Shown piece after piece: positions 1 through 64,000 of a stretch of DNA of 64,000 nt. Both the position numbers and the translations under genes were made by a program. Under the pieces are notes generated by a model. That model saw only the letters and a list, made by a program, of their open reading frames with translations. It was not told where the DNA came from and did not search any database. Within the stretch, counting starts at the first letter, position 1. Each line of letters begins with the position of its first letter. Source of the stretch: Deltaproteobacteria bacterium (GTDB taxonomy: Bacteria > Desulfobacterota > GWC2-55-46); assembly GCA_015075075.1 (NCBI GenBank), contig JABTVA010000006.1, positions 1 to 64,000 of the forward strand, given 5' to 3'.

Positions 1-2
1 CG

Positions 3-497
3 AGGATAGCCGCGCTCATAGCCGAGGGAGACAGGATACAGGCCGCGAACAGGCAGTTCAGGCGGGAGCTTGCCGCCTGGATACACCCGAACCGGAGCCG
101 GAGCAGGGACGGTATGCCGGGGTACGCCTTCGGCATGGGCGACCTCGCCTCGAGCGCCGGGCCCTTCCTAATCCGCACATTCGACTGGGGCAAGGGCCGG
201 GCCGCAAAGGACAAGCAGCTCGCATCGGGCTCGCCTCTATTGGCTGTGCTCGGCACAAAGGGAGACTCCGCGAGGGACTGGCTCGTCGCAGGCATGGCGC
301 TTTCGAGGGTGCTACTCCTTGCAAGGTCCGAGGGCGTCTGGGGCTCGTACCTGAACCAGCCCATAGAGGTCGCCGAGCTAAGGCCCAGGCTCGGCGAGCT
401 TGTCGGAGACGGGGTCCCGCAGCTCCTCATGAGGATGGGCTACGGCCCAGGAGTGCTCCCCACCCCCAGGCGGCCCGCAAACGAAGTGATGCTTTGA
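3..497 (+). CDS. Acg-like nitroreductase-family protein, C-terminal part
   Basis: The frame is open from the left edge, so the N-terminus lies outside the window. The visible 164 residues resemble the C-terminal half of Acg/nitroreductase-like FMN proteins. Seen features are a GTKGDS segment followed by a helix holding RDWLVAGMALSRVLL, a YLNQPIEV segment, and a closing LLMRMGYGPG...TPRR stretch, all typical of this family. Members are usually stress-linked flavoproteins of uncertain substrate. The next gene follows after about 100 bases on the same strand. The family call is good; the function is unknown. Confidence 0.75.
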   Translation, partial: RIAALIAEGDRIQAANRQFRRELAAWIHPNRSRSRDGMPGYAFGMGDLASSAGPFLIRTFDWGKGRAAKDKQLASGSPLLAVLGTKGDSARDWLVAGMALSRVLLLARSEGVWGSYLNQPIEVAELRPRLGELVGDGVPQLLMRMGYGPGVLPTPRRPANEVML

Positions 498-598
498 GTC
501 AAGGCCATCGGCCCGCAGTACCTCCCCGCCCTCCCCTTTTCTGGCATACTCTAATCATGATGGCCATGCGTACACCTTGAATCCTAAGGGGGGATAAA

Positions 599-994
599 AT
601 GGGTCTATTACGGCTTGAGCGGACGAAAAACATCTTAAGGGAGATATCCGGGACGCTGAAATCGAGCGCCACCGTGCGGGCGGCTTACGGAAAGCCGGTG
701 AGGACGCCGGACAGGACGATAATACCGGTTGCGAAGGTCACCTACGGCTTCGGCGGCGGGGGCGAGACGGAAAAAGGGGTCGAGAAAGGAAACAGGAAGG
801 CCGAGCGGGAAGAGGGCGGCGGAGGCGGGATGATGGTAAGGCCCGTCGGGGTCATCGAAGTCACCGACAAAAAGACCCGCTACATACCTATCGGCTTGAG
901 GGCCAGGCTCCTCTTTTTCCTTGCAGCCGGCTTCCTTTCGGGCTGGGCTTTTTCGCAGAGGCGTCACGCGCACCATGCGCACGCGGAGAGATAG
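599..994 (+). CDS. YtfJ-family (Spore_YtfJ / GerW-like) protein
   Basis: 131 residues. A core reading DRTIIPVAKVTYGFGGGG is followed by a charged and glycine-rich stretch (GGGGG near residue 77), then RPVGVIEV, which is the layout of the Spore_YtfJ family first described in spore-forming Firmicutes. A hydrophobic segment near residues 105-120 (LLFFLAAGFLSGWAF) suggests a C-terminal membrane anchor followed by a His-rich tail. A strong ribosome site (aaggggggat) lies just before the ATG. A hairpin terminator follows. Non-spore-forming bacteria also carry homologs, with unknown role. Confidence 0.7.
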   Translation: MGLLRLERTKNILREISGTLKSSATVRAAYGKPVRTPDRTIIPVAKVTYGFGGGGETEKGVEKGNRKAEREEGGGGGMMVRPVGVIEVTDKKTRYIPIGLRARLLFFLAAGFLSGWAFSQRRHAHHAHAER

Positions 995-1009
995 GCTTTT
1001 TCCAGGCTC

Positions 1010-1043
1010 GGCGCATCGGGCCTTGACCTGATGCGCCTTTTTT
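1010..1043 (+). terminator. Rho-independent terminator after the YtfJ-family gene
   Basis: ggcgcatc pairs with gatgcgcc around a short loop (paired bases 1010-1017 and 1030-1037) and a run of six T follows at 1038-1043. It sits between the convergent YtfJ-family gene and the nicotinamidase gene. Confidence 0.75.
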
Positions 1044-1059
1044 CTCCGGGGCCTTCGTA

Positions 1060-1668
1060 CTACTTTTCGGAAATATCTATCCTGTCTATTTCGGTAGAAC
1101 CTGCGCCCTTTTCCTGTATCTCCTTTAACGCGCGCTCTGAATCGCCCGGCTCAAGGTCCACTCCCTTGACCGCGTCCAGAAGGACCGTGACCTTGAACTT
1201 CATCCCGAGCGCGTCAAGCGCGGTCTGCCTTACGCAATAGTCTGTAGCAAGGCCCCCGACGTAGATCTCGGTTACCCCGTCGTCCTCAAGGATTTCCATA
1301 AGCCGCCTTCCCTTCTCGTCATGGCCGTCAAAGGCCGAATAATTGTCGGCATTCGGCGTATCGCCTTTTGAGAGGACCAGGGCGTCTTCAGGGACTTCCA
1401 GGCCGGGGTGGAACTCCGCGCCCTTTGTGCCCATCACGCAGTGGGGCGGCCACGTGCCGCCGAATTCCCTGAAGTGGACCGTTACGGGCGGGTGCCAGTC
1501 CCGTGTTATGTAGACAGGGAGCCCGGCTGACCTGAAGAGCCTGATATATCTGTTTACTACAGGGACTATCCTGTCGCCTTCGGGCACGGCGAGGGCGCCG
1601 GAGGGGCAGAAATCGTTCTGCACATCGGCTATGACAAGCGCTTTTTTCCCGCGTCGCTTTTCCCGCAT
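1060..1668 (-). CDS. pncA: Nicotinamidase (isochorismatase-like hydrolase)
   Basis: Converts nicotinamide to nicotinate in cytoplasmic NAD salvage. The 202 residues match the family length. The catalytic triad can be read as Asp15 (ADVQNDF), Lys101 (SKGDT) and Cys145 (DYCVRQTA). The metal-site motif DWH is at 57-59. The cis-peptide region (GLATDYC) is intact. It stands alone, convergent with the upstream plus-strand gene and divergent from the M16 peptidase gene, with about 170 bases between the two start codons to hold both promoters. No sign of disruption. Confidence 0.9.
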   Translation of the reverse strand: MREKRRGKKALVIADVQNDFCPSGALAVPEGDRIVPVVNRYIRLFRSAGLPVYITRDWHPPVTVHFREFGGTWPPHCVMGTKGAEFHPGLEVPEDALVLSKGDTPNADNYSAFDGHDEKGRRLMEILEDDGVTEIYVGGLATDYCVRQTALDALGMKFKVTVLLDAVKGVDLEPGDSERALKEIQEKGAGSTEIDRIDISEK

Positions 1669-1841
1669 AAAGAGAGAATAACAGGTTAGCCGGCGCTGTC
1701 AAGGAAGCGAAGCTCTTGACTTTGCGGGCTTTTTTGCCGCATAGGGGTTGCAAAAGACCCGTTTTTGTTTTATTCTTTCCTATGCGCCGGGCGTTCGATT
1801 TTAGCGCCTTTATCGCAAGCCATCGACATAAGGAGGCCTTG

Positions 1842-4499
1842 ATGGTCGTAAAAAGGATAAATACCCTGCTACTCGCGTTCGCCGTGCTTTTCACCATGCT
1901 CGCCGGCGCAGCATCAGCAGAGCCGTCCAAGCTCCACAGGCACGAGCTCGACAACGGCCTTACCGTGATAATAGAGGAGGAGCGCTCGGCGCCGGTAGTA
2001 TCCATTCAGATGTGGGTGCAAGTCGGGAGCGCGGACGAGCCTGACCGCATTGCGGGCATTTCCCACGTCTTCGAGCACATGCTATTCAAGGGCACGGAGA
2101 AGAGGAAGGTCGGCGAGATAGCCGGGATGATAGAGTCGGTCGGCGGCGACATAAACGCCTATACCTCCTTCGACAATACGGTCTATCACCTGACCGTCCC
2201 GAGCCGCCATTTCCCGACCGGGCTTGACGTCATAAGCGACGCCATACAGCGCTCATCGCTCGACGAGGGAGAGCTCGCGAAGGAGCTGGAAGTAGTGCTT
2301 GAAGAGATACGGATGAACGAGGACAACCCGGGGAGGAGGCTTTTCAAGTCTGCCCTCGGCGCCGCCTTCAAGGTCCACCCGTACGGGAGGCCGGTCATCG
2401 GCTCAATCGAGACCGTCAAGGGCCTTACGAGGAAGGACATGGTCGAGTTCTTCCGGAAATGGTACGTCCCCGGGAACATGGTGCTCGTATTCGTCGGAGA
2501 CGTCGACCACGGCGAGGCGCTAAAGGAAGTGAAGGCCGCGTTCAAGGACATGAGGAGGAAATCCCCGCCCAGGCGGACCAGGCCCGCGGAGCCAGCGCAG
2601 AAGGGGCTGAGGACCGAGGTCTTCACAATGCAGGTCCAGGACGCGAGGCTCGGCATGTCCTTCCACATCCCGCCCGTAAAGGACGAGGACACCTATGCCA
2701 TAGACGTCCTGCAGATGGTCCTCTCCGGCGGCGAGACGTCGAGGCTCTACAGGAAGCTTAAGATAGAGGACGAGCTCGTGCACAGCGTTTCCGGCTACCC
2801 CATGTCCCTGAGAGACCCCGGGATATTCTTCATCACGTCCGTGCTCGAGCCCGAAAAGGCCGAGAAGACGATAGGCGCGACACTCGACATAGTCGGGAGG
2901 CTCGCCTCCGAGGGGCCGGACCACCAGGAGCTCCAGAAGGCCAAGTTCAACCTCGAGAGCGACTTCGTATACTCGCGCGAGACCATGAGCGGGCTGGCCG
3001 GGAAGCTCGGCTACTTCGAGGCAACGCTCGGCGACCTCGATTACGAGAAAAAGTATATCGAAGGCATACGGAGGGTATCGGCTGAGGACGTGAAGAGGGT
3101 CGCGCGGGAGTATTTCACCCCCGGCAACATGACCGTCACGGCCCTCCTGCCGGCCTCCAAGAAAGAGGCGCTTACGAGCGAAATGATAGCCGCATCGGTG
3201 AGCGCCGCGGCAGAGAGAGCGAAAGCCGAGGCCGCGCGCGAGATACGGAAAGAGGAGCGGACCACCCGTTTCGAGCTGGAGAACGGCATAACATTGATAG
3301 TAAAGGAGGTCCACTCGAACCCGACGGTGGCCTTTTACGCGGCTTTTCCCGGCGGCCTGAGGTTCGAGGACGAGGCCGGAAACGGCATCGGGAACTTCAC
3401 GGCCGGGATGCTCACGATGGGAACGGTAAAAAGGACGAGGGAGGAGCTTTCGCGCGAGATGGAGGAGATGGCCGGGGGCGTGGGCGGCTTCTCGGGCTGG
3501 AACTCGACCGGGGCGTCCGGCAAGTTCCTCTCCATCTTCTTCGACAAGGGGCTCGGCATGCTCGCGGACGTGCTCCTAAACCCGACCTTCCCCGAGAAGG
3601 AGATAGAGAAACTGCGGACAGACACCCTCGCCGCCATACAGAGGCAGGAGGACAACCTCCCGGGCTACACCTTCAAGCTCCTTTACCGCGAGCTTTTCTC
3701 CAAACATCCCTACGGCCTGCCCGTCATCGGAACGAAGGAGTCGATAGGCTCGCTTACCAGGGACGACCTCGTAAGGCACCACCGGGAATTCTTCGCGCCC
3801 GGGCGCATGGTCCTTACGATAGCCGGCGACGTCGATACCGACCAGGCCCATGAGAAGGTCAAGGCCCTTTTCGGTGGGTTCAAAAACGACGCGCCCCCCC
3901 TGCCCACGCCGCCGATTGAGCCTGCAAGGACGTCGATTGAGTCCACGGGCGCGGTCAAGGAAAAAGAGCAGGCCCATATAGGGATAGGCTTCCTCGGCAC
4001 TACCATTACCGACGAGGACAGCTACCCCCTCCGGGTAATGACGGAGGTCCTCTCCGGGCAGGGCGGCAGGCTCTTTGTGGAGCTGCGGGACAGGAAGTCG
4101 CTCGCATACAGCGTAAGCGCCTTTGCGAGGGAGGGGGTCGACCGCGGGATAATCGGCGCATACATCGCGACCGCGCCGGACAAAAAGGAAGAGGCCCTGA
4201 AAGGGATACTTTCTGAACTCGAAAGGATAAGAAGAGAGCCGGTCACGAGCGAGGAGCTGAACAGGGCGAAGCGCTCGATAATCGGGAGCTACGAGATAGG
4301 CCTTCAGTCGGTATCGAACCAGGCCTCGGACATGGCGAATAACGAGCTCTACGGGCTCGGGTACGGCTTCCACAAGGAATTCCCGGGAAAGATCGAGGCC
4401 GTTACAGCCGAGGACGTAATGCGGGTGGCAAGGAAATACCTGGACCTCGATTCCTACGCAATATCGGTCGTGGGGCCGACGGCAGCGGTAAAGGACTGA
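1842..4499 (+). CDS. Tandem M16 zinc peptidase, periplasmic (active + inactive domain fusion)
   Basis: I chose the ATG at 1842 because aaggagg lies just upstream and a signal peptide follows directly (hydrophobic core 8-22, AASA cleavage near residue 26). The product has 885 residues, twice a single M16 unit. Repeat one carries the inverted zinc motif HVFEH (His75, Glu78, His79) and a downstream ELEVVLEEI segment holding the third ligand. Repeat two, from about residue 480, has the same fold signature but lacks HxxEH, as in paired active/inactive M16 subunits. Likely degrades peptides in the periplasm. A pqqL-type role is possible but unproven. Confidence 0.88.
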   Translation: MVVKRINTLLLAFAVLFTMLAGAASAEPSKLHRHELDNGLTVIIEEERSAPVVSIQMWVQVGSADEPDRIAGISHVFEHMLFKGTEKRKVGEIAGMIESVGGDINAYTSFDNTVYHLTVPSRHFPTGLDVISDAIQRSSLDEGELAKELEVVLEEIRMNEDNPGRRLFKSALGAAFKVHPYGRPVIGSIETVKGLTRKDMVEFFRKWYVPGNMVLVFVGDVDHGEALKEVKAAFKDMRRKSPPRRTRPAEPAQKGLRTEVFTMQVQDARLGMSFHIPPVKDEDTYAIDVLQMVLSGGETSRLYRKLKIEDELVHSVSGYPMSLRDPGIFFITSVLEPEKAEKTIGATLDIVGRLASEGPDHQELQKAKFNLESDFVYSRETMSGLAGKLGYFEATLGDLDYEKKYIEGIRRVSAEDVKRVAREYFTPGNMTVTALLPASKKEALTSEMIAASVSAAAERAKAEAAREIRKEERTTRFELENGITLIVKEVHSNPTVAFYAAFPGGLRFEDEAGNGIGNFTAGMLTMGTVKRTREELSREMEEMAGGVGGFSGWNSTGASGKFLSIFFDKGLGMLADVLLNPTFPEKEIEKLRTDTLAAIQRQEDNLPGYTFKLLYRELFSKHPYGLPVIGTKESIGSLTRDDLVRHHREFFAPGRMVLTIAGDVDTDQAHEKVKALFGGFKNDAPPLPTPPIEPARTSIESTGAVKEKEQAHIGIGFLGTTITDEDSYPLRVMTEVLSGQGGRLFVELRDRKSLAYSVSAFAREGVDRGIIGAYIATAPDKKEEALKGILSELERIRREPVTSEELNRAKRSIIGSYEIGLQSVSNQASDMANNELYGLGYGFHKEFPGKIEAVTAEDVMRVARKYLDLDSYAISVVGPTAAVKD

Positions 4500-4509
4500 G
4501 AAAGGCGGG

Positions 4510-4680
4510 CACGGAGCGCAACACCGCGCTCTCAAAATTCCCCCTCCAAAGGGGATTCAGGTGGTTTTCAAAATGCTTTTCAGATAATCTCCCCTGCCCC
4601 CTCTTTATGAAGGAGGGGTAAAAAAATGGGAGTGCCACGGAGCTAAAGCTCCACGCAATGACAATCCAACCTAAAGGTTT
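4510..4680. repeat. Intergenic repeat-like debris
   Basis: Non-coding stretch between convergent genes. It contains complementary C-rich and G-rich blocks (ccccctctt / aaggagggg near 4590-4618) and the palindrome ggagctaaagctcc (4639-4652) followed by acgcaatgaca. The style recalls dispersed non-coding repeats seen between genes in related GC-rich genomes. Only one copy is visible here, so repeat status is an inference. Confidence 0.3.
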
Positions 4681-4684
4681 CGAT

Positions 4685-4714
4685 AAAAAAAGCCCACATC
4701 CTGTGGGCTTTTTT
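4685..4714. terminator. Bidirectional terminator between M16 peptidase and sppA
   Basis: Perfect 7-bp stem gcccaca / tgtgggc (4692-4698 and 4702-4708) with a 3-base loop, flanked by seven A on the left and six T on the right. It can end both the plus-strand peptidase transcript and the minus-strand sppA transcript. Confidence 0.9.
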
Positions 4715-4733
4715 ATTTATTACAGCCAGACCC

Positions 4734-5693
4734 TTACGGCATCCAAACGTACATGAACTCCATGCCGAACCTTCTGGCAAGCCCTGTATCGATGTTCACG
4801 ATGCTTATCCCCGCCTTGGGCGGCTCTGCAAGGGAATAGATGTTGTGCTTGTACGCCCTCGGCGCGGCGTAAGTCACGACCTTTGCCTCTTTTATGCCTG
4901 CGGCCTCCTTTGCGGCCTCGATAGCGTCATCGAGATAGCCTATCGAATCGACGAGCTTATGATCGAGCGCCTGCGGCGCGGTCAGTATCCGTCCGTCCGA
5001 AATGGCCCTTAGCTCCTCGCGGGTGAACCTTCCGGGCCTACCCTCGATGACCTGGTCGAGGAACCTCTCGAAAAGGCCGTCTATGACCGCCTGCAGGACC
5101 CTCCTCTCCTCTTCGGTCATGGGGCGTATGGGCGAGCCCAGGTCTTTCATCTCTCCCGATTTGACCGTCTGGTTCGTTATGCCGAGCTTTTCCATGAGCC
5201 CGCTCGCGTTTACGCTCAAGGCCACGACTCCTATGCTCCCGGTGACCGTCGTCGGCTGGGCGATTATCCTGTCCGCTGACGAGGCGATGTAATAGCCGCC
5301 GGAGGCGGCGAGGTCCATGAGACCGGCAACGATCGGCACCTTCTTCTTCTCCTTGAACCTCTTTATCTCGTGGGCGATGATGTCGCTCGTCGTGACCGAG
5401 CCGCCCGGGGTGTTTATCCGGAGGACGACGGCCTTTACCTTCGGGTCCGCAGCCGCGAGCTCAAGCTCCTCCCTTATGCGGGCCGTCAGGTTGGGGGCCG
5501 TATCAAGTCCCAGCACCCCTCCGGGCTTCTCGTCCGTGAGCATCCCCGATATTTCGAGGAGGAGGACCTTGTCGTCGCCCTTCCCGCCCACTACCTTCTC
5601 GGAAAGAGGGCGCGGCCCCGGAAGCGTTATGAAGACGCACCCCGGCACGAATATGAGAAGGAATACGATAAAGATAAATGACCGCTTCGGCAT
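4734..5693 (-). CDS. sppA: Signal peptide peptidase SppA, lipoprotein form
   Basis: Membrane serine peptidase that degrades cleaved signal peptides. The start at 5693 gives 319 residues with a short hydrophobic signal ending in a lipobox-like VPGC (Cys19), so the protein is probably lipidated. The single S49 domain is the short SppA type. The nucleophile Ser lies in AASGGYYIA and the general-base Lys in SGEMKDLGSP. The oligomer-forming NTPGGSV loop is present. An upstream in-frame ATG at 5759 would bury the signal sequence, so I rejected it. A terminator follows the gene. Confidence 0.9.
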   Translation of the reverse strand: MPKRSFIFIVFLLIFVPGCVFITLPGPRPLSEKVVGGKGDDKVLLLEISGMLTDEKPGGVLGLDTAPNLTARIREELELAAADPKVKAVVLRINTPGGSVTTSDIIAHEIKRFKEKKKVPIVAGLMDLAASGGYYIASSADRIIAQPTTVTGSIGVVALSVNASGLMEKLGITNQTVKSGEMKDLGSPIRPMTEEERRVLQAVIDGLFERFLDQVIEGRPGRFTREELRAISDGRILTAPQALDHKLVDSIGYLDDAIEAAKEAAGIKEAKVVTYAAPRAYKHNIYSLAEPPKAGISIVNIDTGLARRFGMEFMYVWMP

Positions 5694-5857
5694 CGGCGTA
5701 CCCCCGCCAGGCAAGTTTGGACACTGAGGATAGTATACAGATACATGAAAGGAGGTCAAGGAAGAGAAAAAAGTCGAACGGGTATTGAGGAAGCGCGGGA
5801 AACCGATTAATAATCCAGAAATCCGGCTACAGTTTGCGAAAACTGCAACATTCTATT

Positions 5858-5977
5858 GGGCTGCTCAAAAAGCTCCAGCTGCGAGGCGTCGAGAAGCGAG
5901 GAATGAGGCGTATTTTTGTATACGCCGCAGTGACGAGCGACGATGACAACGAAGCAGATGGACTTTTTCAGCAGCCC
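5858..5977. repeat. 120-bp imperfect inverted-repeat element
   Basis: The outer arms gggctgctcaaaaagctcc (from 5858) and ggactttttcagcagccc (to 5977) are imperfect reverse complements. A central hairpin ggcgta...tacgcc (5907-5926) lies inside. The element carries no gene and looks like a small palindromic repeat. A truncated relative of its right half is at 37684-37725. The right arm ends 6 bases from the stop codon of the His-rich protein gene. Confidence 0.6.
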
Positions 5978-5983
5978 CATCGC

Positions 5984-6208
5984 TCAGGTCATCTTGCCCA
6001 TTTTGGTAAGGAAGTGCCCGACCGCGACCCTCAGCATGGCGCTCAGGTCCCAGTCCTGCCCGAGCTTTTCCCTGTACTCGGCGGCCATCTCCTCAAGGGC
6101 CTCTATATGCTCCTCTTCGAGTGTGACCGTAACCTCCCGGAGCTCCTCGTCATGGTAGTGGCCGTGGCCTCCGCCGTGTCCGTGCCTGTGGTCGTGTCCA
6201 GAACCCAT
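5984..6208 (-). CDS. Small His-rich ribbon-helix-helix-like protein
   Basis: 74 residues. The first 20 are metal-ligand rich (eight His among Gly, Asp and Arg). The remainder fits a ribbon-helix-helix pattern: a strand (EVTVTL), a helix (EEEHIEALEEMAAEY) and a second helix preceded by DLSAML near residue 57. Such proteins are usually dimeric DNA-binding repressors, and a His-rich arm suggests a metal cofactor. It lies 10 bases after the LOG-family gene and probably shares its transcript. The fold and the metal role are inferred from pattern only. Confidence 0.5.
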   Translation of the reverse strand: MGSGHDHRHGHGGGHGHYHDEELREVTVTLEEEHIEALEEMAAEYREKLGQDWDLSAMLRVAVGHFLTKMGKMT

Positions 6209-6218
6209 GTCATCCTCC

Positions 6219-6944
6219 TTAAGGCACCGGTTTCCTGTTCTTTACCTTGCTCATCCCCTCTTCCATCTCGGAAGCCTTTGAGCTCTTTATGAGCTTCATC
6301 TTCTTCGCCATGTGCCTGTTTATGATGGCGAGGACCTCCTTCGGGTCGTCGGTTATGTCGATGTAGTCCAGGTCCTCGGGGTCGATGGTCTTGTGCCTGA
6401 GCATCGTGTTCTTTATGAAGTCCATGAGCGGCTCCCAGTACTCCCTGCCGAAGAGTATGAGGGGGAAGGGGTAAATCTTGTGGGTCTGGATGAGGGTGAG
6501 CGCCTCGAAGAGCTCATCGAGCGTGCCGAAGCCGCCGGGCATACAGACGTACCCGATGGCGTACTTCACGAACATGACCTTCCTTGCGAAGAAGTATTTG
6601 AAGTGGAGGGCCCTGTTCTGGTATCTGTTCGGCTTCTGCTCCCTGGGGAGCGTAATATTCAGCCCTATCGAGAGCCCCTGTTCTGGGACGCGCCCGTTAC
6701 GCTCCATTGGCGCCCGCCGCTTTGGTTATGACCGCGTAGCACCCTTCGAGAGGAGCCTCGAGACCTCGACGCACTGCTTGTAGTATTTCTTGTTGTTCTC
6801 GATCCTTGCCGAGCCGAATATCGACACCGCCGGGCCGACGTCCGAGAGCTCGTCAAACCCCTCGATGAACTCGCTCATGATGCGGAAGACGCGCCACGTC
6901 TCCTTGCCCTTGAGGTCCTCGACCATATACCCGGTTACTCCCAT
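6219..6944 (-). CDS. LOG-family (TIGR00730-type) Rossmann protein, frame-disrupted
   Basis: Homolog of cytokinin-activating LOG nucleotide hydrolases. The N-terminal part (72 codons from the ATG at 6944) contains [10 protein letters not shown] and GYAVIT-like coding. The C-terminal part from about 6690 contains the diagnostic [10 protein letters not shown] motif. Between them (about 6690-6740) the frame is lost and the glycine-rich GGGPGIMEA segment reads only in mixed frames, so several indels are likely. The ATG overlaps the guaA stop by 10 bases, implying one operon. True pseudogene or consensus error cannot be told apart here. Confidence 0.75.
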
Positions 6945-8466
6945 TCGATGGTTGACGGAGGCTTGGAGCTTATGTCGTAGACGACGCGGTTTACGCCCCT
7001 CACCTCGTTTATTATCCTTCCGGAGACGCGCTCAAGCACGCCGTACGGGAGCCTAACCCAGTCCGCGGTCATGCCGTCCACGCTCTCCACCGCCCTCAAT
7101 GCCACCGTGTTCTCATAAGTCCTCTCGTCGCCCATGACGCCCACGGTCCTTACCGGCAGAAGCACGGCAAAGGACTGCCACATCCTGGCGTAGAGGCCCG
7201 CCTTTTTAATCTCCTCAAGTACAATGGCGTCAGCCTCGCGGAGTATGCCGCACCTTTTCTTCGTGACCTCTCCGAGTATCCTTATGGCGAGCCCGGGGCC
7301 GGGGAAGGGCTGGCGGTTGACTATCTCCTCGGGCATGCCGAGCTCTTTTCCGAGGAGGCGCACCTCGTCCTTGAAAAGCTCCCTTAACGGCTCGACGAGC
7401 CCGAGCTTCATCTTCTTAAGGAGCCCGCCGACATTGTGGTGGCTCTTTATGGTGGCCGAGGGTCCCTTGAACGAGACGCTCTCTATGACGTCCGGGTAGA
7501 GCGTGCCCTGCGCGAGGAACTTTACATCCTTTATCTTCCCGGCCTCCTCCTCGAAGACCCTCACGAACTCGCCGCCTATTATCTTCCTCTTCCTCTCGGG
7601 GTCGGTTACGCCCTTCAATTTTTTAAGGAACCGTTCGGAGGCGTCCACCCTCCGTATGTTCATATGGAAGCTCTTCTTGAGGGTCGCCTCGACCTTGTCG
7701 GCCTCTCCCTTCCTCAAGACCCCGTTGTCCACGAATATGCATACGAGGCGGCTCCCTATGGCCCGGTGGACCAAAAGCGCTGCAACGGCCGAGTCCACGC
7801 CGCCGCTTATGCCGCAGACTACACGGGCATCGCCCACCTTCTCGCGGATGGCCTCGACGGACGTGTCTATGAAGGACTTCATGGTCCATTTGGGCTTGCA
7901 CCCGCAGATATCCATGACGAAGTTCTTAAGTATCCGCGTACCATTGGGCGTGTGTACGACCTCGGGATGGAACTGGACCCCGTAGACAAGCCCTTTGCCG
8001 TCGCGCATGGCGCAGATGCCTGAGTTCCCGCTTGCGCTATGGAGACGAAGCCCGCGGAGCTTTAACCTTGTCGCCGTGGCTCATCCAGACCTGGACAGGG
8101 CCCTTCCGAGCCCCCTGACGGCGTCGGGCTTTTATCTCAAGGTCTGCTGCTCCGTACTCCTTTCCTGACCTCTCGACCTCGCCGCCCAATGCCTTCGCGG
8201 TAAGCTGCATCCCGTAGCAGATTCCGAGGAGCGGCACCTTGAGCCCGTCGAAAAAAGACCTTGGGAGGGTCGGCGCGCCCTTGTCATAGACGCTCGAAGG
8301 GCCGCCTGAGAGGATTATGCCCCTGGGGCTGAACTTCCTGTGAACCTGCCGCAGTTATAGGGGTGTATCTCGCAGTAGACCTTCGCCTCCTCACCCTCCG
8401 GGCTATGAGCTGGGTATACTGGGAGCCGAAATCGAGTATGAGTATCTTCTGTGAATGTATGTCCAT
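6935..8466 (-). CDS. guaA: GMP synthase (glutamine-hydrolysing), frame-disrupted
   Basis: Makes GMP from XMP in the cytoplasm. The footprint of about 510 codons equals a full GuaA. The N-terminus at 8466 shows [16 protein letters not shown]. The amidotransferase Cys sits in LLGICYGMQ (near 8220) and its His/Glu in GVQFHPEV. The PP-loop SGGVDS and the dimerisation domain ending in PPSTIEWE are intact in the last 357 codons. At least two frame breaks fall between about 8010 and 8400. guaB lies directly upstream, so purine genes are grouped. Confidence 0.9.
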
Positions 8467-8520
8467 TTCGATTGCTGGCCGGAAATGCCGCTGCCGAAAC
8501 CGGCAAGGGCGATAACGGCT

Positions 8521-9966
8521 TCAGACCTCCTGCTTGTAGCTTGGGGCCTCTTTGGTGATGGTCACGTCGTGCACGTGGCTTTCCTCAAGCCCGAGGGGTT
8601 ATCTTTACAAACGCGCCTTCCTGTGCAGCTCTGATATGGTCTTTGACCCGCATTAGCCCATGCCGGCCCTGGAGGCCGCTCCCACGAGCTGGAATATGGT
8701 TGCGGCAATCGGCCCTTGTGGGGCACCCTGCCTTTATACCTTCCGGAACGAGCTTAAGGTCGCTCTCAACATCTTCCTGAAGTATCTGTCCTTGCTGCCT
8801 TTTTTCATGGCCTCAATGGAACCCATACCCTGTATAGTTTGGGTCCTGCCCTGGTAAAGGATGGTCTCGGGGCTTTGCCGGTACTGGCAAAAGGCCGGCT
8901 ATCATCACAGAATCCAGCTCGCGGCGACCGGCCTGGTAAGGTCCCCGGAATACTTTATGCCTCCGTCCGAGATGACGGGTATGCCCTTTTTCCTCGCGAC
9001 CCTCACAACGTCCGCGACCGCCGTTATCTGCGGGACCCCTATGCCGGTCACGACCCGCGTCGTGCATATGGACCCCGGGCCCACGCCGACCTTTATTGCG
9101 TCGACCCCGGCCTTTATGAGGGCCTCGGCTGCCCCGGCCGTGGCCACGTTACCTGCTATGAGCTGGCAGTTGAAGCTCTTCTTTGTGGACCTCACGGCGT
9201 CGAGCACGCCCTTGCTGTGGCCGTGCGCGGTATCTATGACGATAACGTCCACCCCTGACTTCAGGAGGGCGTCGATCCTTGCCTCCCTGTCAAAGGAGAC
9301 CCCGACCGCGGCGCCGACCCTGAGCCTTCCCTGCCCGTCCTTGCAGGAGTTGGGGAACTTCTCGCGCTTTACGATGTCAGTGACGGTTATGAGGCCCTTG
9401 AGCTTCCTCTTCAGTCGACGATCGGGAGCTTCTCATCCTGTGCTTGTGAAGGAGGGCCTAGCCTTTTCTATGGCTATGCCGTAGGGCGCGGTTATGACCT
9501 CCTTCGTCATAATCTCAGATATCTTCCGGGACGGGTTCGTCTCGAAGCGGAGGTCCCTGTTCGTGAGTATGCCGACTAGCACGTCGTCCTTCACTATCGG
9601 GAACCCGGAGATGTTCTCCTTCTTCATTATATCGAGGGCGTCGGAGACGAGCTGGTCGGGGCTCAGGGTGAGCGGTTTCGTGATGACGACCGACTCGTAT
9701 TTCTTGACCTTGTCCACCATGGCCGACTGCTCGTCTATGGAAAGGTTCTTGTGAATCATGCCTATGCCGCCTTCGAGCGCGATTGCTATGGCCATCCTCC
9801 ACTCGGTCACGGTGTCCATTGCAGCGCTTACGAGCGGCATGTTGAGCCGTATCTCGTTAGTGAGCCTCGTCGAGATGTCGACGTCCCTCGGGAGCACCTG
9901 CGAGAAAGCCGGCTCGAGGAGCACGTCGTCGAATGTAAGGGCGTTCCTTACCTTGATTGATTCCAT
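8521..9966 (-). CDS. guaB: Inosine-5'-monophosphate dehydrogenase, frame-disrupted
   Basis: Oxidises IMP to XMP, the step before GuaA. The N-terminal frame (9433-9966) has [10 protein letters not shown], the SAAMDTVTE segment and the first CBS repeat. The middle frame (8905-9252) has the AHGHS region and the catalytic loop GPGSICTTR with its Cys. The very end reads [19 protein letters not shown] before the stop at 8521. At least three indels lie near 9420, 9260 and 8600-8900. The start has aggagg upstream. Total size fits the family. Confidence 0.9.
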
Positions 9967-10010
9967 CTATTTAAAACCTCCTCCCGTTTCATAAGGAAGC
10001 AGAAGCCGCC

Positions 10011-10982
10011 TTATTGGTACTTTATTGAACTTACGCCCGGCTTGAGCCTGTCTATTATAATTCCTTCGAGGAGGCCCGCGTCGCTTACCCTGGCCTCATC
10101 GAAACCGAACGCCCCCATTACAAGGAGGGTTATCGCGGTCCCCGGTATTATAAGGTCCTCCCTCCCCTTCTCAAGGGAGAGGACCTCTTCGCGCTCTTTA
10201 AGCCGGAGGCCCGAAAGCCTTTTAAGTATCCCGGCAACCCTCTCTTTTTTGAGCGTGTGCCTGTTTATCCTGGACCTGTCGTACTCCTTCAGGTCCTGGT
10301 CTATGGCGGCCAGGGTGGTTATGGTGCCTGCCGTGCCGACGAACTCGGCCCCGCCTCTGCCTGAATACTCCCCGGGGTCAACTCCGTCCGCCCTCATGCG
10401 GGCCTTGAGGTCGTTTATAGTCCTCAAGGCCTCTCCGGCGACGAGCGCAAGCTCGCTTTCCGCGGGAGGGTCGCTTTTAAGATACTTCTCGGTCAAATGG
10501 ACTACCCCAAGCTCCATCGACCACGCGCCTATCTCTACCCCGTCGGACGAGGCGATGAACTCGGTAGAGCCGCCGCCTATGTCCATCACGAGCTTCCTGC
10601 CATTGGTCCGGTCCAGGACCGAAAGAACGCCGAGGAGCGAGAGGCGCGCCTCCTCGTTCCCCGATATGACGGTAACGTCTATCCCCGTCCGCCTCTTTGT
10701 CTCTTCGATGAACCAGCCGCGGTTTACTGCCCTCCTTACAACACTCGTCGCAAAGGCCGTGACGGCTTCCGCGCCGGTTGAGTCTATCTCTTCTTTAAAC
10801 TCCGTGAGGGCCGCGAACGTCCTCTCGGCGGAGGCGGCGTTTATGCCTGTCTCTTCCCTGTAGCCGCCGCCGAGCCTCGTTATCTTTCTCTTGTATACCA
10901 GGGGCCGGAGGTCCCTGCCAGAAGGCTCTGCTATGAGTAGCCTCAGGGTGTTAGTCCCGATATCTATGGAGGCGTATCTCAT
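10011..10982 (-). CDS. Ppx/GppA-family phosphatase
   Basis: Exopolyphosphatase / pppGpp phosphohydrolase family member of 323 residues, the short form without a C-terminal HD domain. Phosphate-binding motifs of the ASKHA fold are seen: IDIGTNTLRLL at the N-terminus, VMDIGGGSTEF near residue 135 and GTAGTITTLAAI near residue 215. Catalytic Glu is expected in the TSVVRRAVN region. Its ATG overlaps the TolR/ExbD stop by four bases. Whether polyphosphate or pppGpp is the substrate cannot be told. Confidence 0.88.
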   Translation of the reverse strand: MRYASIDIGTNTLRLLIAEPSGRDLRPLVYKRKITRLGGGYREETGINAASAERTFAALTEFKEEIDSTGAEAVTAFATSVVRRAVNRGWFIEETKRRTGIDVTVISGNEEARLSLLGVLSVLDRTNGRKLVMDIGGGSTEFIASSDGVEIGAWSMELGVVHLTEKYLKSDPPAESELALVAGEALRTINDLKARMRADGVDPGEYSGRGGAEFVGTAGTITTLAAIDQDLKEYDRSRINRHTLKKERVAGILKRLSGLRLKEREEVLSLEKGREDLIIPGTAITLLVMGAFGFDEARVSDAGLLEGIIIDRLKPGVSSIKYQ

Positions 10983-11404
10983 GGGAGCGGAGAGCGCATG
11001 TCCTGTTCGGTCGCTATTGAGAGCCTTTCCGCCCCGGCCTGCCTCGCGTTGTCGAGTACGTTGACCACGACACCGTGCCTTACGCCCTTGTCGGCCCTTA
11101 CTATAACGGTCCTCTCGCTGCCTTGGCCGAACGCCGCCTTGAGGGCCTCATTAAGCCCGTCAAGGGCCACGGCCCTGCCGTTTAATGAAATCTCCCCGGC
11201 CTCGCTTATGGCCACGACAGCCCCCTTTCCGGGCTCTGCGTCCGCGCTTGCCGCCCTCGGGAGCCTCACCTTGAACGAGTCGGTCATGATGAGCGGGGTC
11301 GTCACCATGAATATGACGAGGAGGACGAGCATCACGTCCGCAAGCGGCGTGATGTTTATCTCCGCCATCGTCCTCTCGTTACCTTGCCTCAGTTTCCAGC
11401 CCAT
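10979..11404 (-). CDS. ExbD/TolR-family biopolymer transport protein
   Basis: 141 residues: a short cytoplasmic start, one membrane helix (DVMLVLLVIFMVTTPLI, residues 23-39) carrying the conserved Asp of the proton path in PLADVML, and a periplasmic domain. With its ExbB/TolQ partner it turns the proton gradient into work for TonB- or Tol-dependent processes. Overlaps that partner by 26 bases. No tonB, tolA, tolB or pal is in the window, so Exb versus Tol identity stays open. Confidence 0.88.
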   Translation of the reverse strand: MGWKLRQGNERTMAEINITPLADVMLVLLVIFMVTTPLIMTDSFKVRLPRAASADAEPGKGAVVAISEAGEISLNGRAVALDGLNEALKAAFGQGSERTVIVRADKGVRHGVVVNVLDNARQAGAERLSIATEQDMRSPLP

Positions 11405-12029
11405 GCCTGCCTATGGGGTCGGCGAACTCCGAGGCGCAAGACTCGAGGTCGAGCATGCGCCTGGAGGCCGACCTGACGAAAAGGTTATACGCCACTACCG
11501 CCGGGACCGCGACGAAAAGCCCCGCGGCGGTCGCTACAAGCGCCTCTGCTATGCCGTCGGCTACGGCAGCCGGGCCCGCGCCGTCGGTTACGGCAAGGTC
11601 GCTGAAGGCATGGATTATGCCCAGGACCGTGCCGAAAAGTCCTATAAAGGGGGCAGTGGAACCAATTGTGCCGAGGATCCCCAGGTAGCGTTCAAGCCTG
11701 GAAAGCTCCCTTCTGCCGGCAAGCTCCATGGCCTCCGCCACTTCTTCCTTGCCCTTCCCAGACCTCTCGAAGCCGGAAAGGAGTACCGGGGCAAGGGGGG
11801 AGCTACTGGCCTTGCACATCTGGTAGACCGCCGATATGCCGCTTTCACGGGCCGCCCTCCTCAAGGCTGGGAAGAACTCCTCGACGCCCCTTGAGAACTT
11901 CCTGTGCGCCCAGGCGCGCTCTAATATTATGGCAATTGAAAGGACGGAAAGGAGCGCCAGGACGGCTACGGTTATTCCGCCCTTTTGCATGAGGCCGATG
12001 AATGACAGGTCTTCGAACATCCTTTTCAT
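11379..12029 (-). CDS. ExbB/TolQ/MotA-family proton channel protein
   Basis: 216 residues with three membrane segments: near 20-38 (ITVAVLALLSVLSIAIILE), near 120-145 (STAPFIGLFGTVLGII) and near 165-185 (LVATAAGLFVAVPAVVAYNLF). These are the standard ExbB/TolQ topology and conserved segments. Translationally coupled to the ExbD/TolR gene. The Ppx gene follows in the same transcript. Confidence 0.9.
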   Translation of the reverse strand: MKRMFEDLSFIGLMQKGGITVAVLALLSVLSIAIILERAWAHRKFSRGVEEFFPALRRAARESGISAVYQMCKASSSPLAPVLLSGFERSGKGKEEVAEAMELAGRRELSRLERYLGILGTIGSTAPFIGLFGTVLGIIHAFSDLAVTDGAGPAAVADGIAEALVATAAGLFVAVPAVVAYNLFVRSASRRMLDLESCASEFADPIGRHGLETEAR

Positions 12030-12085
12030 AAAGGCTGCTAATAAAGCGCAAAAAATGAGGTTTTAGTTTTTCAGCAACCTGCCAC

Positions 12086-12642
12086 TTAATTCCCCGAAGG
12101 CGTCTTTGCGGCCCGCGGCGCGCACTCTTCGATGGCATCCGGGCCGACATAGTTCCTGGTGTATTCGATATAATTCTTCGCCGACCTGAGTATCCGGGCC
12201 TTTTCCTCGGGCTTAAGCTCCCTTACGACTTTAGCCGGCATACCGAGCACGAGCGCCCTGGCGGCACCTTCCGTCCCTTCGGTGACGAGCGCGCTGCGCC
12301 GACGATACAGTCCCCTATCTCGGCCCTGTCGAGGATTATCGCGCCCATGCCGATAAGACACCTGTCATTGACGGTGCAGCCGTGGAGCACTACGCTGTGT
12401 CCGATGGTGATGTCGCTTCCGATTACGAGCGGGCAGGTGTCCTTGGTGACGTGGAGGGTGGAGTTGTCCTGGACGTTGGTCCTGTCGCCTATCCTGATAT
12501 AGTTGACGTCGCCCCGTACCACGGCGTTGAACCAGATGCTCGAGCCCTCGCCTATCCACACGTCCCCTATGACCTGCGCGCTCTCCTCCACGAATACGCT
12601 CTCATGGAGCTTGGGCCATATCCCCTTGTAAGGCTTGAGCAT
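12086..12642 (-). CDS. Gamma carbonic anhydrase-like hexapeptide-repeat protein, frame-disrupted
   Basis: Left-handed beta-helix protein of the gamma-CA/YrdA/PaaY group. Visible motifs are GEGSSIWFNAVVRGD, RTNVQDNSTLHV and GHSVVLHGCTV with the zinc-binding His residues, then a C-terminal helix. An indel near 12295 splits the frame inside the segment that should read IVGAGALVTEGT. The remainder continues in another frame (ALVLGMPAKVVREL) to the stop at 12086. I prefer the ATG at 12642 because family members begin with a similar YKG segment. Enzyme activity is unproven in many homologs. Confidence 0.82.
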
Positions 12643-12746
12643 TTCCACCCCCGCGAAAAATGCCTGGTAAATTCAGTTAATATCCCAAAAAAGGCCGGAA
12701 ACCACAAAGGGAAAATGGTCCAGCCGAAATCGACGTTAGTCCTGGT

Positions 12747-14135
12747 TCAGGCCGGTATGAACTCTATCTTCAGGGCCCTTGGCACGCCCTTTTCCACCCT
12801 GTAGAGGCCTGAGCGCCTTAAGCCCGCTACCCAGATTATGTCGCCGCCCGAAGAGACGACGGGCGTCCGGCGCCTCATCGGAGGCGGTATTTTCATGTCT
12901 ATGAAGAGGTCCTTAAGTTTCCTCCGCCCCTTCATGCCGAAGGGCGCGAGCCTGTCCCCAGGGCGCGCCTGTCTCGCAACGAGCGGCCCACTGGAAAGCG
13001 CATTTAAATCAAACCAGGCAACGCTCTCGCCTTCCTTAAGGCCCCCTGCCGGGGGCTTTCTGAGCTCTGCCCTGAACTCTCCTATGCCCTCGATTACGGT
13101 CCTCCCGGGGATGTTAATGACCGCCTCGAAGGCAGGCGCTTCACGGGCCGCCTCCGCCGTCACTACGACCCTGTCATAGACGCGTTCGGCCCTTATCCCG
13201 CCAGGGAGCGAAATAGAGGCATTCGGCTTTTTTCCCTTCGCCATCTCCGCGAAGGCCTCGACATGGGCGCTCCCGAGCTCAGGGCCCTCTTTCCCGAGCG
13301 TTCTTACGGCAAGGAGAAAGACCCTGGAGATTATCGCCCCGTGGGCCTTCAGGAGTTTAAGCCTATCGAGCGTAATTGAACCGGGGCGCGCCTCGATGCA
13401 GATGGAGCCAAAGGCCCTCTTCGCGGCCATTTCGATGTAATCGTCGTCGGCTCGGAGGAGCGCGGCCGTCCGCGACAGCGTATCCCTGATATTCGGGTTA
13501 TATTCCCGCTCAAGCCCGGGGATGAGGTCAAGGCGTATGCGGTTCCTCAGGTATTTGCGTTCGAGGTTGGTTGAGTCAATGACGAATGAAAGGCCCTCCG
13601 CCGAGGCGTACCCCTCGATCTCCTTCCTGCTTACGGAAAGGAGCGGCCTTATGTATCTATCCCTCTTTGCGGGGATCCCTGCGAGGCCTGAAAGGGATGC
13701 TCCCTTAAGAAGCCGCATGAGGATTGTCTCGGCCTGGTCGTCGAGCGTGTGGCCGAGCGCTATCTTCCCTGCCGCGTGGATTGCGGCAGCCCTTTCGAGG
13801 AACTCGTACCTCTTCTCCCGTGCGGCCTCCTGCGGCGAGCCGGGAATATTCTTAAGCTCTCCGGGTTTCAGTTTATGGCCCTCGAACAACAGGCCGAGGC
13901 TTTTGGCGAGCCTTTCGGTAAAAAGGTAGTCCCTCCTTGACTCCCGGCCCCGGAGGCCGTGGTCAAGGTGGGCGACGATTATCTTTAACCGTTTCTCCTC
14001 CCTCATCCTCCAGAGAAGATGGAGCAATACTACCGAATCGGCCCCGCCCGAGACGGTGGCGACTACAACATCGCCGGACGATAGCATCCGGCTACGGCGT
14101 ATCTCTTCCCTTACGCGGGCGAGAAGATCTAACAT
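12747..14135 (-). CDS. tilS: tRNA(Ile) lysidine synthetase
   Basis: Modifies C34 of tRNA-Ile(CAU) to lysidine using ATP and lysine; essential for AUA decoding. 462 residues. The PP-loop SGGADS is near residue 31. The HxxDHGLRG and LGHTLDDQAET motifs follow. The substrate-binding middle and C-terminal domains are present (GDRLAPFGMKGRRKLKDLF near 400). It lies downstream of the Feo operon, from which a hairpin terminator separates it. Confidence 0.93.
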   Translation of the reverse strand: MLDLLARVREEIRRSRMLSSGDVVVATVSGGADSVVLLHLLWRMREEKRLKIIVAHLDHGLRGRESRRDYLFTERLAKSLGLLFEGHKLKPGELKNIPGSPQEAAREKRYEFLERAAAIHAAGKIALGHTLDDQAETILMRLLKGASLSGLAGIPAKRDRYIRPLLSVSRKEIEGYASAEGLSFVIDSTNLERKYLRNRIRLDLIPGLEREYNPNIRDTLSRTAALLRADDDYIEMAAKRAFGSICIEARPGSITLDRLKLLKAHGAIISRVFLLAVRTLGKEGPELGSAHVEAFAEMAKGKKPNASISLPGGIRAERVYDRVVVTAEAAREAPAFEAVINIPGRTVIEGIGEFRAELRKPPAGGLKEGESVAWFDLNALSSGPLVARQARPGDRLAPFGMKGRRKLKDLFIDMKIPPPMRRRTPVVSSGGDIIWVAGLRRSGLYRVEKGVPRALKIEFIPA

Positions 14136-14260
14136 CTGGAATTTACCTTTAAAAAGGAATGAAGTGCCTTTCCGGCATCCTTGTGAAATGCCGGGAATCC
14201 TTCCTGATTATACTTGCATGGAGGGGCTTAAGACAAGGGAATCCCTGAGGTGAAATGAAT

Positions 14261-14284
14261 CGAGCCGGGTATAAACCCGGCTCG
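14261..14284 (-). terminator. Hairpin after the feo operon
   Basis: Perfect 10-bp stem cgagccgggt / acccggctcg with a 4-base loop, lying between the last feo gene and tilS. On the minus strand it is followed by a modest T-rich stretch (attcattt), so termination is likely but may be partial. Confidence 0.65.
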
Positions 14285-14381
14285 ATAGGCTAAAGCGCGT
14301 GTGCGCAATGGCCGTTCGTCAAATCCAGCCCCGTTCAGCCGGTCTGAGGCCCGGGCCCTTTAGCGGGTTTGGAGCCTTGCC

Positions 14382-14510
14382 CTACTCATCCTTGTCGCAC
14401 CCGGTCGAGCAGCCCTGGCAGTGGCCCTTCTTTTTCCAGAGCGAGCGATAGAGGAGATAGAGCGCTCCGCCTATGATGGCGGCGGCTATGATTATATCCG
14501 GAAATCCCAT
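14382..14510 (-). CDS. FeoB-associated Cys-rich membrane peptide
   Basis: 42 residues: an N-terminal membrane helix (IIIAAAIIGGALYLLYRSL), basic KKK, then a Cys cluster with pattern CxxCxxxC (GHCQGCSTGCDKDE). This is the layout of FeoB-associated Cys-rich peptides, thought to take part in ferrous iron uptake. It starts 19 bases after the FeoB stop on the same strand, consistent with the last gene of a feo operon. Confidence 0.8.
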   Translation of the reverse strand: MGFPDIIIAAAIIGGALYLLYRSLWKKKGHCQGCSTGCDKDE

Positions 14511-14529
14511 GACATTCCCCCTTTCGAGG

Positions 14530-16733
14530 CTACCCGAGCCCCAGGAGCTTGCCGCCCTGGTAGATAATGAACGCGGCTGTCCAGGCGAGCGCGCTCTGGT
14601 AGGCGAACGCTATGCCGAACCACTTCCACGTGCCGAACTCGTGCCTCATGGCTATGGCGACCACCACGCATGGCATGTAAAGGAGCACGAAGACCATGAA
14701 GGCGTACGCGGTAAGAGGCGTAAACGCGCCCTGCACGACCTTCCTCAACGACTCGCCGCTTTCATCCTCGGCTGAGATGCTGGCTATCCCGAAGGTGGAG
14801 AAGACGTTCGCCCCGGCGTCCCTCAAGGCCCCGCCGAAGGAGGTCACGACCTCGGCAAGGTCCTCGCCGAAGGTGGGCGGCTCGCCCTCGTCCTCCTCAG
14901 CGGCCTCCGATATGTATATCTCTCCCATTGTCCCGACGACTATCTCCTTGGCGATAAGGCCGGATATGAGGGACGAGGCGGCCTCCCAGTTGCCGAAGCC
15001 GAGCGGCGCAAGAACCGGCGCTACCGCCTGCCCCATCTGCCCGAGATACGAGTCCTTCTTCTGCTCGACGCCCCAGGGCAGGTTAAGGAGGAACCAGATG
15101 AGTATCGAGACCGCGAGTATGTAGGTGCCCGCCTTTATGAGGAAGTGCTTGCCCTTCTCCCAGGTGTGTATCAAGAGGCTCCTGAGGGACGGCATCCTGT
15201 AGGGCGGAAGCTCCATTATGAAGACCGGCGCCTCTCCCCTGAAAAGGGTCCTCTTGAAGACCATGCCAGCGAGCACGGCAAGGACTATCCCTAAGACGTA
15301 GAGCGACCAGAGGACGGTGCCCGCGCTCGCCGCGAAAAAGACGCCCACGAAAAGGACGTATACCGGGAGCCTCGCGCCGCAGGACATGAGGGGTATGAGG
15401 AGGGCCGTAAGGGCCTTGTCCCTCGGGTTCTCGAGCGTCCTCGTCGCGTATATGGCCGGAACGTTGCAGCCGAAGCCCATGAGCATGGGTATGAAGGACT
15501 TGCCGTGGAGCCCCATCGAGTGCATGGCCCTGTCCATGACGAAAGCGGCCCTGGCCATATAGCCGCTCCCCTCGAGGAAGCTTATGAAAAAGAGCATGGC
15601 GAAGATGACAGGCACGAATACGAGCACGAAACCGACGCCCGCGATTATGCCCTCCGTGACAAGCGAGACCGTCCAGTCCGGGGCGGAAATGGCCCCCATG
15701 ACCGCGGCCGCCCACCTGCTGAACGGCCCCGCCGTGACGCCGTCTATCCAGTCGACGAAAGGAGTGGAGATGTCGAACGTGAGCTTGAACATCACCCACA
15801 TGGCCGCGAGGAATATGGGTATGCCGAGGACGCGGTTAAGGACAATGGCGTCTATCTTTTCCGTAAGCTCCCTCTTCCTCGTCTCGGGTTTCTTGAGGAC
15901 CTCCCGCGATAGGCCCGCGGCTTGCGCATATCTCGCGTCGGCCATTACCGACTGCATGTCCGGGCCGTGCGCCTTCTTGAGGTGCGCTATGCCCTCGTCC
16001 TTTGAAAGGAGGTCTCCGATGGCTGCCTCCCCCCCAATTTTTTCATCGCCCTCCAGGAGCTTGAACGCGAGCCAGCGCGCCGGGTACTTCTCCGCAAGGC
16101 GCGGTACCGACTCCTGCATCTTGGAAGAGAGCGACTTTACTACGGCCTCTATGTCCTCCCCGTAGTTGAGGGCGCGCGGCCTGTGCGCTTCCTGGTCCCT
16201 GGCCGCTGAAAGCGCCGCCTTTAATAGCTCATCGAGCCCTTTTTTCCTGGTGGCGACGGTCGGGATGACGCTCACCCCGAGGAGGCCGCTGAGCTTGGCA
16301 ATATCGATGCTCATGCCCTTTTTCTCGGCCTCGTCGTAGATATTGAGCGCGATTACGACCGGGATGCCGAGCTCAAGGAGCTGGACGGTGAGGTACAGGT
16401 TCCTTTCGAGGTTGGTCGCGTCGACGACGTTTATTATGACGTCAGGCTTTTGTGGACGAGGTAACGCGCGCTATTATCTCCTCCTGGGCAAGGGCTCAGG
16501 GCTGTAGGTGCCTGCAGGTCCACGAGCTTCAGTCCCTGCCCTCGAAGGAGAAGGCGGCCTCCTTCTTCTCCACCGTGACCCCAGGCCAGTTGCCGACATG
16601 CAGCCTGGTGCCGGCTATCGCGTTTATGAGGGTCGATTTGCCGGAGTTAGGGTTCCCCGCGACCGCGATCGCCACCTTCCTTTCGAGAGAGCGCGCACCC
16701 GGCGCCTTTCTCGGCAAGCTCAACAGAGCTCAT
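14530..16733 (-). CDS. feoB: Ferrous iron transporter B, frame-disrupted in the GTPase domain
   Basis: Inner-membrane Fe(II) transporter driven by an N-terminal G-protein. The G1 loop GNPNSGKST, the NWPGVTVE switch and [10 protein letters not shown]-type coding are all visible, but in three frames between about 16400 and 16733, so several indels are present. From about 16440 to the stop the frame is clean and holds the helical linker, gate motifs ([33 protein letters not shown]) and many membrane helices. The ATG at 16733 lies next to the feoA stop. Total of about 734 codons fits FeoB. Confidence 0.9.
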
Positions 16734-16734
16734 C

Positions 16735-16948
16735 TCAGCACTCCACGCTTATGCCCTCGGCCTCTTTTTTCCTCAGGGAGAGCTTGTAGCTCTTTATGGT
16801 CACCTCCAGGATCCCTCGAGCTGGCGCGACCTTTTCAACCCTTACCTCGCCGTGGACTACGCCCATGTCCATGAGCCTAAGCTGAGCAGGCCTGTTACCC
16901 GATGGAGATTATCCTGCCTTTTCCCTGGCTTGAGCATGGAGGGTTCAT
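16735..16948 (-). CDS. feoA: FeoA-domain protein, proximal to feoB, frame-disrupted
   Basis: Small SH3-like partner of FeoB. The C-terminal half is clean: RLMDMGVVHG near the middle and SYKLSLRKKEAEGISVEC at the end. The N-terminal half (KGRIISIGGNRPAQL) reads only after a frame change near 16900, and a second break near the start is likely. The stop sits next to the feoB ATG. The probable start at 16948 is 3 bases after the stop of the upstream FeoA-like gene. Confidence 0.75.
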
Positions 16949-16950
16949 CG

Positions 16951-17212
16951 CTAGTATCCTCCCAGGAATATCTTCACTGCCATGCCCCGGCGAGCGCTAT
17001 CCTCGATTCGTCCACCTTGATGAGCATGGGCCCGCTGCCTCGTTACGCAGCACCTCCACCACCTTGCCGTCCCTTGCGCCCATGTTCTCGGCATGGCAGT
17101 GGCTCTTCTCCTTCTCACGGCATTCCGCCCCGGCCTGGAGCTCCGCCGCATTGGCCTTGATCTCCAGAACCTCACCCCTCTCGCCCGACATGAAAAGCCC
17201 CAAAGGCATCAT
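16951..17212 (-). CDS. FeoA-domain protein, distal copy with Cys/His insert, frame-disrupted
   Basis: Starts at 17212 behind ggaagga/ggagg. The N-terminal part reads MSGERGEVLEI, then a Cys/His-rich stretch (AECREKEKSHCHAENMG) inside the domain, then GKVVEVLRNEA. After an indel near 17030 the expected ending continues in other frames as LIKVDESRIAL and MAVKIFLGG, stopping at 16951. It is the first gene of the feo operon. Paired FeoA genes are known upstream of FeoB in several lineages. The Cys/His cluster could bind metal (inference). Confidence 0.72.
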
Positions 17213-17253
17213 GGCTGCCTCCTTCCTTAATGCTTATGCCCGGTTTGCGTGGC

Positions 17254-18351
17254 TCAGAACTCGACCGCGAGCTGGACTGTTACGAGGTCCCTGTCCCCGG
17301 CGTCGTCCGCGAACTCGCCATGCAGGAACTCTGATGTCGTCACGTTCTCGAAGAGCGCGTACGAGGCCGCCACCCCGTACTGCTTCCTGGGCAATTCTGG
17401 CAAGGTCGTCGCTCCCCTCGTACCTGGCCGCTATTTCAAGCTTATCCGAGACGTCGTAGGCGACCTCGAGATTATACGCCATTGGCTTGTCTCCGCCCGT
17501 ATTGACCGAGGCGAGGTCCGCGGGTCGAACCTCTTTACAGCGGAAATTATTTCCGCGCTGGCCTGACCGCGCTCCCAGACGTTGGCAAGGCGCTCCATCC
17601 TGCGATGGTATCCGCTATGAATGGAGCGTTTGCGACTGAAGGCTAAGCATCGCTATCTGCGATATCGGAAAGGTAGAAGGCGCTGAGGACTATATCGTCA
17701 TTCGGTGCATACGTAACTGAAAGGACATAGTCTCTCACATCGTCCTCGTCGCCCTCTTCGGCCACCGAGCCCTGAACGCGCTGGCGGAAAACCTGAGCGG
17801 GCCCGCCGAGTATGAAAGGAGGAGCGCCGTCTCGTTAGTCTCCCCGAGCTCGAGCGTCAATGGGTCGGATATGAAATGGCTCTCGAACACCTTGAAGGCA
17901 GGTACATCTTCCCGGCAGTGAGGCTCACGCCTTTTGATAGGTCAATGGTGATAGTGCCCTCGTCGAGCGCAATGGGATCTGTATCGTCCTCCTCCCAGAG
18001 GAAGAGGACGTGCGCCCTTACCCGCTCGCTTATCTCTGCGTCGACTGCGAGCTCGACGGTCGCAAGCGTAATGTCCGAGGAGTTGCCGGCGACGTCGTTA
18101 CTGTCGACGTTGGCCTCGATCTCCAGAAGACCGCTGAACTTGATCCTGTCCGATATCATGGACTTGAGCCCTGGCCGCTTTTTCTCCTCGAGGCGGTGGT
18201 ACAGTTCTGACTGCGACTTCTCGATCTTGAGGACCCGGTCGCTTAAGTCCCGCAGCTCGTCGGCACCGGCAGGCTGAGGCGAGAGCGCCAGCACGCCCGG
18301 AACGAGCATCGTAAGCGCGGCTTTAGAGAGTCTATTCAGGAAAGAACGCAT
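17254..18351 (-). CDS. LbtU-like outer-membrane porin, frame-disrupted
   Basis: The N-terminus shows a signal peptide (to about residue 30, PAGADEL), a coiled segment with KIEKSQSELYHRLEEKK, then beta-barrel sequence with DITLATVELAVDAEI and FLWEEDDTDP...LDEGTITIDL. These features match the LbtU-type siderophore porin family. After about 17860 the frame breaks repeatedly. The C-terminal barrel strands (MAYNLEVAYDVSDKLEIAARY and a final strand ending in Phe) are recognisable in other frames. It lies just upstream of the feo genes on the same strand, which supports an iron-linked role. Confidence 0.75.
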
Positions 18352-18605
18352 TGCAAGCCCCGGAATGTTTTATTTGATTCTGAATATCTTTTCAAAATAC
18401 CCTGTCAACAACTTTTTCATTCGGCCGGGGAGGATGCGCGGGCAATCCACGGGGGCGCGCATGCTGGCCGAGCCAAGTAGCGGAAAGTATTGAGAAAATT
18501 ATAGCAGGATTTTTCCCGGGTGTCTTACCGGAGAATATTGATGGGATGGCGGAAACGACGGCCGGTTGGTGTGCCGCGGACTGCAGGCGCGGCCCCTCCC
18601 CGCCC

Positions 18606-19136
18606 TCAGGGCTTGTTCTTCTCGCTCCGGAGCATCTGCCTCTGGCGGGCGAATATGTACTTTATTATCTTGTCGCGGGTAGTGTCGTCTATGTCCGTGT
18701 ACTTGACTGCCGTTTCAAACCCGTCCGCAGCGGGGACCGACCTCACGACCTCGCATTTGAGCTTTATGACGTGGGCATAGGTCGGGAGGAACGTCTTGAG
18801 CACGAGCCTGTCGCCGACCTCGAACTTGTCCCTGGCTATGAACCTCAGGCCCCCGCCGCTTATATTGACCTCCCTCGCCTCCGGCATGCTGAAGCCGTTC
18901 TTCTCGGAGAGGTGGTTGAGGAGTATGTTGAGCTTCTGGTTTATGTCGAAAAGGAGCTCGTAAAGCCTCGGGTTCTCCTCTGGCTTGGGCTCTATCTCGT
19001 CAAAGAGGAGCTCCCAGTCGAAGACCGTCTTCGGCTCCTCGTCGCCTTCCCCGAGGGCCTCGTAGTAGACCGGAATGACGTCGCTCGTCCTTACGAACTC
19101 CCGCCTGGGGTCCTGTTCCTTCTCTTCTTCGCTCAT
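18606..19136 (-). CDS. PilZ-domain protein (c-di-GMP receptor-like)
   Basis: 176 residues. The N-terminal REFVRTSD segment and the later NISGGGLRF are close to the RxxxR and (D/N)xSxxG motifs of PilZ domains, with a helical region between. The first Arg pair is imperfect, so ligand binding should be treated as likely but not certain. The start is 3 bases before the stop of the HD-GYP gene, so a c-di-GMP-degrading regulator and a c-di-GMP reader are co-expressed next to flagellar genes. It may link c-di-GMP to motility. Confidence 0.82.
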   Translation of the reverse strand: MSEEEKEQDPRREFVRTSDVIPVYYEALGEGDEEPKTVFDWELLFDEIEPKPEENPRLYELLFDINQKLNILLNHLSEKNGFSMPEAREVNISGGGLRFIARDKFEVGDRLVLKTFLPTYAHVIKLKCEVVRSVPAADGFETAVKYTDIDDTTRDKIIKYIFARQRQMLRSEKNKP

Positions 19137-19139
19137 GTC

Positions 19140-20648
19140 CTACGCCTTCAGTATTTCGCTTTCGAGGAACGCGTTCACGACCTCCGGGTCGAACTGGGTG
19201 CCCTTGCACCTCGTTATCTCGTCCCTGGCCACGTCTATCCCGAGCGCCCGCCTGTACGGCCTCGTGGATGTCATGGCGTCAAAGGTGTCGGCGACGCTGA
19301 AAATGCGCGCAACGAGCGGTATCTCGCACCCGGCAAGCCCCATCGGGTAGCCGCTCCCGTCCCACCTCTCGTGGTGGTAGAGGACGACAGCCTTCTCGGA
19401 GTTGAGGAGATTCAAGGGCCTCAGTATCTCCTCGCCCCTGACCACGTGGCTCTTCATTACCTCGCGCTCCTCGACCGTGAAGTTGCCGGCCTTGAGGAGA
19501 ATGTCGTCGCGGACCCCTATCTTCCCTATGTCGTGCAGGGGGCCTGCGAAGCTTATGCTGTCTATGACGTCCTGGGGGCACCCCATTGCCCTGGCTATCT
19601 TGACCGCGTACTGGGTGACCCTGTGCGAATGGTCTTTCGTGTAGGTATCGCGGGCGTCCAGGGCGTTCAATAGCGAGTTCATGGCGGCGATGATGCTCAG
19701 GAATATGTTCTCCGAAAGGGCTATGTTCTCGAGCTTGAGCGCCGCCTTGGCCGTCAGGTTCAGAAGGAGCGACAGGGCGTCGTTCGTAAGCTCCTTGCCG
19801 CCGGTTTTTCCGGCAAGGCCCAGAATGACCACGACCTCCCTGTTTATGACGAGCGGGGCAAGGAGCACCGGCACGGAGCCGGGCCCCGGAAGCAGGCTCC
19901 CGAGCGCCCCGCCCCCGGAGGCGAAATACGCATAGGACTTTGTGGAGATGACCTCGCGGAACGGCTCGTCTTTCGTGCTGAGCTTCATGCCGGCTATGGA
20001 TGGGCCGCTTTCATACCCGGCCTCCCCCCTGACCACGAGTTCGTTCGTGTCGTGCTCCGCGACGAGCACGAATGCCCGTTCGGAGTCCGCGATTATCTGC
20101 GCGATGTCCATGGTCTTCCGGAAGATGTCCTCTTTTTCGTTCACATCGTCCAGCGACTCGCTTATCGTGTGGAGTATCGAAAGCTCCTTTATCTTGTCCT
20201 CAAGCCTCTTCCTCGCAAGCTCCGGAAGGGTGCCTATGGCCCTCGTCTTGTCAACGGGCCTGCCCGCTTCGTTCCCGGCGTTCCTCACGGCCTTTCTTAC
20301 GATTATCTCCAGTTCATCGGCCTTGAACGGCTTGGGCAGGAAATCCACTGCCCCGAACTTTATGGCCTCGACCGCGAGGTCTATGGAGGGGTATCCGGTT
20401 ATCATGATGACCGGCACCGCGGGGGCGGACTCCTTCGCCATGCGGAGAAAATCCATACCGCCGATACCGGGCATGTTGATGTCCGCCAGGACCGCGTCGA
20501 AATGCTCGTGCCTCAGCGCGTTTATGGCCTCCTCGGCGTTCCCGAAGCCGGACACCCTCCAGCCCCGCCTTGAAAGTATCTCGGAGAGCGCCTCGCGCAC
20601 GCTCGTTTCGTCGTCGACGAGCATTATCCTCAGTTGTTCTATCTGCAA
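19140..20648 (-). CDS. Response regulator with GAF-like and HD-GYP domains
   Basis: About 502 residues. A receiver domain (MLVDDETSV at the start, phospho-Asp in VLADINMPG) is followed by a GAF-like sensor region (about 160-310) and a full HD-GYP domain with HSHRVTQ, GPLHDIGKIG, HHERWDGSGYP and DTFDAMTSTRPYR. Expected to degrade c-di-GMP in response to phosphorylation. I prefer the TTG at 20648. An ATG at 20624 would remove the first beta-strand residues. The gene follows another receiver gene by 35 bases and precedes the PilZ gene. Confidence 0.88.
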   Translation of the reverse strand: MQIEQLRIMLVDDETSVREALSEILSRRGWRVSGFGNAEEAINALRHEHFDAVLADINMPGIGGMDFLRMAKESAPAVPVIMITGYPSIDLAVEAIKFGAVDFLPKPFKADELEIIVRKAVRNAGNEAGRPVDKTRAIGTLPELARKRLEDKIKELSILHTISESLDDVNEKEDIFRKTMDIAQIIADSERAFVLVAEHDTNELVVRGEAGYESGPSIAGMKLSTKDEPFREVISTKSYAYFASGGGALGSLLPGPGSVPVLLAPLVINREVVVILGLAGKTGGKELTNDALSLLLNLTAKAALKLENIALSENIFLSIIAAMNSLLNALDARDTYTKDHSHRVTQYAVKIARAMGCPQDVIDSISFAGPLHDIGKIGVRDDILLKAGNFTVEEREVMKSHVVRGEEILRPLNLLNSEKAVVLYHHERWDGSGYPMGLAGCEIPLVARIFSVADTFDAMTSTRPYRRALGIDVARDEITRCKGTQFDPEVVNAFLESEILKA

Positions 20649-20683
20649 CAATCTTGCTGCCTGCAACTTGCAATCCCCTCCAT

Positions 20684-21280
20684 TCAGGTCTTGGGCGCGG
20701 TCTTCTTCGAGAACCTGTCGGCTTCCCTCATGTACTCCTGGTACTTGAGCGGATTGGGCCCGTCCTTGTGCGCGGCCTCGGCCAGGGCCTCCCGGTCCCG
20801 CCCGTATCCTTGAGCCTCGGCGCCCGTCCCGAGCGCCTTCTTGAGGACGGCTATCTCGCCGTAGGCGGTCCGGAGCTCCTCCAGAAGGTTCCTGTTCTGG
20901 AGCATGAGCCTCAGGCGCTCGCACGCGTTCTTTATGACTATCATGAGCTCGTCGAGCCTGAAAGGCTTCGCGATAGTCGTACGCGCTGACTGCATGGCCT
21001 TGACTGCGGTCTCTATGGTGGCGTAACTGGCTATTATGATGACGAGTATGTCGCCGTCGAGCTCCCTTATGCGCTGAAGGAGCTGGAGGCCGTCCATGCC
21101 CGGCATCATGAGGTCGGTTATGACCATGTGGAAGTGGTCCATCCTGAGCTTCTTCAATGCCTCTTCGCCGTCCCTGGCGAGAGACACTTCATAGCCCCAG
21201 TTCCTGACCGCTTCGATAAGGAGCTCCCTCAGATCGAGGTCGTCGTCTGCTATGAGTATCTTGAATTTCTCTTCGGACAT
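20684..21280 (-). CDS. Response regulator, receiver plus helical tail
   Basis: 198 residues. The N-terminal receiver has acidic DDD near residue 13 and the phospho-Asp in MVITDLMMPGMDG. The Lys of AKPF is present, but the segment before it reads SARTTIAKPF where receivers normally have a GAYDY(I)-type helix end. Two small deletions in compensating phase would explain this. The C-terminal 70 residues form a basic, coiled-coil-like tail without a DNA-binding motif. It probably acts with the HD-GYP regulator downstream. No histidine kinase partner lies nearby. Confidence 0.82.
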   Translation of the reverse strand: MSEEKFKILIADDDLDLRELLIEAVRNWGYEVSLARDGEEALKKLRMDHFHMVITDLMMPGMDGLQLLQRIRELDGDILVIIIASYATIETAVKAMQSARTTIAKPFRLDELMIVIKNACERLRLMLQNRNLLEELRTAYGEIAVLKKALGTGAEAQGYGRDREALAEAAHKDGPNPLKYQEYMREADRFSKKTAPKT

Positions 21281-21437
21281 CTTCGGCCAGCCGCGCTCCC
21301 CGGAGCGGGCGCCGCGAGCGCCCGGCCCGGCCCGGAAAAGATTAGCCGGGCAAAAGGAATTTAATTTTTCCTGGTTGAATCAGGATAGTCGCTGCCTGCC
21401 CTGCACGGCCAGGCATGTTACAGGCCAAGGAAACCGG

Positions 21438-21629
21438 TCAGCACCCTCTGTCCGTCCCCTGCCCGGAAATCCTGGCCTGTATCTGAGAGAGTATGTGCTT
21501 TCTCTTGCCGTCCTCGGATATATGGACCTTGTCCACCGCCCCGGTGCTTTTTTCCGGCTCCTTACGCACACCCTTTTCAAGCTCCGGCAAGCCCATCCCC
21601 GCGATAACAGTCCTGTCGACTTTTATCAT
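21438..21629 (-). CDS. Small hypothetical protein in the flagellar cluster
   Basis: 63 residues, ATG preceded by a strong ggggagggg ribosome site. Charged, no membrane segment, one Cys at the end. The stretch VHISEDGKRKHILSQIQARI loosely recalls the N-terminal half of FlgM-like proteins, but a clear FlgM is encoded at 46454-46768, so I give no function. It lies between the FliT-like gene and the response regulators, with about 140 bases upstream that hold only a short palindrome (ggccttaaggcc). Confidence 0.45.
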   Translation of the reverse strand: MIKVDRTVIAGMGLPELEKGVRKEPEKSTGAVDKVHISEDGKRKHILSQIQARISGQGTDRGC

Positions 21630-21768
21630 GTTCCCCTCCCCGCAGTTCCGACATGTTCATATCGACCGTTAAAGAGGTATACTTGAGGCGTTTTTTAACA
21701 TTTCAAGTGCTCAGGAAGGAAGAAAAATCTGAAGGGGGGCATGGCCTTAAGGCCCGGCCCGGCTCACA

Positions 21769-22071
21769 TTATCTGGAGTAGGCCTTTAGGGCGCTCCGTC
21801 CGGTCTTGACCTGATTGAGCTTCGATGAGATGCCGCCCATGACGGCCCGCACCTCTGAGACAAGAAGGTTATCGTTTTCGAGGAGCCTTTCCGCAAGGAG
21901 GCGTGCCTCCGGGTCATTGCAGCCATCGAGGTCCAGGAAAAGCCTTTCCCTTTCGGCCTGGCAAGCTGCAAACTCCTCTATCCTTTTTTCCCTTATAAAT
22001 CGAAGCTGTAGGGTGGATATTTCATGGAGTCTATTAAGTTTTTCAAGGGGTGGGACCCTGTTAGGCTCCAC
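21769..22071 (-). CDS. FliT-like flagellar export chaperone
   Basis: 100 residues, almost wholly helical and charged, with ERERLFLDLDGC and a C-terminal helix ISSKLNQVKTGRSALKAYSR resembling FliT/FlgN-class chaperones. It starts with GTG at 22071, behind gaggagc, and overlaps the end of fliS. The position directly after fliD and fliS supports the FliT (FliD chaperone) call. Sequence identity in this class is low, so the assignment rests on size, helicity and context. Confidence 0.65.
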   Translation of the reverse strand: MEPNRVPPLEKLNRLHEISTLQLRFIREKRIEEFAACQAERERLFLDLDGCNDPEARLLAERLLENDNLLVSEVRAVMGGISSKLNQVKTGRSALKAYSR

Positions 22072-22468
22072 AGCTTAAGCTCCTCGGCTCCGCCCTCTCC
22101 TGCTTCTGCCTTTCGGTCGAGATGGCCTCCCATCCGGCCTTGAGCTCGGATATCACCCTGTTTACGGGCTCTATCCTCGATGCGTCGTTTCTGAGGTTCG
22201 CCTCGGTAATGGCTATGGTGCAGAACTCATACAGCCTTGCGAGGTTCGCGGCGATCTCGCCACCCTCGTCGCCGTCGAGGGCCGTCGTGAGCTCGCCGAT
22301 TATCGCAAGCGACCTGTTGAGATACCTGCCCCTCCCGCCTATGTCGTTATTCCCGATGGCCATCTGGGCGAGCTTGTTGAAGCGCAAAATCCCGTCGTAG
22401 AGCATTATGATAAGGCTGACCTTGTCGGCCGTCATTACCTGCACGGTCTGGTATTTGGCTACGCTCAA
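22061..22468 (-). CDS. fliS: Flagellin export chaperone FliS
   Basis: Keeps flagellin unfolded until export. 135 residues with the family pattern: YQTVQVMTADKVSLIIMLYDG at the start, then helices with LNRSLAIIGELTTALD and LYEFCTIAI. The start must be the TTG at 22468, since the next ATG would cut the conserved first helix. That TTG overlaps the fliD stop (TTGA), so the two are translationally coupled. Confidence 0.93.
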   Translation of the reverse strand: MSVAKYQTVQVMTADKVSLIIMLYDGILRFNKLAQMAIGNNDIGGRGRYLNRSLAIIGELTTALDGDEGGEIAANLARLYEFCTIAITEANLRNDASRIEPVNRVISELKAGWEAISTERQKQERAEPRSLSCGA

Positions 22469-23811
22469 AACGACCCCCCGCCTAAATAATTCAAAAGAGT
22501 GGCCCCCTGGTTCTTGAGGCTCGCGAGCATGGTCTCAAGGGTCATGAACTGCGCCCTCAGCTGCTCCTCGTAGGTCACAAGGTGGTCCTCTTTCCTCCGT
22601 ATGCCTTCCTCTATCCTCTTTATGCTCTTGTCTATGCCGCTCTGGCGGTTCTTTATCCTGCCGTCCACGATGTCGTTTATCCCGTTGGCCATCTCGTGGA
22701 TGAGCTCGCCGAAGCCCGAGACGTCCCCCTTCGTGAAGAGGTCCACCACCCCTTCGTAGTTCTCCGAGAGGGCGCTCGTGAACTTCGAGGAATCCAGCGT
22801 AAGGAGCCCGTCCTCGCCGGTCTTTACGCCGACGTGCATGAGCCTGTTCATGTCCTCGGGAAGCCCGCTTATGGCCGACCCGAACACCCTTCTCAAGTCC
22901 TCCCAGACGCTCCTGGCGACGCTGTCGCCGAAGAAGGGGCCTCCCTTCTTGGTCTCGCTGTCGTACCTGTTGTTGGACTTGATATAGCTGACGACACCGT
23001 TGTACGCGTCAATCAGGGCCTTTACCTTCTTTTCGGCCTCCTCCGCGTCCCTGTCGACCGATAGCGTTACGGTGGCCCCCGGGTCGGCCGCCTTGAGATT
23101 TAGCGTAACGCCGGTGATGAGGTCCGATATCGTATTGGAGGACCTTGTGACCGAAAGGCCGTCGACCGTCAGCGTGGCGTCCTGGGCTGCCTGGAGCGTT
23201 GTAGAGAAGACGAGGTCCGTGTCGTTCTGGGTTATGTTTATGGCGGCGGCTGTCCCGGTAGTGTCGCTCTTCAGGACGAGCCTGTAGGAGTTCCCGCCCG
23301 AGCCGTCGTTTACGATGGAGGCGGTTATCCCGGCATTGAGGGCGTTTATGGAGTCCTTGAGGCCCGCAAGGGTGGTGGTCGAGTCCACAGAGACGGTCTG
23401 CACTTCGCCACCGCCAACCTGGAAGCTGAAGGAGCCGGCTCCCGACGATATTACAGCCGTATCGGAGCTCACTCCGTCCGCGGCGATCTTGTGGGCCTTG
23501 GCAAGTGTGTTTACGGTTATCTCGTGGGTGCCCGCTTCGGCGGACTGGCTTGCGGACGCCGTGAAGTACGTGCTGTCGCTTACGGTCGCCTTGAAGGAAT
23601 TGAAAGCGTTTTCGGTCCTTAGCGCGTTTGCGGCGGTTACGAGCGCCGAAACCTTGCTGCCGAGTTCCGAATACGCGGATTTGGCCTTGTTGAGGACTGT
23701 CTTGTCGTACTCAAGCTGGTTTATGGACTGCCTTCTGATGCTTAGCAGCTGGGTTATGAGCGACTGGTATTCGATGTTGCTCACGACACCCGAAGTGGCG
23801 CTTATGCTCAT
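22465..23811 (-). CDS. fliD: Flagellar filament cap protein FliD
   Basis: 448 residues, typical FliD size. The N-terminal D0 region (TSGVVSNIEYQSLITQLLSI) and FliD_N signature, a Ser/Thr-rich variable middle, and a C-terminal coiled coil (IKRIEEGIRRKEDHLVTYEEQL...LRAQFMTLETMLASL) are in order. It caps the filament tip so flagellin polymerises. Follows flaG and is coupled to fliS by overlap. Confidence 0.95.
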   Translation of the reverse strand: MSISATSGVVSNIEYQSLITQLLSIRRQSINQLEYDKTVLNKAKSAYSELGSKVSALVTAANALRTENAFNSFKATVSDSTYFTASASQSAEAGTHEITVNTLAKAHKIAADGVSSDTAVISSGAGSFSFQVGGGEVQTVSVDSTTTLAGLKDSINALNAGITASIVNDGSGGNSYRLVLKSDTTGTAAAINITQNDTDLVFSTTLQAAQDATLTVDGLSVTRSSNTISDLITGVTLNLKAADPGATVTLSVDRDAEEAEKKVKALIDAYNGVVSYIKSNNRYDSETKKGGPFFGDSVARSVWEDLRRVFGSAISGLPEDMNRLMHVGVKTGEDGLLTLDSSKFTSALSENYEGVVDLFTKGDVSGFGELIHEMANGINDIVDGRIKNRQSGIDKSIKRIEEGIRRKEDHLVTYEEQLRAQFMTLETMLASLKNQGATLLNYLGGGSF

Positions 23812-23832
23812 GGTGCCCTCCCGTCCGGGCGT

Positions 23833-24186
23833 TTAGGCGTGGCTTTTATTGAGCATCCGCAGGAGCTCATCCATCCTCTTCCTGATCGCGATCATCTCCT
23901 CGGACGGTATCTGCCGTATTACCTCGTCCGTCTCGGGGTCGACGATCTTCACGAGGACCTCCTTCAGGCGGCTGTCGGCCTCGAACCTGAGCTCGGTGTT
24001 CATCCTCTTCAGGTATATCCGTTCATCCGATGCGGCCTTGTCGATCTCGCGCGCGCTCTCGGCCTTATCCGGGCCGGGCCCGGCTGACGCCTTCTCCTTT
24101 TCAGCGGGCTTTTGCGGCTCGGGACGCCTCGCGTGCTCGATGTCTATGTCTATTGCGTTGACGCCTTTTATTTTTTCTATGCTCAT
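23833..24186 (-). CDS. flaG: FlaG-family protein
   Basis: 117 residues from the ATG at 24186; a longer start at 24222 lacks family similarity. The FlaG signature is in the C-terminal half: LRFEADSRLKEVLVKIVDPETDEVIRQIP followed by EEMIAIRKRMDELLRML. The N-terminal half is charged and disordered. FlaG affects filament length in several bacteria. Lies between flagellin and fliD, the usual place. Confidence 0.9.
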   Translation of the reverse strand: MSIEKIKGVNAIDIDIEHARRPEPQKPAEKEKASAGPGPDKAESAREIDKAASDERIYLKRMNTELRFEADSRLKEVLVKIVDPETDEVIRQIPSEEMIAIRKRMDELLRMLNKSHA

Positions 24187-24201
24187 GTCGCGCCTCATAG
24201 C

Positions 24202-24230
24202 GGGCGGGGATGGCAGACCCATCCCCGCCC
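24202..24230 (-). promoter_or_regulatory. Strong 12-bp hairpin between flagellin and flaG
   Basis: gggcggggatgg pairs perfectly with ccatccccgccc around a 5-base loop (24214-24218). No T-run follows on the minus strand, so it is not a standard terminator. It may protect the 3' end of the flagellin message or reduce read-through into flaG-fliD-fliS, so that flagellin is made in excess. Confidence 0.6.
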
Positions 24231-24260
24231 CTGCTACGGACCCGTCGGATTACGGGCTGA

Positions 24261-25085
24261 TTACCTCAAGAGACCGAGTACGTTCTGAGGCAGCTGGTTC
24301 GCCTGCGCGAGGACCGAGGTGCCGGCCTGGACCATTATCTGGTTCCGAGTGTACTGGGCGGTCTCCATCGCGAAGTCCGCGTCCCTTATCCTCGATTCCG
24401 CGGCCTGGAAGTTGGTGTATGTGACCTGCAGGTTCGAGAGGGCTGCGGTAAGCCTGTTGCTGGACGCACCGTAGATGGCGCGGGCGTCGTTTATGGTCTT
24501 GAGGGCGGAGTTTATGGCGCTCAGGGTCTGGAAGGCCTCGTCCCTGGTCGATATGGCCCCGGACACAAGACCGAGGACGCCGGTGGTGAGCGCATTGAGG
24601 CTTACGCTCAGCTCGTCGTTCGTGGTGTTCTTGAAGCCTATGAACATCGTGAGGGCGGCGGTGCCGCCGTCGAGGATCTTGTAGCCGCCGAATTCCGTGG
24701 TGGCCGCGATCCTGTCGATTTCCTTGATGAGGGTGTTGAACTCGTCGCTGTAGTAGGACCTGTTGTCGTCGTCCAGGGTGCCCTGGGCAGCGCTGGCGGC
24801 GAGTTCGCCCATCCTCGTGACGATGTTGGTTATCTGCTCGGCGGCCTTGTCGCTTATCTCCATCGCGCTTATGCCGTCATTGATGTTCCTGATGGACGCC
24901 TGTATCATCCTGGACTGGCTGCGGAGCTGGTCCGCCCTGCCGAGGCCGGCGGCGTCGTCGGCGGCGCTGTTGATCCTGAAGCCTGACGAAAGCCTGGAAA
25001 CGCTTACCTTGAGCTGGGAGTTGGTGACTGCGAGGTTCTGCTGCGCTACAAGAGCGGATACGTTGGTATTGATTACGAGTGACAT
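24261..25085 (-). CDS. fliC: Flagellin
   Basis: Major filament subunit, 274 residues, a short flagellin. The conserved N-terminal D0/D1 region (INTNVSALVAQQNL, SRLSSGFRINSAADDAAG) and C-terminal D0 (TSVLAQANQLPQNVLGLLR) are complete. The central domain is reduced to about 80 residues, rich in Thr/Ser that could be glycosylated. The ATG at 25085 follows aaggaggg. A FliA promoter, a CsrA-type hairpin and a second GGA site lie in the leader. The adjacent Maf gene and pse cluster indicate a glycosylated filament (inference). Confidence 0.96.
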   Translation of the reverse strand: MSLVINTNVSALVAQQNLAVTNSQLKVSVSRLSSGFRINSAADDAAGLGRADQLRSQSRMIQASIRNINDGISAMEISDKAAEQITNIVTRMGELAASAAQGTLDDDNRSYYSDEFNTLIKEIDRIAATTEFGGYKILDGGTAALTMFIGFKNTTNDELSVSLNALTTGVLGLVSGAISTRDEAFQTLSAINSALKTINDARAIYGASSNRLTAALSNLQVTYTNFQAAESRIRDADFAMETAQYTRNQIMVQAGTSVLAQANQLPQNVLGLLR

Positions 25086-25092
25086 TCTGTTA

Positions 25093-25125
25093 CCCTCCTT
25101 AGTGTTTGGTTCGGCATCCTTGCCG
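25093..25125 (-). promoter_or_regulatory. Putative CsrA-binding sites in the flagellin leader
   Basis: On the minus strand the leader forms the hairpin cggca-agga-tgccg (25112-25125). Its core reads CAAGGAUG, an exact match to the CsrA core consensus CARGGAUG with GGA in the loop. A second GGA lies in the Shine-Dalgarno (aaggaggg, 25093-25100), about 20 bases downstream. This two-site layout is that of the Bacillus subtilis hag leader, where CsrA blocks translation. csrA and fliW are in the same window. Confidence 0.75.
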
Positions 25126-25206
25126 TTTTTTTTTCGGGTCCTGCCCCGGCCTTTTCCGACCTGCCTCCCTTTCGGCCTGTCTTGGGCTGAAGCCCTCTTG
25201 ATGGTA

Positions 25207-25234
25207 TTATCGGAAAGCCGTCTGAAATCCTTTA
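25207..25234 (-). promoter_or_regulatory. FliA (sigma-28) promoter for flagellin
   Basis: On the minus strand TAAAGGAT, 12 bases, TCCGATAA. The -10 matches GCCGATAA at seven of eight positions and the -35 core TAAA is exact. The spacer is one base longer than the Escherichia coli consensus. The same 12-base spacer occurs before flgM. It lies about 120 bases upstream of the flagellin start. Confidence 0.82.
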
Positions 25235-25243
25235 GGGGAAAAT

Positions 25244-25843
25244 TCAGGCGTTGAAGTGGAAAAGTTTTTCCTCCATCTCCCCGACAAAGGGAGAGAGCTC
25301 GTATTCCATGAGGTCGGCGAGCGCGACATGGTCGCCGGATTCCCTGGCCTCCTTCATGTCCTCGAGGAAATTGACTATGGGGCCGAAGTAAGAGGCCGGG
25401 TTGACGTTGAAAAGGTCCATATTGTACTTCTCTCCGCCCTTGACCAGGGCGTCTATGGTCCTCACCACCTCGACAAGGCCGTCGAAAACCGACGAGAACG
25501 ACGCGTCCGCCCTGGTGTTCCCGGTCCTGAGATCGCTTATGCAGAGCCTTATATTGTCCCCGGTGACCCTCAGGTATTCCTGGGCGAGGTCGAGGCCCTC
25601 GAGGGCCACCTCCTCCATCGAGGCGGTCTTGAGGACAAAGCCCCTGTGCACGGAAAGGGGTTTCTTCATGACCTCGCTCCCCCTCCACCCCGAAAGCCTC
25701 TCCCCGTCGACCCAGAGCTCCATTACGAAGCGCCTGTGGGACGTGAGGTCCTTCTCGACCGCGTCTATAAGCTCCCCTATCGTCGAGCTCCTGCCGCGGT
25801 CCTCGAAATCCAGCCTTGTGTCGTCCAGGTATACCTCTGTCAT
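25244..25843 (-). CDS. Hypothetical protein between maf and flagellin
   Basis: 199 residues from the ATG at 25843, which overlaps the maf stop (ATGA). No family recognised. The N-terminal 75 residues look like a mixed alpha/beta domain (VYLDDTRLDF, MELWVDGERLSGW). From about residue 90 it is helical and acidic, ending in ELSPFVGEMEEKLFHF. No signal peptide or membrane helix. The tight coupling to Maf and the position just before the flagellin promoter point to a role in flagellin modification or delivery, but that is context only. Confidence 0.7.
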   Translation of the reverse strand: MTEVYLDDTRLDFEDRGRSSTIGELIDAVEKDLTSHRRFVMELWVDGERLSGWRGSEVMKKPLSVHRGFVLKTASMEEVALEGLDLAQEYLRVTGDNIRLCISDLRTGNTRADASFSSVFDGLVEVVRTIDALVKGGEKYNMDLFNVNPASYFGPIVNFLEDMKEARESGDHVALADLMEYELSPFVGEMEEKLFHFNA

Positions 25844-27759
25844 GTCTGTATTCTCCTCAGGTTCGTAAAGGGGCGTCCGTGCCCGGTATGGCCCTTGAGC
25901 GCCCTGGATGCTGCCATGAGGACCGGCCCGTATTTTCCGCAGGTCTCTCTTACCTTGCCGTAGGAGGAGGCCATGGAATCGAGCTCCCGCCTTATGAGCT
26001 TTTCCGGGTCGTTTTCGTCGTGTTCGTCCCGCAGGCGCTCCTTGAGCCTGTACGTATATTCCATCAGGGCCTCCCATATGAAAGGCGAGCTCTCGGCGGA
26101 CTTGAAAAGCCTCTCCTCCAGCCTTTTAATCCTCGCAACGCCTGACTCTATCTCGCGCGGGTCCAAGTGGTCCCTCAGGAGCTTCCTGATGGAAGATACC
26201 TCCTTGAGTATAGAATCGGCAAATCGGCCTGCTTCCTTTAGCTTCATCTGCATGGCCTCAAGCGATGATGAAAGCCCCTTGAGGTCGGCCGGTTTGGCCG
26301 AGGACCTGGCCGCTTTAATGACCTCATCGAGCTGCACGTCATTTCTTGCATATCTTTCAAGCACTTGGGAAAGAGGGAGGTGCTCCATCCCCTCTATATA
26401 GGCCCCGCCCTCCGTCGCGTTTATGACATTCAATGAAACACCCTTTTTTTTCATCACGGCCAGGTAGTTCTCGAACCACTGGTGGAAGGTCACCCAGTCG
26501 TACTTGCTCGGCACCGGCTTGCCGTCAACGCCCTTGAGCCACATGAGCTTGAAGGCGCTCCTTGCCTTTTCGCTCAGGGTCACATAGTCCTCCTCGATTA
26601 CCACCTCGCCTTTTTCCTCGTCTATCCTGACGTCCTGGGCCATGTAGACCCCGCCCTTCGCGTGAGTGCCGCTCTCGCCGAAACACAGGTCCTGGCCTAT
26701 GAAGATTATCGGGCTGCACCCCAGCATGACCCCGATATCGAGCGCGGCCGTGGTAACGCTTCCGCCGCTCGCCGGGAAGTAGTCAGAGCCGAAAAACCCC
26801 GCATGCTCGCTGCCGAGCGTCATGAACGGGCTGAAAAAGACGAACTTCTCCTTCACCTCCCTCGTGAACATGCCGGGGTGCGAGACCTCTCCGAGTATTA
26901 GCCTGGTCTGCCGGTCGTTTCCGTCATACGCGAAATACTCGGGCAGATCGACCTTCTCGGAGGCTATTATGAAGTCCGGCACGACCCCGTGCATGAGGAG
27001 CGGCTTATATGCGGTGATGGCCGCGATGACGACGGCCTTGCCCCTGGCCTCCCTGAGGAGTTGGGCGTTCTTATGGAGCGACGGCCCGGCGCCGGCTATG
27101 ACGAGCGGCATCCCCTTGAGACTGCCCCTCAGGGCGTCTATGGGCGTGCAGCCGAGTATCTGCGGGATGTTCTCAAGGTAGTTCCTTATCCAGGCCTCCC
27201 TTGAGTCCATGTCGGTCCTGATATTGACCTTGTTGCTTACCTGCGCGTTGTTGACCTTGTTTATGAAATCAAGGTACTCCTTCGGGAAGCCCGTCTTATA
27301 GGGGCTGGTCGTATAGCAGAGGAGGTCGTCGAAGCCGTCCATGCTTCTTACCCTCGCGACCACGCCCTGCATGTCGTCGCAGAGGAAGACATCGTCGAGA
27401 GCGAGGATGTCGGAAAGGTCTACCTGCCTCAAGACCCCGTTAAGGACCTCAGGCAAAGGCTCGTAGACCACCAAATTTTTCTGTCCTTTTTCCACGAGCG
27501 CCCTGAGGAGGTACCCGCAGCCCAGGCCGAAGAGGAGCACCCAGTGCGCCTTTTTTGAGACCAGTTCCTCGGCCTGCGCCCCTGCCTCCTTTGCCGGGTC
27601 GTACGCGCTATGAAAGAGGCGCCCCATGTGCCTGAATGTCGGCTCCCCGGACCTGGCGGCCTCGACCTTGACGGCCTCGCCGCTCCATCCGGCTACGCGC
27701 CCGGCAAGGGCCCTGTCCTTCTTCCCTATGGCCTCGATGTTTTTTTCAAGCAGCCCCAT
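25840..27759 (-). CDS. Motility accessory factor (Maf) family flagellin glycosyltransferase
   Basis: 639 residues. The central MptE-like (DUF115) domain is clear: KGMPLVIAGAGPSLHKN near 230, TAYKPLLMHGVVPDFII near 270, and FIGQDLCFGESGTHAKG near 390. An N-terminal Rossmann-like region (LLFGLGCGYLLRAL, VVYEPLPEVL) and a C-terminal helical part complete the usual Maf plan. Maf proteins transfer nonulosonic acids such as pseudaminic acid to flagellin in the cytoplasm. It sits between the pse cluster and flagellin, which fits that job. Confidence 0.88.
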   Translation of the reverse strand: MGLLEKNIEAIGKKDRALAGRVAGWSGEAVKVEAARSGEPTFRHMGRLFHSAYDPAKEAGAQAEELVSKKAHWVLLFGLGCGYLLRALVEKGQKNLVVYEPLPEVLNGVLRQVDLSDILALDDVFLCDDMQGVVARVRSMDGFDDLLCYTTSPYKTGFPKEYLDFINKVNNAQVSNKVNIRTDMDSREAWIRNYLENIPQILGCTPIDALRGSLKGMPLVIAGAGPSLHKNAQLLREARGKAVVIAAITAYKPLLMHGVVPDFIIASEKVDLPEYFAYDGNDRQTRLILGEVSHPGMFTREVKEKFVFFSPFMTLGSEHAGFFGSDYFPASGGSVTTAALDIGVMLGCSPIIFIGQDLCFGESGTHAKGGVYMAQDVRIDEEKGEVVIEEDYVTLSEKARSAFKLMWLKGVDGKPVPSKYDWVTFHQWFENYLAVMKKKGVSLNVINATEGGAYIEGMEHLPLSQVLERYARNDVQLDEVIKAARSSAKPADLKGLSSSLEAMQMKLKEAGRFADSILKEVSSIRKLLRDHLDPREIESGVARIKRLEERLFKSAESSPFIWEALMEYTYRLKERLRDEHDENDPEKLIRRELDSMASSYGKVRETCGKYGPVLMAASRALKGHTGHGRPFTNLRRIQT

Positions 27760-27854
27760 ATCAGTCAGCTCCTCACCGCCCTTATCGTGAAGACGGCCTC
27801 GTTAAAGCCCCTCCATACCCACCATGCGGTATCGTCGAACTCGCCGAGCGAGTG

Positions 27855-29813
27855 TTAGACCCGGAGGAAGAAGGAGTCCTCGCCTGGAAGCTCCGTGTAT
27901 CTCAGCATGGGTACCGTATACAGCCTTGACTTGTCGGTCGATATCTCCACCGCCTTATCCCTGTCGCCTATCCTCAGCCAGCCCTCGGTAGCGCCGAGGC
28001 ACGAGCTTGCGGAAACACCCTGGCTGACGGGCTCCTCGTGGGCGAGCGAATGCCCTCCGAGGATGAACCTCTCCGGGCCCGGGCCGCCGTTGACGGTCTC
28101 GAACCAGAGGCTTTCGCGGTCGAAGCTCGAAGGGACGAGGGTGAATATCCCCGCCCGAAGCGACGACGCCGCGAGGCCGTTGACCTTGAGCCTGTAGGAT
28201 ATCCCGACCTCCGGCTCCGTCTTCGATATGTCGTACCTCTTCCAGAGGACCCCGATGTCGAGCGGGCTCTTTATGAGGACGACTACCTTCTCGCGCTCCT
28301 CCTTTACCTCCACGTGCGAACGGCCGAGGTCGGTCGTCTGCTTCCCCTCGCGCGAGGTATGTATCATGTGGCCGCTGAAGTAGTCGGCCCCGAGCCTCAT
28401 GTCCTCGTAATGGCCGTGAGGCAGGGTCCCGAGAAGGGGCGCGTTCGAGACCGACGGGAAGACGAGCGATTTTATCGCATAGCCCTTGTTAGGCATGAAC
28501 TCGGCGACAACGCCAGGCGTCGAGATCCTGAGCTCGCTCTCGGAAGACCGGACCTCTGAGCGCCCTTCGGCGCCAGTTGATGCGCCGTCCGCGCGCCCCT
28601 CCTCCCCGCTAAGGGCAAGAGCCGGGGACACGGGGTTTCCCCCGTACACCCAGGCAAGGAGCGGGGTCCTGTGCTGGTGGTTTCCGAGAAGCCTCTCGGT
28701 CTCCATCTTGAGCCAGCCGAGCCTGTTCTGGAACCAGGCGTACTTCTCGTCTATCGTGTTGGTCCTGTAATCGCTCCCCCAGAGGTCGCAGAGCACCTCC
28801 TTGAAGTCCTCTATCGATTCCTTCTCAAGGGCGCCCTGCCTGATGAGGGCCTTCAGGTTGTCGTAGACCCTGTGGCATTCGGTGTTCACGTGTATGCTGT
28901 CCCTGCCCGAGGCGGCCCAGCGTAGCGGGTTGTATTTCTCCTGTTTCTTGCAGACTACCGGGGTCTCGACCGACTCGAGCCTTACGAGGTTCCCTGCGCC
29001 CTCGCGTCCCCTGAGTGATTCGAGCATGCGGCCCGGGGTCGTAAGCCTTACCCTCGGGTCTTCAGCCGCCTTCCTGAGCAAGCCCGCCATCCTGGCGTAC
29101 TCATCCGCTGCCGTCGGCTCGCCTCCTGGCCTGTAGCCGAAGACCTCGGCGTCGTTACTGTAGGCCGTGAACCCCCTCTCCTCGTCCCCGTCCTTTGGCG
29201 CGTGGGAGAAGAGATACTCGAAGTACTCGGCCTCGGATATCTCGCCGTGCACGCACCTCTGGAACTTCTGGAAGGCTATGGAATGGCTCCATATGATTTC
29301 CACTTCAGTGGAAAGCCCGGCTGCCCTCTGCGGGAGGTACTTGTACCGGAGAGGGTACCTGTTATGCTGGAACGAGTTGTTCCAGTCCATGATTATCGCC
29401 TCGTACCCGGCCTCCTTATAAAGGTCCACGAGGCCCCTTGAGAAGGTCTGCTCGTTTACGAGGGCTATGTTCGGTCTCCTCCCCAGGAGGTCCAGATAAT
29501 ATTTGTTCCCCAGCTCCAGGTTCCACCTGTTTACATCCGTCGGAACCAGCGGAAATATCGACTGGGAATAGCCCGAGCCGATGAACTCGCATCTCCCCTC
29601 GTCCCAGAGCGCGCGGAGCCTCTCGATGAAATAGGGGTCTATGGTGTTGACCTCCTTAAGGGTCCACGCCGTCATCTCGATGGCGACGGGTATGCCGCTC
29701 TCGGCAAGGCCAAGGAGCGGGGCATAACACCTCTCGACCACGAGCGGGAAATGCTCCCTCGGGATGGAGGAGAAGGCGAGGTTACAGTGGAACATCGTGT
29801 ACAGGTTAAGCAC
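27855..29813 (-). CDS. GH57-like glycoside hydrolase / polysaccharide-active protein
   Basis: 652 residues from a GTG at 29813 placed 3 bases after the IolB-like gene. The N-terminal FHCNLAFSSI, LWDEGRCEFIGSGYSQSIFP and ALVNEQTFS segments match the (beta/alpha)7 barrel of family GH57, and the C-terminal half is beta-rich. The Glu in the NEQTF segment is a candidate nucleophile (inference). The stop at 27855 is followed in frame by 29 more codons (GEFDDTAWWVWRGFNEAVFT region) up to a stop at 27765, so the true C-terminus may lie there. The substrate is unknown. Confidence 0.72.
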   Translation of the reverse strand: MLNLYTMFHCNLAFSSIPREHFPLVVERCYAPLLGLAESGIPVAIEMTAWTLKEVNTIDPYFIERLRALWDEGRCEFIGSGYSQSIFPLVPTDVNRWNLELGNKYYLDLLGRRPNIALVNEQTFSRGLVDLYKEAGYEAIIMDWNNSFQHNRYPLRYKYLPQRAAGLSTEVEIIWSHSIAFQKFQRCVHGEISEAEYFEYLFSHAPKDGDEERGFTAYSNDAEVFGYRPGGEPTAADEYARMAGLLRKAAEDPRVRLTTPGRMLESLRGREGAGNLVRLESVETPVVCKKQEKYNPLRWAASGRDSIHVNTECHRVYDNLKALIRQGALEKESIEDFKEVLCDLWGSDYRTNTIDEKYAWFQNRLGWLKMETERLLGNHQHRTPLLAWVYGGNPVSPALALSGEEGRADGASTGAEGRSEVRSSESELRISTPGVVAEFMPNKGYAIKSLVFPSVSNAPLLGTLPHGHYEDMRLGADYFSGHMIHTSREGKQTTDLGRSHVEVKEEREKVVVLIKSPLDIGVLWKRYDISKTEPEVGISYRLKVNGLAASSLRAGIFTLVPSSFDRESLWFETVNGGPGPERFILGGHSLAHEEPVSQGVSASSCLGATEGWLRIGDRDKAVEISTDKSRLYTVPMLRYTELPGEDSFFLRV

Positions 29814-29816
29814 GGG

Positions 29817-30539
29817 CTAAACCTCAAGCCATTTGAATTTCGGGTCCGTATTGGGCCTCAAGGCCCTGCCGCTCCCGGCGAGGAACCATAGGTAGTAAAG
29901 AGAATGTCCGGGCATGGCCGATACCGGGTGATAGCCCCAGGGTATCGTTACGGCGTCGTAGTCGCCGACCATGAAGGAATGGCTCCCCTCCCCGCCGTAT
30001 ATCGTCTGGGTGCCGAACCCGCCCGCCGGGTCGAGCCTGAAAAGATATATCTCCTCCATCCTGGCCTCCTGGCCGGGGATTTCGGTATCGTGCTTATGTG
30101 GCGGGAAGCTCGACCAGCCCCCGGGAGGGTTGAACGTCTCGCCGAGGACTAGCCTCGACGCGCCCTCCTCAAGGCCGATTATATCCACGACCTTCCTCTT
30201 CCAGGCGTCCTTTCCAACCGTCTTCTCCCTGCCGGAAGGCACGTGGAAAACGGCCCTCTTTTCATCAGTCCTGGCCTTGCATAACGCAAGCTCGCTGTAT
30301 CTTGAGGCCTTTATCGCAACGCTCGAATCCCTCGGGACGTACAGGGCAGAGCCTGGTGTTTTCCAGACGCTCTCCCTTTGAAGCCTGTACGCGCCGCCCT
30401 CTGAGGAAAAGGCGGCATCGCCCGTAAGCGGGACTATGGCTATTTCGTACTCGCCTGTCTCAAGGGTAAAGGAATCTCCGGCGTCGAGCACAAGGAGGTC
30501 GAGCGCAAGGTATTCAAGCTCGGAGCCGCTGAATACCAT
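29817..30539 (-). CDS. IolB-like cupin (5-deoxyglucuronate isomerase family)
   Basis: 240 residues with the IolB signature: PPHKHD, GQEARMEEIYLFRLDP, then DYDAVTIPWGYHPVSAMPGH and YYLWFLAG. These supply the cupin metal ligands (His in PHKHD, the Glu of EEIY, the His of GYHP). In inositol breakdown IolB isomerises 5-deoxyglucuronate. No other iol gene is here. Given its neighbours (GH57-like, ATP-grasp, SDR, pse genes), it more likely acts on a sugar acid of the flagellin glycan. Function is by family, substrate by inference. Confidence 0.8.
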   Translation of the reverse strand: MVFSGSELEYLALDLLVLDAGDSFTLETGEYEIAIVPLTGDAAFSSEGGAYRLQRESVWKTPGSALYVPRDSSVAIKASRYSELALCKARTDEKRAVFHVPSGREKTVGKDAWKRKVVDIIGLEEGASRLVLGETFNPPGGWSSFPPHKHDTEIPGQEARMEEIYLFRLDPAGGFGTQTIYGGEGSHSFMVGDYDAVTIPWGYHPVSAMPGHSLYYLWFLAGSGRALRPNTDPKFKWLEV

Positions 30540-30612
30540 ATTGAGCCCTTGTCTTTAGCGGCCCTTTATTTACCGGGTTAAGCATGTTTCCTCGCGGGAA
30601 CGGTAGTAATCC

Positions 30613-31757
30613 TCAATGTCCTGCCGCCCTGTCCCAGTTCTCCAGCGCTTCGGTCCGGGTGCTACCTATAGCGATTATGTAACAGACCCTGTGGCCGCAG
30701 TTCCTGTGGAAGTATCTCATCGCCTGGCCTTACCATGAGAAAGACCTCCGCGAGCCCGGTAGCTTTCACCTCTTCAAGGCCCTCGATCGAGCTTACAACT
30801 CCCGGCTCGGAAAGACAGCCTGCAGATTGCGGTCCTGTCGAGGTGGAAGTGAATACTTCCTGACCGGAAGCCTGCTGCGAGGGCAATGGCATCTTCTGCG
30901 GCTCAAGGCGGTTGCGAGCGGTGTCGTATACTGCGAATGGAAGCTGCCTGAGAGCCTCGCCGGAAGCTCGATGACCATCGGCCCTTTCGTCATTATGGTG
31001 TCGGCCTTGTACGGGCCGAATTCGATGCCAAGTGAGGTCGCGGCCCTTGTCACGAGCCCGTAAAGGCCTTCCTGGGCCGAAGCCGTGAGGGACGTGGGGT
31101 TCGTATGGCCTGTCTCTGGGAAGGCCGGAGCCGAAGTGCCTGTCAACTATGCCGAACCTGTAATGCCTGCCCTTGTGCACGACAAGCTCCACACTCTGCT
31201 CGTCTCCCTCTACATACTCTCTGAGCGCGGTCCGGGTGGATGAATGGTTTTGCGTCCTCAAGGGCCTCGGGGAGCTCATCCAGAGAATCTATCCTGCGCG
31301 GCCCCTTGACGCTGCGTTGTCTATGGCCTTCACCATGCACGGAAACCGACCAAAGCTGCCGCCTCACGGGCCTCTGTTAGGTTGCCGCCTCTCGGCATAA
31401 GGGGTCGGAACACCGTCCGCAAGCCACCTCTTCTTCATAAGCCATTGGTTATTCGACCTCTCGGCGACTTCCACGGATGCCTGGAAGGCTGAGGGCGTCC
31501 GAACAGAAGCCGCGGTTATGGCCACGTCAGCGCCAGCGACAACGCCGCCCAGATTGAGCGTTCCCGATTCTCAAGCGCCCATCTGACGTGCGCTTCGGGT
31601 CTTTATATCCAGCACAAGCGGCAGGTCTGCATCTTTAAGCCCTCTGCCTCCAGGCCCTGTCAGAGGCGACGGTAAAGAGCCCCATGCCCCGGCCTTTTTA
31701 TAAGAGGGACCCTGCATGGACCCGCGCCAGTATCAATATGGATTTCTTTGTCATCAT
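30613..31757 (-). CDS. ATP-grasp domain protein, frame-disrupted
   Basis: Start at 31757 (ATGATG, overlapping the SDR stop). An N-terminal pre-ATP-grasp segment reads MTKKSILILAR...GLFTVASDRA in two frames. The middle reads EGDEQSVELVVHKGRHYRFGI. The metal- and ATP-binding end IEFGPYKADTIM...GPMVIELPARLSGSFHSQY and AEVFLMVRPGDEILPQ are clear. At least four indels scatter between 31700 and 30680. ATP-grasp ligases join a carboxylate to an amine or another acid. In a glycan cluster it may decorate the sugar with an amino acid (inference). Confidence 0.7.
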
Positions 31758-32511
31758 ATGCCCCAGGCGAGGAATCCGCCATCGACGGGTATGACAGCGC
31801 CGGTCACGAAATCGGATGCCGCGCTCGCGAGATAGACGGCAGTCCCTGCCAGCTCCTCGGCCCTGCCGAGGCGCTTCATGGGGGTGTTCGCCAATATCCT
31901 CTCAAGCCTCCGCCTACCAGCACCTTCTCGTTAAGCGCGGTCCTGAAGACGCCTGGCGCAATGGCGTTCCACCTGTATGTTGTCAGGGGCGAGCCTGACC
32001 GCCAGGTTCATCGTAAGGACACGAGTCCCGCCTTTGACGACGTGTACGCGGCCGCGTCCTTTAACGCCCTGAAAGAGCCGAGCGAGGCGATATTGATTAT
32101 CTTCCCGCTGCCCTGCTTTTTCATCAACGTCCCGACGGCCCTGCATACCCTGAACGCGCCCGTGAGGTTGGTGTCGAGGACGCGGCTCCACTCCTCCTCG
32201 GTCACTTCGAGGGTCGGCTTTTAAGGTGCACCTCGCTGAATTGACGAGTATGCGTATGCCCCGGCCTTTTCGCGTCTCCTGGACGGCCTGCCTGACCGAT
32301 TCCCGTCGAGTATGTCCATGCGGACCGTGAATGCCGACCCGCCGGAGCCCTCTATGAGGCGCACCGTCTCGTCAAGCTTCGATACGTCCCTGCCCGCAAC
32401 CGCAACGGTTGCGCCCGCCCTTGAGAGGCCGACGGCTATGGCCTGGCCGAGGCCGCTTCCGCCCCCGGTTACGAGCGCGGTCTTGCCTGTGAGGCTGAAG
32501 AGCCCTGTCAA
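31754..32511 (-). CDS. SDR-family oxidoreductase, frame-disrupted
   Basis: Classical short-chain dehydrogenase. NAD(P) motif TGGGSGLG near the start, then LDTNLTGAFRVCRA, the catalytic set with IINIAS and YTSSKAGL, and a C-terminus reading SDFVTGAVIPVDGGFLAWGI before the stop at 31754. Indels near 32300-32220 and 32000-31930 split it. Overlaps the methyltransferase stop at its start and the ATP-grasp start at its end, so these genes are translationally linked. Confidence 0.8.
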
Positions 32512-33332
32512 TTCTCTACCCTCCTTGCCCTCAAGGCGATGGTGTCGCCGATGCCGAGGCGCTTGGCTATGGTGTCTATCACCTTCTTATTCAGGTCCGG
32601 TATCGAGCCCTTGGGGTTGCAGCTCCCGAACCTTACCCAGCTTACGACCGCGAAGCCCGTTTCCGCAAGGAGCCTGAAGAGCGACTCCTGCGAAAAGAGG
32701 TGTATGTGCTCTACGGGCATGTAATAGAGCCACTTGTCCCCGAAAAGCCCGGATATCGTCCCGGTGCAGGGCGTCTGTACGATAAGCTCTCCTCCGGGCT
32801 CAAGGAGCGTCCTCGCCTTAACAAGCGCCTCCCGCGGCGCCGTCATGTGCTCGATGACGTCCCAGAAGCTTATGAGGCCGTACCGTCCCTGCATGTCCGA
32901 AAGCTCCATAACCCTGCAGTCGAGCCCGTTTTTCCTGGCTTCACCGACCATCTCTTTCGAAACATCTATGCCCTCGGCCTCTACGCCGTATCTCTTGAGG
33001 TATTCAAGGAACTGCCCATTGGCGCAGCCCACGTCGAGGACCCGCTTCCCCTTGAGCCCCGAATGTTCTATCCCCAGGTCGCAAAATGTAAGGTCCTTTT
33101 CGGCAAAGTATGCCTCCCTGTACTCCTTGGAAAAATGGATGTGTATGGAAGGGTTGTCGTCCCTTTTCGCCATGTAGCCGGATTCGTAGAACCCGGCTAT
33201 TTCACGGGGAGCGGGGTATCTCGCCATCCTTTCGACGCCGCATCCGGCGCACCTGACGTATTGGCATCCCGAGATGGTCGCGGCAGGCACGGCTTCGCCC
33301 CCGCCGCATATCCTGCACCTGTCGAAGCTCAT
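32508..33332 (-). CDS. Class I SAM-dependent methyltransferase with zinc-ribbon N-terminus
   Basis: 274 residues from the ATG at 33332. Cys pairs CRIC and CAGC at residues 5-33 form a zinc-ribbon-like start. The SAM motif VLDVGCANGQFLEYL is near residue 95, followed by SFWDVIEHM and LLEPGGELIVQTP, the pattern of sugar O-/C-methyltransferases found in glycan clusters. Overlaps the upstream methyltransferase stop (ATGA). Confidence 0.85.
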   Translation of the reverse strand: MSFDRCRICGGGEAVPAATISGCQYVRCAGCGVERMARYPAPREIAGFYESGYMAKRDDNPSIHIHFSKEYREAYFAEKDLTFCDLGIEHSGLKGKRVLDVGCANGQFLEYLKRYGVEAEGIDVSKEMVGEARKNGLDCRVMELSDMQGRYGLISFWDVIEHMTAPREALVKARTLLEPGGELIVQTPCTGTISGLFGDKWLYYMPVEHIHLFSQESLFRLLAETGFAVVSWVRFGSCNPKGSIPDLNKKVIDTIAKRLGIGDTIALRARRVEN

Positions 33333-34234
33333 GCCTTTACCCCGTAGATGACCATTTCCCTGCCTATGCCGTGCCTGGCCATAAGCTCGTACATATCCTT
33401 CTTGAAACCCGCGAGGCCCGGCTCGTTCAACAGGAGGTCGAGCCTCTTTCTCCTTGCGTGGCATTCCCTTCCGAGGCTGTCGTTTCCGACGTAGTTGTCT
33501 CCCATGAGGAGGAAAAGGTCGATGGGGAACATGGAAGTCCTCTTAATGACCCTGAACCCGGACCTTTCAAGAAGGGCCGAGAGCGACTCGAAGCTGAAAT
33601 AATTTATATGGTGCGGAGGGGCGAGCCAATACGGGGCGAACCCGAGCCTGTCGGTCAAAACCTTCTGGACCGGGCTGAAGTCGTTTGGGACGACACAGCA
33701 TATGACGCCGCCATCCGAAAGCAGCCCGGCGGCTGTCCGAAGGAGCGCGCCTGGCTCCGGCACGTGCTCAAGCACCTCTGAGATGTGGAGCGCGTCGAAC
33801 CTCCTCTTTATACCTGAGGCCGTCTCCTTATTGAAAAAGCCGTTTATGACCTCGACGCCGAGCGTCATGGCATGGGCCGAGGCCTGTCTCGACGGCTCTA
33901 TGCCCAGGGCGCTCCAGCCCCGCTCCATGCCCCGTTTGAGGAAGTACCCGGGGCCTGAGCCGATATCGAGTATCGAACGCCTCCCGTCCCCGAGCCTCGA
34001 TTCGAGGAAATCCAATCTATCGTCGTAGACCGACCTCCACCAGTCCAGGTCCTCCATGACGCGCTCGATGAAAAGCGGCTTTTCGTCCCTGTAATATTCC
34101 TCGGCGTAGACCCTATCAAGCTCGGCGGACCCTGGCACGGGGTCCATGTGAATGAAGCCGCATTCGGTGCAGTCGATTACGCCGTAGCCGTTCGCATTAC
34201 CTACCACATTTCCCGTATGAGTCATCACTGCCAC
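33329..34234 (-). CDS. Class I SAM-dependent methyltransferase
   Basis: 301 residues from the GTG at 34234, which directly follows the PseG-like stop and has a gggggag ribosome site; an ATG at 34225 is the alternative. SAM motif ILDIGSGPGYFLKRG near residue 90, EVLEHVPEPGALL near 150 and LLSDGGVICCVVPND near 170. CTECGFIHMDP near the N-terminus resembles the second half of a zinc ribbon. Probably methylates a sugar intermediate of the glycan cluster, together with the next gene. Confidence 0.83.
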   Translation of the reverse strand: MAVMTHTGNVVGNANGYGVIDCTECGFIHMDPVPGSAELDRVYAEEYYRDEKPLFIERVMEDLDWWRSVYDDRLDFLESRLGDGRRSILDIGSGPGYFLKRGMERGWSALGIEPSRQASAHAMTLGVEVINGFFNKETASGIKRRFDALHISEVLEHVPEPGALLRTAAGLLSDGGVICCVVPNDFSPVQKVLTDRLGFAPYWLAPPHHINYFSFESLSALLERSGFRVIKRTSMFPIDLFLLMGDNYVGNDSLGRECHARRKRLDLLLNEPGLAGFKKDMYELMARHGIGREMVIYGVKA

Positions 34235-35236
34235 CTATTTCTCCCCCGCTTCCAGTGCCCCGTCGAGGAGCGACCTTATAAGCGACGCTATCCGGAAAGC
34301 GCCCTTCCCGTCCGTAAGGCTCATCGCCCTCGCGGACATCTCCTCCCACTCCCGCCTGTTCGTCTTGAATAAGTCGACGGCCTCGGCACTGCTACCCGCG
34401 CCAACTTCCCTCTGGTAACCGAGGCTCCTGGATATCCCGAGCCTTTCGATTGCGGCGAGGTCCTCCCTGTCGCTCTCGTAATTGCCGATAAGGACCGAGG
34501 GCACGCCCATGTACGCAAGCTCGAACACTGTCGTGCCCATTGCCGTAAACGCGAGGTGCGCCTCCTTCATAAGCGGGGCGAGGTCCTTGACGTTGTGGAC
34601 GAACCTGAACCTGCCGTCGCAGCCGGCCATGAAATCGTCAAGCGCGCCTCCGGTCCTGAAGGCCGGCCCTATGACGGCGGTAACTTCTATGTCCTTTACG
34701 TCGTAGAGGCCCTTGAGCGCAAGCTCGGTGAGGTTAAACGGGTCCGAGCCTCCCATGGTGACGAGCACCTTAAACGGCAGGGAGTGGCCTGGCCGCTTCC
34801 CGCCCCTCGCCCGCCTGAAGTTCTCGCCGATGATTATGTATTCGTTCCCGGAAAGGAGGTTCCCGTTAACGCCACCCCTGTAAAGAGGGGTCGGCATGAT
34901 GACCGCGTCGGCCTCTCCGGAAGAGACGTTGTCTATGAGGACGACCTTCTTGCCTTCGTCCTTGAGGGCGTGCACCTGCTCGCAGACGTCCCTCTTCGTG
35001 TCTATGACGACGACGCCGCCGGTCAAACGGCCCGCGTGCCTGCCCGTTATGGGATAGGTGATATGGAAGAGCGCCTCGGAGTTGAGCCGGTCTATGACTG
35101 GCCGTTCGTTATTCACGAGGAAATGGAGCGGCAGCTCTTCCGACTCGAGCGCGTGGGCGATGTTGATGCACCGCATCACGTGCCCCATCCCCACGGAGGA
35201 GCCGCCCTCGGTCCAGAAAGTCACGCCGTTTTGCAC
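34235..35236 (-). CDS. pseG: PseG-like UDP-sugar hydrolase (nonulosonate pathway)
   Basis: 333 residues from the GTG at 35236, behind gggaggg; no ATG gives the full first strand. The loop GMGHVMRC with its His is the PseG catalytic signature. VTMGGSDPFNLTELAL and FTAMGTTVFELAYMGVP are the nucleotide-binding loops of the GT28-like fold. PseG removes UDP from the 2,4-diacetamido sugar before condensation with phosphoenolpyruvate. Overlaps the Gfo/Idh gene. Confidence 0.88.
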   Translation of the reverse strand: MQNGVTFWTEGGSSVGMGHVMRCINIAHALESEELPLHFLVNNERPVIDRLNSEALFHITYPITGRHAGRLTGGVVVIDTKRDVCEQVHALKDEGKKVVLIDNVSSGEADAVIMPTPLYRGGVNGNLLSGNEYIIIGENFRRARGGKRPGHSLPFKVLVTMGGSDPFNLTELALKGLYDVKDIEVTAVIGPAFRTGGALDDFMAGCDGRFRFVHNVKDLAPLMKEAHLAFTAMGTTVFELAYMGVPSVLIGNYESDREDLAAIERLGISRSLGYQREVGAGSSAEAVDLFKTNRREWEEMSARAMSLTDGKGAFRIASLIRSLLDGALEAGEK

Positions 35237-36234
35237 CGGGCCTCCCTCCCCTCGAGGAGGTTCCTCGATCCCTTTACCCGGAGCGCCAGCTCCAGCGTCG
35301 CTATCCCGTCGCGCACGCCGGCGCGCGGTGGAAGCCCCCTCTCGATGCACTCGAGGAAATGCCTCGATTCGGCCATATACATTTCATTTACCTCGAAGCC
35401 GATCTTCCCCGAGTACCACTTGCCAAGCTCCGCCGAATAGGTCTCCACCGTCCCGTCCAGCAGGTCGGCCCTTATGGTCCCTCTCGAACCGGCAACTACC
35501 AGCCTGTGCTGGTTGGCCCTCTGGATGAAATCGGTCTGCCAGTTCACGTAAGCCCCGCTTTTAAGCCTCATGACCCCCGTCGCGATGTCCTCGACGTCCA
35601 TCTCGAGCCCGCTCACTCTGTCGACGAAGGCGAAGACCTCGTCGACCTCGCCGAAGAGCCACCTGATGTTGTCGAGCCCGTGTATGCTCGTCAGGACCAC
35701 CCCGCCGCCGAGTTCCTTCCGAGCGGCGTATTCGGTCCTGTAATCGGCCTGGGGGTGCCAGTCCGGGAGATAGTGCCCGCCGTAGTAATTTACGTGGTGG
35801 ACCGTGCCGATGACCTCTGACGCAAGGAGGCTCTCTATCTGGAGGAATACGGGATGGAACCTGTAGCACATGGCCATCATGGCCGTTATGCCCTTCTCGT
35901 CCGCGAGCTTCAGAAGCTCCGTTACCCGGTCCATCCTGTCGGAAAGCGGTTTTTCTATGAGGATGTGCACCCCGCGCCTGGCGAGCTCAAGCGCCATGTC
36001 GAGGTGCATGGAAGACGGCGTGCATATGACAGCCGCGTCAGGAAGCTTCGCGAGCGCGTCGTTGAAGTTCGTGGTAAAGACCGGCCTCTCGATGCCCCTT
36101 GCCGCCTTTTCGAGCATGGCCGTATTCGTGTCGCAGAGTATGAATTCTTTTACGCCGAGCGCCGACAGGTTCTTTATATGCCGTTTCCCTATAGAGCCGC
36201 AGCCCACTACGAGTGTTTTAAGGCCTTTTCCCAT
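35221..36234 (-). CDS. Gfo/Idh/MocA-family oxidoreductase
   Basis: 337 residues. N-terminal Rossmann motif VVGCGSIGKRHIKNL, then CTPSSMHLDMALELARRGVHILIEKPLS with the EKP signature, and a C-terminal domain with GGGVVLTSIHGLDNIRWLFG holding the likely catalytic His. NAD(P)-dependent sugar dehydrogenase family. In nonulosonate clusters such genes often sit beside a class III aminotransferase and an SpsF-type gene, as here. The exact substrate is unknown. Confidence 0.85.
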   Translation of the reverse strand: MGKGLKTLVVGCGSIGKRHIKNLSALGVKEFILCDTNTAMLEKAARGIERPVFTTNFNDALAKLPDAAVICTPSSMHLDMALELARRGVHILIEKPLSDRMDRVTELLKLADEKGITAMMAMCYRFHPVFLQIESLLASEVIGTVHHVNYYGGHYLPDWHPQADYRTEYAARKELGGGVVLTSIHGLDNIRWLFGEVDEVFAFVDRVSGLEMDVEDIATGVMRLKSGAYVNWQTDFIQRANQHRLVVAGSRGTIRADLLDGTVETYSAELGKWYSGKIGFEVNEMYMAESRHFLECIERGLPPRAGVRDGIATLELALRVKGSRNLLEGREARCKTA

Positions 36235-36279
36235 CAGTCCGATTCTCCTTGCCTCTTTCCGGTAGATTGAAACTCGCGC

Positions 36280-37617
36280 TCAGTTCCTCTGCCTGAAGAC
36301 GACGCCTACAGGCTCTCCTTCCAGAAACCCAGCCGGGTTTCCGCTATCTACCGCCTTTTTCAATACCGAAAGCGCCTCCTTCGAGGCCTCTATGGTCTTT
36401 GCTATGTCCTCGTCGGTATGGGAGTAGCTTATGAAGACCGGCCCCCCGTAAAGCACTCCCCTCTTTACGGTCTCCTGGAGGAATAAGCTCTTTAAAAGGA
36501 GGTCGTCTTCTCCGGAGGAGTTCCTCGCCGATATGCCTCCCCTCGGCGGCTTGCCGGTTATGCTGAAATCCACGCCTGTCTCCCGGGCGAACCCGTTTAT
36601 TCCGTCATGGAGCCTCTTGCCGGCCTCCCAGATCCGGTCTATCACGGGCTTCGTCATAAGCTCGTTTATGGTCGCCCTGGCGGCGGAAAGGCCTATCGCG
36701 TCTCCGGAATAGGTCATGGAGAAGAAGACCTCGTTCAATTCCTTCATGAACTCGCGTTTTCCGGCTATGGCCGATATAGGGAACCCGTTCGCCATGCCCT
36801 TCCCGAAGCAGGCGAGGTCAGGGACGACCCCGTAATATTTCCCCGCGCCCCCGAGCGAATACCTGAAGCCGGTCACTATCTCGTCGAGCACGAAAAGCGC
36901 GCCGTTCCTGTTCGCGATATCCTTTGCGAGCTGGAGGAAGTTCTTTCCGGTCGCCTGGTCAACGAGCGGGTCGGTGCCCGGGACCTCCATTATGACGCAG
37001 GCTATCTTTCCGGGGTTCTCGGCGAAGGCCCTCTCAAGCGTCTCTATCCTGTTGTATTCGAACTTGTGCATGTAGTCGGCGAGAGGGCGCGGGATGCCCT
37101 TGTTGCGGGGCGTCACTACCGCGTACCAATCCTGGCAGCCGTGGTAGCCGCAGTACGCGATGTGGTCCCTTCCCGTAGAGGCCCGAGCGACCTTGACCGC
37201 GGCGCTCGTGGCGTCGGCGCCGTTCTTGCCGAACCTCACCATCTCGGCGCACGGGATGATCGAGCGCATGAGCTCCGCCACCTCGACCTCGAGCGGGTGC
37301 ATGAGGGTGAAGGTCGTCCCCTCCCTGACCTGCCTTATGACAGCCTCGCTCACCGGAGCGTAGTCGTAGCCCAGTAGTATCGGCCCGAGGGCCAGGGGGT
37401 AGTCTATGTACTCGTTACCGTCCAGGTCCCATACGCGGGCGCCCTTGCCGCGGCAGAGGTACTTGGGGGTCACGCCCCTTACGAACTGGTCGGGCCCCTT
37501 GCTGAGCGTCTGCGTGCCTGCGGGTATGACCTCGATTGCGCGCTCCCACATGGCGTCGGATGCGGGGAAAAGACTTTCATTCGAATGCTTCTTAAGCGCC
37601 GGCTCCATTGTCGTCAT
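36280..37617 (-). CDS. Class III aminotransferase, glutamate-1-semialdehyde mutase-like
   Basis: 445 residues, PLP fold type I. VLDEIVTGFRYSLGG holds the Asp of the cofactor pocket and CFGKGMANGFPISAI the Schiff-base Lys. FGKNGADATSAAVKVAR and GYHGCQDWY match the glutamate-1-semialdehyde aminomutase branch. The location within the sugar cluster argues against haem synthesis. It probably aminates or rearranges a sugar intermediate (inference). About 120 bases upstream contain part of a repeat element. Confidence 0.84.
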   Translation of the reverse strand: MTTMEPALKKHSNESLFPASDAMWERAIEVIPAGTQTLSKGPDQFVRGVTPKYLCRGKGARVWDLDGNEYIDYPLALGPILLGYDYAPVSEAVIRQVREGTTFTLMHPLEVEVAELMRSIIPCAEMVRFGKNGADATSAAVKVARASTGRDHIAYCGYHGCQDWYAVVTPRNKGIPRPLADYMHKFEYNRIETLERAFAENPGKIACVIMEVPGTDPLVDQATGKNFLQLAKDIANRNGALFVLDEIVTGFRYSLGGAGKYYGVVPDLACFGKGMANGFPISAIAGKREFMKELNEVFFSMTYSGDAIGLSAARATINELMTKPVIDRIWEAGKRLHDGINGFARETGVDFSITGKPPRGGISARNSSGEDDLLLKSLFLQETVKRGVLYGGPVFISYSHTDEDIAKTIEASKEALSVLKKAVDSGNPAGFLEGEPVGVVFRQRN

Positions 37618-37683
37618 CCACCTTTCGGAATAATTTCGTTCGGCTCTTTTTTAAAAAAACAACCTCAAAATTTAGAGATTTTT

Positions 37684-37725
37684 GCGCTGACAACGACGGA
37701 GAACGACTTTCTCAGCAGCCTGTTA
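37684..37725. repeat. Truncated relative of the 120-bp palindromic element
   Basis: gacaacgacggagaacgactttctcagcagcc aligns by eye with the right half of the element at 5858-5977 (gacaacgaagcagatggactttttcagcagcc), including the terminal cagcagcc. Adjacent sequence (37640-37683) is unusually AT-rich. Confidence 0.5.
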
Positions 37726-37736
37726 GATTTTTTAGC

Positions 37737-38525
37737 CTATACCGCCTTGTCCTCGCTCAACGACTTGGCATACCCTTCGTTCCGCTCGATATCCGCGTTT
37801 ATCTCCAGAAGCGAAGGGTGCGCCTCGAGGAACCTCAGTGTCTCTTCCATGTGGAAAATCCTGCCTTTCGCGCCGATGCCGTCGTATATGGCGTTTACGA
37901 GCGTCAGGTCCCTCTCGTCGTCCACGGTCCAGCGCATCTTCGAGAGGTCGGTTTCGCACCGTATCTTGCATATCCTGAAAATGTTATGGTTCTTCCATAT
38001 ATACGGGGTAACATGCTCGCGCTCCGATGAAAGCGCGGCCCGCATATAGGCCTTCTCAAGCGCCGCGAACGAGAAGACCTCGGCGTCGAGCCCGTCCGGG
38101 AAGCTCGGGTCGATGCTTACGTAATCGAGACCGCCCTCGCTGAACCTCCTTATAGCCCTGTCCACGAGCGCCGGGTCGAGCAATGGGCAGTCGGAGGTTA
38201 TCCTCACGACAGTCCTGGCCTTGGATGCCAGGGCGGCGTAGAAGTACCTGTCCAGGACGTCGTTTACGCTCCCCCTGTGGCAGCACACGTTGTTCTCGGC
38301 GCACCAATCCGCGATCCTGTCGTCCGACCCGTCCTGGGTCGTCGCCACCACGATCTTCTCGACGAGCGCGGAGGCGGCGAGCCTCGTCACCACGTGCCAC
38401 AGCATGGGTTTTCCGCCTATCTCCCTCATTACCTTGCCCGGGAGCCTGGTGGAGCCCATGCGGGCCTGCACTATCCCCACTACCGGGCCTATCGCGGCCT
38501 TGACGTCCTTATCCGTTATCTGCAT
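37737..38525 (-). CDS. SpsF-type cytidylyltransferase
   Basis: 262 residues. IVQARMGSTRLPGKVMREIGGKPM at residues 18-41 is the nucleotide-binding signature of the SpsF/CMP-nonulosonate transferase branch. ITSDCPLLDP and RWTVDDERDL follow. It should activate the nine-carbon sugar as its CMP ester. Canonical PseF/NeuA proteins begin with an ARGGSKR-type motif instead, so this is a non-orthologous replacement. Its start overlaps the pseI stop. Confidence 0.85.
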   Translation of the reverse strand: MQITDKDVKAAIGPVVGIVQARMGSTRLPGKVMREIGGKPMLWHVVTRLAASALVEKIVVATTQDGSDDRIADWCAENNVCCHRGSVNDVLDRYFYAALASKARTVVRITSDCPLLDPALVDRAIRRFSEGGLDYVSIDPSFPDGLDAEVFSFAALEKAYMRAALSSEREHVTPYIWKNHNIFRICKIRCETDLSKMRWTVDDERDLTLVNAIYDGIGAKGRIFHMEETLRFLEAHPSLLEINADIERNEGYAKSLSEDKAV

Positions 38526-39559
38526 AAGTCCTCGCTCCTTACCGGCATGTCCTTACGGAGGTCCCTCGCGGCGACGCTCCCTATGATATGCCCCAGTTCT
38601 TTAGGCTCAAGCCCGTATGCGTGGCGGACGAGCTTCAATTTGTCCGATGTGACGACCTCGCCTTTCCGTATGTCGGCGTTCGCATATACGGACCTCCTGG
38701 CGCCGGTCCTTTCGGCCATCTCGTTGGGCGACGGCCTCTTTATGCCGTCGCCGAGCGCCTTTTCGAGGTCCCTTACCCCGGATATCATGGTCTTCAACTC
38801 CTCGACCTCCATCGCGTACGGGTGGTCGGGGCCTTTGAGATTCCTGTCGAGGGTCAAATGCTTTTCTATGATGGAGGCCCCGAGCGCCACTGCCCCCAGT
38901 GCAACGGTGCTCCCAGGCGTGTGGTCGGATATGCCGACCGGGCAGGCGAATTCCCTCGCGAGCGCGGCCATTGCCCTGATGTTCACGTCCTCGTATGAAG
39001 GCGGGTAGAGCGAAGCGCAGTGCAGGAGCGCGACCTGGTGGTTCTTCTGCCCTGTTACGAGCTCGACCGCCCTCCTTACCTCTTCCATGTAGGCCGCGCC
39101 GGTTGATAATATGACCGGCTTCCCGAAGGAGGCGACCTCCTCGATAAAAGGCTCGTTCGTTAGCTCGCCTGACGCGAGCTTGAACGCCTCTACGCCTATC
39201 TCGTTCAAGAGCGCGGCCCTTTTGCTCTCGAACGGCGCGGAAAGGAAGGTTATCCCGACAGAGGCGCAGTGCACCTTCAGGATTTCATGCCATTCCTCCG
39301 GGAGCGCAAGCCTCTCCAATACAGGGTACGCCGGGTGCGGCGCCCATTTTCCGCTCCCGTCAGGCCTCAAGGGATTAAGGAGCCCCTCGGCAGTAAATGA
39401 CTGGAACTTTACCGCGTCGGCCCCCGCGTATTTCGCCGCCTCTATGAGCTCTTTGGCCCTCCCGAGGTCGGAGTCGTGGTTTGAGCCTATCTCGGCTATC
39501 ACATAGGCCGGGTATCCCGCGCCTACGGGCCTGGTCCCTATAGTGAATACGCTTCTCAT
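38516..39559 (-). CDS. pseI: Pseudaminic acid synthase (NeuB family)
   Basis: 347 residues from the ATG at 39559 (ribosome site aaaggcggg). Condenses a 6-carbon sugar with phosphoenolpyruvate. NeuB-family motifs: AEIGSNHDSDL, AGADAVKFQSF, KLASGELTN, GISDHTPG, EKHLTLDR and GPDHPYAME. A C-terminal SAF domain (SVYANADIRKGEVVTSDKL) is present. PseB, PseC and PseG homologs nearby favour pseudaminate over sialate or legionaminate. Confidence 0.88.
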   Translation of the reverse strand: MRSVFTIGTRPVGAGYPAYVIAEIGSNHDSDLGRAKELIEAAKYAGADAVKFQSFTAEGLLNPLRPDGSGKWAPHPAYPVLERLALPEEWHEILKVHCASVGITFLSAPFESKRAALLNEIGVEAFKLASGELTNEPFIEEVASFGKPVILSTGAAYMEEVRRAVELVTGQKNHQVALLHCASLYPPSYEDVNIRAMAALAREFACPVGISDHTPGSTVALGAVALGASIIEKHLTLDRNLKGPDHPYAMEVEELKTMISGVRDLEKALGDGIKRPSPNEMAERTGARRSVYANADIRKGEVVTSDKLKLVRHAYGLEPKELGHIIGSVAARDLRKDMPVRSEDLCR

Positions 39560-39590
39560 AACCCGCCTTTCAACCCGTATTACCGCCCTC

Positions 39591-39770
39591 TCAGGCGGCT
39601 TCACCGCGCCTTGCGGCGGACTTCCGCGCGCCGGCCTTTCCGGCGTCCTTTTTCTCCGCAAGCTCGCCTTCGCATTCGGGGCACGAGTATTTTCCGGACC
39701 TCATCATGTATTCGGCGCCCCATCCGCAGTATTCTTTCTTGCACTTCCCGCACACGTAGGTCGGCATCAT
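39591..39770 (-). CDS. Small zinc-ribbon protein between pseC and pseI
   Basis: 59 residues. Two Cys pairs, CGKC near residue 7 and CPEC near residue 32, form a rubredoxin-like zinc ribbon, followed by a Lys/Arg/Ala-rich basic tail. The start at 39770 follows gggggtgcg. It lies 15 bases after pseC and 31 bases before pseI on the same strand, so it is part of the operon. Function unknown. The basic tail would allow nucleic-acid or protein binding. Confidence 0.7.
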   Translation of the reverse strand: MMPTYVCGKCKKEYCGWGAEYMMRSGKYSCPECEGELAEKKDAGKAGARKSAARRGEAA

Positions 39771-39785
39771 CGACGCACCCCCTTT

Positions 39786-40991
39786 TTAGACCGCGACCGT
39801 TCTCTTTGCCTGGGCCGAGAGGCAGGCCAGGGATGAAAGGAGCCCCTCGGCAACCGCCCCGGCCTCCTCGTCTGAAAGGAGCGGGTATATCGGGAGGCTT
39901 ACCTCCTCGGCGTAAAACCTGAGCGCCCTCGGGAAATCCCCGGGCTTGAAGCCCATTGCTTTGTAATAAGGCTGAGTATGGACGGGTATGTAATGGACCT
40001 GGAGGCCGATGCCTATCTCCGACATGAGCCTGAAGAGGTCTTTCCTTTCGACCCCGAGTTCGGAAAAGGGTATCCTTGCCGGATAGAGATGCCACGCGCT
40101 CCTCATGCCCCCGGGCACTGAAGGGGGCCTTACGAACTGGTACTTGGAGAAGAGCCTGTCATAGAGGGCGGCTATGCCGGCCCTCTTAGCGATGAAACGG
40201 TCGAGCTTCTTCAATTGGCTTATGCCGAGGGCGCAGTTGATGTCCGGGAGCCTGTAGTTGAAGCCGAGGTCCTGCATCTCGTAGTACCAGGGGCCCTCGG
40301 ACTTTGAAAGCCTTGCGGGGTCCTTCACGACGCCGTGGCTCCTTAGCGTCTTGAGCTTCCCGTAAAGCGCTGGGTCGTTGGTCGTTATCGCCCCGCCCTC
40401 GCCGGTCGTTATGGACTTCACCGGATGGAAACTGAATATCGTCATGTCGGAATGGCTGCACGAGCCGACTCTCCGTACCCGCCCGCTTGAGTCGGTCCAC
40501 TCGGCCCCGAGCGCGTGGCAGGCGTCTTCGATGACGATGAGGCCGTATTTGAGGGCTACCTCCCGTATCTCTTCCATGCGGCACGGGGTCCCCGCGAAAT
40601 GGACCGGCACGACCGCCTTTACGGCCCTGTCTTTCGCGGCCTTTCTCCTTAAGCTTTCGGGGTCCAGGTTCATGCCGTCCGCCTCTATGTCGGCGAAATC
40701 AGGCCTCGCGCCCGCGTAGAGCGCGGCGTTGGCGGAGGCGAGAAAGGTTATCGGGGAGGTCACGGCCTTTTGCCCTTCTCCGAGCCCTGCGGCCTTCATC
40801 GCCAGATGCAGCGCTGCTGTCCCGTTCGAGCATACGACCGCGTATTTCGCGCCGGTGTATCCGGCGATCTCCGCCTCGAAGGCCTCGACGAGCGGGCCCT
40901 GGGTGAGCATGCCCTCGAGGGACCTCGCGACCGCCTCTATGTCGGAGAGGTCAATTGTTTGCCGCCCGTAGGATATGGCTGTCTTCGCCAT
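39786..40991 (-). CDS. pseC: PseC-type aminotransferase
   Basis: 401 residues, DegT/DnrJ/EryC1 family. Adds the 4-amino group in pseudaminic acid synthesis. CSNGTAALHLAM and SPITFLASANAALYAGARP near the N-terminus, EDACHALGAEW, then the PLP-lysine region FSFHPVKSITTGEGGAI, and LGFNYRLPDINCALG. The SPITF-ASANA-Y pattern is characteristic of PseC. Start overlaps pseB. Confidence 0.92.
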   Translation of the reverse strand: MAKTAISYGRQTIDLSDIEAVARSLEGMLTQGPLVEAFEAEIAGYTGAKYAVVCSNGTAALHLAMKAAGLGEGQKAVTSPITFLASANAALYAGARPDFADIEADGMNLDPESLRRKAAKDRAVKAVVPVHFAGTPCRMEEIREVALKYGLIVIEDACHALGAEWTDSSGRVRRVGSCSHSDMTIFSFHPVKSITTGEGGAITTNDPALYGKLKTLRSHGVVKDPARLSKSEGPWYYEMQDLGFNYRLPDINCALGISQLKKLDRFIAKRAGIAALYDRLFSKYQFVRPPSVPGGMRSAWHLYPARIPFSELGVERKDLFRLMSEIGIGLQVHYIPVHTQPYYKAMGFKPGDFPRALRFYAEEVSLPIYPLLSDEEAGAVAEGLLSSLACLSAQAKRTVAV

Positions 40992-41964
40992 TGGAGAACT
41001 CCTGTATTATTTTCCGTATCTCAAGGACGTTAAGCACGCGGTCGTTCCTCTCGCTCGAGTAGACGAAGCCCTCGGTCACCTGCCTTCCGCCGTTCTTCCG
41101 TTCCTCCCCCCACCACTTGAACTGGGGCTGTATGACGTAGTAGCCGTCGTATTCGAGGGTGAGCCTGCCGTCGTCCTCGGATATGAGCGTCTCGTGGAGC
41201 TTCTCGCCAGGCCGTATGCCGACGACCTCTATCGAGCAGTCCGGTGCCACCGCCTTCGCGATCTCAGTTATCGCGGCGCTCGGTATCTTGGGGACGAATA
41301 TCTCCCCGCCCTTCATCCTGTCGAGGGAGGCGAGCACGAACTCGGCGCCCTCGTCGAGGGTGATCCAGAACCTCGTCATCCTGGTGTCGGTTACCGGCAG
41401 GACGCCATTCTCCTTAAGCTTCAGAAAGAGGGGGATGACGCTTCCGCGGCTCCCGACGACGTTCCCGTACCTGACCACCGAGAACCGAGTGGGCTTGGAA
41501 CCGGCATATGAGTTGCCGGCTATGAAGAGCTTGTCCGAGCAGAGCTTTGTCGCGCCGTAGAGGTTAATGGGGTTCGCGGCCTTGTCGGTCGACAGGGCGA
41601 CGACCTTTTTCACTCCCAGGTCCACGCACACGTCTATGACGTTCTGCGCGCCGAGGACGTTGGTCTTTATCGCCTCGAACGGGTTGTATTCGGCTGCCGG
41701 GACCTGCTTGAGGGCCGCGGCGTGGACCACGTAGTCGACCCCGTCGAAGGCCCTGTAAAGCCTCTCCTTGTCCCTTACGTCGCCTATGAAGAACCTCAGG
41801 CACGGGTCGTTGAACGCCTGCATCATCTCCGACTGCTTGAGCTCGTCCCTGCTGAGTATTACGAGCCTTTTGGGCCTGTACCTCGAAAGTATCTTCCTTG
41901 TGAGCTTCTTTCCGAGGGAACCCGTGCCGCCGGTAATGAGTATGGTCCTGCCGTTCAAGTCCAT
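40951..41964 (-). CDS. pseB: PseB, UDP-GlcNAc 4,6-dehydratase (inverting)
   Basis: 337 residues. First enzyme of pseudaminic acid synthesis: dehydration plus C5 inversion. NAD motif TGGTGSLGKKL at residues 11-21. The active-site set STDKAANPINLYGATK carries Asp, Lys and Tyr. The compact size (about 335 rather than 400) and the TDKA motif favour PseB over LegB. It is the first gene of the glycan operon. A sigma-54 promoter lies about 60 bases upstream, and the ribosome site is aaggaga. Confidence 0.93.
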   Translation of the reverse strand: MDLNGRTILITGGTGSLGKKLTRKILSRYRPKRLVILSRDELKQSEMMQAFNDPCLRFFIGDVRDKERLYRAFDGVDYVVHAAALKQVPAAEYNPFEAIKTNVLGAQNVIDVCVDLGVKKVVALSTDKAANPINLYGATKLCSDKLFIAGNSYAGSKPTRFSVVRYGNVVGSRGSVIPLFLKLKENGVLPVTDTRMTRFWITLDEGAEFVLASLDRMKGGEIFVPKIPSAAITEIAKAVAPDCSIEVVGIRPGEKLHETLISEDDGRLTLEYDGYYVIQPQFKWWGEERKNGGRQVTEGFVYSSERNDRVLNVLEIRKIIQEFSNGEDSHILRAANN

Positions 41965-42019
41965 GAATAAGCTCTCCTTAGGGTTTTAAGGTGCGGAGTG
42001 ATATCGAAATTAGGTACTT

Positions 42020-42035
42020 AGCAATATGTGTGCCA
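42020..42035 (-). promoter_or_regulatory. Sigma-54 promoter of the glycan operon
   Basis: On the minus strand TGGCAC-ACATA-TTGCT: exact -24 TGGCAC, exact -12 TTGC, and the obligatory GG-N10-GC spacing. It lies 56 bases upstream of the pseB start with no gene between. The surrounding stretch 41965-42251 has no other clear feature apart from a short ggctgctcaaaa remnant (42050-42061). Confidence 0.82.
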
Positions 42036-42251
42036 CATTTAACAGGCAATGGCTGCTCAAAATAAAGTTAATAAAAACAGGGTATTAGGATAGGAAGCGG
42101 GAGCTGTGGACTGGGTTAAGGCAGAATCAGGACAGCGAAAGTCAAATATCTGACAAGGCCTGGGATGAATGAGGAAAAGATTTCCCGGTCAATAAACCTC
42201 TTTCCGGAAAGGCATTTGCGTGGGCTGACCGGTAAAGACTTCTTCCCCTGG

Positions 42252-42710
42252 TCAGACCTTTATCGGGAAGCTGGAAGGGTAATCGTCCCTGTCGATGACG
42301 CACTGGATGGCGTTCATGCTCTCGGCGTTGAAGACGACCGGGCCCTTGAGGTTCAGGCTCAGCTCCCTCGCGTCTCGGGCAACGCAGACCATCACGAGCG
42401 TTACAAGGCCTTCGGTGCTATCCGCACCAAGCTTCTCCATCTCCGATTTCTTGAGCGGGACCGAGTAACCGGGCTTGAAGGCGCTGGGGTCGGTAAGGAG
42501 AAAGGCCACTCCCGGGTCGTCTATCGACTGCATCCACCTGAACGTGCCCTGTTCGTCGTGGTCTATGATTATGAACCTCCTGAGCCTCTCGAAACCGGGC
42601 ATGGCCTGCACGAACCGGATGACCTTGTTCTCGGGGACCGATATCTCGCCGAAGCGGGTAGTCGAGAAGCTTATCGCGGACGAAGGAGCATTTGCCGTAG
42701 CGGTTATCAT
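42252..42710 (-). CDS. fliW: Flagellar assembly factor FliW
   Basis: Binds either flagellin or CsrA and so couples flagellin synthesis to export. 152 residues. The FliW pattern is present: TTRFGEISVPENKVIRFVQAMPGFE, IIDHDEQGTFRWMQSIDDPGVAFLLTDP, and VVFNAESMNAIQCVID near the end. Its start overlaps the csrA stop by 4 bases, the arrangement expected for antagonist and target. Confidence 0.95.
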   Translation of the reverse strand: MITATANAPSSAISFSTTRFGEISVPENKVIRFVQAMPGFERLRRFIIIDHDEQGTFRWMQSIDDPGVAFLLTDPSAFKPGYSVPLKKSEMEKLGADSTEGLVTLVMVCVARDARELSLNLKGPVVFNAESMNAIQCVIDRDDYPSSFPIKV

Positions 42711-42934
42711 TTTTTCCTGAATCCTTTCAATTTATCAGCCACTTCGCTCGGAAGCCCGGCGGCCTTCATGTTCGTTTCCTGTATCCTCAGGTATATCTCC
42801 TCGCGGTGCACCGCGCAGCTCTGCGGGGCCTGTATACCGAGCTTTACATGGTTGTCCTTGACCTCGACGACCACGAGCTTTATGTCGTCGCCGATCCTTA
42901 TCCCCTCTCCCGACTTCCTTGTCAGTACCAGCAT
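42707..42934 (-). CDS. csrA: Carbon storage regulator CsrA
   Basis: RNA-binding translational repressor. 75 residues with MLVLTRKSGEGIRIGDDI, VKDNHVKLGIQAP and VHREEIYLRIQ, including the key RNA-binding Leu4/Arg6 and Arg of HREE. The C-terminal tail is longer than in Escherichia coli CsrA, as in the FliW-controlled CsrA class, where the tail contributes to FliW binding. Coupled to fliW. The flagellin leader carries matching target sites. Confidence 0.96.
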   Translation of the reverse strand: MLVLTRKSGEGIRIGDDIKLVVVEVKDNHVKLGIQAPQSCAVHREEIYLRIQETNMKAAGLPSEVADKLKGFRKK

Positions 42935-42988
42935 ATCGCCCTCCCTGGCTCACTTGTTTTCCGAGCCTGCTGCCCGGTTATCCTATTT

Positions 42989-43408
42989 TCACGCCGCGCT
43001 GTCAAGCAGGCAGAAAAGCCCCCGGTCCTCCCTCTCTATCTCCTTTGCCATCACGTAGAAAAACCTTCTCGTCTCCTGCATGAACCCGACGGGATTGGCC
43101 CGTATGGAGCCGGGGTCGCCCCACTTGAGCCTGTAGGCCGCAAATGACGCGAGCATAGTCTCCATATCGTCGATGAACCTGCAGGCGTCGGCCCTGTGCG
43201 ACGCCCCCATTCTCCGGGAAAGGGCCTCCTTGAGCGAATCGACCTCGGATCCGACGTGCACCGAGAGCTTCCCAGAGAGGCGCGAAAGCCTTTCTTCAGC
43301 CCTTTCGGCACCGGTCCTGAGCGCCCCGGCGCCAAGGGACTTCACAAGCTCCGCTATCTCCCTCAGGAGATCATTGTGCTGCCTTCTCAGGCTTTCAGAG
43401 GTCGCCAT
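42989..43408 (-). CDS. Hemerythrin-like helical protein
   Basis: 139 residues from the ATG at 43408; a TTG at 43429 overlapping the flgL stop is possible. Four-helix pattern with LRRQHNDLLREIAELV at the start and LSGKLSVHVGSEVDSLKEAL in the middle. These recall the HHE/hemerythrin spacing of His and Glu ligands. Not all seven iron ligands can be placed, so it may be a degenerate member. Lies between flgL and csrA in the same operon. Confidence 0.55.
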   Translation of the reverse strand: MATSESLRRQHNDLLREIAELVKSLGAGALRTGAERAEERLSRLSGKLSVHVGSEVDSLKEALSRRMGASHRADACRFIDDMETMLASFAAYRLKWGDPGSIRANPVGFMQETRRFFYVMAKEIEREDRGLFCLLDSAA

Positions 43409-43425
43409 GTCCACCCCAGGCTCAA

Positions 43426-44310
43426 TCAACGCAGGTAATCGAATATGCTGAGGCTGAAGACCCTTCCGGCTGACGCGAGCGCGGCCTGCAGGGCCACCTC
43501 GCCCGCCTTGAGGTCGGTTATGAGCTCAGCCATGTCCGCGTCCTCGAGTACCGAGACGGTCGACTGAAGCTCGAGCTTGTAGACCGAGAGGTTCTGCTCG
43601 GCGGCATTGAGCCTTGAGACCCTGCCGCCGATATCGGAGACTCCCTTGGAGAGCTGCGCAAACCCGGCCTCGAGGCCGTCGATGGCCGCGCGCACGCCGT
43701 CGCCGTCGTCCGCTGCCAGGGCTGCCGAGAAAGCCGCGACAGTAGCCATTATGTCGGTGCCGCCGCCGCTCCCTCCGAATACTTCTCCGCCGTTAAGGGC
43801 CATGTCGACCGAGGCCGACGAGCCGATCTTTATCGCCTGCACGTTTGCGTCGCCCTGAAAGGCGCCGGAAGGGTCGAACGCGGGCGCATCCGACCTGTAC
43901 CCCGCGAAGATGTACCTGTTGTCGAACCTGGTGTTCCCTATGCTTACGAGCTCGTCGAAGAGGTTGTCGACCTCCGTCTTTATCATGTCCCTGGTCTCGG
44001 AGGTCGCGGTGCCGCTGGCGGCAGTGACCGCGAGCTCCTGGAGCCTTATGACCGCGTCCTTGGCGCTGTCCAGCGCCTGCTCCGCAATCCCCAGGTGCGA
44101 GAGGGCGTAGCCTATGTTCCTCTCGTACTGGCCGAACTGGGATATGAGGGACTTGGAGGTCAGTATCTTGTGCGCGTTCACCGGGTCGTCGGAAGGCGCG
44201 TTGACCTTCCGGCCCGACGAAATCTGCTTGTTTATGTTGTATAGCTTCTCCTGACGAAGGAGCAGGTCGCTTACGTACCTGTCATATGAAAGCTTCTGGG
44301 TGACCCTCAT
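43426..44310 (-). CDS. flgL: Hook-filament junction protein FlgL
   Basis: 294 residues. The flagellin-like N-terminus (KLYNINKQISSGRKVNAPSDDP, YERNIGYALSHLGIAEQAL) and C-terminus (VLEDADMAELITDLKAGEVALQAAL) bracket a short middle domain with NRYIFAGYRSDAPAF. Joins hook to filament with FlgK. 11 bases after flgK. Confidence 0.95.
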   Translation of the reverse strand: MRVTQKLSYDRYVSDLLLRQEKLYNINKQISSGRKVNAPSDDPVNAHKILTSKSLISQFGQYERNIGYALSHLGIAEQALDSAKDAVIRLQELAVTAASGTATSETRDMIKTEVDNLFDELVSIGNTRFDNRYIFAGYRSDAPAFDPSGAFQGDANVQAIKIGSSASVDMALNGGEVFGGSGGGTDIMATVAAFSAALAADDGDGVRAAIDGLEAGFAQLSKGVSDIGGRVSRLNAAEQNLSVYKLELQSTVSVLEDADMAELITDLKAGEVALQAALASAGRVFSLSIFDYLR

Positions 44311-44321
44311 CTTACCGCCTC

Positions 44322-45959
44322 CTATCTGATACTGAGGAGCGTTTCAAGCATCTGGTCGACGGTCGACATGACCTTCGCGGCCGCCTCGTACGCCCTCTGG
44401 AGCTTCACGAGGTTTATGGCCTCCTCCTCTATGGAGACCCCGGAGACCGAGTCCCTGGCTGCCCGGAGCTCGGACATGTATATCTTCTGGGCCTCGGCCC
44501 TGGCCTTCGCGTTGCTGGCGCTGGTCCCCAGGTCCGTGACCACCCTGTTGTAGAAATTCCCGAACGAGGCGCCGTTTATTGTCCCGGCGTCCCTCAGCCC
44601 CGCGAGCGCGGTGGCGTTAGTGTTATCGCCCGGGACGCCAGCGGACGTGGAGGACGCCGCGATCTGGTCAGGGTCCGTTACCGCAACGGAAAAATCCCTG
44701 GCGGCGCGTTCGGTTGCGCTCACCGTGAACTTGTCCCCGGCTGCGGGCGGGCGCGCGCCATCGGTTATGGTTACGCTCAGGCCGTCGAAGGCAATGGTCG
44801 AGCCCGAGGCATAAGCGCCGGTGGCTACCACGCTATTCTGCCCTAAATTGAAAACCGTGTAAGCTCCGGGCCCCGAAAACCGTATCTCGTAGTCGTCGAG
44901 AGTAAGCTGGCTTAAATCGGCGACGGCCCCAGCGGATATGACCGCCCCGCCCTGGTTCGTGCCCGCGGACCTCGTGGACACGGACAGGGGGTTAAAGAAA
45001 TCGACCCCGGTCGAGCCGTCAAGGCCCCATCCGGCCGAGTGCCGGAGGTTGACCTCCTTTACGAGAGAAGCCGCGAGGAGGTTTATCCTCGAGTGGGCGT
45101 CCTTGAAATACGCGTATCCGTCGATGTCTCCCTTTATGCTGCCGCTCGATATCCTCGACTCGATGGACGCGCCGTTCAGGTAGAGCTTGAACGCGTCCGT
45201 GGAGTTAGGGTCTGTCCCCGACGTCATCTCCGAGCTCTTTACGCCGGCGACTATGAAGGAGCCGCCGAGGAAGACGTCCACCTGGCCCTGGTCGTTTTCC
45301 GCGACAGAGATGTCCACGAGCTTCGAGAGGTCCTCAAGGAGGATGTCCCTCCTGTCCCTTAAATCGTTGGCGTCCATGCCGGAAAGCTCGGTAGCGGAAA
45401 TCTGCTGGTTGAGGCCCGCTATCTCGGAGGCTATCCCGTTTATCTCGCCGACCTTGGCCTCTATCGAGCCCCTTATGTTGGAGACGTTGTCCCTTATAGC
45501 GCTGTCGATGGAATTTATCGTGTCGGCGAGGACGGTGGCCCTGGCTATGAGGGACGACCTCTCGCCGTAGGACGACGGGTTGGCCGCCAGCTCCTGAAAG
45601 GCGTTAAAAAGGGCGTCGAGCCTGGAGCTCAGGCCCGAGCCGTCAAAGTCGTTCAGTATCGATTCCAGTGCATACAGGTGGCTGCCTGCGGTCTCGTAGC
45701 TGGAAAAGAGCGACACCGCGCTCCTCAGCTGGACCGTCCGGAAGGAATCGTAGACCCGCTCTATGGCCGTGACGCCTACGCCGGTGCCGTACTGGAGGCC
45801 CCCGAAGGTGACCGGGTTATTAGCAGCGAGCACTGCCCGCTGCCTGGTATACCCGTCGGTGTTGGCGTTCGAGATGTTGTGGGAAGTGACGTTCAGGGCC
45901 TTCTGGCTGGTCATGAGGGCCGATTTGGCTATGTTGAAGACACCGTTCAGGCTCGACAT
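44322..45959 (-). CDS. flgK: Hook-associated protein FlgK
   Basis: 545 residues. Conserved N-terminus (FNIAKSALMTSQKALNVTSHNISNANT, GYTRQRA) and C-terminus (VSGVSIEEEAINLVKLQRAYEAAAKVMSTVDQMLETLL). The middle contains the GMDANDLRDRRDILLEDLSKLVD region. Standard FlgK. Between flgN and flgL in the operon led by flgM. Confidence 0.96.
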   Translation of the reverse strand: MSSLNGVFNIAKSALMTSQKALNVTSHNISNANTDGYTRQRAVLAANNPVTFGGLQYGTGVGVTAIERVYDSFRTVQLRSAVSLFSSYETAGSHLYALESILNDFDGSGLSSRLDALFNAFQELAANPSSYGERSSLIARATVLADTINSIDSAIRDNVSNIRGSIEAKVGEINGIASEIAGLNQQISATELSGMDANDLRDRRDILLEDLSKLVDISVAENDQGQVDVFLGGSFIVAGVKSSEMTSGTDPNSTDAFKLYLNGASIESRISSGSIKGDIDGYAYFKDAHSRINLLAASLVKEVNLRHSAGWGLDGSTGVDFFNPLSVSTRSAGTNQGGAVISAGAVADLSQLTLDDYEIRFSGPGAYTVFNLGQNSVVATGAYASGSTIAFDGLSVTITDGARPPAAGDKFTVSATERAARDFSVAVTDPDQIAASSTSAGVPGDNTNATALAGLRDAGTINGASFGNFYNRVVTDLGTSASNAKARAEAQKIYMSELRAARDSVSGVSIEEEAINLVKLQRAYEAAAKVMSTVDQMLETLLSIR

Positions 45960-45961
45960 GC

Positions 45962-46447
45962 TCAGGCCCCCTTGCTGAGGCGCGAGCCCTTGAAGGCGAG
46001 CTCTTCGGCCTTGCCGCCGGCCTTGTACGCGCTCGGCTGGAGGAAGTTGCCCAGGAAACCCAGGGTCTTTTTGACGTTGTCGAGAGAGCTCTGTATGGCA
46101 AGGCTGTTGAGGTCGTTAAGCTCTTTTATGCTCGCCGCGAGCGATGCGAGCGTTTTAAGGCACTTGTCGAGCTCGCCCCCGAGCTCGCCTACCTGCCTCG
46201 CTATGCTTTCGAGCGCGGCCCCGTCGCCGCACGGGATGCCGAGAGAAGCGCATGCATCCTCCATGCGCTTTGCCCTCGCAGCAACGGAGGCGTCGACCTT
46301 TCTTACGAGCCCTTCTTTCTCACCCGCGGCCTCATAGAGCGCCTTGTAGTCCCTCGCCACTATGGATTCCGTCTCCCTGTGGAGAACGGCTATGAGCTCC
46401 TTGCAGAGCCCTATCTCTTTTTTGAGGTGTCCTATGAGCCCGTCCAT
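45962..46447 (-). CDS. flgN: FlgN-family export chaperone
   Basis: 161 residues, helical. Matches FlgN in pattern: LKKEIGLCKELIAVLHRETESIVARDYKALYEAAGEKEGLV at the start and LNDLNSLAIQSSLDNVKKTLGFL near the end. Escorts FlgK and FlgL, whose genes follow directly. Six bases separate it from flgM. Confidence 0.88.
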   Translation of the reverse strand: MDGLIGHLKKEIGLCKELIAVLHRETESIVARDYKALYEAAGEKEGLVRKVDASVAARAKRMEDACASLGIPCGDGAALESIARQVGELGGELDKCLKTLASLAASIKELNDLNSLAIQSSLDNVKKTLGFLGNFLQPSAYKAGGKAEELAFKGSRLSKGA

Positions 46448-46453
46448 ATCATC

Positions 46454-46768
46454 CTATTTCTTGGCTTGCAGGGCGTCCCTGACCGCCCGCTCTATCATCT
46501 TTTCCGCCACTTTGCCGGCGTCTACCTCGTAGCTCCCCTGGTCGACTTCGTTTTTGAGCTTTACTACCTTTTCGACCCTCATGTCAGGGACCGTGTCGAG
46601 GAGCGACTTGGCCCTCTGGAACTCCCTTGCCTTGGGTGATATGTCTACGCTGTCACCGGAGGTCGCTCCGCCGCTGCCGCCGCTTTTCTTGACGCTTCCG
46701 CCGTCCCCGGCCTTTTTTACGTAATTGTCAGTCCCGACTCCGCCTGGCTTTTTGCCGCCGATTTTCAT
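46454..46768 (-). CDS. flgM: Anti-sigma-28 factor FlgM
   Basis: 104 residues. The Gly/Lys/Ser-rich N-terminal half and the C-terminal signature VDISPKAREFQRAKSLLDTVPDMRVEKV...LKNEVDQGSYEVDAGKVAEKMI are diagnostic. Holds FliA inactive until exported through the finished hook-basal body. Preceded by its own FliA promoter, which makes a negative feedback loop. Confidence 0.94.
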   Translation of the reverse strand: MKIGGKKPGGVGTDNYVKKAGDGGSVKKSGGSGGATSGDSVDISPKAREFQRAKSLLDTVPDMRVEKVVKLKNEVDQGSYEVDAGKVAEKMIERAVRDALQAKK

Positions 46769-46807
46769 GAAATCCTCCTAAAGTGCCTTCAAAATCTACT
46801 TACGTCC

Positions 46808-46835
46808 ATATCGGCGGCGTTTTTCCAAAACTTTA
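46808..46835 (-). promoter_or_regulatory. FliA (sigma-28) promoter for flgM-flgN-flgK-flgL
   Basis: On the minus strand TAAAGTTT, 12 bases, GCCGATAT. The -35 is an exact consensus and the -10 matches seven of eight positions. The spacer equals that of the flagellin promoter. The site is about 40 bases upstream of the flgM start. Confidence 0.85.
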
Positions 46836-46889
46836 GGAGTGCGGGGCCTTTTGCGTCAATATTCCGGACAAACCCGGGGTTAATGCGCT

Positions 46890-47669
46890 TCAGCCGTAAA
46901 AAGTGTCAGGATTCAGGGCAATACCGTTCATCAGGACCTCGAAATGGAGGTGTGGCCCGGTGGAGCGGCCTGTGGAGCCGACATATGCCAGGGGCCTGGA
47001 GGGATCGACCCTGTCCCCGGCCTTTACGAGGTTTTCGGCGTTATGCCCGTACCTGGTAACATGGCCGTCGTCATGGAGCACCTCGACAAGGTTCCCGTAA
47101 CCGCCCTTCCAGCCGCTGAATACGACCCTGCCCGGAGCGGCGGGAAATACCGGCGCGCCCTCGGCTGCGGCTATGTCGATCCCGTGATGGAACCTCTCCT
47201 CACCGGTTATGGGGTCGGTCCTCATCCCGAAACCAGAGCTCACCTTTGCGTCCCCCCTGACCGGGAACAGGAACTCCATTTCCCTTGCCGGGGCCTCGGG
47301 CGCAAAGGGCATTCGGGCCTCCGGCGCACGGGCCGGGGAATATGCCCTTAAAGGGAGGCTCTTATCGAGCGGAAGGGGTTCGGCGCTTGTAAAATCAAAA
47401 TCCCTGAGTAGTATATCGCCGAGCCCGATGCCGCCCGCCTGGGCCATTACCCTCGAAAGCTCCGCGTCGAGAAGAGAGGTATATATCTCCTCTCCGTTTC
47501 CGCCGTCAAAGAGGTCTCCTTTATTAACGGTCTCCCTCATCGTCTTAAGCATCTGGTTTATGAACAGGGCCTCGAAATCGGCCACAGCCTTCCTGAGTTC
47601 CGCCCTGGCCTCGTCCTTCCCGGCCGCCATGCCTTCCCGGGCTCCGCTTATCGGACTTGCGACGTTCAT
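46890..47669 (-). CDS. flgJ: FlgJ rod-binding domain fused to an M23 peptidase
   Basis: 259 residues. Residues 20-95 are a FlgJ-type rod-binding domain (VADFEALFINQMLKTMRE, GGNGEEIYTSLLDAELSRVMAQ, GIGLGDIL). After a Pro/Ala linker, residues 130-259 form an M23/LytM endopeptidase with HHGIDIA, HDDGHVTRYGH and GPHLHFEV holding the zinc ligands. The classical FlgJ of enterobacteria carries a glucosaminidase instead. Likely cuts cell-wall cross-links for rod passage. No signal peptide is visible, consistent with flagellar export. Confidence 0.9.
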   Translation of the reverse strand: MNVASPISGAREGMAAGKDEARAELRKAVADFEALFINQMLKTMRETVNKGDLFDGGNGEEIYTSLLDAELSRVMAQAGGIGLGDILLRDFDFTSAEPLPLDKSLPLRAYSPARAPEARMPFAPEAPAREMEFLFPVRGDAKVSSGFGMRTDPITGEERFHHGIDIAAAEGAPVFPAAPGRVVFSGWKGGYGNLVEVLHDDGHVTRYGHNAENLVKAGDRVDPSRPLAYVGSTGRSTGPHLHFEVLMNGIALNPDTFYG

Positions 47670-47678
47670 GTGCCTTCC

Positions 47679-47891
47679 CTAAAGCCCGACCTTTTCAAGG
47701 TCGCCGGCTATGTGGATTATGGCGCCCTCGAGCTCCTTGAGCGCGCCGGGCTCTTCCTGTATCCTCATCGCGAGGCCCATGATGGATACGAGTCCGTTCC
47801 TCACGTGGTGCGAGATATAGCGCCTGCACTCCTTCGGTATCCTGTGCGAGTTCCTGATCGCCAGATCTTCCGCTATGACGTCAGCGCCCAT
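47679..47891 (-). CDS. Orphan H-box miniprotein (HisKA-like)
   Basis: 70 residues. RRYISHHVRNGLVSIMGLAMRI resembles the H-box of histidine kinases (His followed by E/xLRNPL-type residues), and LKELEGAIIHIAGDLEKVGL resembles the second helix of the dimerisation hairpin. No ATP-binding domain follows. It sits between flgI and flgJ, 17 bases from flgI. It could be a phosphotransfer or dimerisation module, or only a look-alike. Confidence 0.55.
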   Translation of the reverse strand: MGADVIAEDLAIRNSHRIPKECRRYISHHVRNGLVSIMGLAMRIQEEPGALKELEGAIIHIAGDLEKVGL

Positions 47892-47908
47892 TGTGCCCTC
47901 ACCGCCTT

Positions 47909-49015
47909 TCAGATTATTTCAAGAGTAGCCTGAAGCGCCCCGGCCGCCTTTATGGCCTGGAGTATGGCGACGAGGTCGCGCGGCGTAACGCCTATGAGGT
48001 TCAAGGCCCTCACCACCTCCCCGAGAGTCACGCTCTCCGGGAGGACAATGAGGCGGGACTTCTGCTCCTCGACACCGACCTCGTCAAACGGTACGACGAC
48101 GGTCTCGCCCTTCGGCGAGAAAGGCCCGGGCTGCGATATCGCGTACTGCGTCTTTATCTCTATCGAGATGTCCCCGTGAGAGACGGCGACCGTCGATATC
48201 CTGACGTTTTCACCCATCACAACCGTGCCGGTCCTCTCGTTCACCACTATCCTGGTGACCGTATCCGGGCTCACGTCTATCCTCTCCACCCTGGAGATGA
48301 AGGCGACCGGGTTGTCGAAGCCCTCGGGGAGGTTTAGCCTTACGCTCCCGGGGTCGACTGCGGTCGCAACCCCTTCCATGCCGAAATGCTCGTTAACCGC
48401 GCTTGCCACCCTCTCGGCGGTCGTAAAATCCGGCGACCTGAGCGAAAGGAATAGCTCCTGCCTGCCCGCGATTGAGAGCGGGACTTCCTTCTCTATTATC
48501 GCGCCGCCGGGTATCTTGGCCGCTGTCTGGTGGTTTTTGGTCACCCTTGCGGTCTCGGTGCCCGCCGCAAAGCCGGCGAGGGCAAGGGGGCCCTGCGCGA
48601 CCGCGTAGACCGCGCCGTCATGCCCCCTTAACGGAGTGGCGATGAGCGTGCCGCCCTGGAGGCTCGTCGCGTCCCCGAGCGAAGAAACGACGACGTCTAT
48701 GCCGGAGCCTGGCTTCGCAAAGGCCTGCAGCTCGGCCGTTACGAGTACCGCGGCGGTGTTCTTCACCTTTATGCTGTTGGGGTCGAATTTGAGCCCGAGC
48801 TTGTTGAGCATGTTCGCGATGGACTGGGTCGTGTAGACCGCGCTCGACTTGTCCCCGGTGCCGTTAAGCCCGACGACCAGGCCGTACCCGATGAGCTGGT
48901 TCGGCCTTACGCCCTCGACATAGGCTATGTCCTTTATGCGGGCTGCGCCGGCGTCCTGGGCCGACATAAGAAGGAACGCGGCGAGCGTTATGAAAACCCT
49001 AAAAAGGCCAGACAT
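47909..49015 (-). CDS. flgI: P-ring protein FlgI
   Basis: 368 residues from the ATG at 49015 with a signal peptide (cleavage near SAQDAGA). FlgI pattern throughout: RIKDIAYVEGVRPNQLIGYGLVVGLNGTGD, VKNTAAVLVTAELQAFAKPGSGIDVVVSSLGDA, and LVRALNLIGVTPRDLVAILQAIKAAGALQA-type ending. Periplasmic ring around the rod. Start overlaps the flgH stop. Confidence 0.96.
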   Translation of the reverse strand: MSGLFRVFITLAAFLLMSAQDAGAARIKDIAYVEGVRPNQLIGYGLVVGLNGTGDKSSAVYTTQSIANMLNKLGLKFDPNSIKVKNTAAVLVTAELQAFAKPGSGIDVVVSSLGDATSLQGGTLIATPLRGHDGAVYAVAQGPLALAGFAAGTETARVTKNHQTAAKIPGGAIIEKEVPLSIAGRQELFLSLRSPDFTTAERVASAVNEHFGMEGVATAVDPGSVRLNLPEGFDNPVAFISRVERIDVSPDTVTRIVVNERTGTVVMGENVRISTVAVSHGDISIEIKTQYAISQPGPFSPKGETVVVPFDEVGVEEQKSRLIVLPESVTLGEVVRALNLIGVTPRDLVAILQAIKAAGALQATLEII

Positions 49016-49685
49016 TGTCAAGTACCCTCCTCAGCCATCCCGGCGATTGCCCGTCGGCGACCACTCCGCTTCCGGAATACTCTATCTTCGCGTCCGACAA
49101 GAGTATGGACGGGATCACGTTCTCCTCGTTAATGTCCTCTGGCCGCGCTATGCCGCTCAATACTATGTACTGCTGCTCGTTATTGACTATCGTGTCCTTC
49201 CTGCCCTCGAGGACCAGGTTCCCGTTCGGGAGCACATCCACCACCCTCGTCGCTATGACCGCGCTCAATTCTCCGCTCCTGCTGGTCGTGCCGGAGCCGT
49301 CGAATTCGGCGTCGTAGCTCGACTGCACCTCGGGGCTGAACGGCTGCCCCTGGCCGAGGAAGTTCCTCATGCCGAAATTGAGCGGCATGCCGAAAAAGTT
49401 CGATACGCTTATGTCGTTTGACGAGGCCCTGGCCGTGGAGGTATTGGCCCCGTTTATGGCGCTCGTCTTCTCGGTTATCCTGACGGTCACTATGTCGCCC
49501 ACGTTCTTGGCCCGGAGGTCCTGGAAAAAGGCGTTCCTCGACGTCTCGCCGGGCCATATTGAGCCTGTCGTCGCCGGAGTATCGCCCCCCTTTACGGGTA
49601 TTTGGGTCAGGTCTATCTTCCTGGGCTGCGGCGTCGCGCAGCCGGCGACCAGGGCCAAAATCATTATGAGCAAAGTTTTTTTCAT
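48999..49685 (-). CDS. flgH: L-ring lipoprotein FlgH
   Basis: 228 residues from the ATG at 49685. Signal peptide with lipobox LVAGC. FlgH features: SIWPGETSRNAFFQDLRAKNVGDIVTVRI, and LPNGNLVLEGRKDTIVNNEQQYIVLSGIARPEDI. Outer-membrane ring of the flagellar basal body. Between flgA and flgI, the usual order. Confidence 0.95.
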   Translation of the reverse strand: MKKTLLIMILALVAGCATPQPRKIDLTQIPVKGGDTPATTGSIWPGETSRNAFFQDLRAKNVGDIVTVRITEKTSAINGANTSTARASSNDISVSNFFGMPLNFGMRNFLGQGQPFSPEVQSSYDAEFDGSGTTSRSGELSAVIATRVVDVLPNGNLVLEGRKDTIVNNEQQYIVLSGIARPEDINEENVIPSILLSDAKIEYSGSGVVADGQSPGWLRRVLDNVWPF

Positions 49686-49692
49686 ATCCACC

Positions 49693-50382
49693 TTAGAATT
49701 TTATGATAACCCTGCCCGGCCCGGCCACGGTGCCGAGCACTGCCCTGCCGTTCGCGGTCTTTACGGATATCTTCGAGCCTTTGTGCCCGTCCTGGGAAGC
49801 CACTCCCGTGGACCTCACGGTTATATTCTCGCCCTCGAGCTTGAGAAGGACCCTTTCACCCCTTTTAACGACCACCTCCGGGCCCACATGCGTCTTTTTT
49901 ATGACAGAGCCTGCCGGGACAGGCCTCGTCGCAACGAGGCCGGCAAGCTCGCTGATTGAGGCGAAAGAATCCCTGGCCTCATCGAGCTCCACCCTTGCCA
50001 CCTTCAGGTCGTCCTCGCTTATCTTCGTGCGCACCTTCAAGGGCTTAAGTGCGAGGACCGCGTCCCTGAAGACCCTTACCCTGGCGCTGCCCCAGACCGT
50101 CCTCGGTTCCTGCCCCGACCTTTTAACTTCAAGCTGGTAAGAAACCTTGCCCGGCTGGGATATCCTCTTCGGGAGCACGAGCCTCATTGAATCGTATTTC
50201 GCTGATCCAAGCCCGGATATGTCTATCTCGTCTATCTCTATCGATTCCCTATCCCAGGGAAGCCCCTTCGCGAGCTCCGCCTTCACGAAAGAAATAGCGC
50301 CCGCGCTGCTCCCTGCCTCGGCAGTGCAGGCGAGAAAGAGCGGGAGAAACGCGAATATGAATGCCAATATCCTTAAAATCAT
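49693..50382 (-). CDS. flgA: P-ring assembly chaperone FlgA
   Basis: 229 residues. Signal peptide (FAFLPLFLACTAEA), then the SAF-like FlgA domain with EDDLKVARVELDEARDS, LVATRPVPAGSVIKKTHV and a final VKTANGRAVLGTVAGPGRVIIKF. Helps FlgI fold in the periplasm. Follows flgG by three bases and precedes flgH. Confidence 0.92.
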   Translation of the reverse strand: MILRILAFIFAFLPLFLACTAEAGSSAGAISFVKAELAKGLPWDRESIEIDEIDISGLGSAKYDSMRLVLPKRISQPGKVSYQLEVKRSGQEPRTVWGSARVRVFRDAVLALKPLKVRTKISEDDLKVARVELDEARDSFASISELAGLVATRPVPAGSVIKKTHVGPEVVVKRGERVLLKLEGENITVRSTGVASQDGHKGSKISVKTANGRAVLGTVAGPGRVIIKF

Positions 50383-50385
50383 CGT

Positions 50386-51178
50386 TTATCTCTTCATCGA
50401 AGTTGCGGTCTGGAGCATCTCGTCGGTCGTCTGTATGGACTTTGAGTTTATCTCGTATGCCCTCTGCGCGGCTATCATGCTGACCATCTCCTCGACCACG
50501 CTCACGTTCGACATCTCGAGAAAGCCCTGGGCGAGCGTGCCGAGGCCGTCGGTCCCCGGGGCGCCGACCGTCGCCTGGCCGGACGCCGCGGTCTCCTGAT
50601 AGAGGTTCCTTCCGACCGGCTGGAGGCCGGCTGGGTTCACGAACCTCGCGAGCTCCATGGTGCCGACCTGCGTGGGGTATCGCTATGCTCTGGCTGCGGT
50701 GGCCGAGACGATGCCGTCAGCGCTAATGCTCAAGGCTATGCGCGTCAGCCGGTATGGTTATCTGAGGCTCGACAAGGTACCCGTCCGAGGTGACAAGGCG
50801 GCCTTCGCTGTCGACCTTGAACTCGCCGGTCCTGGTGTACGCCGTGAGGCCGTCGGGCTTCGCTATCTGGAAGAACCCGTCGCCCTCTATGGCCAGGTCG
50901 AGCGGGTTCCCGCTCTGCTTGAAATTCCCCTGGCTGAAGACCTTTTCTGTTGAGACGGTCCTTACGCCCTGGCCCACCTGTATGCCTGTCGGGACCATTG
51001 TCGACGGCGATGACGAAGCGCCCGCGGATTTCATCTCCTGGTAGAGGAGGTCCTGGTAGTCGGCCCTGCTCCTTTTGAACCCCGTGGTGTTCACGTTCGC
51101 GAGGTTGTGGGCGATTATATCTATGTTCATCTGCTGGGCCTCCATACCGGTGGAAGCCGTCCAAAGAGCCCTTATCAT
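50386..51178 (-). CDS. flgG: Distal rod protein FlgG, frame-disrupted
   Basis: The N-terminal frame has [42 protein letters not shown] and [14 protein letters not shown], diagnostic of FlgG. The C-terminal frame (from 50658) has [20 protein letters not shown] and [20 protein letters not shown]. The link (about 50660-50725) needs two small frame changes to read [13 protein letters not shown]. Total of about 262 codons is normal FlgG size, so only a few bases differ from an intact gene. Confidence 0.92.
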
Positions 51179-51204
51179 CGTTCAATCCTCCTTTTCCTGT
51201 CCTG

Positions 51205-51915
51205 TCAGGACGTCCTGCCTACTTCATCGATGGCCTTTTTGGTCATCTCGTCCATGCTCTGTATGAGCTTGGTGTTGGTCTCATACGACCTCATGGCCTC
51301 TATCATGGTCGTCATGGCCCTTACCGCGTTCACGTTCGAGCCCTCGAGAAAGCCCTGGTCGACCTGGGTATTGGGGCTTGCCGGCATCTCCCCCGCGCCC
51401 GGGAGCGCCACGAAATAGTTGCCCTCCCTCCTGAGCTCCAAAGGGTCGGCGAACGAGACGAGCCTTAGCCTTCCGATAGCGGCCCCGTTCACGTGCAAGC
51501 CGCCGTTTGAGTCTATAAGCACGTCAGGCCCGGCGAGCGTTATCGGACCGTTATCGCCCATGACCCTGTGCCCTTCCTTGGTCACGAGCACGCCCGAGGG
51601 GTCGAGCACGAAACTGCCGTCCCTCGTATACCTCGTGCCGGCCGGAGTATCGACCGCGAAGAACCCCTCGCCCCTTAAGGCCATGTCGAGCTTCCTGTGC
51701 GTCATCTGCGACGGCCCCTGGCCCGCGTCGGTCACGACGTCGTCGAGCCTCCCGAAGGTCCGTACGCGGAAGGCGTCAGTCATAGAGGACTCGAAAAGGG
51801 GTTTCTGGGCCTTGAAGCCGGTCGTATTTACGTTAGCGAGGTTATCGGTCAGGACCTCCATCCTTCTTTCCTGGAGTACGGCGCCTGAGAGGGCTACGAA
51901 TATCGACTTATCCAT
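51205..51915 (-). CDS. flgF: Proximal rod protein FlgF
   Basis: 236 residues. Starts with DKSIFVALSGAVLQERRMEVL, has [17 protein letters not shown] and LDMALRGEGFFAV, and ends SNVNAVRAMTTMIEAMRSYETNTKLIQSMDE, the FlgF/FlgG rod-protein pattern. First of the flgF-G-A-H-I block. A perfect sigma-54 promoter lies about 30 bases upstream. Confidence 0.93.
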   Translation of the reverse strand: MDKSIFVALSGAVLQERRMEVLTDNLANVNTTGFKAQKPLFESSMTDAFRVRTFGRLDDVVTDAGQGPSQMTHRKLDMALRGEGFFAVDTPAGTRYTRDGSFVLDPSGVLVTKEGHRVMGDNGPITLAGPDVLIDSNGGLHVNGAAIGRLRLVSFADPLELRREGNYFVALPGAGEMPASPNTQVDQGFLEGSNVNAVRAMTTMIEAMRSYETNTKLIQSMDEMTKKAIDEVGRTS

Positions 51916-51944
51916 TGACGACTCCTTTATGCGTTGCTTACTTC

Positions 51945-51960
51945 TGCAACCGCCGTGCCA
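51945..51960 (-). promoter_or_regulatory. Sigma-54 promoter upstream of flgF
   Basis: On the minus strand TGGCACGGCGGTTGCA, a full match to TGGCACG-N4-TTGCW with GG-N10-GC spacing. It is 30 bases from the flgF ATG, leaving a short leader. Confidence 0.88.
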
Positions 51961-52047
51961 AACGAAAATCCGAATGAAACCGAAAAAAGAGCGCCTTTAC
52001 AGGCTATAAGGGTGGACTATTTTTCCCGCTCGGAATTTTTTTCCGCC

Positions 52048-52452
52048 TCATAGCCGTCTAAGCGAGCATAAAAGCTCGACCTCGCCGTTAAGGAGCCCCA
52101 CAACCCGAGCTATCTCGTTCACAGGGACCCCGGAGTTCTGCATCTTGAGCGCCCTTGAATATACGTCATCCCGACCCTCCGGTGCGCCGCTGTATTGGAG
52201 AGCGCCGTGCGGGCCCGCGTCGAGCGCGGCTTTTTTTCCTGAGAGGCCCGCCTCGGTACGCCGTATCTCGGAGCCGAGCGCCGAGGCGGCCCTCCGTATT
52301 TCCGTAAGCTCTGTCCTCAGCTCTTCAAGGCCGGCTGTCCCGGCATGAACGGCAGGCGCGGCCACGGCGCCCCTCCTGAAGAGCAGTATGTAGAGTATTC
52401 CGCCCATGAAGGCGACGTTTATGACAATGAGGACGACTGCCCAGATGAACAT
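52048..52452 (-). CDS. Membrane-anchored coiled-coil protein with C-terminal helix-turn-helix-like motif
   Basis: 134 residues from the ATG at 52452. One N-terminal membrane helix (AVVLIVINVAFMGGILYILLF), a coiled-coil stretch (LEELRTELTEIRRAASALGSEI), a low-complexity linker and a C-terminal segment DVYSRALKMQNSGVPVNEIARVVGL that looks like a helix-turn-helix as in DUF2802/DUF6115-type proteins near flagellar genes. Function unknown. Driven by its own sigma-54-type promoter at 52515-52530. Confidence 0.72.
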   Translation of the reverse strand: MFIWAVVLIVINVAFMGGILYILLFRRGAVAAPAVHAGTAGLEELRTELTEIRRAASALGSEIRRTEAGLSGKKAALDAGPHGALQYSGAPEGRDDVYSRALKMQNSGVPVNEIARVVGLLNGEVELLCSLRRL

Positions 52453-52514
52453 GCGAGACCTCTGTCTTGTAATTTTTCGGCCGGACAACGTCCTGTAAGC
52501 CGGTCCAGTAAAAC

Positions 52515-52530
52515 TGCAAGACCCGTGCCC
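52515..52530 (-). promoter_or_regulatory. Second sigma-54 promoter, upstream of the coiled-coil membrane protein gene
   Basis: On the minus strand GGGCACGGGTCTTGCA. It matches TGGCACG-N4-TTGCW at all conserved positions but the first and keeps GG-N10-GC. It lies about 60 bases upstream of the start at 52452 and just after the terminator of the chemotaxis operon. Confidence 0.78.
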
Positions 52531-52580
52531 TTCATCTTTCAAACGTGATTGCGCTGAATAAAGGTAAGGAGCTGAAATGA

Positions 52581-52600
52581 GAAAAGGGGCCAAAGGCCCC
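52581..52600 (-). terminator. Terminator of the chemotaxis-motor operon
   Basis: Stem ggggcc / ggcccc with a 3-base loop (52586-52600), followed on the minus strand by TTTTC and a T-rich tail. It lies 34 bases after the HDOD gene and before the flgF block. Confidence 0.72.
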
Positions 52601-52633
52601 GGGGAGGTTGAGAAAAACTATCGATAAAACAGG

Positions 52634-53479
52634 CTAATACAGATCAGCGTTCTCTGCGAAGGCGAGTCTCACCTTTTCATCGAGCGCCTCTAAACCCTTT
52701 TTCTCAAGGCCGAGCGACTCGGGCAGTCCGCCGTAGCTTATCTCGTCACCGCCAGGTTTCCTCCATCCCATGCCAAACTTTTGGCACATGATGTCCGCCA
52801 GGGCTATCGTATTGACGAGGTTCTGTATGTTTTCATCCCTTGATGACGTCTCCTTGCCGTTAAAGCCGCGTATCAGGGTTTCGAGGGACTCGGGGAAGCC
52901 CCACTTCTTGACTATATAGGCGCCGACGTCCCTCTGGGAAAAATCAAAGTGCTCTTTCTCCGCGACATCGTACGGGACCATCTCGTTATACACGCTCTGC
53001 ATCATGAGCGCGAACTTTTCGGGGAACTCGTTATTCAGGACCACCTTGCCCACGTCATGGAGGAGCCCTCCTATGAACGCGTCCTCCGGGTCTGACCGGC
53101 GCGTATCCCTGGCTATGATGCTTGCCGCAACCGCGGCCCCTATCATCTGCTCCCATATGAGCTTCTCGGTAAGCCCGAACCTCTTGTAGACGTTCTTCAT
53201 AGAGGTGGCCACTACTATGTTCCTGACCGAGTTGAGCCCGAGCCTGAGTATCGCCTGGGTCGGGTTCTGGATATTGCGGTAGCTCCCGTAGAAGGCTGAA
53301 TTGGCCACCTTCATAATCTTCGTGGTAAGCCCCGGATCGGTGCTGATTATCTTCTTTATTTTCTCTATCGAGACGTCCGGGTCGGCCATCATCCCTAACA
53401 CCCTCTGGGTCGTGGCCGGCAGGACCGGCAGGTCAAGGGTCCTGTTGATGACCTCTTCAAGATTTCTGGCTTGTTGCAT
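52634..53479 (-). CDS. HDOD-domain protein
   Basis: 281 residues, the HDOD domain alone. LPVLPATTQRVLGMMADPDVSIEKIKKIISTDPGLTTKIMKVANSAFYG at the start, AILRLGLNSVRNIVVA, then IIARDTRR and FIGGLLHDVGKVVL with an HD pair. HDOD proteins are signalling scaffolds, often found with chemotaxis genes. Last gene of the chemotaxis operon, just after the chemoreceptor. Confidence 0.9.
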   Translation of the reverse strand: MQQARNLEEVINRTLDLPVLPATTQRVLGMMADPDVSIEKIKKIISTDPGLTTKIMKVANSAFYGSYRNIQNPTQAILRLGLNSVRNIVVATSMKNVYKRFGLTEKLIWEQMIGAAVAASIIARDTRRSDPEDAFIGGLLHDVGKVVLNNEFPEKFALMMQSVYNEMVPYDVAEKEHFDFSQRDVGAYIVKKWGFPESLETLIRGFNGKETSSRDENIQNLVNTIALADIMCQKFGMGWRKPGGDEISYGGLPESLGLEKKGLEALDEKVRLAFAENADLY

Positions 53480-53500
53480 GGCGCTCTCCTTTTGTCCCTT

Positions 53501-55548
53501 TTAAATGGTCCCGGCGGCCTTCAGCTCGCTGCCGAACTGCATGGGATTTCCGTCCGGCGCCTCACCTTCATCCACTGTCCTGGCCGAGACCCTGAAGTTC
53601 GAGACGAGCTCGTTAAGGTCACCGGCTAGCCGGGCCATTTCGTTGGTCGCCTTGGTCACCTCTTCTATCGCGTATGCGTTGGACCTCGCGACCTCCGCGA
53701 TCGGTCCATGTTCCTGGCTATTTCGTCGGCGGTCGAGCTCTGCTCCTCCGCCGAGGTGGCTATATGGGCGATGCGGTCAGTGACGTTCTCCACCCCGGTG
53801 ACTATCTGCTTGAGGGCGGCCCCGGCGCTGTTTGCGAGCGAGACCCCGTTCTCGACCTTCTTCGAGCCCGCGGACATGGCCGAGACCGCCTTGCCGGTCT
53901 CGCCCTGTATCGCTCCTATCATCACGCTTATTTCCTTGGTGGCCTTCGTCGTCCTTTCGGCGAGCTTCCTTACCTCGTCCGCTACCACGGCAAAGCCCCT
54001 GCCCTGCTCGCCGGCCCTGGCCGCCTCTATCGCGGCATTGAGCGCGAGAAGGTTCGTCTGGTCGGCTATGTCGTTTATGACGGAGACTATCGTCCCTATC
54101 TCCACCGAGCTCCTGTTGAGGCTTTTTATCGTATCAGAGGTCGCGCTGGTGGCCCGCGCGACCTCCATCATGGCCGAAATCGCGTCGGAGACTATGCTCC
54201 CGCCCTCGAGCGCTGTCTCCTGCGCTGCTTTTGCCGATTCCGAGACCTGCTGGGAATTCCGCGCCACCTCTATGACAGTGGCGTTCATCTCCTCCATGGC
54301 CGTCGCGACCTGTGTTGTCTGCGAGGACTGCCTGCCGGCGCCCTCCGACATCTGGGCGGCAGAGACGGAAAGCTCCTCGGATGCCGAGGCCAGGTGGCTG
54401 GAGGTCTCGGCTATCTTGCCGATGAGCGCTGATATCTGCTCGCCGATCCTGTCGGCGCTCCTGCCGAGCGCCCATATCTCGTCTTTGGCGCCCATTCCCG
54501 TGAAAGCAGACCCCAGCCCGGTCCTTCTCGTGTGGTCGCCCGCGAAAAAACCCTCGACCGTACCGGCGATCTTCCCGAGCGGCTCAAGCACGCGCCTGTT
54601 TATCGCCCACATGAAGAAGACCCCGCAGGCGACGGAAACGAGTATCGACGCTGCGATTATTGCCATGCCCTTCAGCGCTCCATTCCATGCGCCTGGCTCG
54701 CTGCCCCCGGAAAGCCTATCGCTTGCGGCCAATACCTTCGGGAGGTGTACGGCCGAGATCTCTTTGGCACCGGATGAGAACTCGTCCTTGCTCTTTACGG
54801 CCCTGTTGATACGCTCTTTCCTTTCGGCCCAGAGCGAGTCTATCTGGTCGAGTATCCGGTCCAGCTCCCTGCCGGAAGCGGGCCTCATGCCAAGCGATGC
54901 CGAGCCGTTCCGAATCAGACCGAGCTCTTTCTCGAACCCGTCCAGCGCGGCGTAAAGCTCCGCGCCAGTATGCTGCGCGTCGTAGTCGGCCCTGGCGTAG
55001 CGCTCGGCGAGGAACGCAAGCCTCGCGTTCTTTTCCCTGAGCGAGCCGGCCGCCTCGACATGCCTCGAATATGATGCGTCGCGTAAGAGCGCGCTCCCCA
55101 GCTCCTTGAGGCTTTCGGAGGCCGGGCCGGTCCCGTCCTCGATCCCCACCATCGCCGAGGCGAGCCTCTCGCCGCTCCTTGCGGCATTGTCAAGTGCTGC
55201 GCTCATTGAATGCCATGCGTCGGAAAGGGACGCAATCTCGTCATTTCCGGTCACGCGGCCTTTCTCTTTAAGCGCGGCGAAGAGTTCGCCGAACTCAGCC
55301 TTTTTAGCGTTCAGGAGGCGCTCGATGCCCTCGCCCCCGCCCAAAGTGCGCCTGTTAAGGACCTGCTCCATCTCGACGGCCCTGGCCTTCAGGTCCCCGG
55401 CGATTTCCAGCCGGGCATATTTGCCGACCAGGCCGTCCACCACGAAGTAGGCCACTGGGAGCTGAAGAAGGAGCACGAAAAGGAGGAAGGCGTAGCTTCC
55501 GAGGAACCTCGACCTTACGGTCCCGAAAATTTCACGCACCCTTCTCAT
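53501..55548 (-). CDS. Methyl-accepting chemotaxis protein, frameshift near the C-terminus
   Basis: About 682 residues. First membrane helix near residues 17-37, a large helical periplasmic sensor, second helix near 290-310 ([20 protein letters not shown]), HAMP, then the signalling domain with the hairpin tip [45 protein letters not shown] single indel near 53700 moves the last 60 codons to another frame ([19 protein letters not shown]) ending at 53501. No CheR-binding pentapeptide seen. Coupled to cheW. Confidence 0.92.
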
Positions 55549-56024
55549 GCAACCGCCGTCAAAGCCTCCTTCTCGTTCCTGGAAAGCACCTTCTCGACGT
55601 CGAGCAGGATAAGGAGCCTTCCGTCGAGCTTGCCTACCCCCTTTATGTACTCGGACTCGACGCCCGTTACCATCTCCGGGGGGGCCTCGACCCTGTCGGC
55701 CGGAAGCCTAAGGACCTCGGAGACCGCGTCTACCTTGAGCCCCACGGTCTTGCTGGCTACCTCGACGACTATTATCCGTGTTTCGTTCGTCATCTCGTCC
55801 GACCCGAGCCCGAACCGTTTCCTGAGGTCAAGCACCGGGATGACCTTTCCCCGGAGGTTTATGACCCCGTCCACGAAATCCGGCGTCTTGGGGACCCTCG
55901 TAAGCTCCATGTGCCGGATTATCTCCTGCACACTGAGTATGTCGAGAGAGAACTCCTCTTTTCCGAGCCTGAAGGTGACGAGCTGGAGCACTTCCCTTGC
56001 GTCAAGATCCTTTTTCGCTTCCAT
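55545..56024 (-). CDS. cheW: Chemotaxis adaptor CheW
   Basis: 159 residues from the ATG at 56024, which has an ideal ggagg five bases upstream. CheW pattern: [46 protein letters not shown] and [11 protein letters not shown]. Bridges the chemoreceptor to CheA. Overlaps the receptor gene start by 4 bases. Confidence 0.94.
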
Positions 56025-56109
56025 TTGAACCTCCATACGTCCGCTTGAGCGCGCACCCTTCTATTCGGACGGCGCCCGCGGAAACTTGAGGCCCCTTGCG
56101 GGGCGCGGT

Positions 56110-56829
56110 TTACATAAGCTGCAGGTCCGGGCTGTGCACCATGATGTCGACCCTCCTGTTCTTCAGCCTGCCGGAGGGCGTGTCGTTCGTGTCTATGGGC
56201 CTGTACTCGCCGAAGCCTACGGCTGAAAGTTTTCTCGGGTCGTGGCTGTGGTTGTCGATGAAATACTTGAGTATCCTTATCGACCGGGCGCTTGAGAGGT
56301 CCCAGTTGGAAGGGAAGCGCTCGGTGGATACGGGTATGTTGTCGGTATGCCCCTCTATCCTCACGCTGTTGGGCATGTCGACGAGCGCCCTCGCGACCTC
56401 GTCTATTACGGGAAGGCCCTCGTCCAGGAGCCTGTCGCTCCCCGGCTCGAATAGCATACCCTCGGAAATCCTGATGGTCACCTTCTGCTCCTCGAATACG
56501 AGCGTTAGCTTCTGGTTCTCCTGCAGCTCGCGGAGGGCGGCCTGGATCTTCTCGTAGTTGTTTGTGTGCATGTCCTTGAACTCGTCCCTGACCTGGGCGC
56601 GCTGCTCCCTTACGAACTTCGGGCCCTCCTGCATGCGGGTAGAGGTGAAGAGCGTCGGGTTGAAGGCTATGGCCAGCGATTCGCTCATTATCCTGAACTT
56701 GCCCTCGTTGACCGAGGAGATGGCGTACATGCTCGTGAAGAACGCGAAAAGGAGCGTTATGAAGTCGGCATAGGAGACGAGCCAGCGCTCGTGGTTCTCG
56801 TGCTCCTCGTGTTTTTTCTTCCTGGCCAT
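56110..56829 (-). CDS. motB: Stator protein MotB
   Basis: 239 residues. Membrane helix with the proton-path Asp in SYADFITLLFAFF (about residue 22), a plug/linker region, and an OmpA-like peptidoglycan-binding domain with IEGHTDNIPVSTERFPSNWDLSSARS near residue 165. Anchors the stator to the wall. 14 bases after motA. Confidence 0.95.
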   Translation of the reverse strand: MARKKKHEEHENHERWLVSYADFITLLFAFFTSMYAISSVNEGKFRIMSESLAIAFNPTLFTSTRMQEGPKFVREQRAQVRDEFKDMHTNNYEKIQAALRELQENQKLTLVFEEQKVTIRISEGMLFEPGSDRLLDEGLPVIDEVARALVDMPNSVRIEGHTDNIPVSTERFPSNWDLSSARSIRILKYFIDNHSHDPRKLSAVGFGEYRPIDTNDTPSGRLKNRRVDIMVHSPDLQLM

Positions 56830-56843
56830 CCAATTCCCTCTGG

Positions 56844-57599
56844 CTATTTCCTCTGGGACTCCCTCAGGAAGCCGACGAGCTTCTCCTCGACCCTCCTCGG
56901 GTTTTCGCCTTCCGATAGGGATATGAGCCCCTCCACCGCCATCTCCTGCATTATCACCTGCTCGCGTATCTTCATCTTAATCTTGCCCGCGACAGGCAAA
57001 TAGACGAGGTTCGCGGAGGCAACGCCGTAGACCGTGGCCACGAACGCGACCGCAATGCCGGCGCCGAGCTTGGAGGGGTCCGAGAGGTTCTCCATCACGT
57101 GGATGAGGCCTAAGACCGCGCCTATGATGCCGATGGTCGGGGCGTAGCCGCCCGCAGACTCGAACACCTTGGCCGAGGTGAGGTTGTATTCCTCTGTATG
57201 GGCTATGTCTATCTCGAGGATCTCGCGGGTGAGCTTGGGCTCGGCCCCGTCCACCACTAACTGCAGGCCCTTCCTGAGGAACGGGTCCTGCACCCTCTTG
57301 ATGCTCGACTCGAGCGCCAGGAGGCCGTCCTTCCTGGCGGTGGCCGAAAGCTCGGCTATGAGCTTTATGACCGCATAGGGGTCGCTCGTCTTCTGGAAGA
57401 GCGCGAGCCTCGCGTTCTTGAGCGCTAAGACGAACACGTTAAGCGGGTAATTTACGAGGACCGCGCCGAGGGTCCCGCCGAAGACGATGACGGCCGCCGC
57501 CACCTGGGCGATGGACCCGAGGTGCCCGCCTTCGAGCACCATGCCGCCGAGTACGGCGCCGAAGCCGAGGACGAGCCCGATTATTGTCAATATATCCAT
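56844..57599 (-). CDS. motA: Stator protein MotA
   Basis: 251 residues with four membrane helices (1-20, 33-52, about 148-168, 180-200). Conserved KNARLALFQKTSDPY and GGYAPTIGIIGAVLGLIHVMENL segments carry the Pro residues of the proton path. Forms the ion channel with MotB; the MotA/B type suggests proton drive, but ion identity is not certain from sequence. Confidence 0.94.
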   Translation of the reverse strand: MDILTIIGLVLGFGAVLGGMVLEGGHLGSIAQVAAAVIVFGGTLGAVLVNYPLNVFVLALKNARLALFQKTSDPYAVIKLIAELSATARKDGLLALESSIKRVQDPFLRKGLQLVVDGAEPKLTREILEIDIAHTEEYNLTSAKVFESAGGYAPTIGIIGAVLGLIHVMENLSDPSKLGAGIAVAFVATVYGVASANLVYLPVAGKIKMKIREQVIMQEMAVEGLISLSEGENPRRVEEKLVGFLRESQRK

Positions 57600-57615
57600 T
57601 AAGCCGGTACTCCCG

Positions 57616-58668
57616 TCATATCATATTTATTATTTCAGCGGCTATGAGCTCTATCGGAACGACCTTGTCGGCCAGCCCGGCCTCTATGACCGACTTCGGC
57701 ATCCCGTAGACCGTGCAGGTGTGCTCGTCCTGGGCTATGGTCTTTCCGCCCTTCTCCTTTATGAGCCGCATGCCCTCCCTGCCGTCGCTCCCCATCCCGG
57801 TAAGTATCACGCCGAGCGACCTCCCCGGATAGCTCTCGGCAACGGAAGACATGGATATGTCGATGGAGGGCCTGTACATGGCGTCCCTGGGCTCGTTGTC
57901 GACCTGGAAGAAGAACTCCGTAAGCCCCTTCCTTTTGACCCTGGTCTGAAGGCCGCCGGGAGATATGAATACCTTGCCGAAGCCGACGCTCTCGCCGTTT
58001 TCGGCCTCCTTGACCGGGAGCTTGCATATCTCGTTCATCCTTTCGGCGAACGCGCCCGTGAACATCCTCGGCATGTGGACCGAGACGAGTATGCTCGTGT
58101 CGAGGCCTGCCGGCAGGTTCGCAAGGACGGCCTGGACGGCCCTCGGACCGCCCGTCGAAGCGCCTATTGATACGAACCCTATCTTGAGGCTCGCGAGCCC
58201 CTTCTTCACTGCCGGCACCGGGGGCGGCGGACCGGGTTTCGCGGTCCGGAGCGAGACGAAATGGTGCTTTCTCCGAGCTATCGCCTTGACCTTGGTGATG
58301 AGCTCGTCCTGTATCTTCATGAGGTCCAGGGCGGACGTGACGAGGTTTTTCGATATGTAGTCGGCGGCGCCCTTGTCCATAGCGTCGAAGGTCGCCTTGG
58401 CGCCTTCCTTGGTAATCGAGCTCACCATCAGTATGGGGACGGGCATCCTTTCCATGAGCGCCTCTGTCGCCTCAAGCCCGTTCATCTTCGGCATCTCGAC
58501 GTCCATGGTGACGACGTCTGGCTTGAGATCAAGCGCCATCGATACGCCCTCGGCCCCGTCCCGCGCGGTCCCGGCGACCTCGATGCCGGGGTCGGTCTCC
58601 AGCATCTGTTTCAGGACCCGCCTCATGAAGGCCGAATCGTCTACAACGAGCACCCTTATCTTGGACAT
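57616..58668 (-). CDS. cheB: Chemotaxis methylesterase CheB
   Basis: 350 residues. Receiver domain (VLVVDDSAFMRRVL, phospho-Asp in DVVTMDVEMPKMNGLEA), linker, then the methylesterase/deamidase domain with the catalytic Ser in SIGASTGGPRAV, His in SVHMPRMFTGAF and Asp in LTGMGSDGREGM. Removes methyl groups from receptors. Downstream of cheA. Confidence 0.95.
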   Translation of the reverse strand: MSKIRVLVVDDSAFMRRVLKQMLETDPGIEVAGTARDGAEGVSMALDLKPDVVTMDVEMPKMNGLEATEALMERMPVPILMVSSITKEGAKATFDAMDKGAADYISKNLVTSALDLMKIQDELITKVKAIARRKHHFVSLRTAKPGPPPPVPAVKKGLASLKIGFVSIGASTGGPRAVQAVLANLPAGLDTSILVSVHMPRMFTGAFAERMNEICKLPVKEAENGESVGFGKVFISPGGLQTRVKRKGLTEFFFQVDNEPRDAMYRPSIDISMSSVAESYPGRSLGVILTGMGSDGREGMRLIKEKGGKTIAQDEHTCTVYGMPKSVIEAGLADKVVPIELIAAEIINMI

Positions 58669-58677
58669 TTCACTCCC

Positions 58678-60378
58678 TCAATGGACATAGGCGCCCTTGG
58701 CCGACGTCAGGAGTCCCGCCATGTCGAGTATCAATATGACGTTGCCGTCGCCCGTGATGCAGGCCCCGGCCACCCCTTCCGTGCCCTTAAGGTACTCGCT
58801 CATGGACTTCATGACTATCTCCTCCTGGCCGTGGAGCCTGTCCACCAGGACCCCGAAGGACTTCTCGCCTATGCCTATGACAACGATATATTTCCATTCG
58901 GACTTCCCCGGGGAGTCCTTGCCCGATACGAGGGCCCCGAGCCTCACGACCGGGACGACCCTGTCCCTTATGTTTATGGCCTCCCTGCCCTCTATCGTCT
59001 TTATCTCGTCCCCGGTAACCCGGATGTTCTCTATTACGTTCGAAAGCGGTATGGCGTAGACCTCTCCCCCGGCCTCGACCGTAAGCGCCTGTATTATCGC
59101 GAGCTTAAGGGGGAGCCTGAACACTATCCTGGTGCCCTTGCCTATTTCTGAGTCTATGGATATGGTGCCGTTTATGCGCGATATGTTGGTCTTTACGACG
59201 TCCATTCCCACGCCGCGCCCGGAGATGCTGCTCACCTCTTTCGCGGTAGAAAAGCCGGGAAGGAAGATAAGGCCCAGGGCGTCGCGCTCGGTGAGCCTCT
59301 CGGCCTCGTCAGCGCTTATGATGCCCTTCTCGACAGCCGACCTCTTTACAGCCTCGGGGTCTATGCCCTTGCCGTCGTCCGAGACCGAGACGATGATGTT
59401 CCTCCCCTCCTGGTAGGCTGAAAGGGCGATCGTGCCGCACTGCGGCTTGCCCTTCGCGGCCCGCTCTTCCGGGAACTCCATGCCGTGGTCCACGGCGTTC
59501 CTTATGAGGTGGACGAGGGGGTCGCCTATCTCCTCGATTACGGTCTTGTCCATCTCGGTCTCCTCGCCGCTCAAGACAAGCTCCATCTGCTTTCCCGTCT
59601 GCCTCGCAAGGTCCCTAACCATCCTCGGGAACTTGTTGAAGACCTTGGCGATGGGCTGCATCCTTATCTTCATGACGCCGAGCTGGAGGTCGGAGGTGAC
59701 GAGGTCAAGCTGCGCTATCGCCTCGCTCACCTGGGACTGCAGCTCGCCGTCGACGCTGCTTTCGGACAGCCTCGTCCCGAGCCTCATGAGCCTGTTCCTC
59801 GAAAGGACGAGCTCGCCGGCGAGGTTGAGGACGGTATCCAGCCTGTCTATGTCGACCCTTATGGCATGGTCCTTGGCCGAGGCGGCTGCGCCCTGTGCCT
59901 CGTCGGCCCTCTGCTGTTTCTGCTCCTCGTCAGCCGCAGGCTTCTCCGGAAGAGGCGGCGCGGCTTCATCCTTCTCCGCCCCCTTCCCGTCGAGTATGCC
60001 TCCGAGGAGCGCCAGGACCCCGCTCGTGTCCTCTTTTCTCCCGTTCTTTTCGCGTATATTGGCGAGTATGACCCTGATCATGTCAACGGCGCGCAATATG
60101 GCGTCCATCACGGCAGGGGTCACGCTCATCTCTGATTTCCTGAGCTTGTTGAGCACGTCCTCAGTAACGTGGGTGACCTCGACCATCTGGTCGAAACCCA
60201 GGAACCCGGCCGCGCCCTTGATGGTGTGAATTGACCTGAATATGTCGTTAAGGAGCGGCAGGTCTCCGGGCTTTTTCTCGAGCTCCACGAATTTCTGGTC
60301 AAGGGTCTCCAGCGATTCAGCGGATTCCGCGATGAAATCGTTTATAATGTCGTCCATCTCGTCCGTGGGGAATGACAC
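58678..60378 (-). CDS. cheA: Chemotaxis histidine kinase CheA, without a P2 domain
   Basis: 566 residues from a GTG behind gaggaag. P1 phosphotransfer domain with SIHTIKGAAGFLGF (His near residue 51), then a long acidic Ala/Glu/Gln linker (about 130-170) where the CheY/CheB-binding P2 domain would be, P3 dimerisation (LVLSRNRLMRLG), P4 ATPase (HLIRNAVDHGMEFP, VSDDGKGIDPE, GRGVGMDVVK) and CheW-like P5. Lack of P2 is known in some CheA proteins. Confidence 0.95.
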   Translation of the reverse strand: MSFPTDEMDDIINDFIAESAESLETLDQKFVELEKKPGDLPLLNDIFRSIHTIKGAAGFLGFDQMVEVTHVTEDVLNKLRKSEMSVTPAVMDAILRAVDMIRVILANIREKNGRKEDTSGVLALLGGILDGKGAEKDEAAPPLPEKPAADEEQKQQRADEAQGAAASAKDHAIRVDIDRLDTVLNLAGELVLSRNRLMRLGTRLSESSVDGELQSQVSEAIAQLDLVTSDLQLGVMKIRMQPIAKVFNKFPRMVRDLARQTGKQMELVLSGEETEMDKTVIEEIGDPLVHLIRNAVDHGMEFPEERAAKGKPQCGTIALSAYQEGRNIIVSVSDDGKGIDPEAVKRSAVEKGIISADEAERLTERDALGLIFLPGFSTAKEVSSISGRGVGMDVVKTNISRINGTISIDSEIGKGTRIVFRLPLKLAIIQALTVEAGGEVYAIPLSNVIENIRVTGDEIKTIEGREAINIRDRVVPVVRLGALVSGKDSPGKSEWKYIVVIGIGEKSFGVLVDRLHGQEEIVMKSMSEYLKGTEGVAGACITGDGNVILILDMAGLLTSAKGAYVH

Positions 60379-60461
60379 GGCTCTTCCTCTCTCTTTTTAA
60401 AAATCCGTTCAGGCCTTTTCAGGCGCTCTACCGGCCGTATCGCTTCGATGCGGCCTTCAGG

Positions 60462-61043
60462 CTACGAGCCTATCTCCTTCAGGAGCCTGTCCACCATGTC
60501 CTGGTCCGCAGGCGCCTCCTTCGGCTTCCCGGGCTCGCTCGTCTTTGCCGCCGCGCCGCCGTCCTCGAACCCGAAGCTCATGGCCACATCGACTATCTTC
60601 TGCTCGACGACCGAGAGCGATTTTATGACCTTCGCGAGCTTCTGTCCTGTCAAGTCCTGGAAGGACATGAGGGCGAAGAGCTCGACCATCTCGCCCTTGC
60701 TCTTGGCGTTTATCATCTGGAGCTCGCTTATGAGCGACGCGCCCTTCCCGGGGTCGCTTCCCGGAGAGGCGGACCACTCCGAGAGCGACTTGAGCGCCGT
60801 GCCCGCCTTATCCTGTTCGGCCATGAGCCCCTCGACTATGTTCATAATCTTGTTTGCTGCGGTCTCGAGGTCCCCCGTAACCGACGAAAGCTGTGTCGAC
60901 GCTTCCGGGAACTGCTCGGACCCCATCTTCACGGTCGTCTCTATGGTGTCTATGCCCTGCCTTGTCTTGTCTATGAACTTTGCGAGGCCGGTAAGCTCCT
61001 CGCGTATCTTGTTCATCACGCCGCTCCATTCCCTCTGGGTCAT
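60462..61043 (-). CDS. cheZ: CheZ-family phosphatase
   Basis: 193 residues from the ATG at 61043 (ggaggg upstream). Helical hairpin with LFALMSFQDLTGQKLAKVIKSL, which holds the catalytic Asp and Gln of CheZ, and a C-terminal CheY-binding peptide MVDRLLKEIGS after a flexible linker. Dephosphorylates CheY-P. Sits between cheY and cheA. Confidence 0.9.
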   Translation of the reverse strand: MTQREWSGVMNKIREELTGLAKFIDKTRQGIDTIETTVKMGSEQFPEASTQLSSVTGDLETAANKIMNIVEGLMAEQDKAGTALKSLSEWSASPGSDPGKGASLISELQMINAKSKGEMVELFALMSFQDLTGQKLAKVIKSLSVVEQKIVDVAMSFGFEDGGAAAKTSEPGKPKEAPADQDMVDRLLKEIGS

Positions 61044-61086
61044 CTTTTCCCTCCGTGGCAATTCGTTTATGCGCCGACGCGGCGAC

Positions 61087-61479
61087 TTATTGCTGGTTTA
61101 CCTTCTGCAGGATGAGGTCTATCCGCTCCTTGAGCGCCGCCGCGGTGAAAGGCTTCACTATGTAGTTGTTCACGCCGGCCTGGACCGCGCACACGATGTT
61201 TTCCTTCGCCGCCTCCGCCGTCACCATCAGGACCGGGGTGTCCTTCAGGGCCCCGTCGGACCTTATCGCCTTCAGTAGCTCAATGCCTGGCATGTTAGGC
61301 ATGTTCCAGTCGGTGACGACGAAGTCGAACTTCGCCGCCCTGAGCTTCTCGAGCGCGGTCGTTCCGTCGTCGGCCTCCTCGACGTTGTTGTAGCCTATCT
61401 CCCGGAGGATGTTCTTTATTATCCTTCTCATCGTGGAGAAGTCGTCCACTACGAGTATCTTCATGTTCTGGTCCAGCAT
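61087..61479 (-). CDS. cheY: Chemotaxis response regulator CheY
   Basis: 130 residues, single receiver. [17 protein letters not shown], phospho-Asp in [17 protein letters not shown], Thr of MVTAEA and Lys of IVKPF are all close to Escherichia coli CheY. This is the motor-binding CheY of the operon, next to cheZ. Confidence 0.95.
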
Positions 61480-61524
61480 CTGGCCCCCTCCTGTTTATAT
61501 ATATCGAATGGAATCAGTATCAGT

Positions 61525-61887
61525 TCATATGAGTTTTTCGATCTCGTAAAGAAGCCTTTGCGGCGATATGGGCTTCGAGAGATAGGTCGTGACGCCCGCC
61601 TCCAGGCCCATCCGCCTGTCCGCCTCTCCGGCCTCGGTCGTTATCATTATTATCGGTATCTCCCTGTAGGCGTCCTGCCCCCGGAGGCTCTTGGAGAGCT
61701 CGTATCCGTCCATCTGCGGCATATTGAGGTCGGTGACTATGAGGTCTATGGGGCTTGTGGCCATGAGTTCCAGCGCCTCTATCCCGTTCGACGCGCTGAT
61801 AATCTTGTACCCCTTCTCCTTGATGATGTAGGACAGGAGCTTCCTCGTCGTGTCGCAATCGTCGACCACAAGAATTTTCTTCTCCAT
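61525..61887 (-). CDS. Second single-domain response regulator
   Basis: 120 residues. LVVDDCDTTRKLLSYII, phospho-Asp in LIVTDLNMPQMDGYEL, Thr/Thr in MITTEA and Lys in LSKPI. It is less CheY-like than its neighbour in the alpha4-beta5 region. Possible phosphate sink or adaptation regulator. Between cheR and cheY. Confidence 0.9.
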   Translation of the reverse strand: MEKKILVVDDCDTTRKLLSYIIKEKGYKIISASNGIEALELMATSPIDLIVTDLNMPQMDGYELSKSLRGQDAYREIPIIMITTEAGEADRRMGLEAGVTTYLSKPISPQRLLYEIEKLI

Positions 61888-61903
61888 GCTACGGCCCCTT
61901 GAA

Positions 61904-62758
61904 TCAGATTTTTTTGTAGACTACCGAGCGCTCCACGCTTACCGGCCTGAAAAGCCTCGTTATGCTGTGGAGCGATTCCGAAAACCCGACGAGCAGGTAA
62001 CCGCCTTTTTCCATGCTGTCGTAGAGATGACCTATCGCCTTTTTCTTGGACGCGTCGTCGAAGTATATGAGCACGTTCCTGCAGAAGACTATGTCCATGC
62101 CTCTGACCATCCTCGTCTCGTTCGCGTCGACGAGGTTTATCTTCTTGTAGCGTACGAGCGAGCGGGCCCTGCTGTTTATGGTGTACGTTTCGCCGCTGCC
62201 GGTGAAGTATTTCCTTATGTACTCCTCCGGCGTGTTCCGGAGCGAATACTTGTCGTATACCCCGGCGGCTGCGGCCCTGAGCACGCCGTCGCTTATGTCG
62301 CTACCGAGTATGTCGACGTTCCAGCCCCTCGTCAGCACCCCCTCCTCGTGGAGCATCATGGAGATTGTGAGCGGCTCCTCGCCAGTCGAGCACGCGGCGC
62401 TCCAGACCCTGATGCTCCTGTCGGAGGCCCTGGACTTTTCCTCGATCACCTTGGAAACCACGCCCTTCCTGAAGGCCTCCAGCTGGGGGCCGTCCCTGAA
62501 AAAGCTCGTCTCGTTCGTGACGACCGAATTGCAGAGAGCCTGCAGCTCGCGCTCCCTCTCGGCGTCGTAGGCGAGGAAATAGTAGTAGTCCTCGAAGGTC
62601 TTCAGGTCCTTCAGCTCAAGCCTTCTCGCGAGCCTCGTCTCCAGGAGATACTTCTTGTTCTCGGGGAAGAAGGTCCCCGACCGCTTGTAGACGATGTCCC
62701 GGAGGAGATAAAAGGTCTCGTCTGAGAGCTTTGGCTTATTTATTCCCAGAGTCAGCAC
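61904..62758 (-). CDS. cheR: Chemotaxis methyltransferase CheR
   Basis: 284 residues from a GTG overlapping the HEAT gene stop. N-terminal helical domain (FYLLRDIVYKRSGTFFPENKKYLLETRLARRL) and SAM domain with VTNETSFFRDGPQLE, VWSAACSTGEEPLTISMML, ILGSDISDGVLRAA and DIVFCRNVLIYFDD. Methylates receptor glutamates; CheB reverses this. Confidence 0.95.
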   Translation of the reverse strand: MLTLGINKPKLSDETFYLLRDIVYKRSGTFFPENKKYLLETRLARRLELKDLKTFEDYYYFLAYDAERERELQALCNSVVTNETSFFRDGPQLEAFRKGVVSKVIEEKSRASDRSIRVWSAACSTGEEPLTISMMLHEEGVLTRGWNVDILGSDISDGVLRAAAAGVYDKYSLRNTPEEYIRKYFTGSGETYTINSRARSLVRYKKINLVDANETRMVRGMDIVFCRNVLIYFDDASKKKAIGHLYDSMEKGGYLLVGFSESLHSITRLFRPVSVERSVVYKKI

Positions 62759-63999
62759 CTAAGCGTTTCGATGGCGCTCTCGACCGCCCCCCTTACGCTG
62801 GGGTCCGGATGGTTTACGAACTGCTCGAGCGCGCCGATAGCGCCTGTTGCGCCGAGCCTCTCGAGGGCCCTGGCCGCAGCCGCCTTCACCGGCGCCTCGT
62901 CCTTTATGAGCTTTTCTATTATGAGGCCCTCGATATCGTGCTCGCCCAGTTCCCCGAGAAGCAGCACCGAGTGGTACCTCACCCATATGTTCCTGTCCTT
63001 CAGCGACCGGACCAGCGCGGATTTGATCTTCTCGCCGCTCCAGCCGTTCAGGCCCTTCAGGACCGACAGCTTCACCTCGTCGCTGTCGTCCGCGAGCCCC
63101 TCTATGAGGACGTCTATCGCGAACGGGAGCCCGAGCCTTGCCATCGACTTGTACGCGGCCTTCCTGACGCCGGGGCATCTGTCCCGGGCGGCGGCCTTGA
63201 GCGCGTCGAGGGCCTTCTCGTCGCCGATGAGCCCCAGGCCCCTTGCACCCATCTCCCTCATCTGCTCGTTCGGGTCCTCGAGAAGGGACGTGAAACCCTT
63301 CCTTACCGAATCCGCGGGGATGAGCGCGAGGCTGTCCGTTATCTCCTCCATTACGTCCCTGTACGACTCCTTCCGCACCGCGTCGAAAAGCCTTGTGACG
63401 GCCGCCGGCCCGGCAAGAGATGCGAGCGCCCTCGCCGCGACCTTCCGGGTATGCCCGTCCGGGCCTTCGAGGAAATCATAGAGCACCTCTATGGAGCTGG
63501 TCGAACCTATGGCCTCGAGGGCCGCGACCACCTCGCGGAGCTCGTTCTTCCCGACCTTGCTCACGAGCTCCTTAAGCACCGGGACCGCGGCCACGGCCTT
63601 CATCTCGCCGAGCGCCTTGACCGTCAGCTTGAGGCTTTTGCCTCCCTTGTCGACCTTCTCCTTCAGGGCCGGCAGGAACCTCCGGCCCGAAACGCTGACT
63701 ATCGAATCGACCAGAAGCGCTTCGGTCTCCTCGTCAATGTCGTTCTGCTCCTCTATGTAGCTGAATATGCAGTCCAGCGCCTCGGGCAGCTTGAGGAGCG
63801 AAAGGCCCCTTATGGCCTTCAGCTGCCCGGCCCTGTCGGTCTCCTCGCCGAAATTCCTTGTCAGGAAGGCGAAATAGGTCTTCCTGAACTCCGGGCCCGG
63901 CCTGAAGTCCGACCCTGCCGAGAAGACCTTTTCGAGGAGCTCGACTATCGCCCCGGTGCTGAAGTCCTTCCCCTTCCGCACCATCGGCTCGAGCTTCTG
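62752..63999 (-). CDS. HEAT-repeat protein of the chemotaxis operon, 5' end off window
   Basis: At least 410 residues from an internal Met at 63984. The frame stays open to the window edge (QKLEP before the Met), so the true start may lie outside. Repeated helical pairs such as ALGEMKAVAAVPVLKELV, ALASLAGPAAVTRLFDAV, GLGLIGDEKALDALKAAARD and LLGELGEHDIEGLIIEKLI are HEAT/PBS-lyase-like repeats, about ten in all. Such proteins act as binding scaffolds. Coupled to cheR, so a partner role in receptor adaptation is likely but unproven. Confidence 0.85.
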   Translation of the reverse strand, partial: QKLEPMVRKGKDFSTGAIVELLEKVFSAGSDFRPGPEFRKTYFAFLTRNFGEETDRAGQLKAIRGLSLLKLPEALDCIFSYIEEQNDIDEETEALLVDSIVSVSGRRFLPALKEKVDKGGKSLKLTVKALGEMKAVAAVPVLKELVSKVGKNELREVVAALEAIGSTSSIEVLYDFLEGPDGHTRKVAARALASLAGPAAVTRLFDAVRKESYRDVMEEITDSLALIPADSVRKGFTSLLEDPNEQMREMGARGLGLIGDEKALDALKAAARDRCPGVRKAAYKSMARLGLPFAIDVLIEGLADDSDEVKLSVLKGLNGWSGEKIKSALVRSLKDRNIWVRYHSVLLLGELGEHDIEGLIIEKLIKDEAPVKAAAARALERLGATGAIGALEQFVNHPDPSVRGAVESAIETLRC

Positions 64000-64000
64000 G

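Follow-up and report, generated by a model that had tools for sequence, protein, structure and literature searches.

Organization of the flagellin and csrA-fliW genes

The window, the whole 64,000 nt stretch of DNA analysed here, carries a flagellin gene and, 17 kb from it in the same flagellar locus, csrA and fliW, located downstream of flgK and flgL (Table 1). The original prediction had placed csrA-fliW in the same locus as the flagellin gene, which is correct for the flagellar locus as a whole, given this distance. The start of fliW overlaps the stop of csrA by 4 nt (ATGA), and csrA is present as a single copy in the genome. FliW matched PDB entry 5dmb, a structure of FliW in complex with CsrA, and CsrA aligned with the CsrA of 1t3o over 71 residues. 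The RNA-binding residues L4 and R44 are present in CsrA, R44 being conserved in the CsrA proteins of the clade, and the extended C-terminus contains N55, which was found in 33/33 clade CsrA proteins. The flgM gene also lies in the window, the gene for FliA is located 900 bp beyond it and that for sigma-54 elsewhere in the genome.

Table 1. Genes and putative regulatory features of the flagellin and csrA-fliW regions
Feature	Position	Strand	Description	Evidence
Flagellin gene	24261..25085	-	274 aa	Pfam Flagellin_N 2.6e-39, Flagellin_C 5.7e-25
Putative CsrA site 2	25092..25103	-	Hexaloop ACU-AAGGAG-GGU over flagellin Shine-Dalgarno (SD)	Conserved SD hexaloop
Putative CsrA site 1	25112..25125	-	Hairpin CGGC-AAGGAU-GCCG, CANGGANG hexaloop	Conservation, covariation
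5′ leader domain	25136..25199	-	Nested helices P1-P2-P3, purine-rich loop RAAAGGRGGG	Covariation
Sigma-28 (FliA)-like flagellin promoter	25207..25235	-	CTAAAG-N-CCGATAA	Inferred
fliW	42252..42710	-	152 aa	Pfam FliW 5.2e-33; PDB 5dmb FliW E=2.5e-15
csrA	42707..42934	-	75 aa; L4, R44, N55	Pfam CsrA 4.7e-25
Putative CsrA site B	42910..42925	-	Hairpin CUGAC-AAGGAA-GUCGG, CANGGANG type, csrA codons 4-9	Codon conservation
Putative autoregulatory CsrA site A	42938..42949	-	GCC-AGGGAG-GGC over csrA SD	33/33 clade csrA genes
flgM (anti-sigma-28)	46454..46768	-		Pfam FlgM 1.3e-17

The promoter boxes of the flagellin gene are TAAA (25231-25234) and CCGATAA (25207-25213), and a similar TAAAG...CCGATAA box was found upstream of nearly all clade flagellins. 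Counted from the transcription start predicted from this FliA-like promoter, the flagellin leader is about 120 nt long and carries, from 5′ to 3′, the structured 5′ domain, a stretch rich in A, the site-1 hairpin, a spacer and the SD hexaloop; on the minus strand it ends with ...AAAAAAAAACGGCAAGGATGCCGAACCAAACACTAAGGAGGGTAACAGA-ATG, the ATG being at 25085.

Directly upstream of the flagellin gene is a gene with no Pfam match (25244-25843, minus strand), which is kept in nearly all relatives at about 32-98% identity and is adjoined by a gene for a Maf-type flagellin glycosyltransferase. Judged by the ORF translations, a large sugar/legionaminic-acid-like glycosylation cluster occupies 28000-42000, between the flagellin gene and csrA-fliW, which suggests that the filament may be glycosylated.

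Two conserved hexaloops in the flagellin leader

The window leader was compared with those of uncultured Deltaproteobacteria. The clade set comprised 36 flagellin leaders, free of redundant copies, from the genus, family, order and class of this bacterium, spanning tandem flagellin paralogues as well as flagellins only 42-45% identical. The CANGGANG hairpin (site 1) was found 32-50 nt before the ATG in 36/36 leaders. Two further class members also carry it, giving 38/38 class flagellin leaders; one of the two is G053, a fragmented assembly that yielded no csrA or fliW. A search for relatives that had lost the hairpin and kept csrA and fliW found none in the class. The 5-bp hairpin with an AGGA loop that was originally predicted is present in the window sequence, but the form conserved in the relatives is a 4-bp stem with an ANGGAN hexaloop, since some of them have A.C or A.A in place of the inner A-U pair. 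The outer pair covaries in the clade as C-G, U-A or G-C and is unpaired in 3/14 distinct forms, and the three inner pairs are invariant throughout.

The bare motif is weak proof of a CsrA site, because CAAGGATG occurs in 3 copies in the window versus 1.7 expected and GGCANGGANGCC in 51 copies in the genome versus 19 for the reversed pattern; its frequency was therefore dropped as evidence. Taken together, the conserved position, the loop and the covarying stem of site 1 are far beyond chance. CANGGANG is the apical hexaloop known for high-affinity CsrA/RsmE sites (PMC4894983).

A second GGA had been predicted in the Shine-Dalgarno sequence about 20 bases further on. It lies there, 21 nt downstream of the site-1 GGA, and is itself inside an ANGGAN hexaloop (site 2). 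This SD hexaloop was present in 36/36 clade leaders, with stems mainly of ACU:GGU, AUC:GAU or ACC:GGU. In the window's own lineage the SD stem has only 3 pairs, one being U.G, and the minimum free energy (MFE) fold of the whole window leader does not form it. The GGA-GGA spacing is 19-26 nt in 35/36 clade leaders, and in the one exception, with 37 nt, an extra hairpin is inserted. That additional hairpin (TGAGTT...AACTCA, leader L112) stands between the two CsrA sites and could restore the normal spacing. In the alignment of related leaders, which the original prediction had proposed, both GGA sites and their stems were kept in every relative and covaried.

Besides those of flagellin and csrA, no further CANGGANG hairpin in the window was found conserved before a gene start. 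A CsrA-target-like arrangement, the hairpin GGGCACGGACGCCC and an SD GGA 22 nt apart, precedes gene 25244-25843 (25868-25890, minus strand). It is not conserved, the hairpin being broken in relatives 90-98% identical, and this gene was rejected as a third CsrA target.

Structure of the 5′ leader domain

The 5′ domain is located between the FliA promoter and the site-1 hairpin. Covariance model analysis and pair counts revealed changes on both sides of helices P1 and P2 in the relatives. The structure as a whole has 7/16 such pairs and 98% paired cells, and 0/500 shuffles reached the observed values; these figures lean towards the structure because the alignment was fitted to it. Single-sequence folds of most leaders agree with the domain; the window's own sequence alone folds otherwise, and a local GGGC-UUCA-GCCC hairpin competes with the domain there. 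An Rfam search of the flagellin leader gave a chance-level match only.

Given the covariation of P1 and P2 and a loop, RAAAGGRGGG, that is retained across the clade, the domain could be thought to be the main control, acting as an additional CsrA site, as a standby or stabilising structure or as a ligand-binding RNA, with the CsrA hairpins secondary. However, the tandem paralogues L005 and L030 keep both CsrA hairpins with the domain apparently absent, and helix P3 by itself was not significant by single-sequence shuffling in any leader. The GGA of the loop is not strictly kept either, being replaced by G runs in L017, L018 and L006, and the loop was rejected as a strict third CsrA site. Control residing mainly in the 5′ domain is thus extremely unlikely, and the two hexaloops are the preferred regulatory elements.

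Dependence of the hairpins on csrA across the phylum

In csrA-bearing genomes of the phylum, a hexaloop hairpin was found in 43 of 54 flagellin leaders, 27 of them with both the upstream and the SD hairpins, and about one fifth had no detectable hexaloop. In csrA-lacking genomes of two families, most of whose assemblies are complete, none of the 8 flagellin leaders has either hairpin (43/54 versus 0/8, Fisher p=2e-5, with related genomes treated as independent). Six further genomes, mostly fragmented, lack csrA less certainly, and four of them keep a hexaloop, a mixed outcome that is expected if csrA was missed in the assembly. The exceptions to the match between csrA and the hexaloop may reflect assembly gaps.

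Stems vary widely in the wider phylum, with the loop constant and many pair changes on both sides. The sequences behind this covariation were picked for having a stem, so a fairer figure comes from every CANGGANG in the csrA-bearing leaders, where the stem was not a criterion: 35/39 upstream motifs (5.5 expected) and 38/46 SD motifs (6.5 expected) are flanked by at least 2 further complementary pairs, again with relatedness left out of the counts. Only 4 such motifs were found in 122 leaders of beta- and gammaproteobacterial flagellins. The hairpin sites depend on the presence of csrA across genomes.

This distribution bears on whether the hairpins work without CsrA, by stabilising a plentiful mRNA or by serving it as ribosome-standby structures. 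Flagellin transcripts are generally abundant, and a strong SD held in small hairpins together with a structured 5′ domain could tune stability or initiation. Such a role is very unlikely in view of the ANGGAN loop, which is held while the stems vary freely, and of the hairpins themselves, which are missing in the csrA-lacking genomes of the two families and rare in beta- and gammaproteobacteria. Recognition by CsrA remains the preferred explanation.

Putative CsrA sites on the csrA mRNA

The SD of csrA is also enclosed in a hexaloop, GCC-ANGGAG-GGC, which is present in 33/33 clade genes, with an outer pair of U-A, C-G, A-U or U-G where present. A second hairpin, site B, lies within the coding sequence. 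Every clade csrA gene encodes Thr5 by ACA, Lys7 by AAG and Arg6 by either AGG or CGG, so that the sole change within codons 5-7 falls on the free N of ANGGAN. The synonymous entropy of codons 5, 6 and 7 was 0, 0.44 and 0 bits, versus 0.5-1.9 bits at other conserved residues. The SD hexaloop and the codon 4-9 hairpin with its scarce synonymous variation imply autoregulation of csrA-fliW, for which the case, as read from sequence, is strong. We consider it fairly likely that CsrA represses csrA through the SD hexaloop and the codon site, and fliW by translational coupling, in which case one level of free CsrA would set flagellin, CsrA and FliW. If true, a second CsrA loop would keep the amounts of CsrA and FliW constant in the whole deltaproteobacterial class, and a CsrA site would dictate csrA codon choice over the depth of the class.

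An exact scan of 395 phylum genomes for the csrA-leader pattern was abandoned as the matches mixed csrA with chance, and the csrA leaders of 53 genes were therefore taken directly. In this wider phylum set only 17/53 csrA genes have the leader hexaloop, which is thus a lineage feature. One leader, L144, has an extra CANGGANG hairpin (GAGTCCAGGGATGGACTC) about 38 nt upstream of csrA, a possible third site.

Proposed FliW-CsrA-flagellin switch

The genes csrA and fliW were found in the identical 37 of 59 genomes, adjacent and with csrA first. Because the hairpins are conserved, are absent in the two csrA-lacking families and accompany a csrA and fliW that co-occur perfectly, the FliW-CsrA-flagellin switch, as originally predicted, very probably operates in this bacterium. 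CsrA binding and repression, FliW antagonism and relief, FliW-flagellin binding and csrA autoregulation are the steps we infer. A CsrA dimer would grip the upstream hexaloop and the SD hexaloop together and so block the ribosome on the flagellin mRNA. Export of cytoplasmic flagellin would free FliW from flagellin, and the freed FliW would bind CsrA at a C-terminal surface including N55, releasing the flagellin mRNA. Free CsrA would repress csrA translation through its SD and codon hexaloops and, via the 4-nt overlap, that of fliW too, holding the CsrA:FliW pool constant. One feedback switch would probably throttle the filament protein, CsrA and FliW in this way, and the whole scheme of a two-site flagellin target, relief by FliW and csrA self-repression via its own hexaloop pair appears highly likely.

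The antagonist could also be of another kind, with CsrA repressing flagellin here and Csr-type sRNAs or titration by the flagellin mRNA opposing it, FliW being secondary. No match to a CsrB-type sRNA was found in the genome. There are sub-threshold RsmZ-like matches, at 26 bits far below the cut-off of 44, but matches of this kind also arise in unrelated control genomes; the search covered the CsrB and RsmZ families, and an unrelated sRNA family would escape detection. In Campylobacter jejuni the flaA leader does itself titrate CsrA (PMC4894983). Against this, csrA and fliW are inseparable across the 59 genomes and N55 is invariant in the 33 clade CsrA proteins. A secondary role of FliW is accordingly unlikely, and FliW is the preferred antagonist.

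Comparison with known systems

The switch itself is already known, and one of its hosts, C. jejuni, is a diderm that has both FliA and sigma-54. Both genes are present here as originally predicted, but the combination is not new (PMC4894983). In the C. jejuni flaA leader, two ANGGA hexaloops are separated by 21 nt and the downstream one covers the ribosome-binding site. Further likeness to the present system lies in the diderm cell with FliA, RpoN and fliW and in the compensatory changes that support the leader structure (Dugar et al. 2016, PMC4894983). Unlike in C. jejuni, the leader here is longer, with an extra structured 5′ domain, and csrA is directly followed by an overlapping fliW; for the hexaloops in csrA itself, no C. 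jejuni counterpart was found described in the accessible text (PMC4894983). Added here are the phylum-wide conservation, the SD site as a hexaloop and the case for csrA-fliW autoregulation. The switch would thereby extend from model organisms to a phylum whose flagellin side was unexamined in the literature searched. With the CANGGANG hexaloop and the SD hexaloop as signature, CsrA control of flagellin would be readable from uncultured genomes.

In the former Deltaproteobacteria, the same broad lineage, Geobacter sulfurreducens CsrA requires N55 for FliW binding and FliW antagonises CsrA (PMC13407953, 2026); N55 is present here too. That study concerned biofilm, left the role of flagellin open and stated that direct CsrA-mRNA binding was still to be validated (PMC13407953).

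The Hag-FliW-CsrA system of Bacillus subtilis is similar in having two leader sites, one over the SD, a protein antagonist in FliW and a fliW/csrA overlap (PMC7652899; Oshiro et al. 2019, PMC6529632). There fliW precedes csrA, the reverse of the order found here. No CsrA site on the B. subtilis csrA mRNA was found reported in the accessible text of PMC6529632, versus two putative sites here, and no report of csrA autoregulation in any FliW system was found in the literature searched. Oshiro et al. (2019, PMC6529632) predicted that in other systems the abundance of FliW and CsrA has to be kept in check, and the csrA sites suggest a testable way in which this may be done.

In Escherichia coli, a CsrA site over the SD of csrA inhibits its own translation (Yakhnin et al. 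2011, as cited in PMC7652899). The putative CsrA site overlapping the csrA SD here resembles that autoregulation. Unlike E. coli, which uses the CsrB/C sRNAs and has no FliW, the present bacterium has a linked csrA-fliW operon and the additional putative site at codons 4-9.
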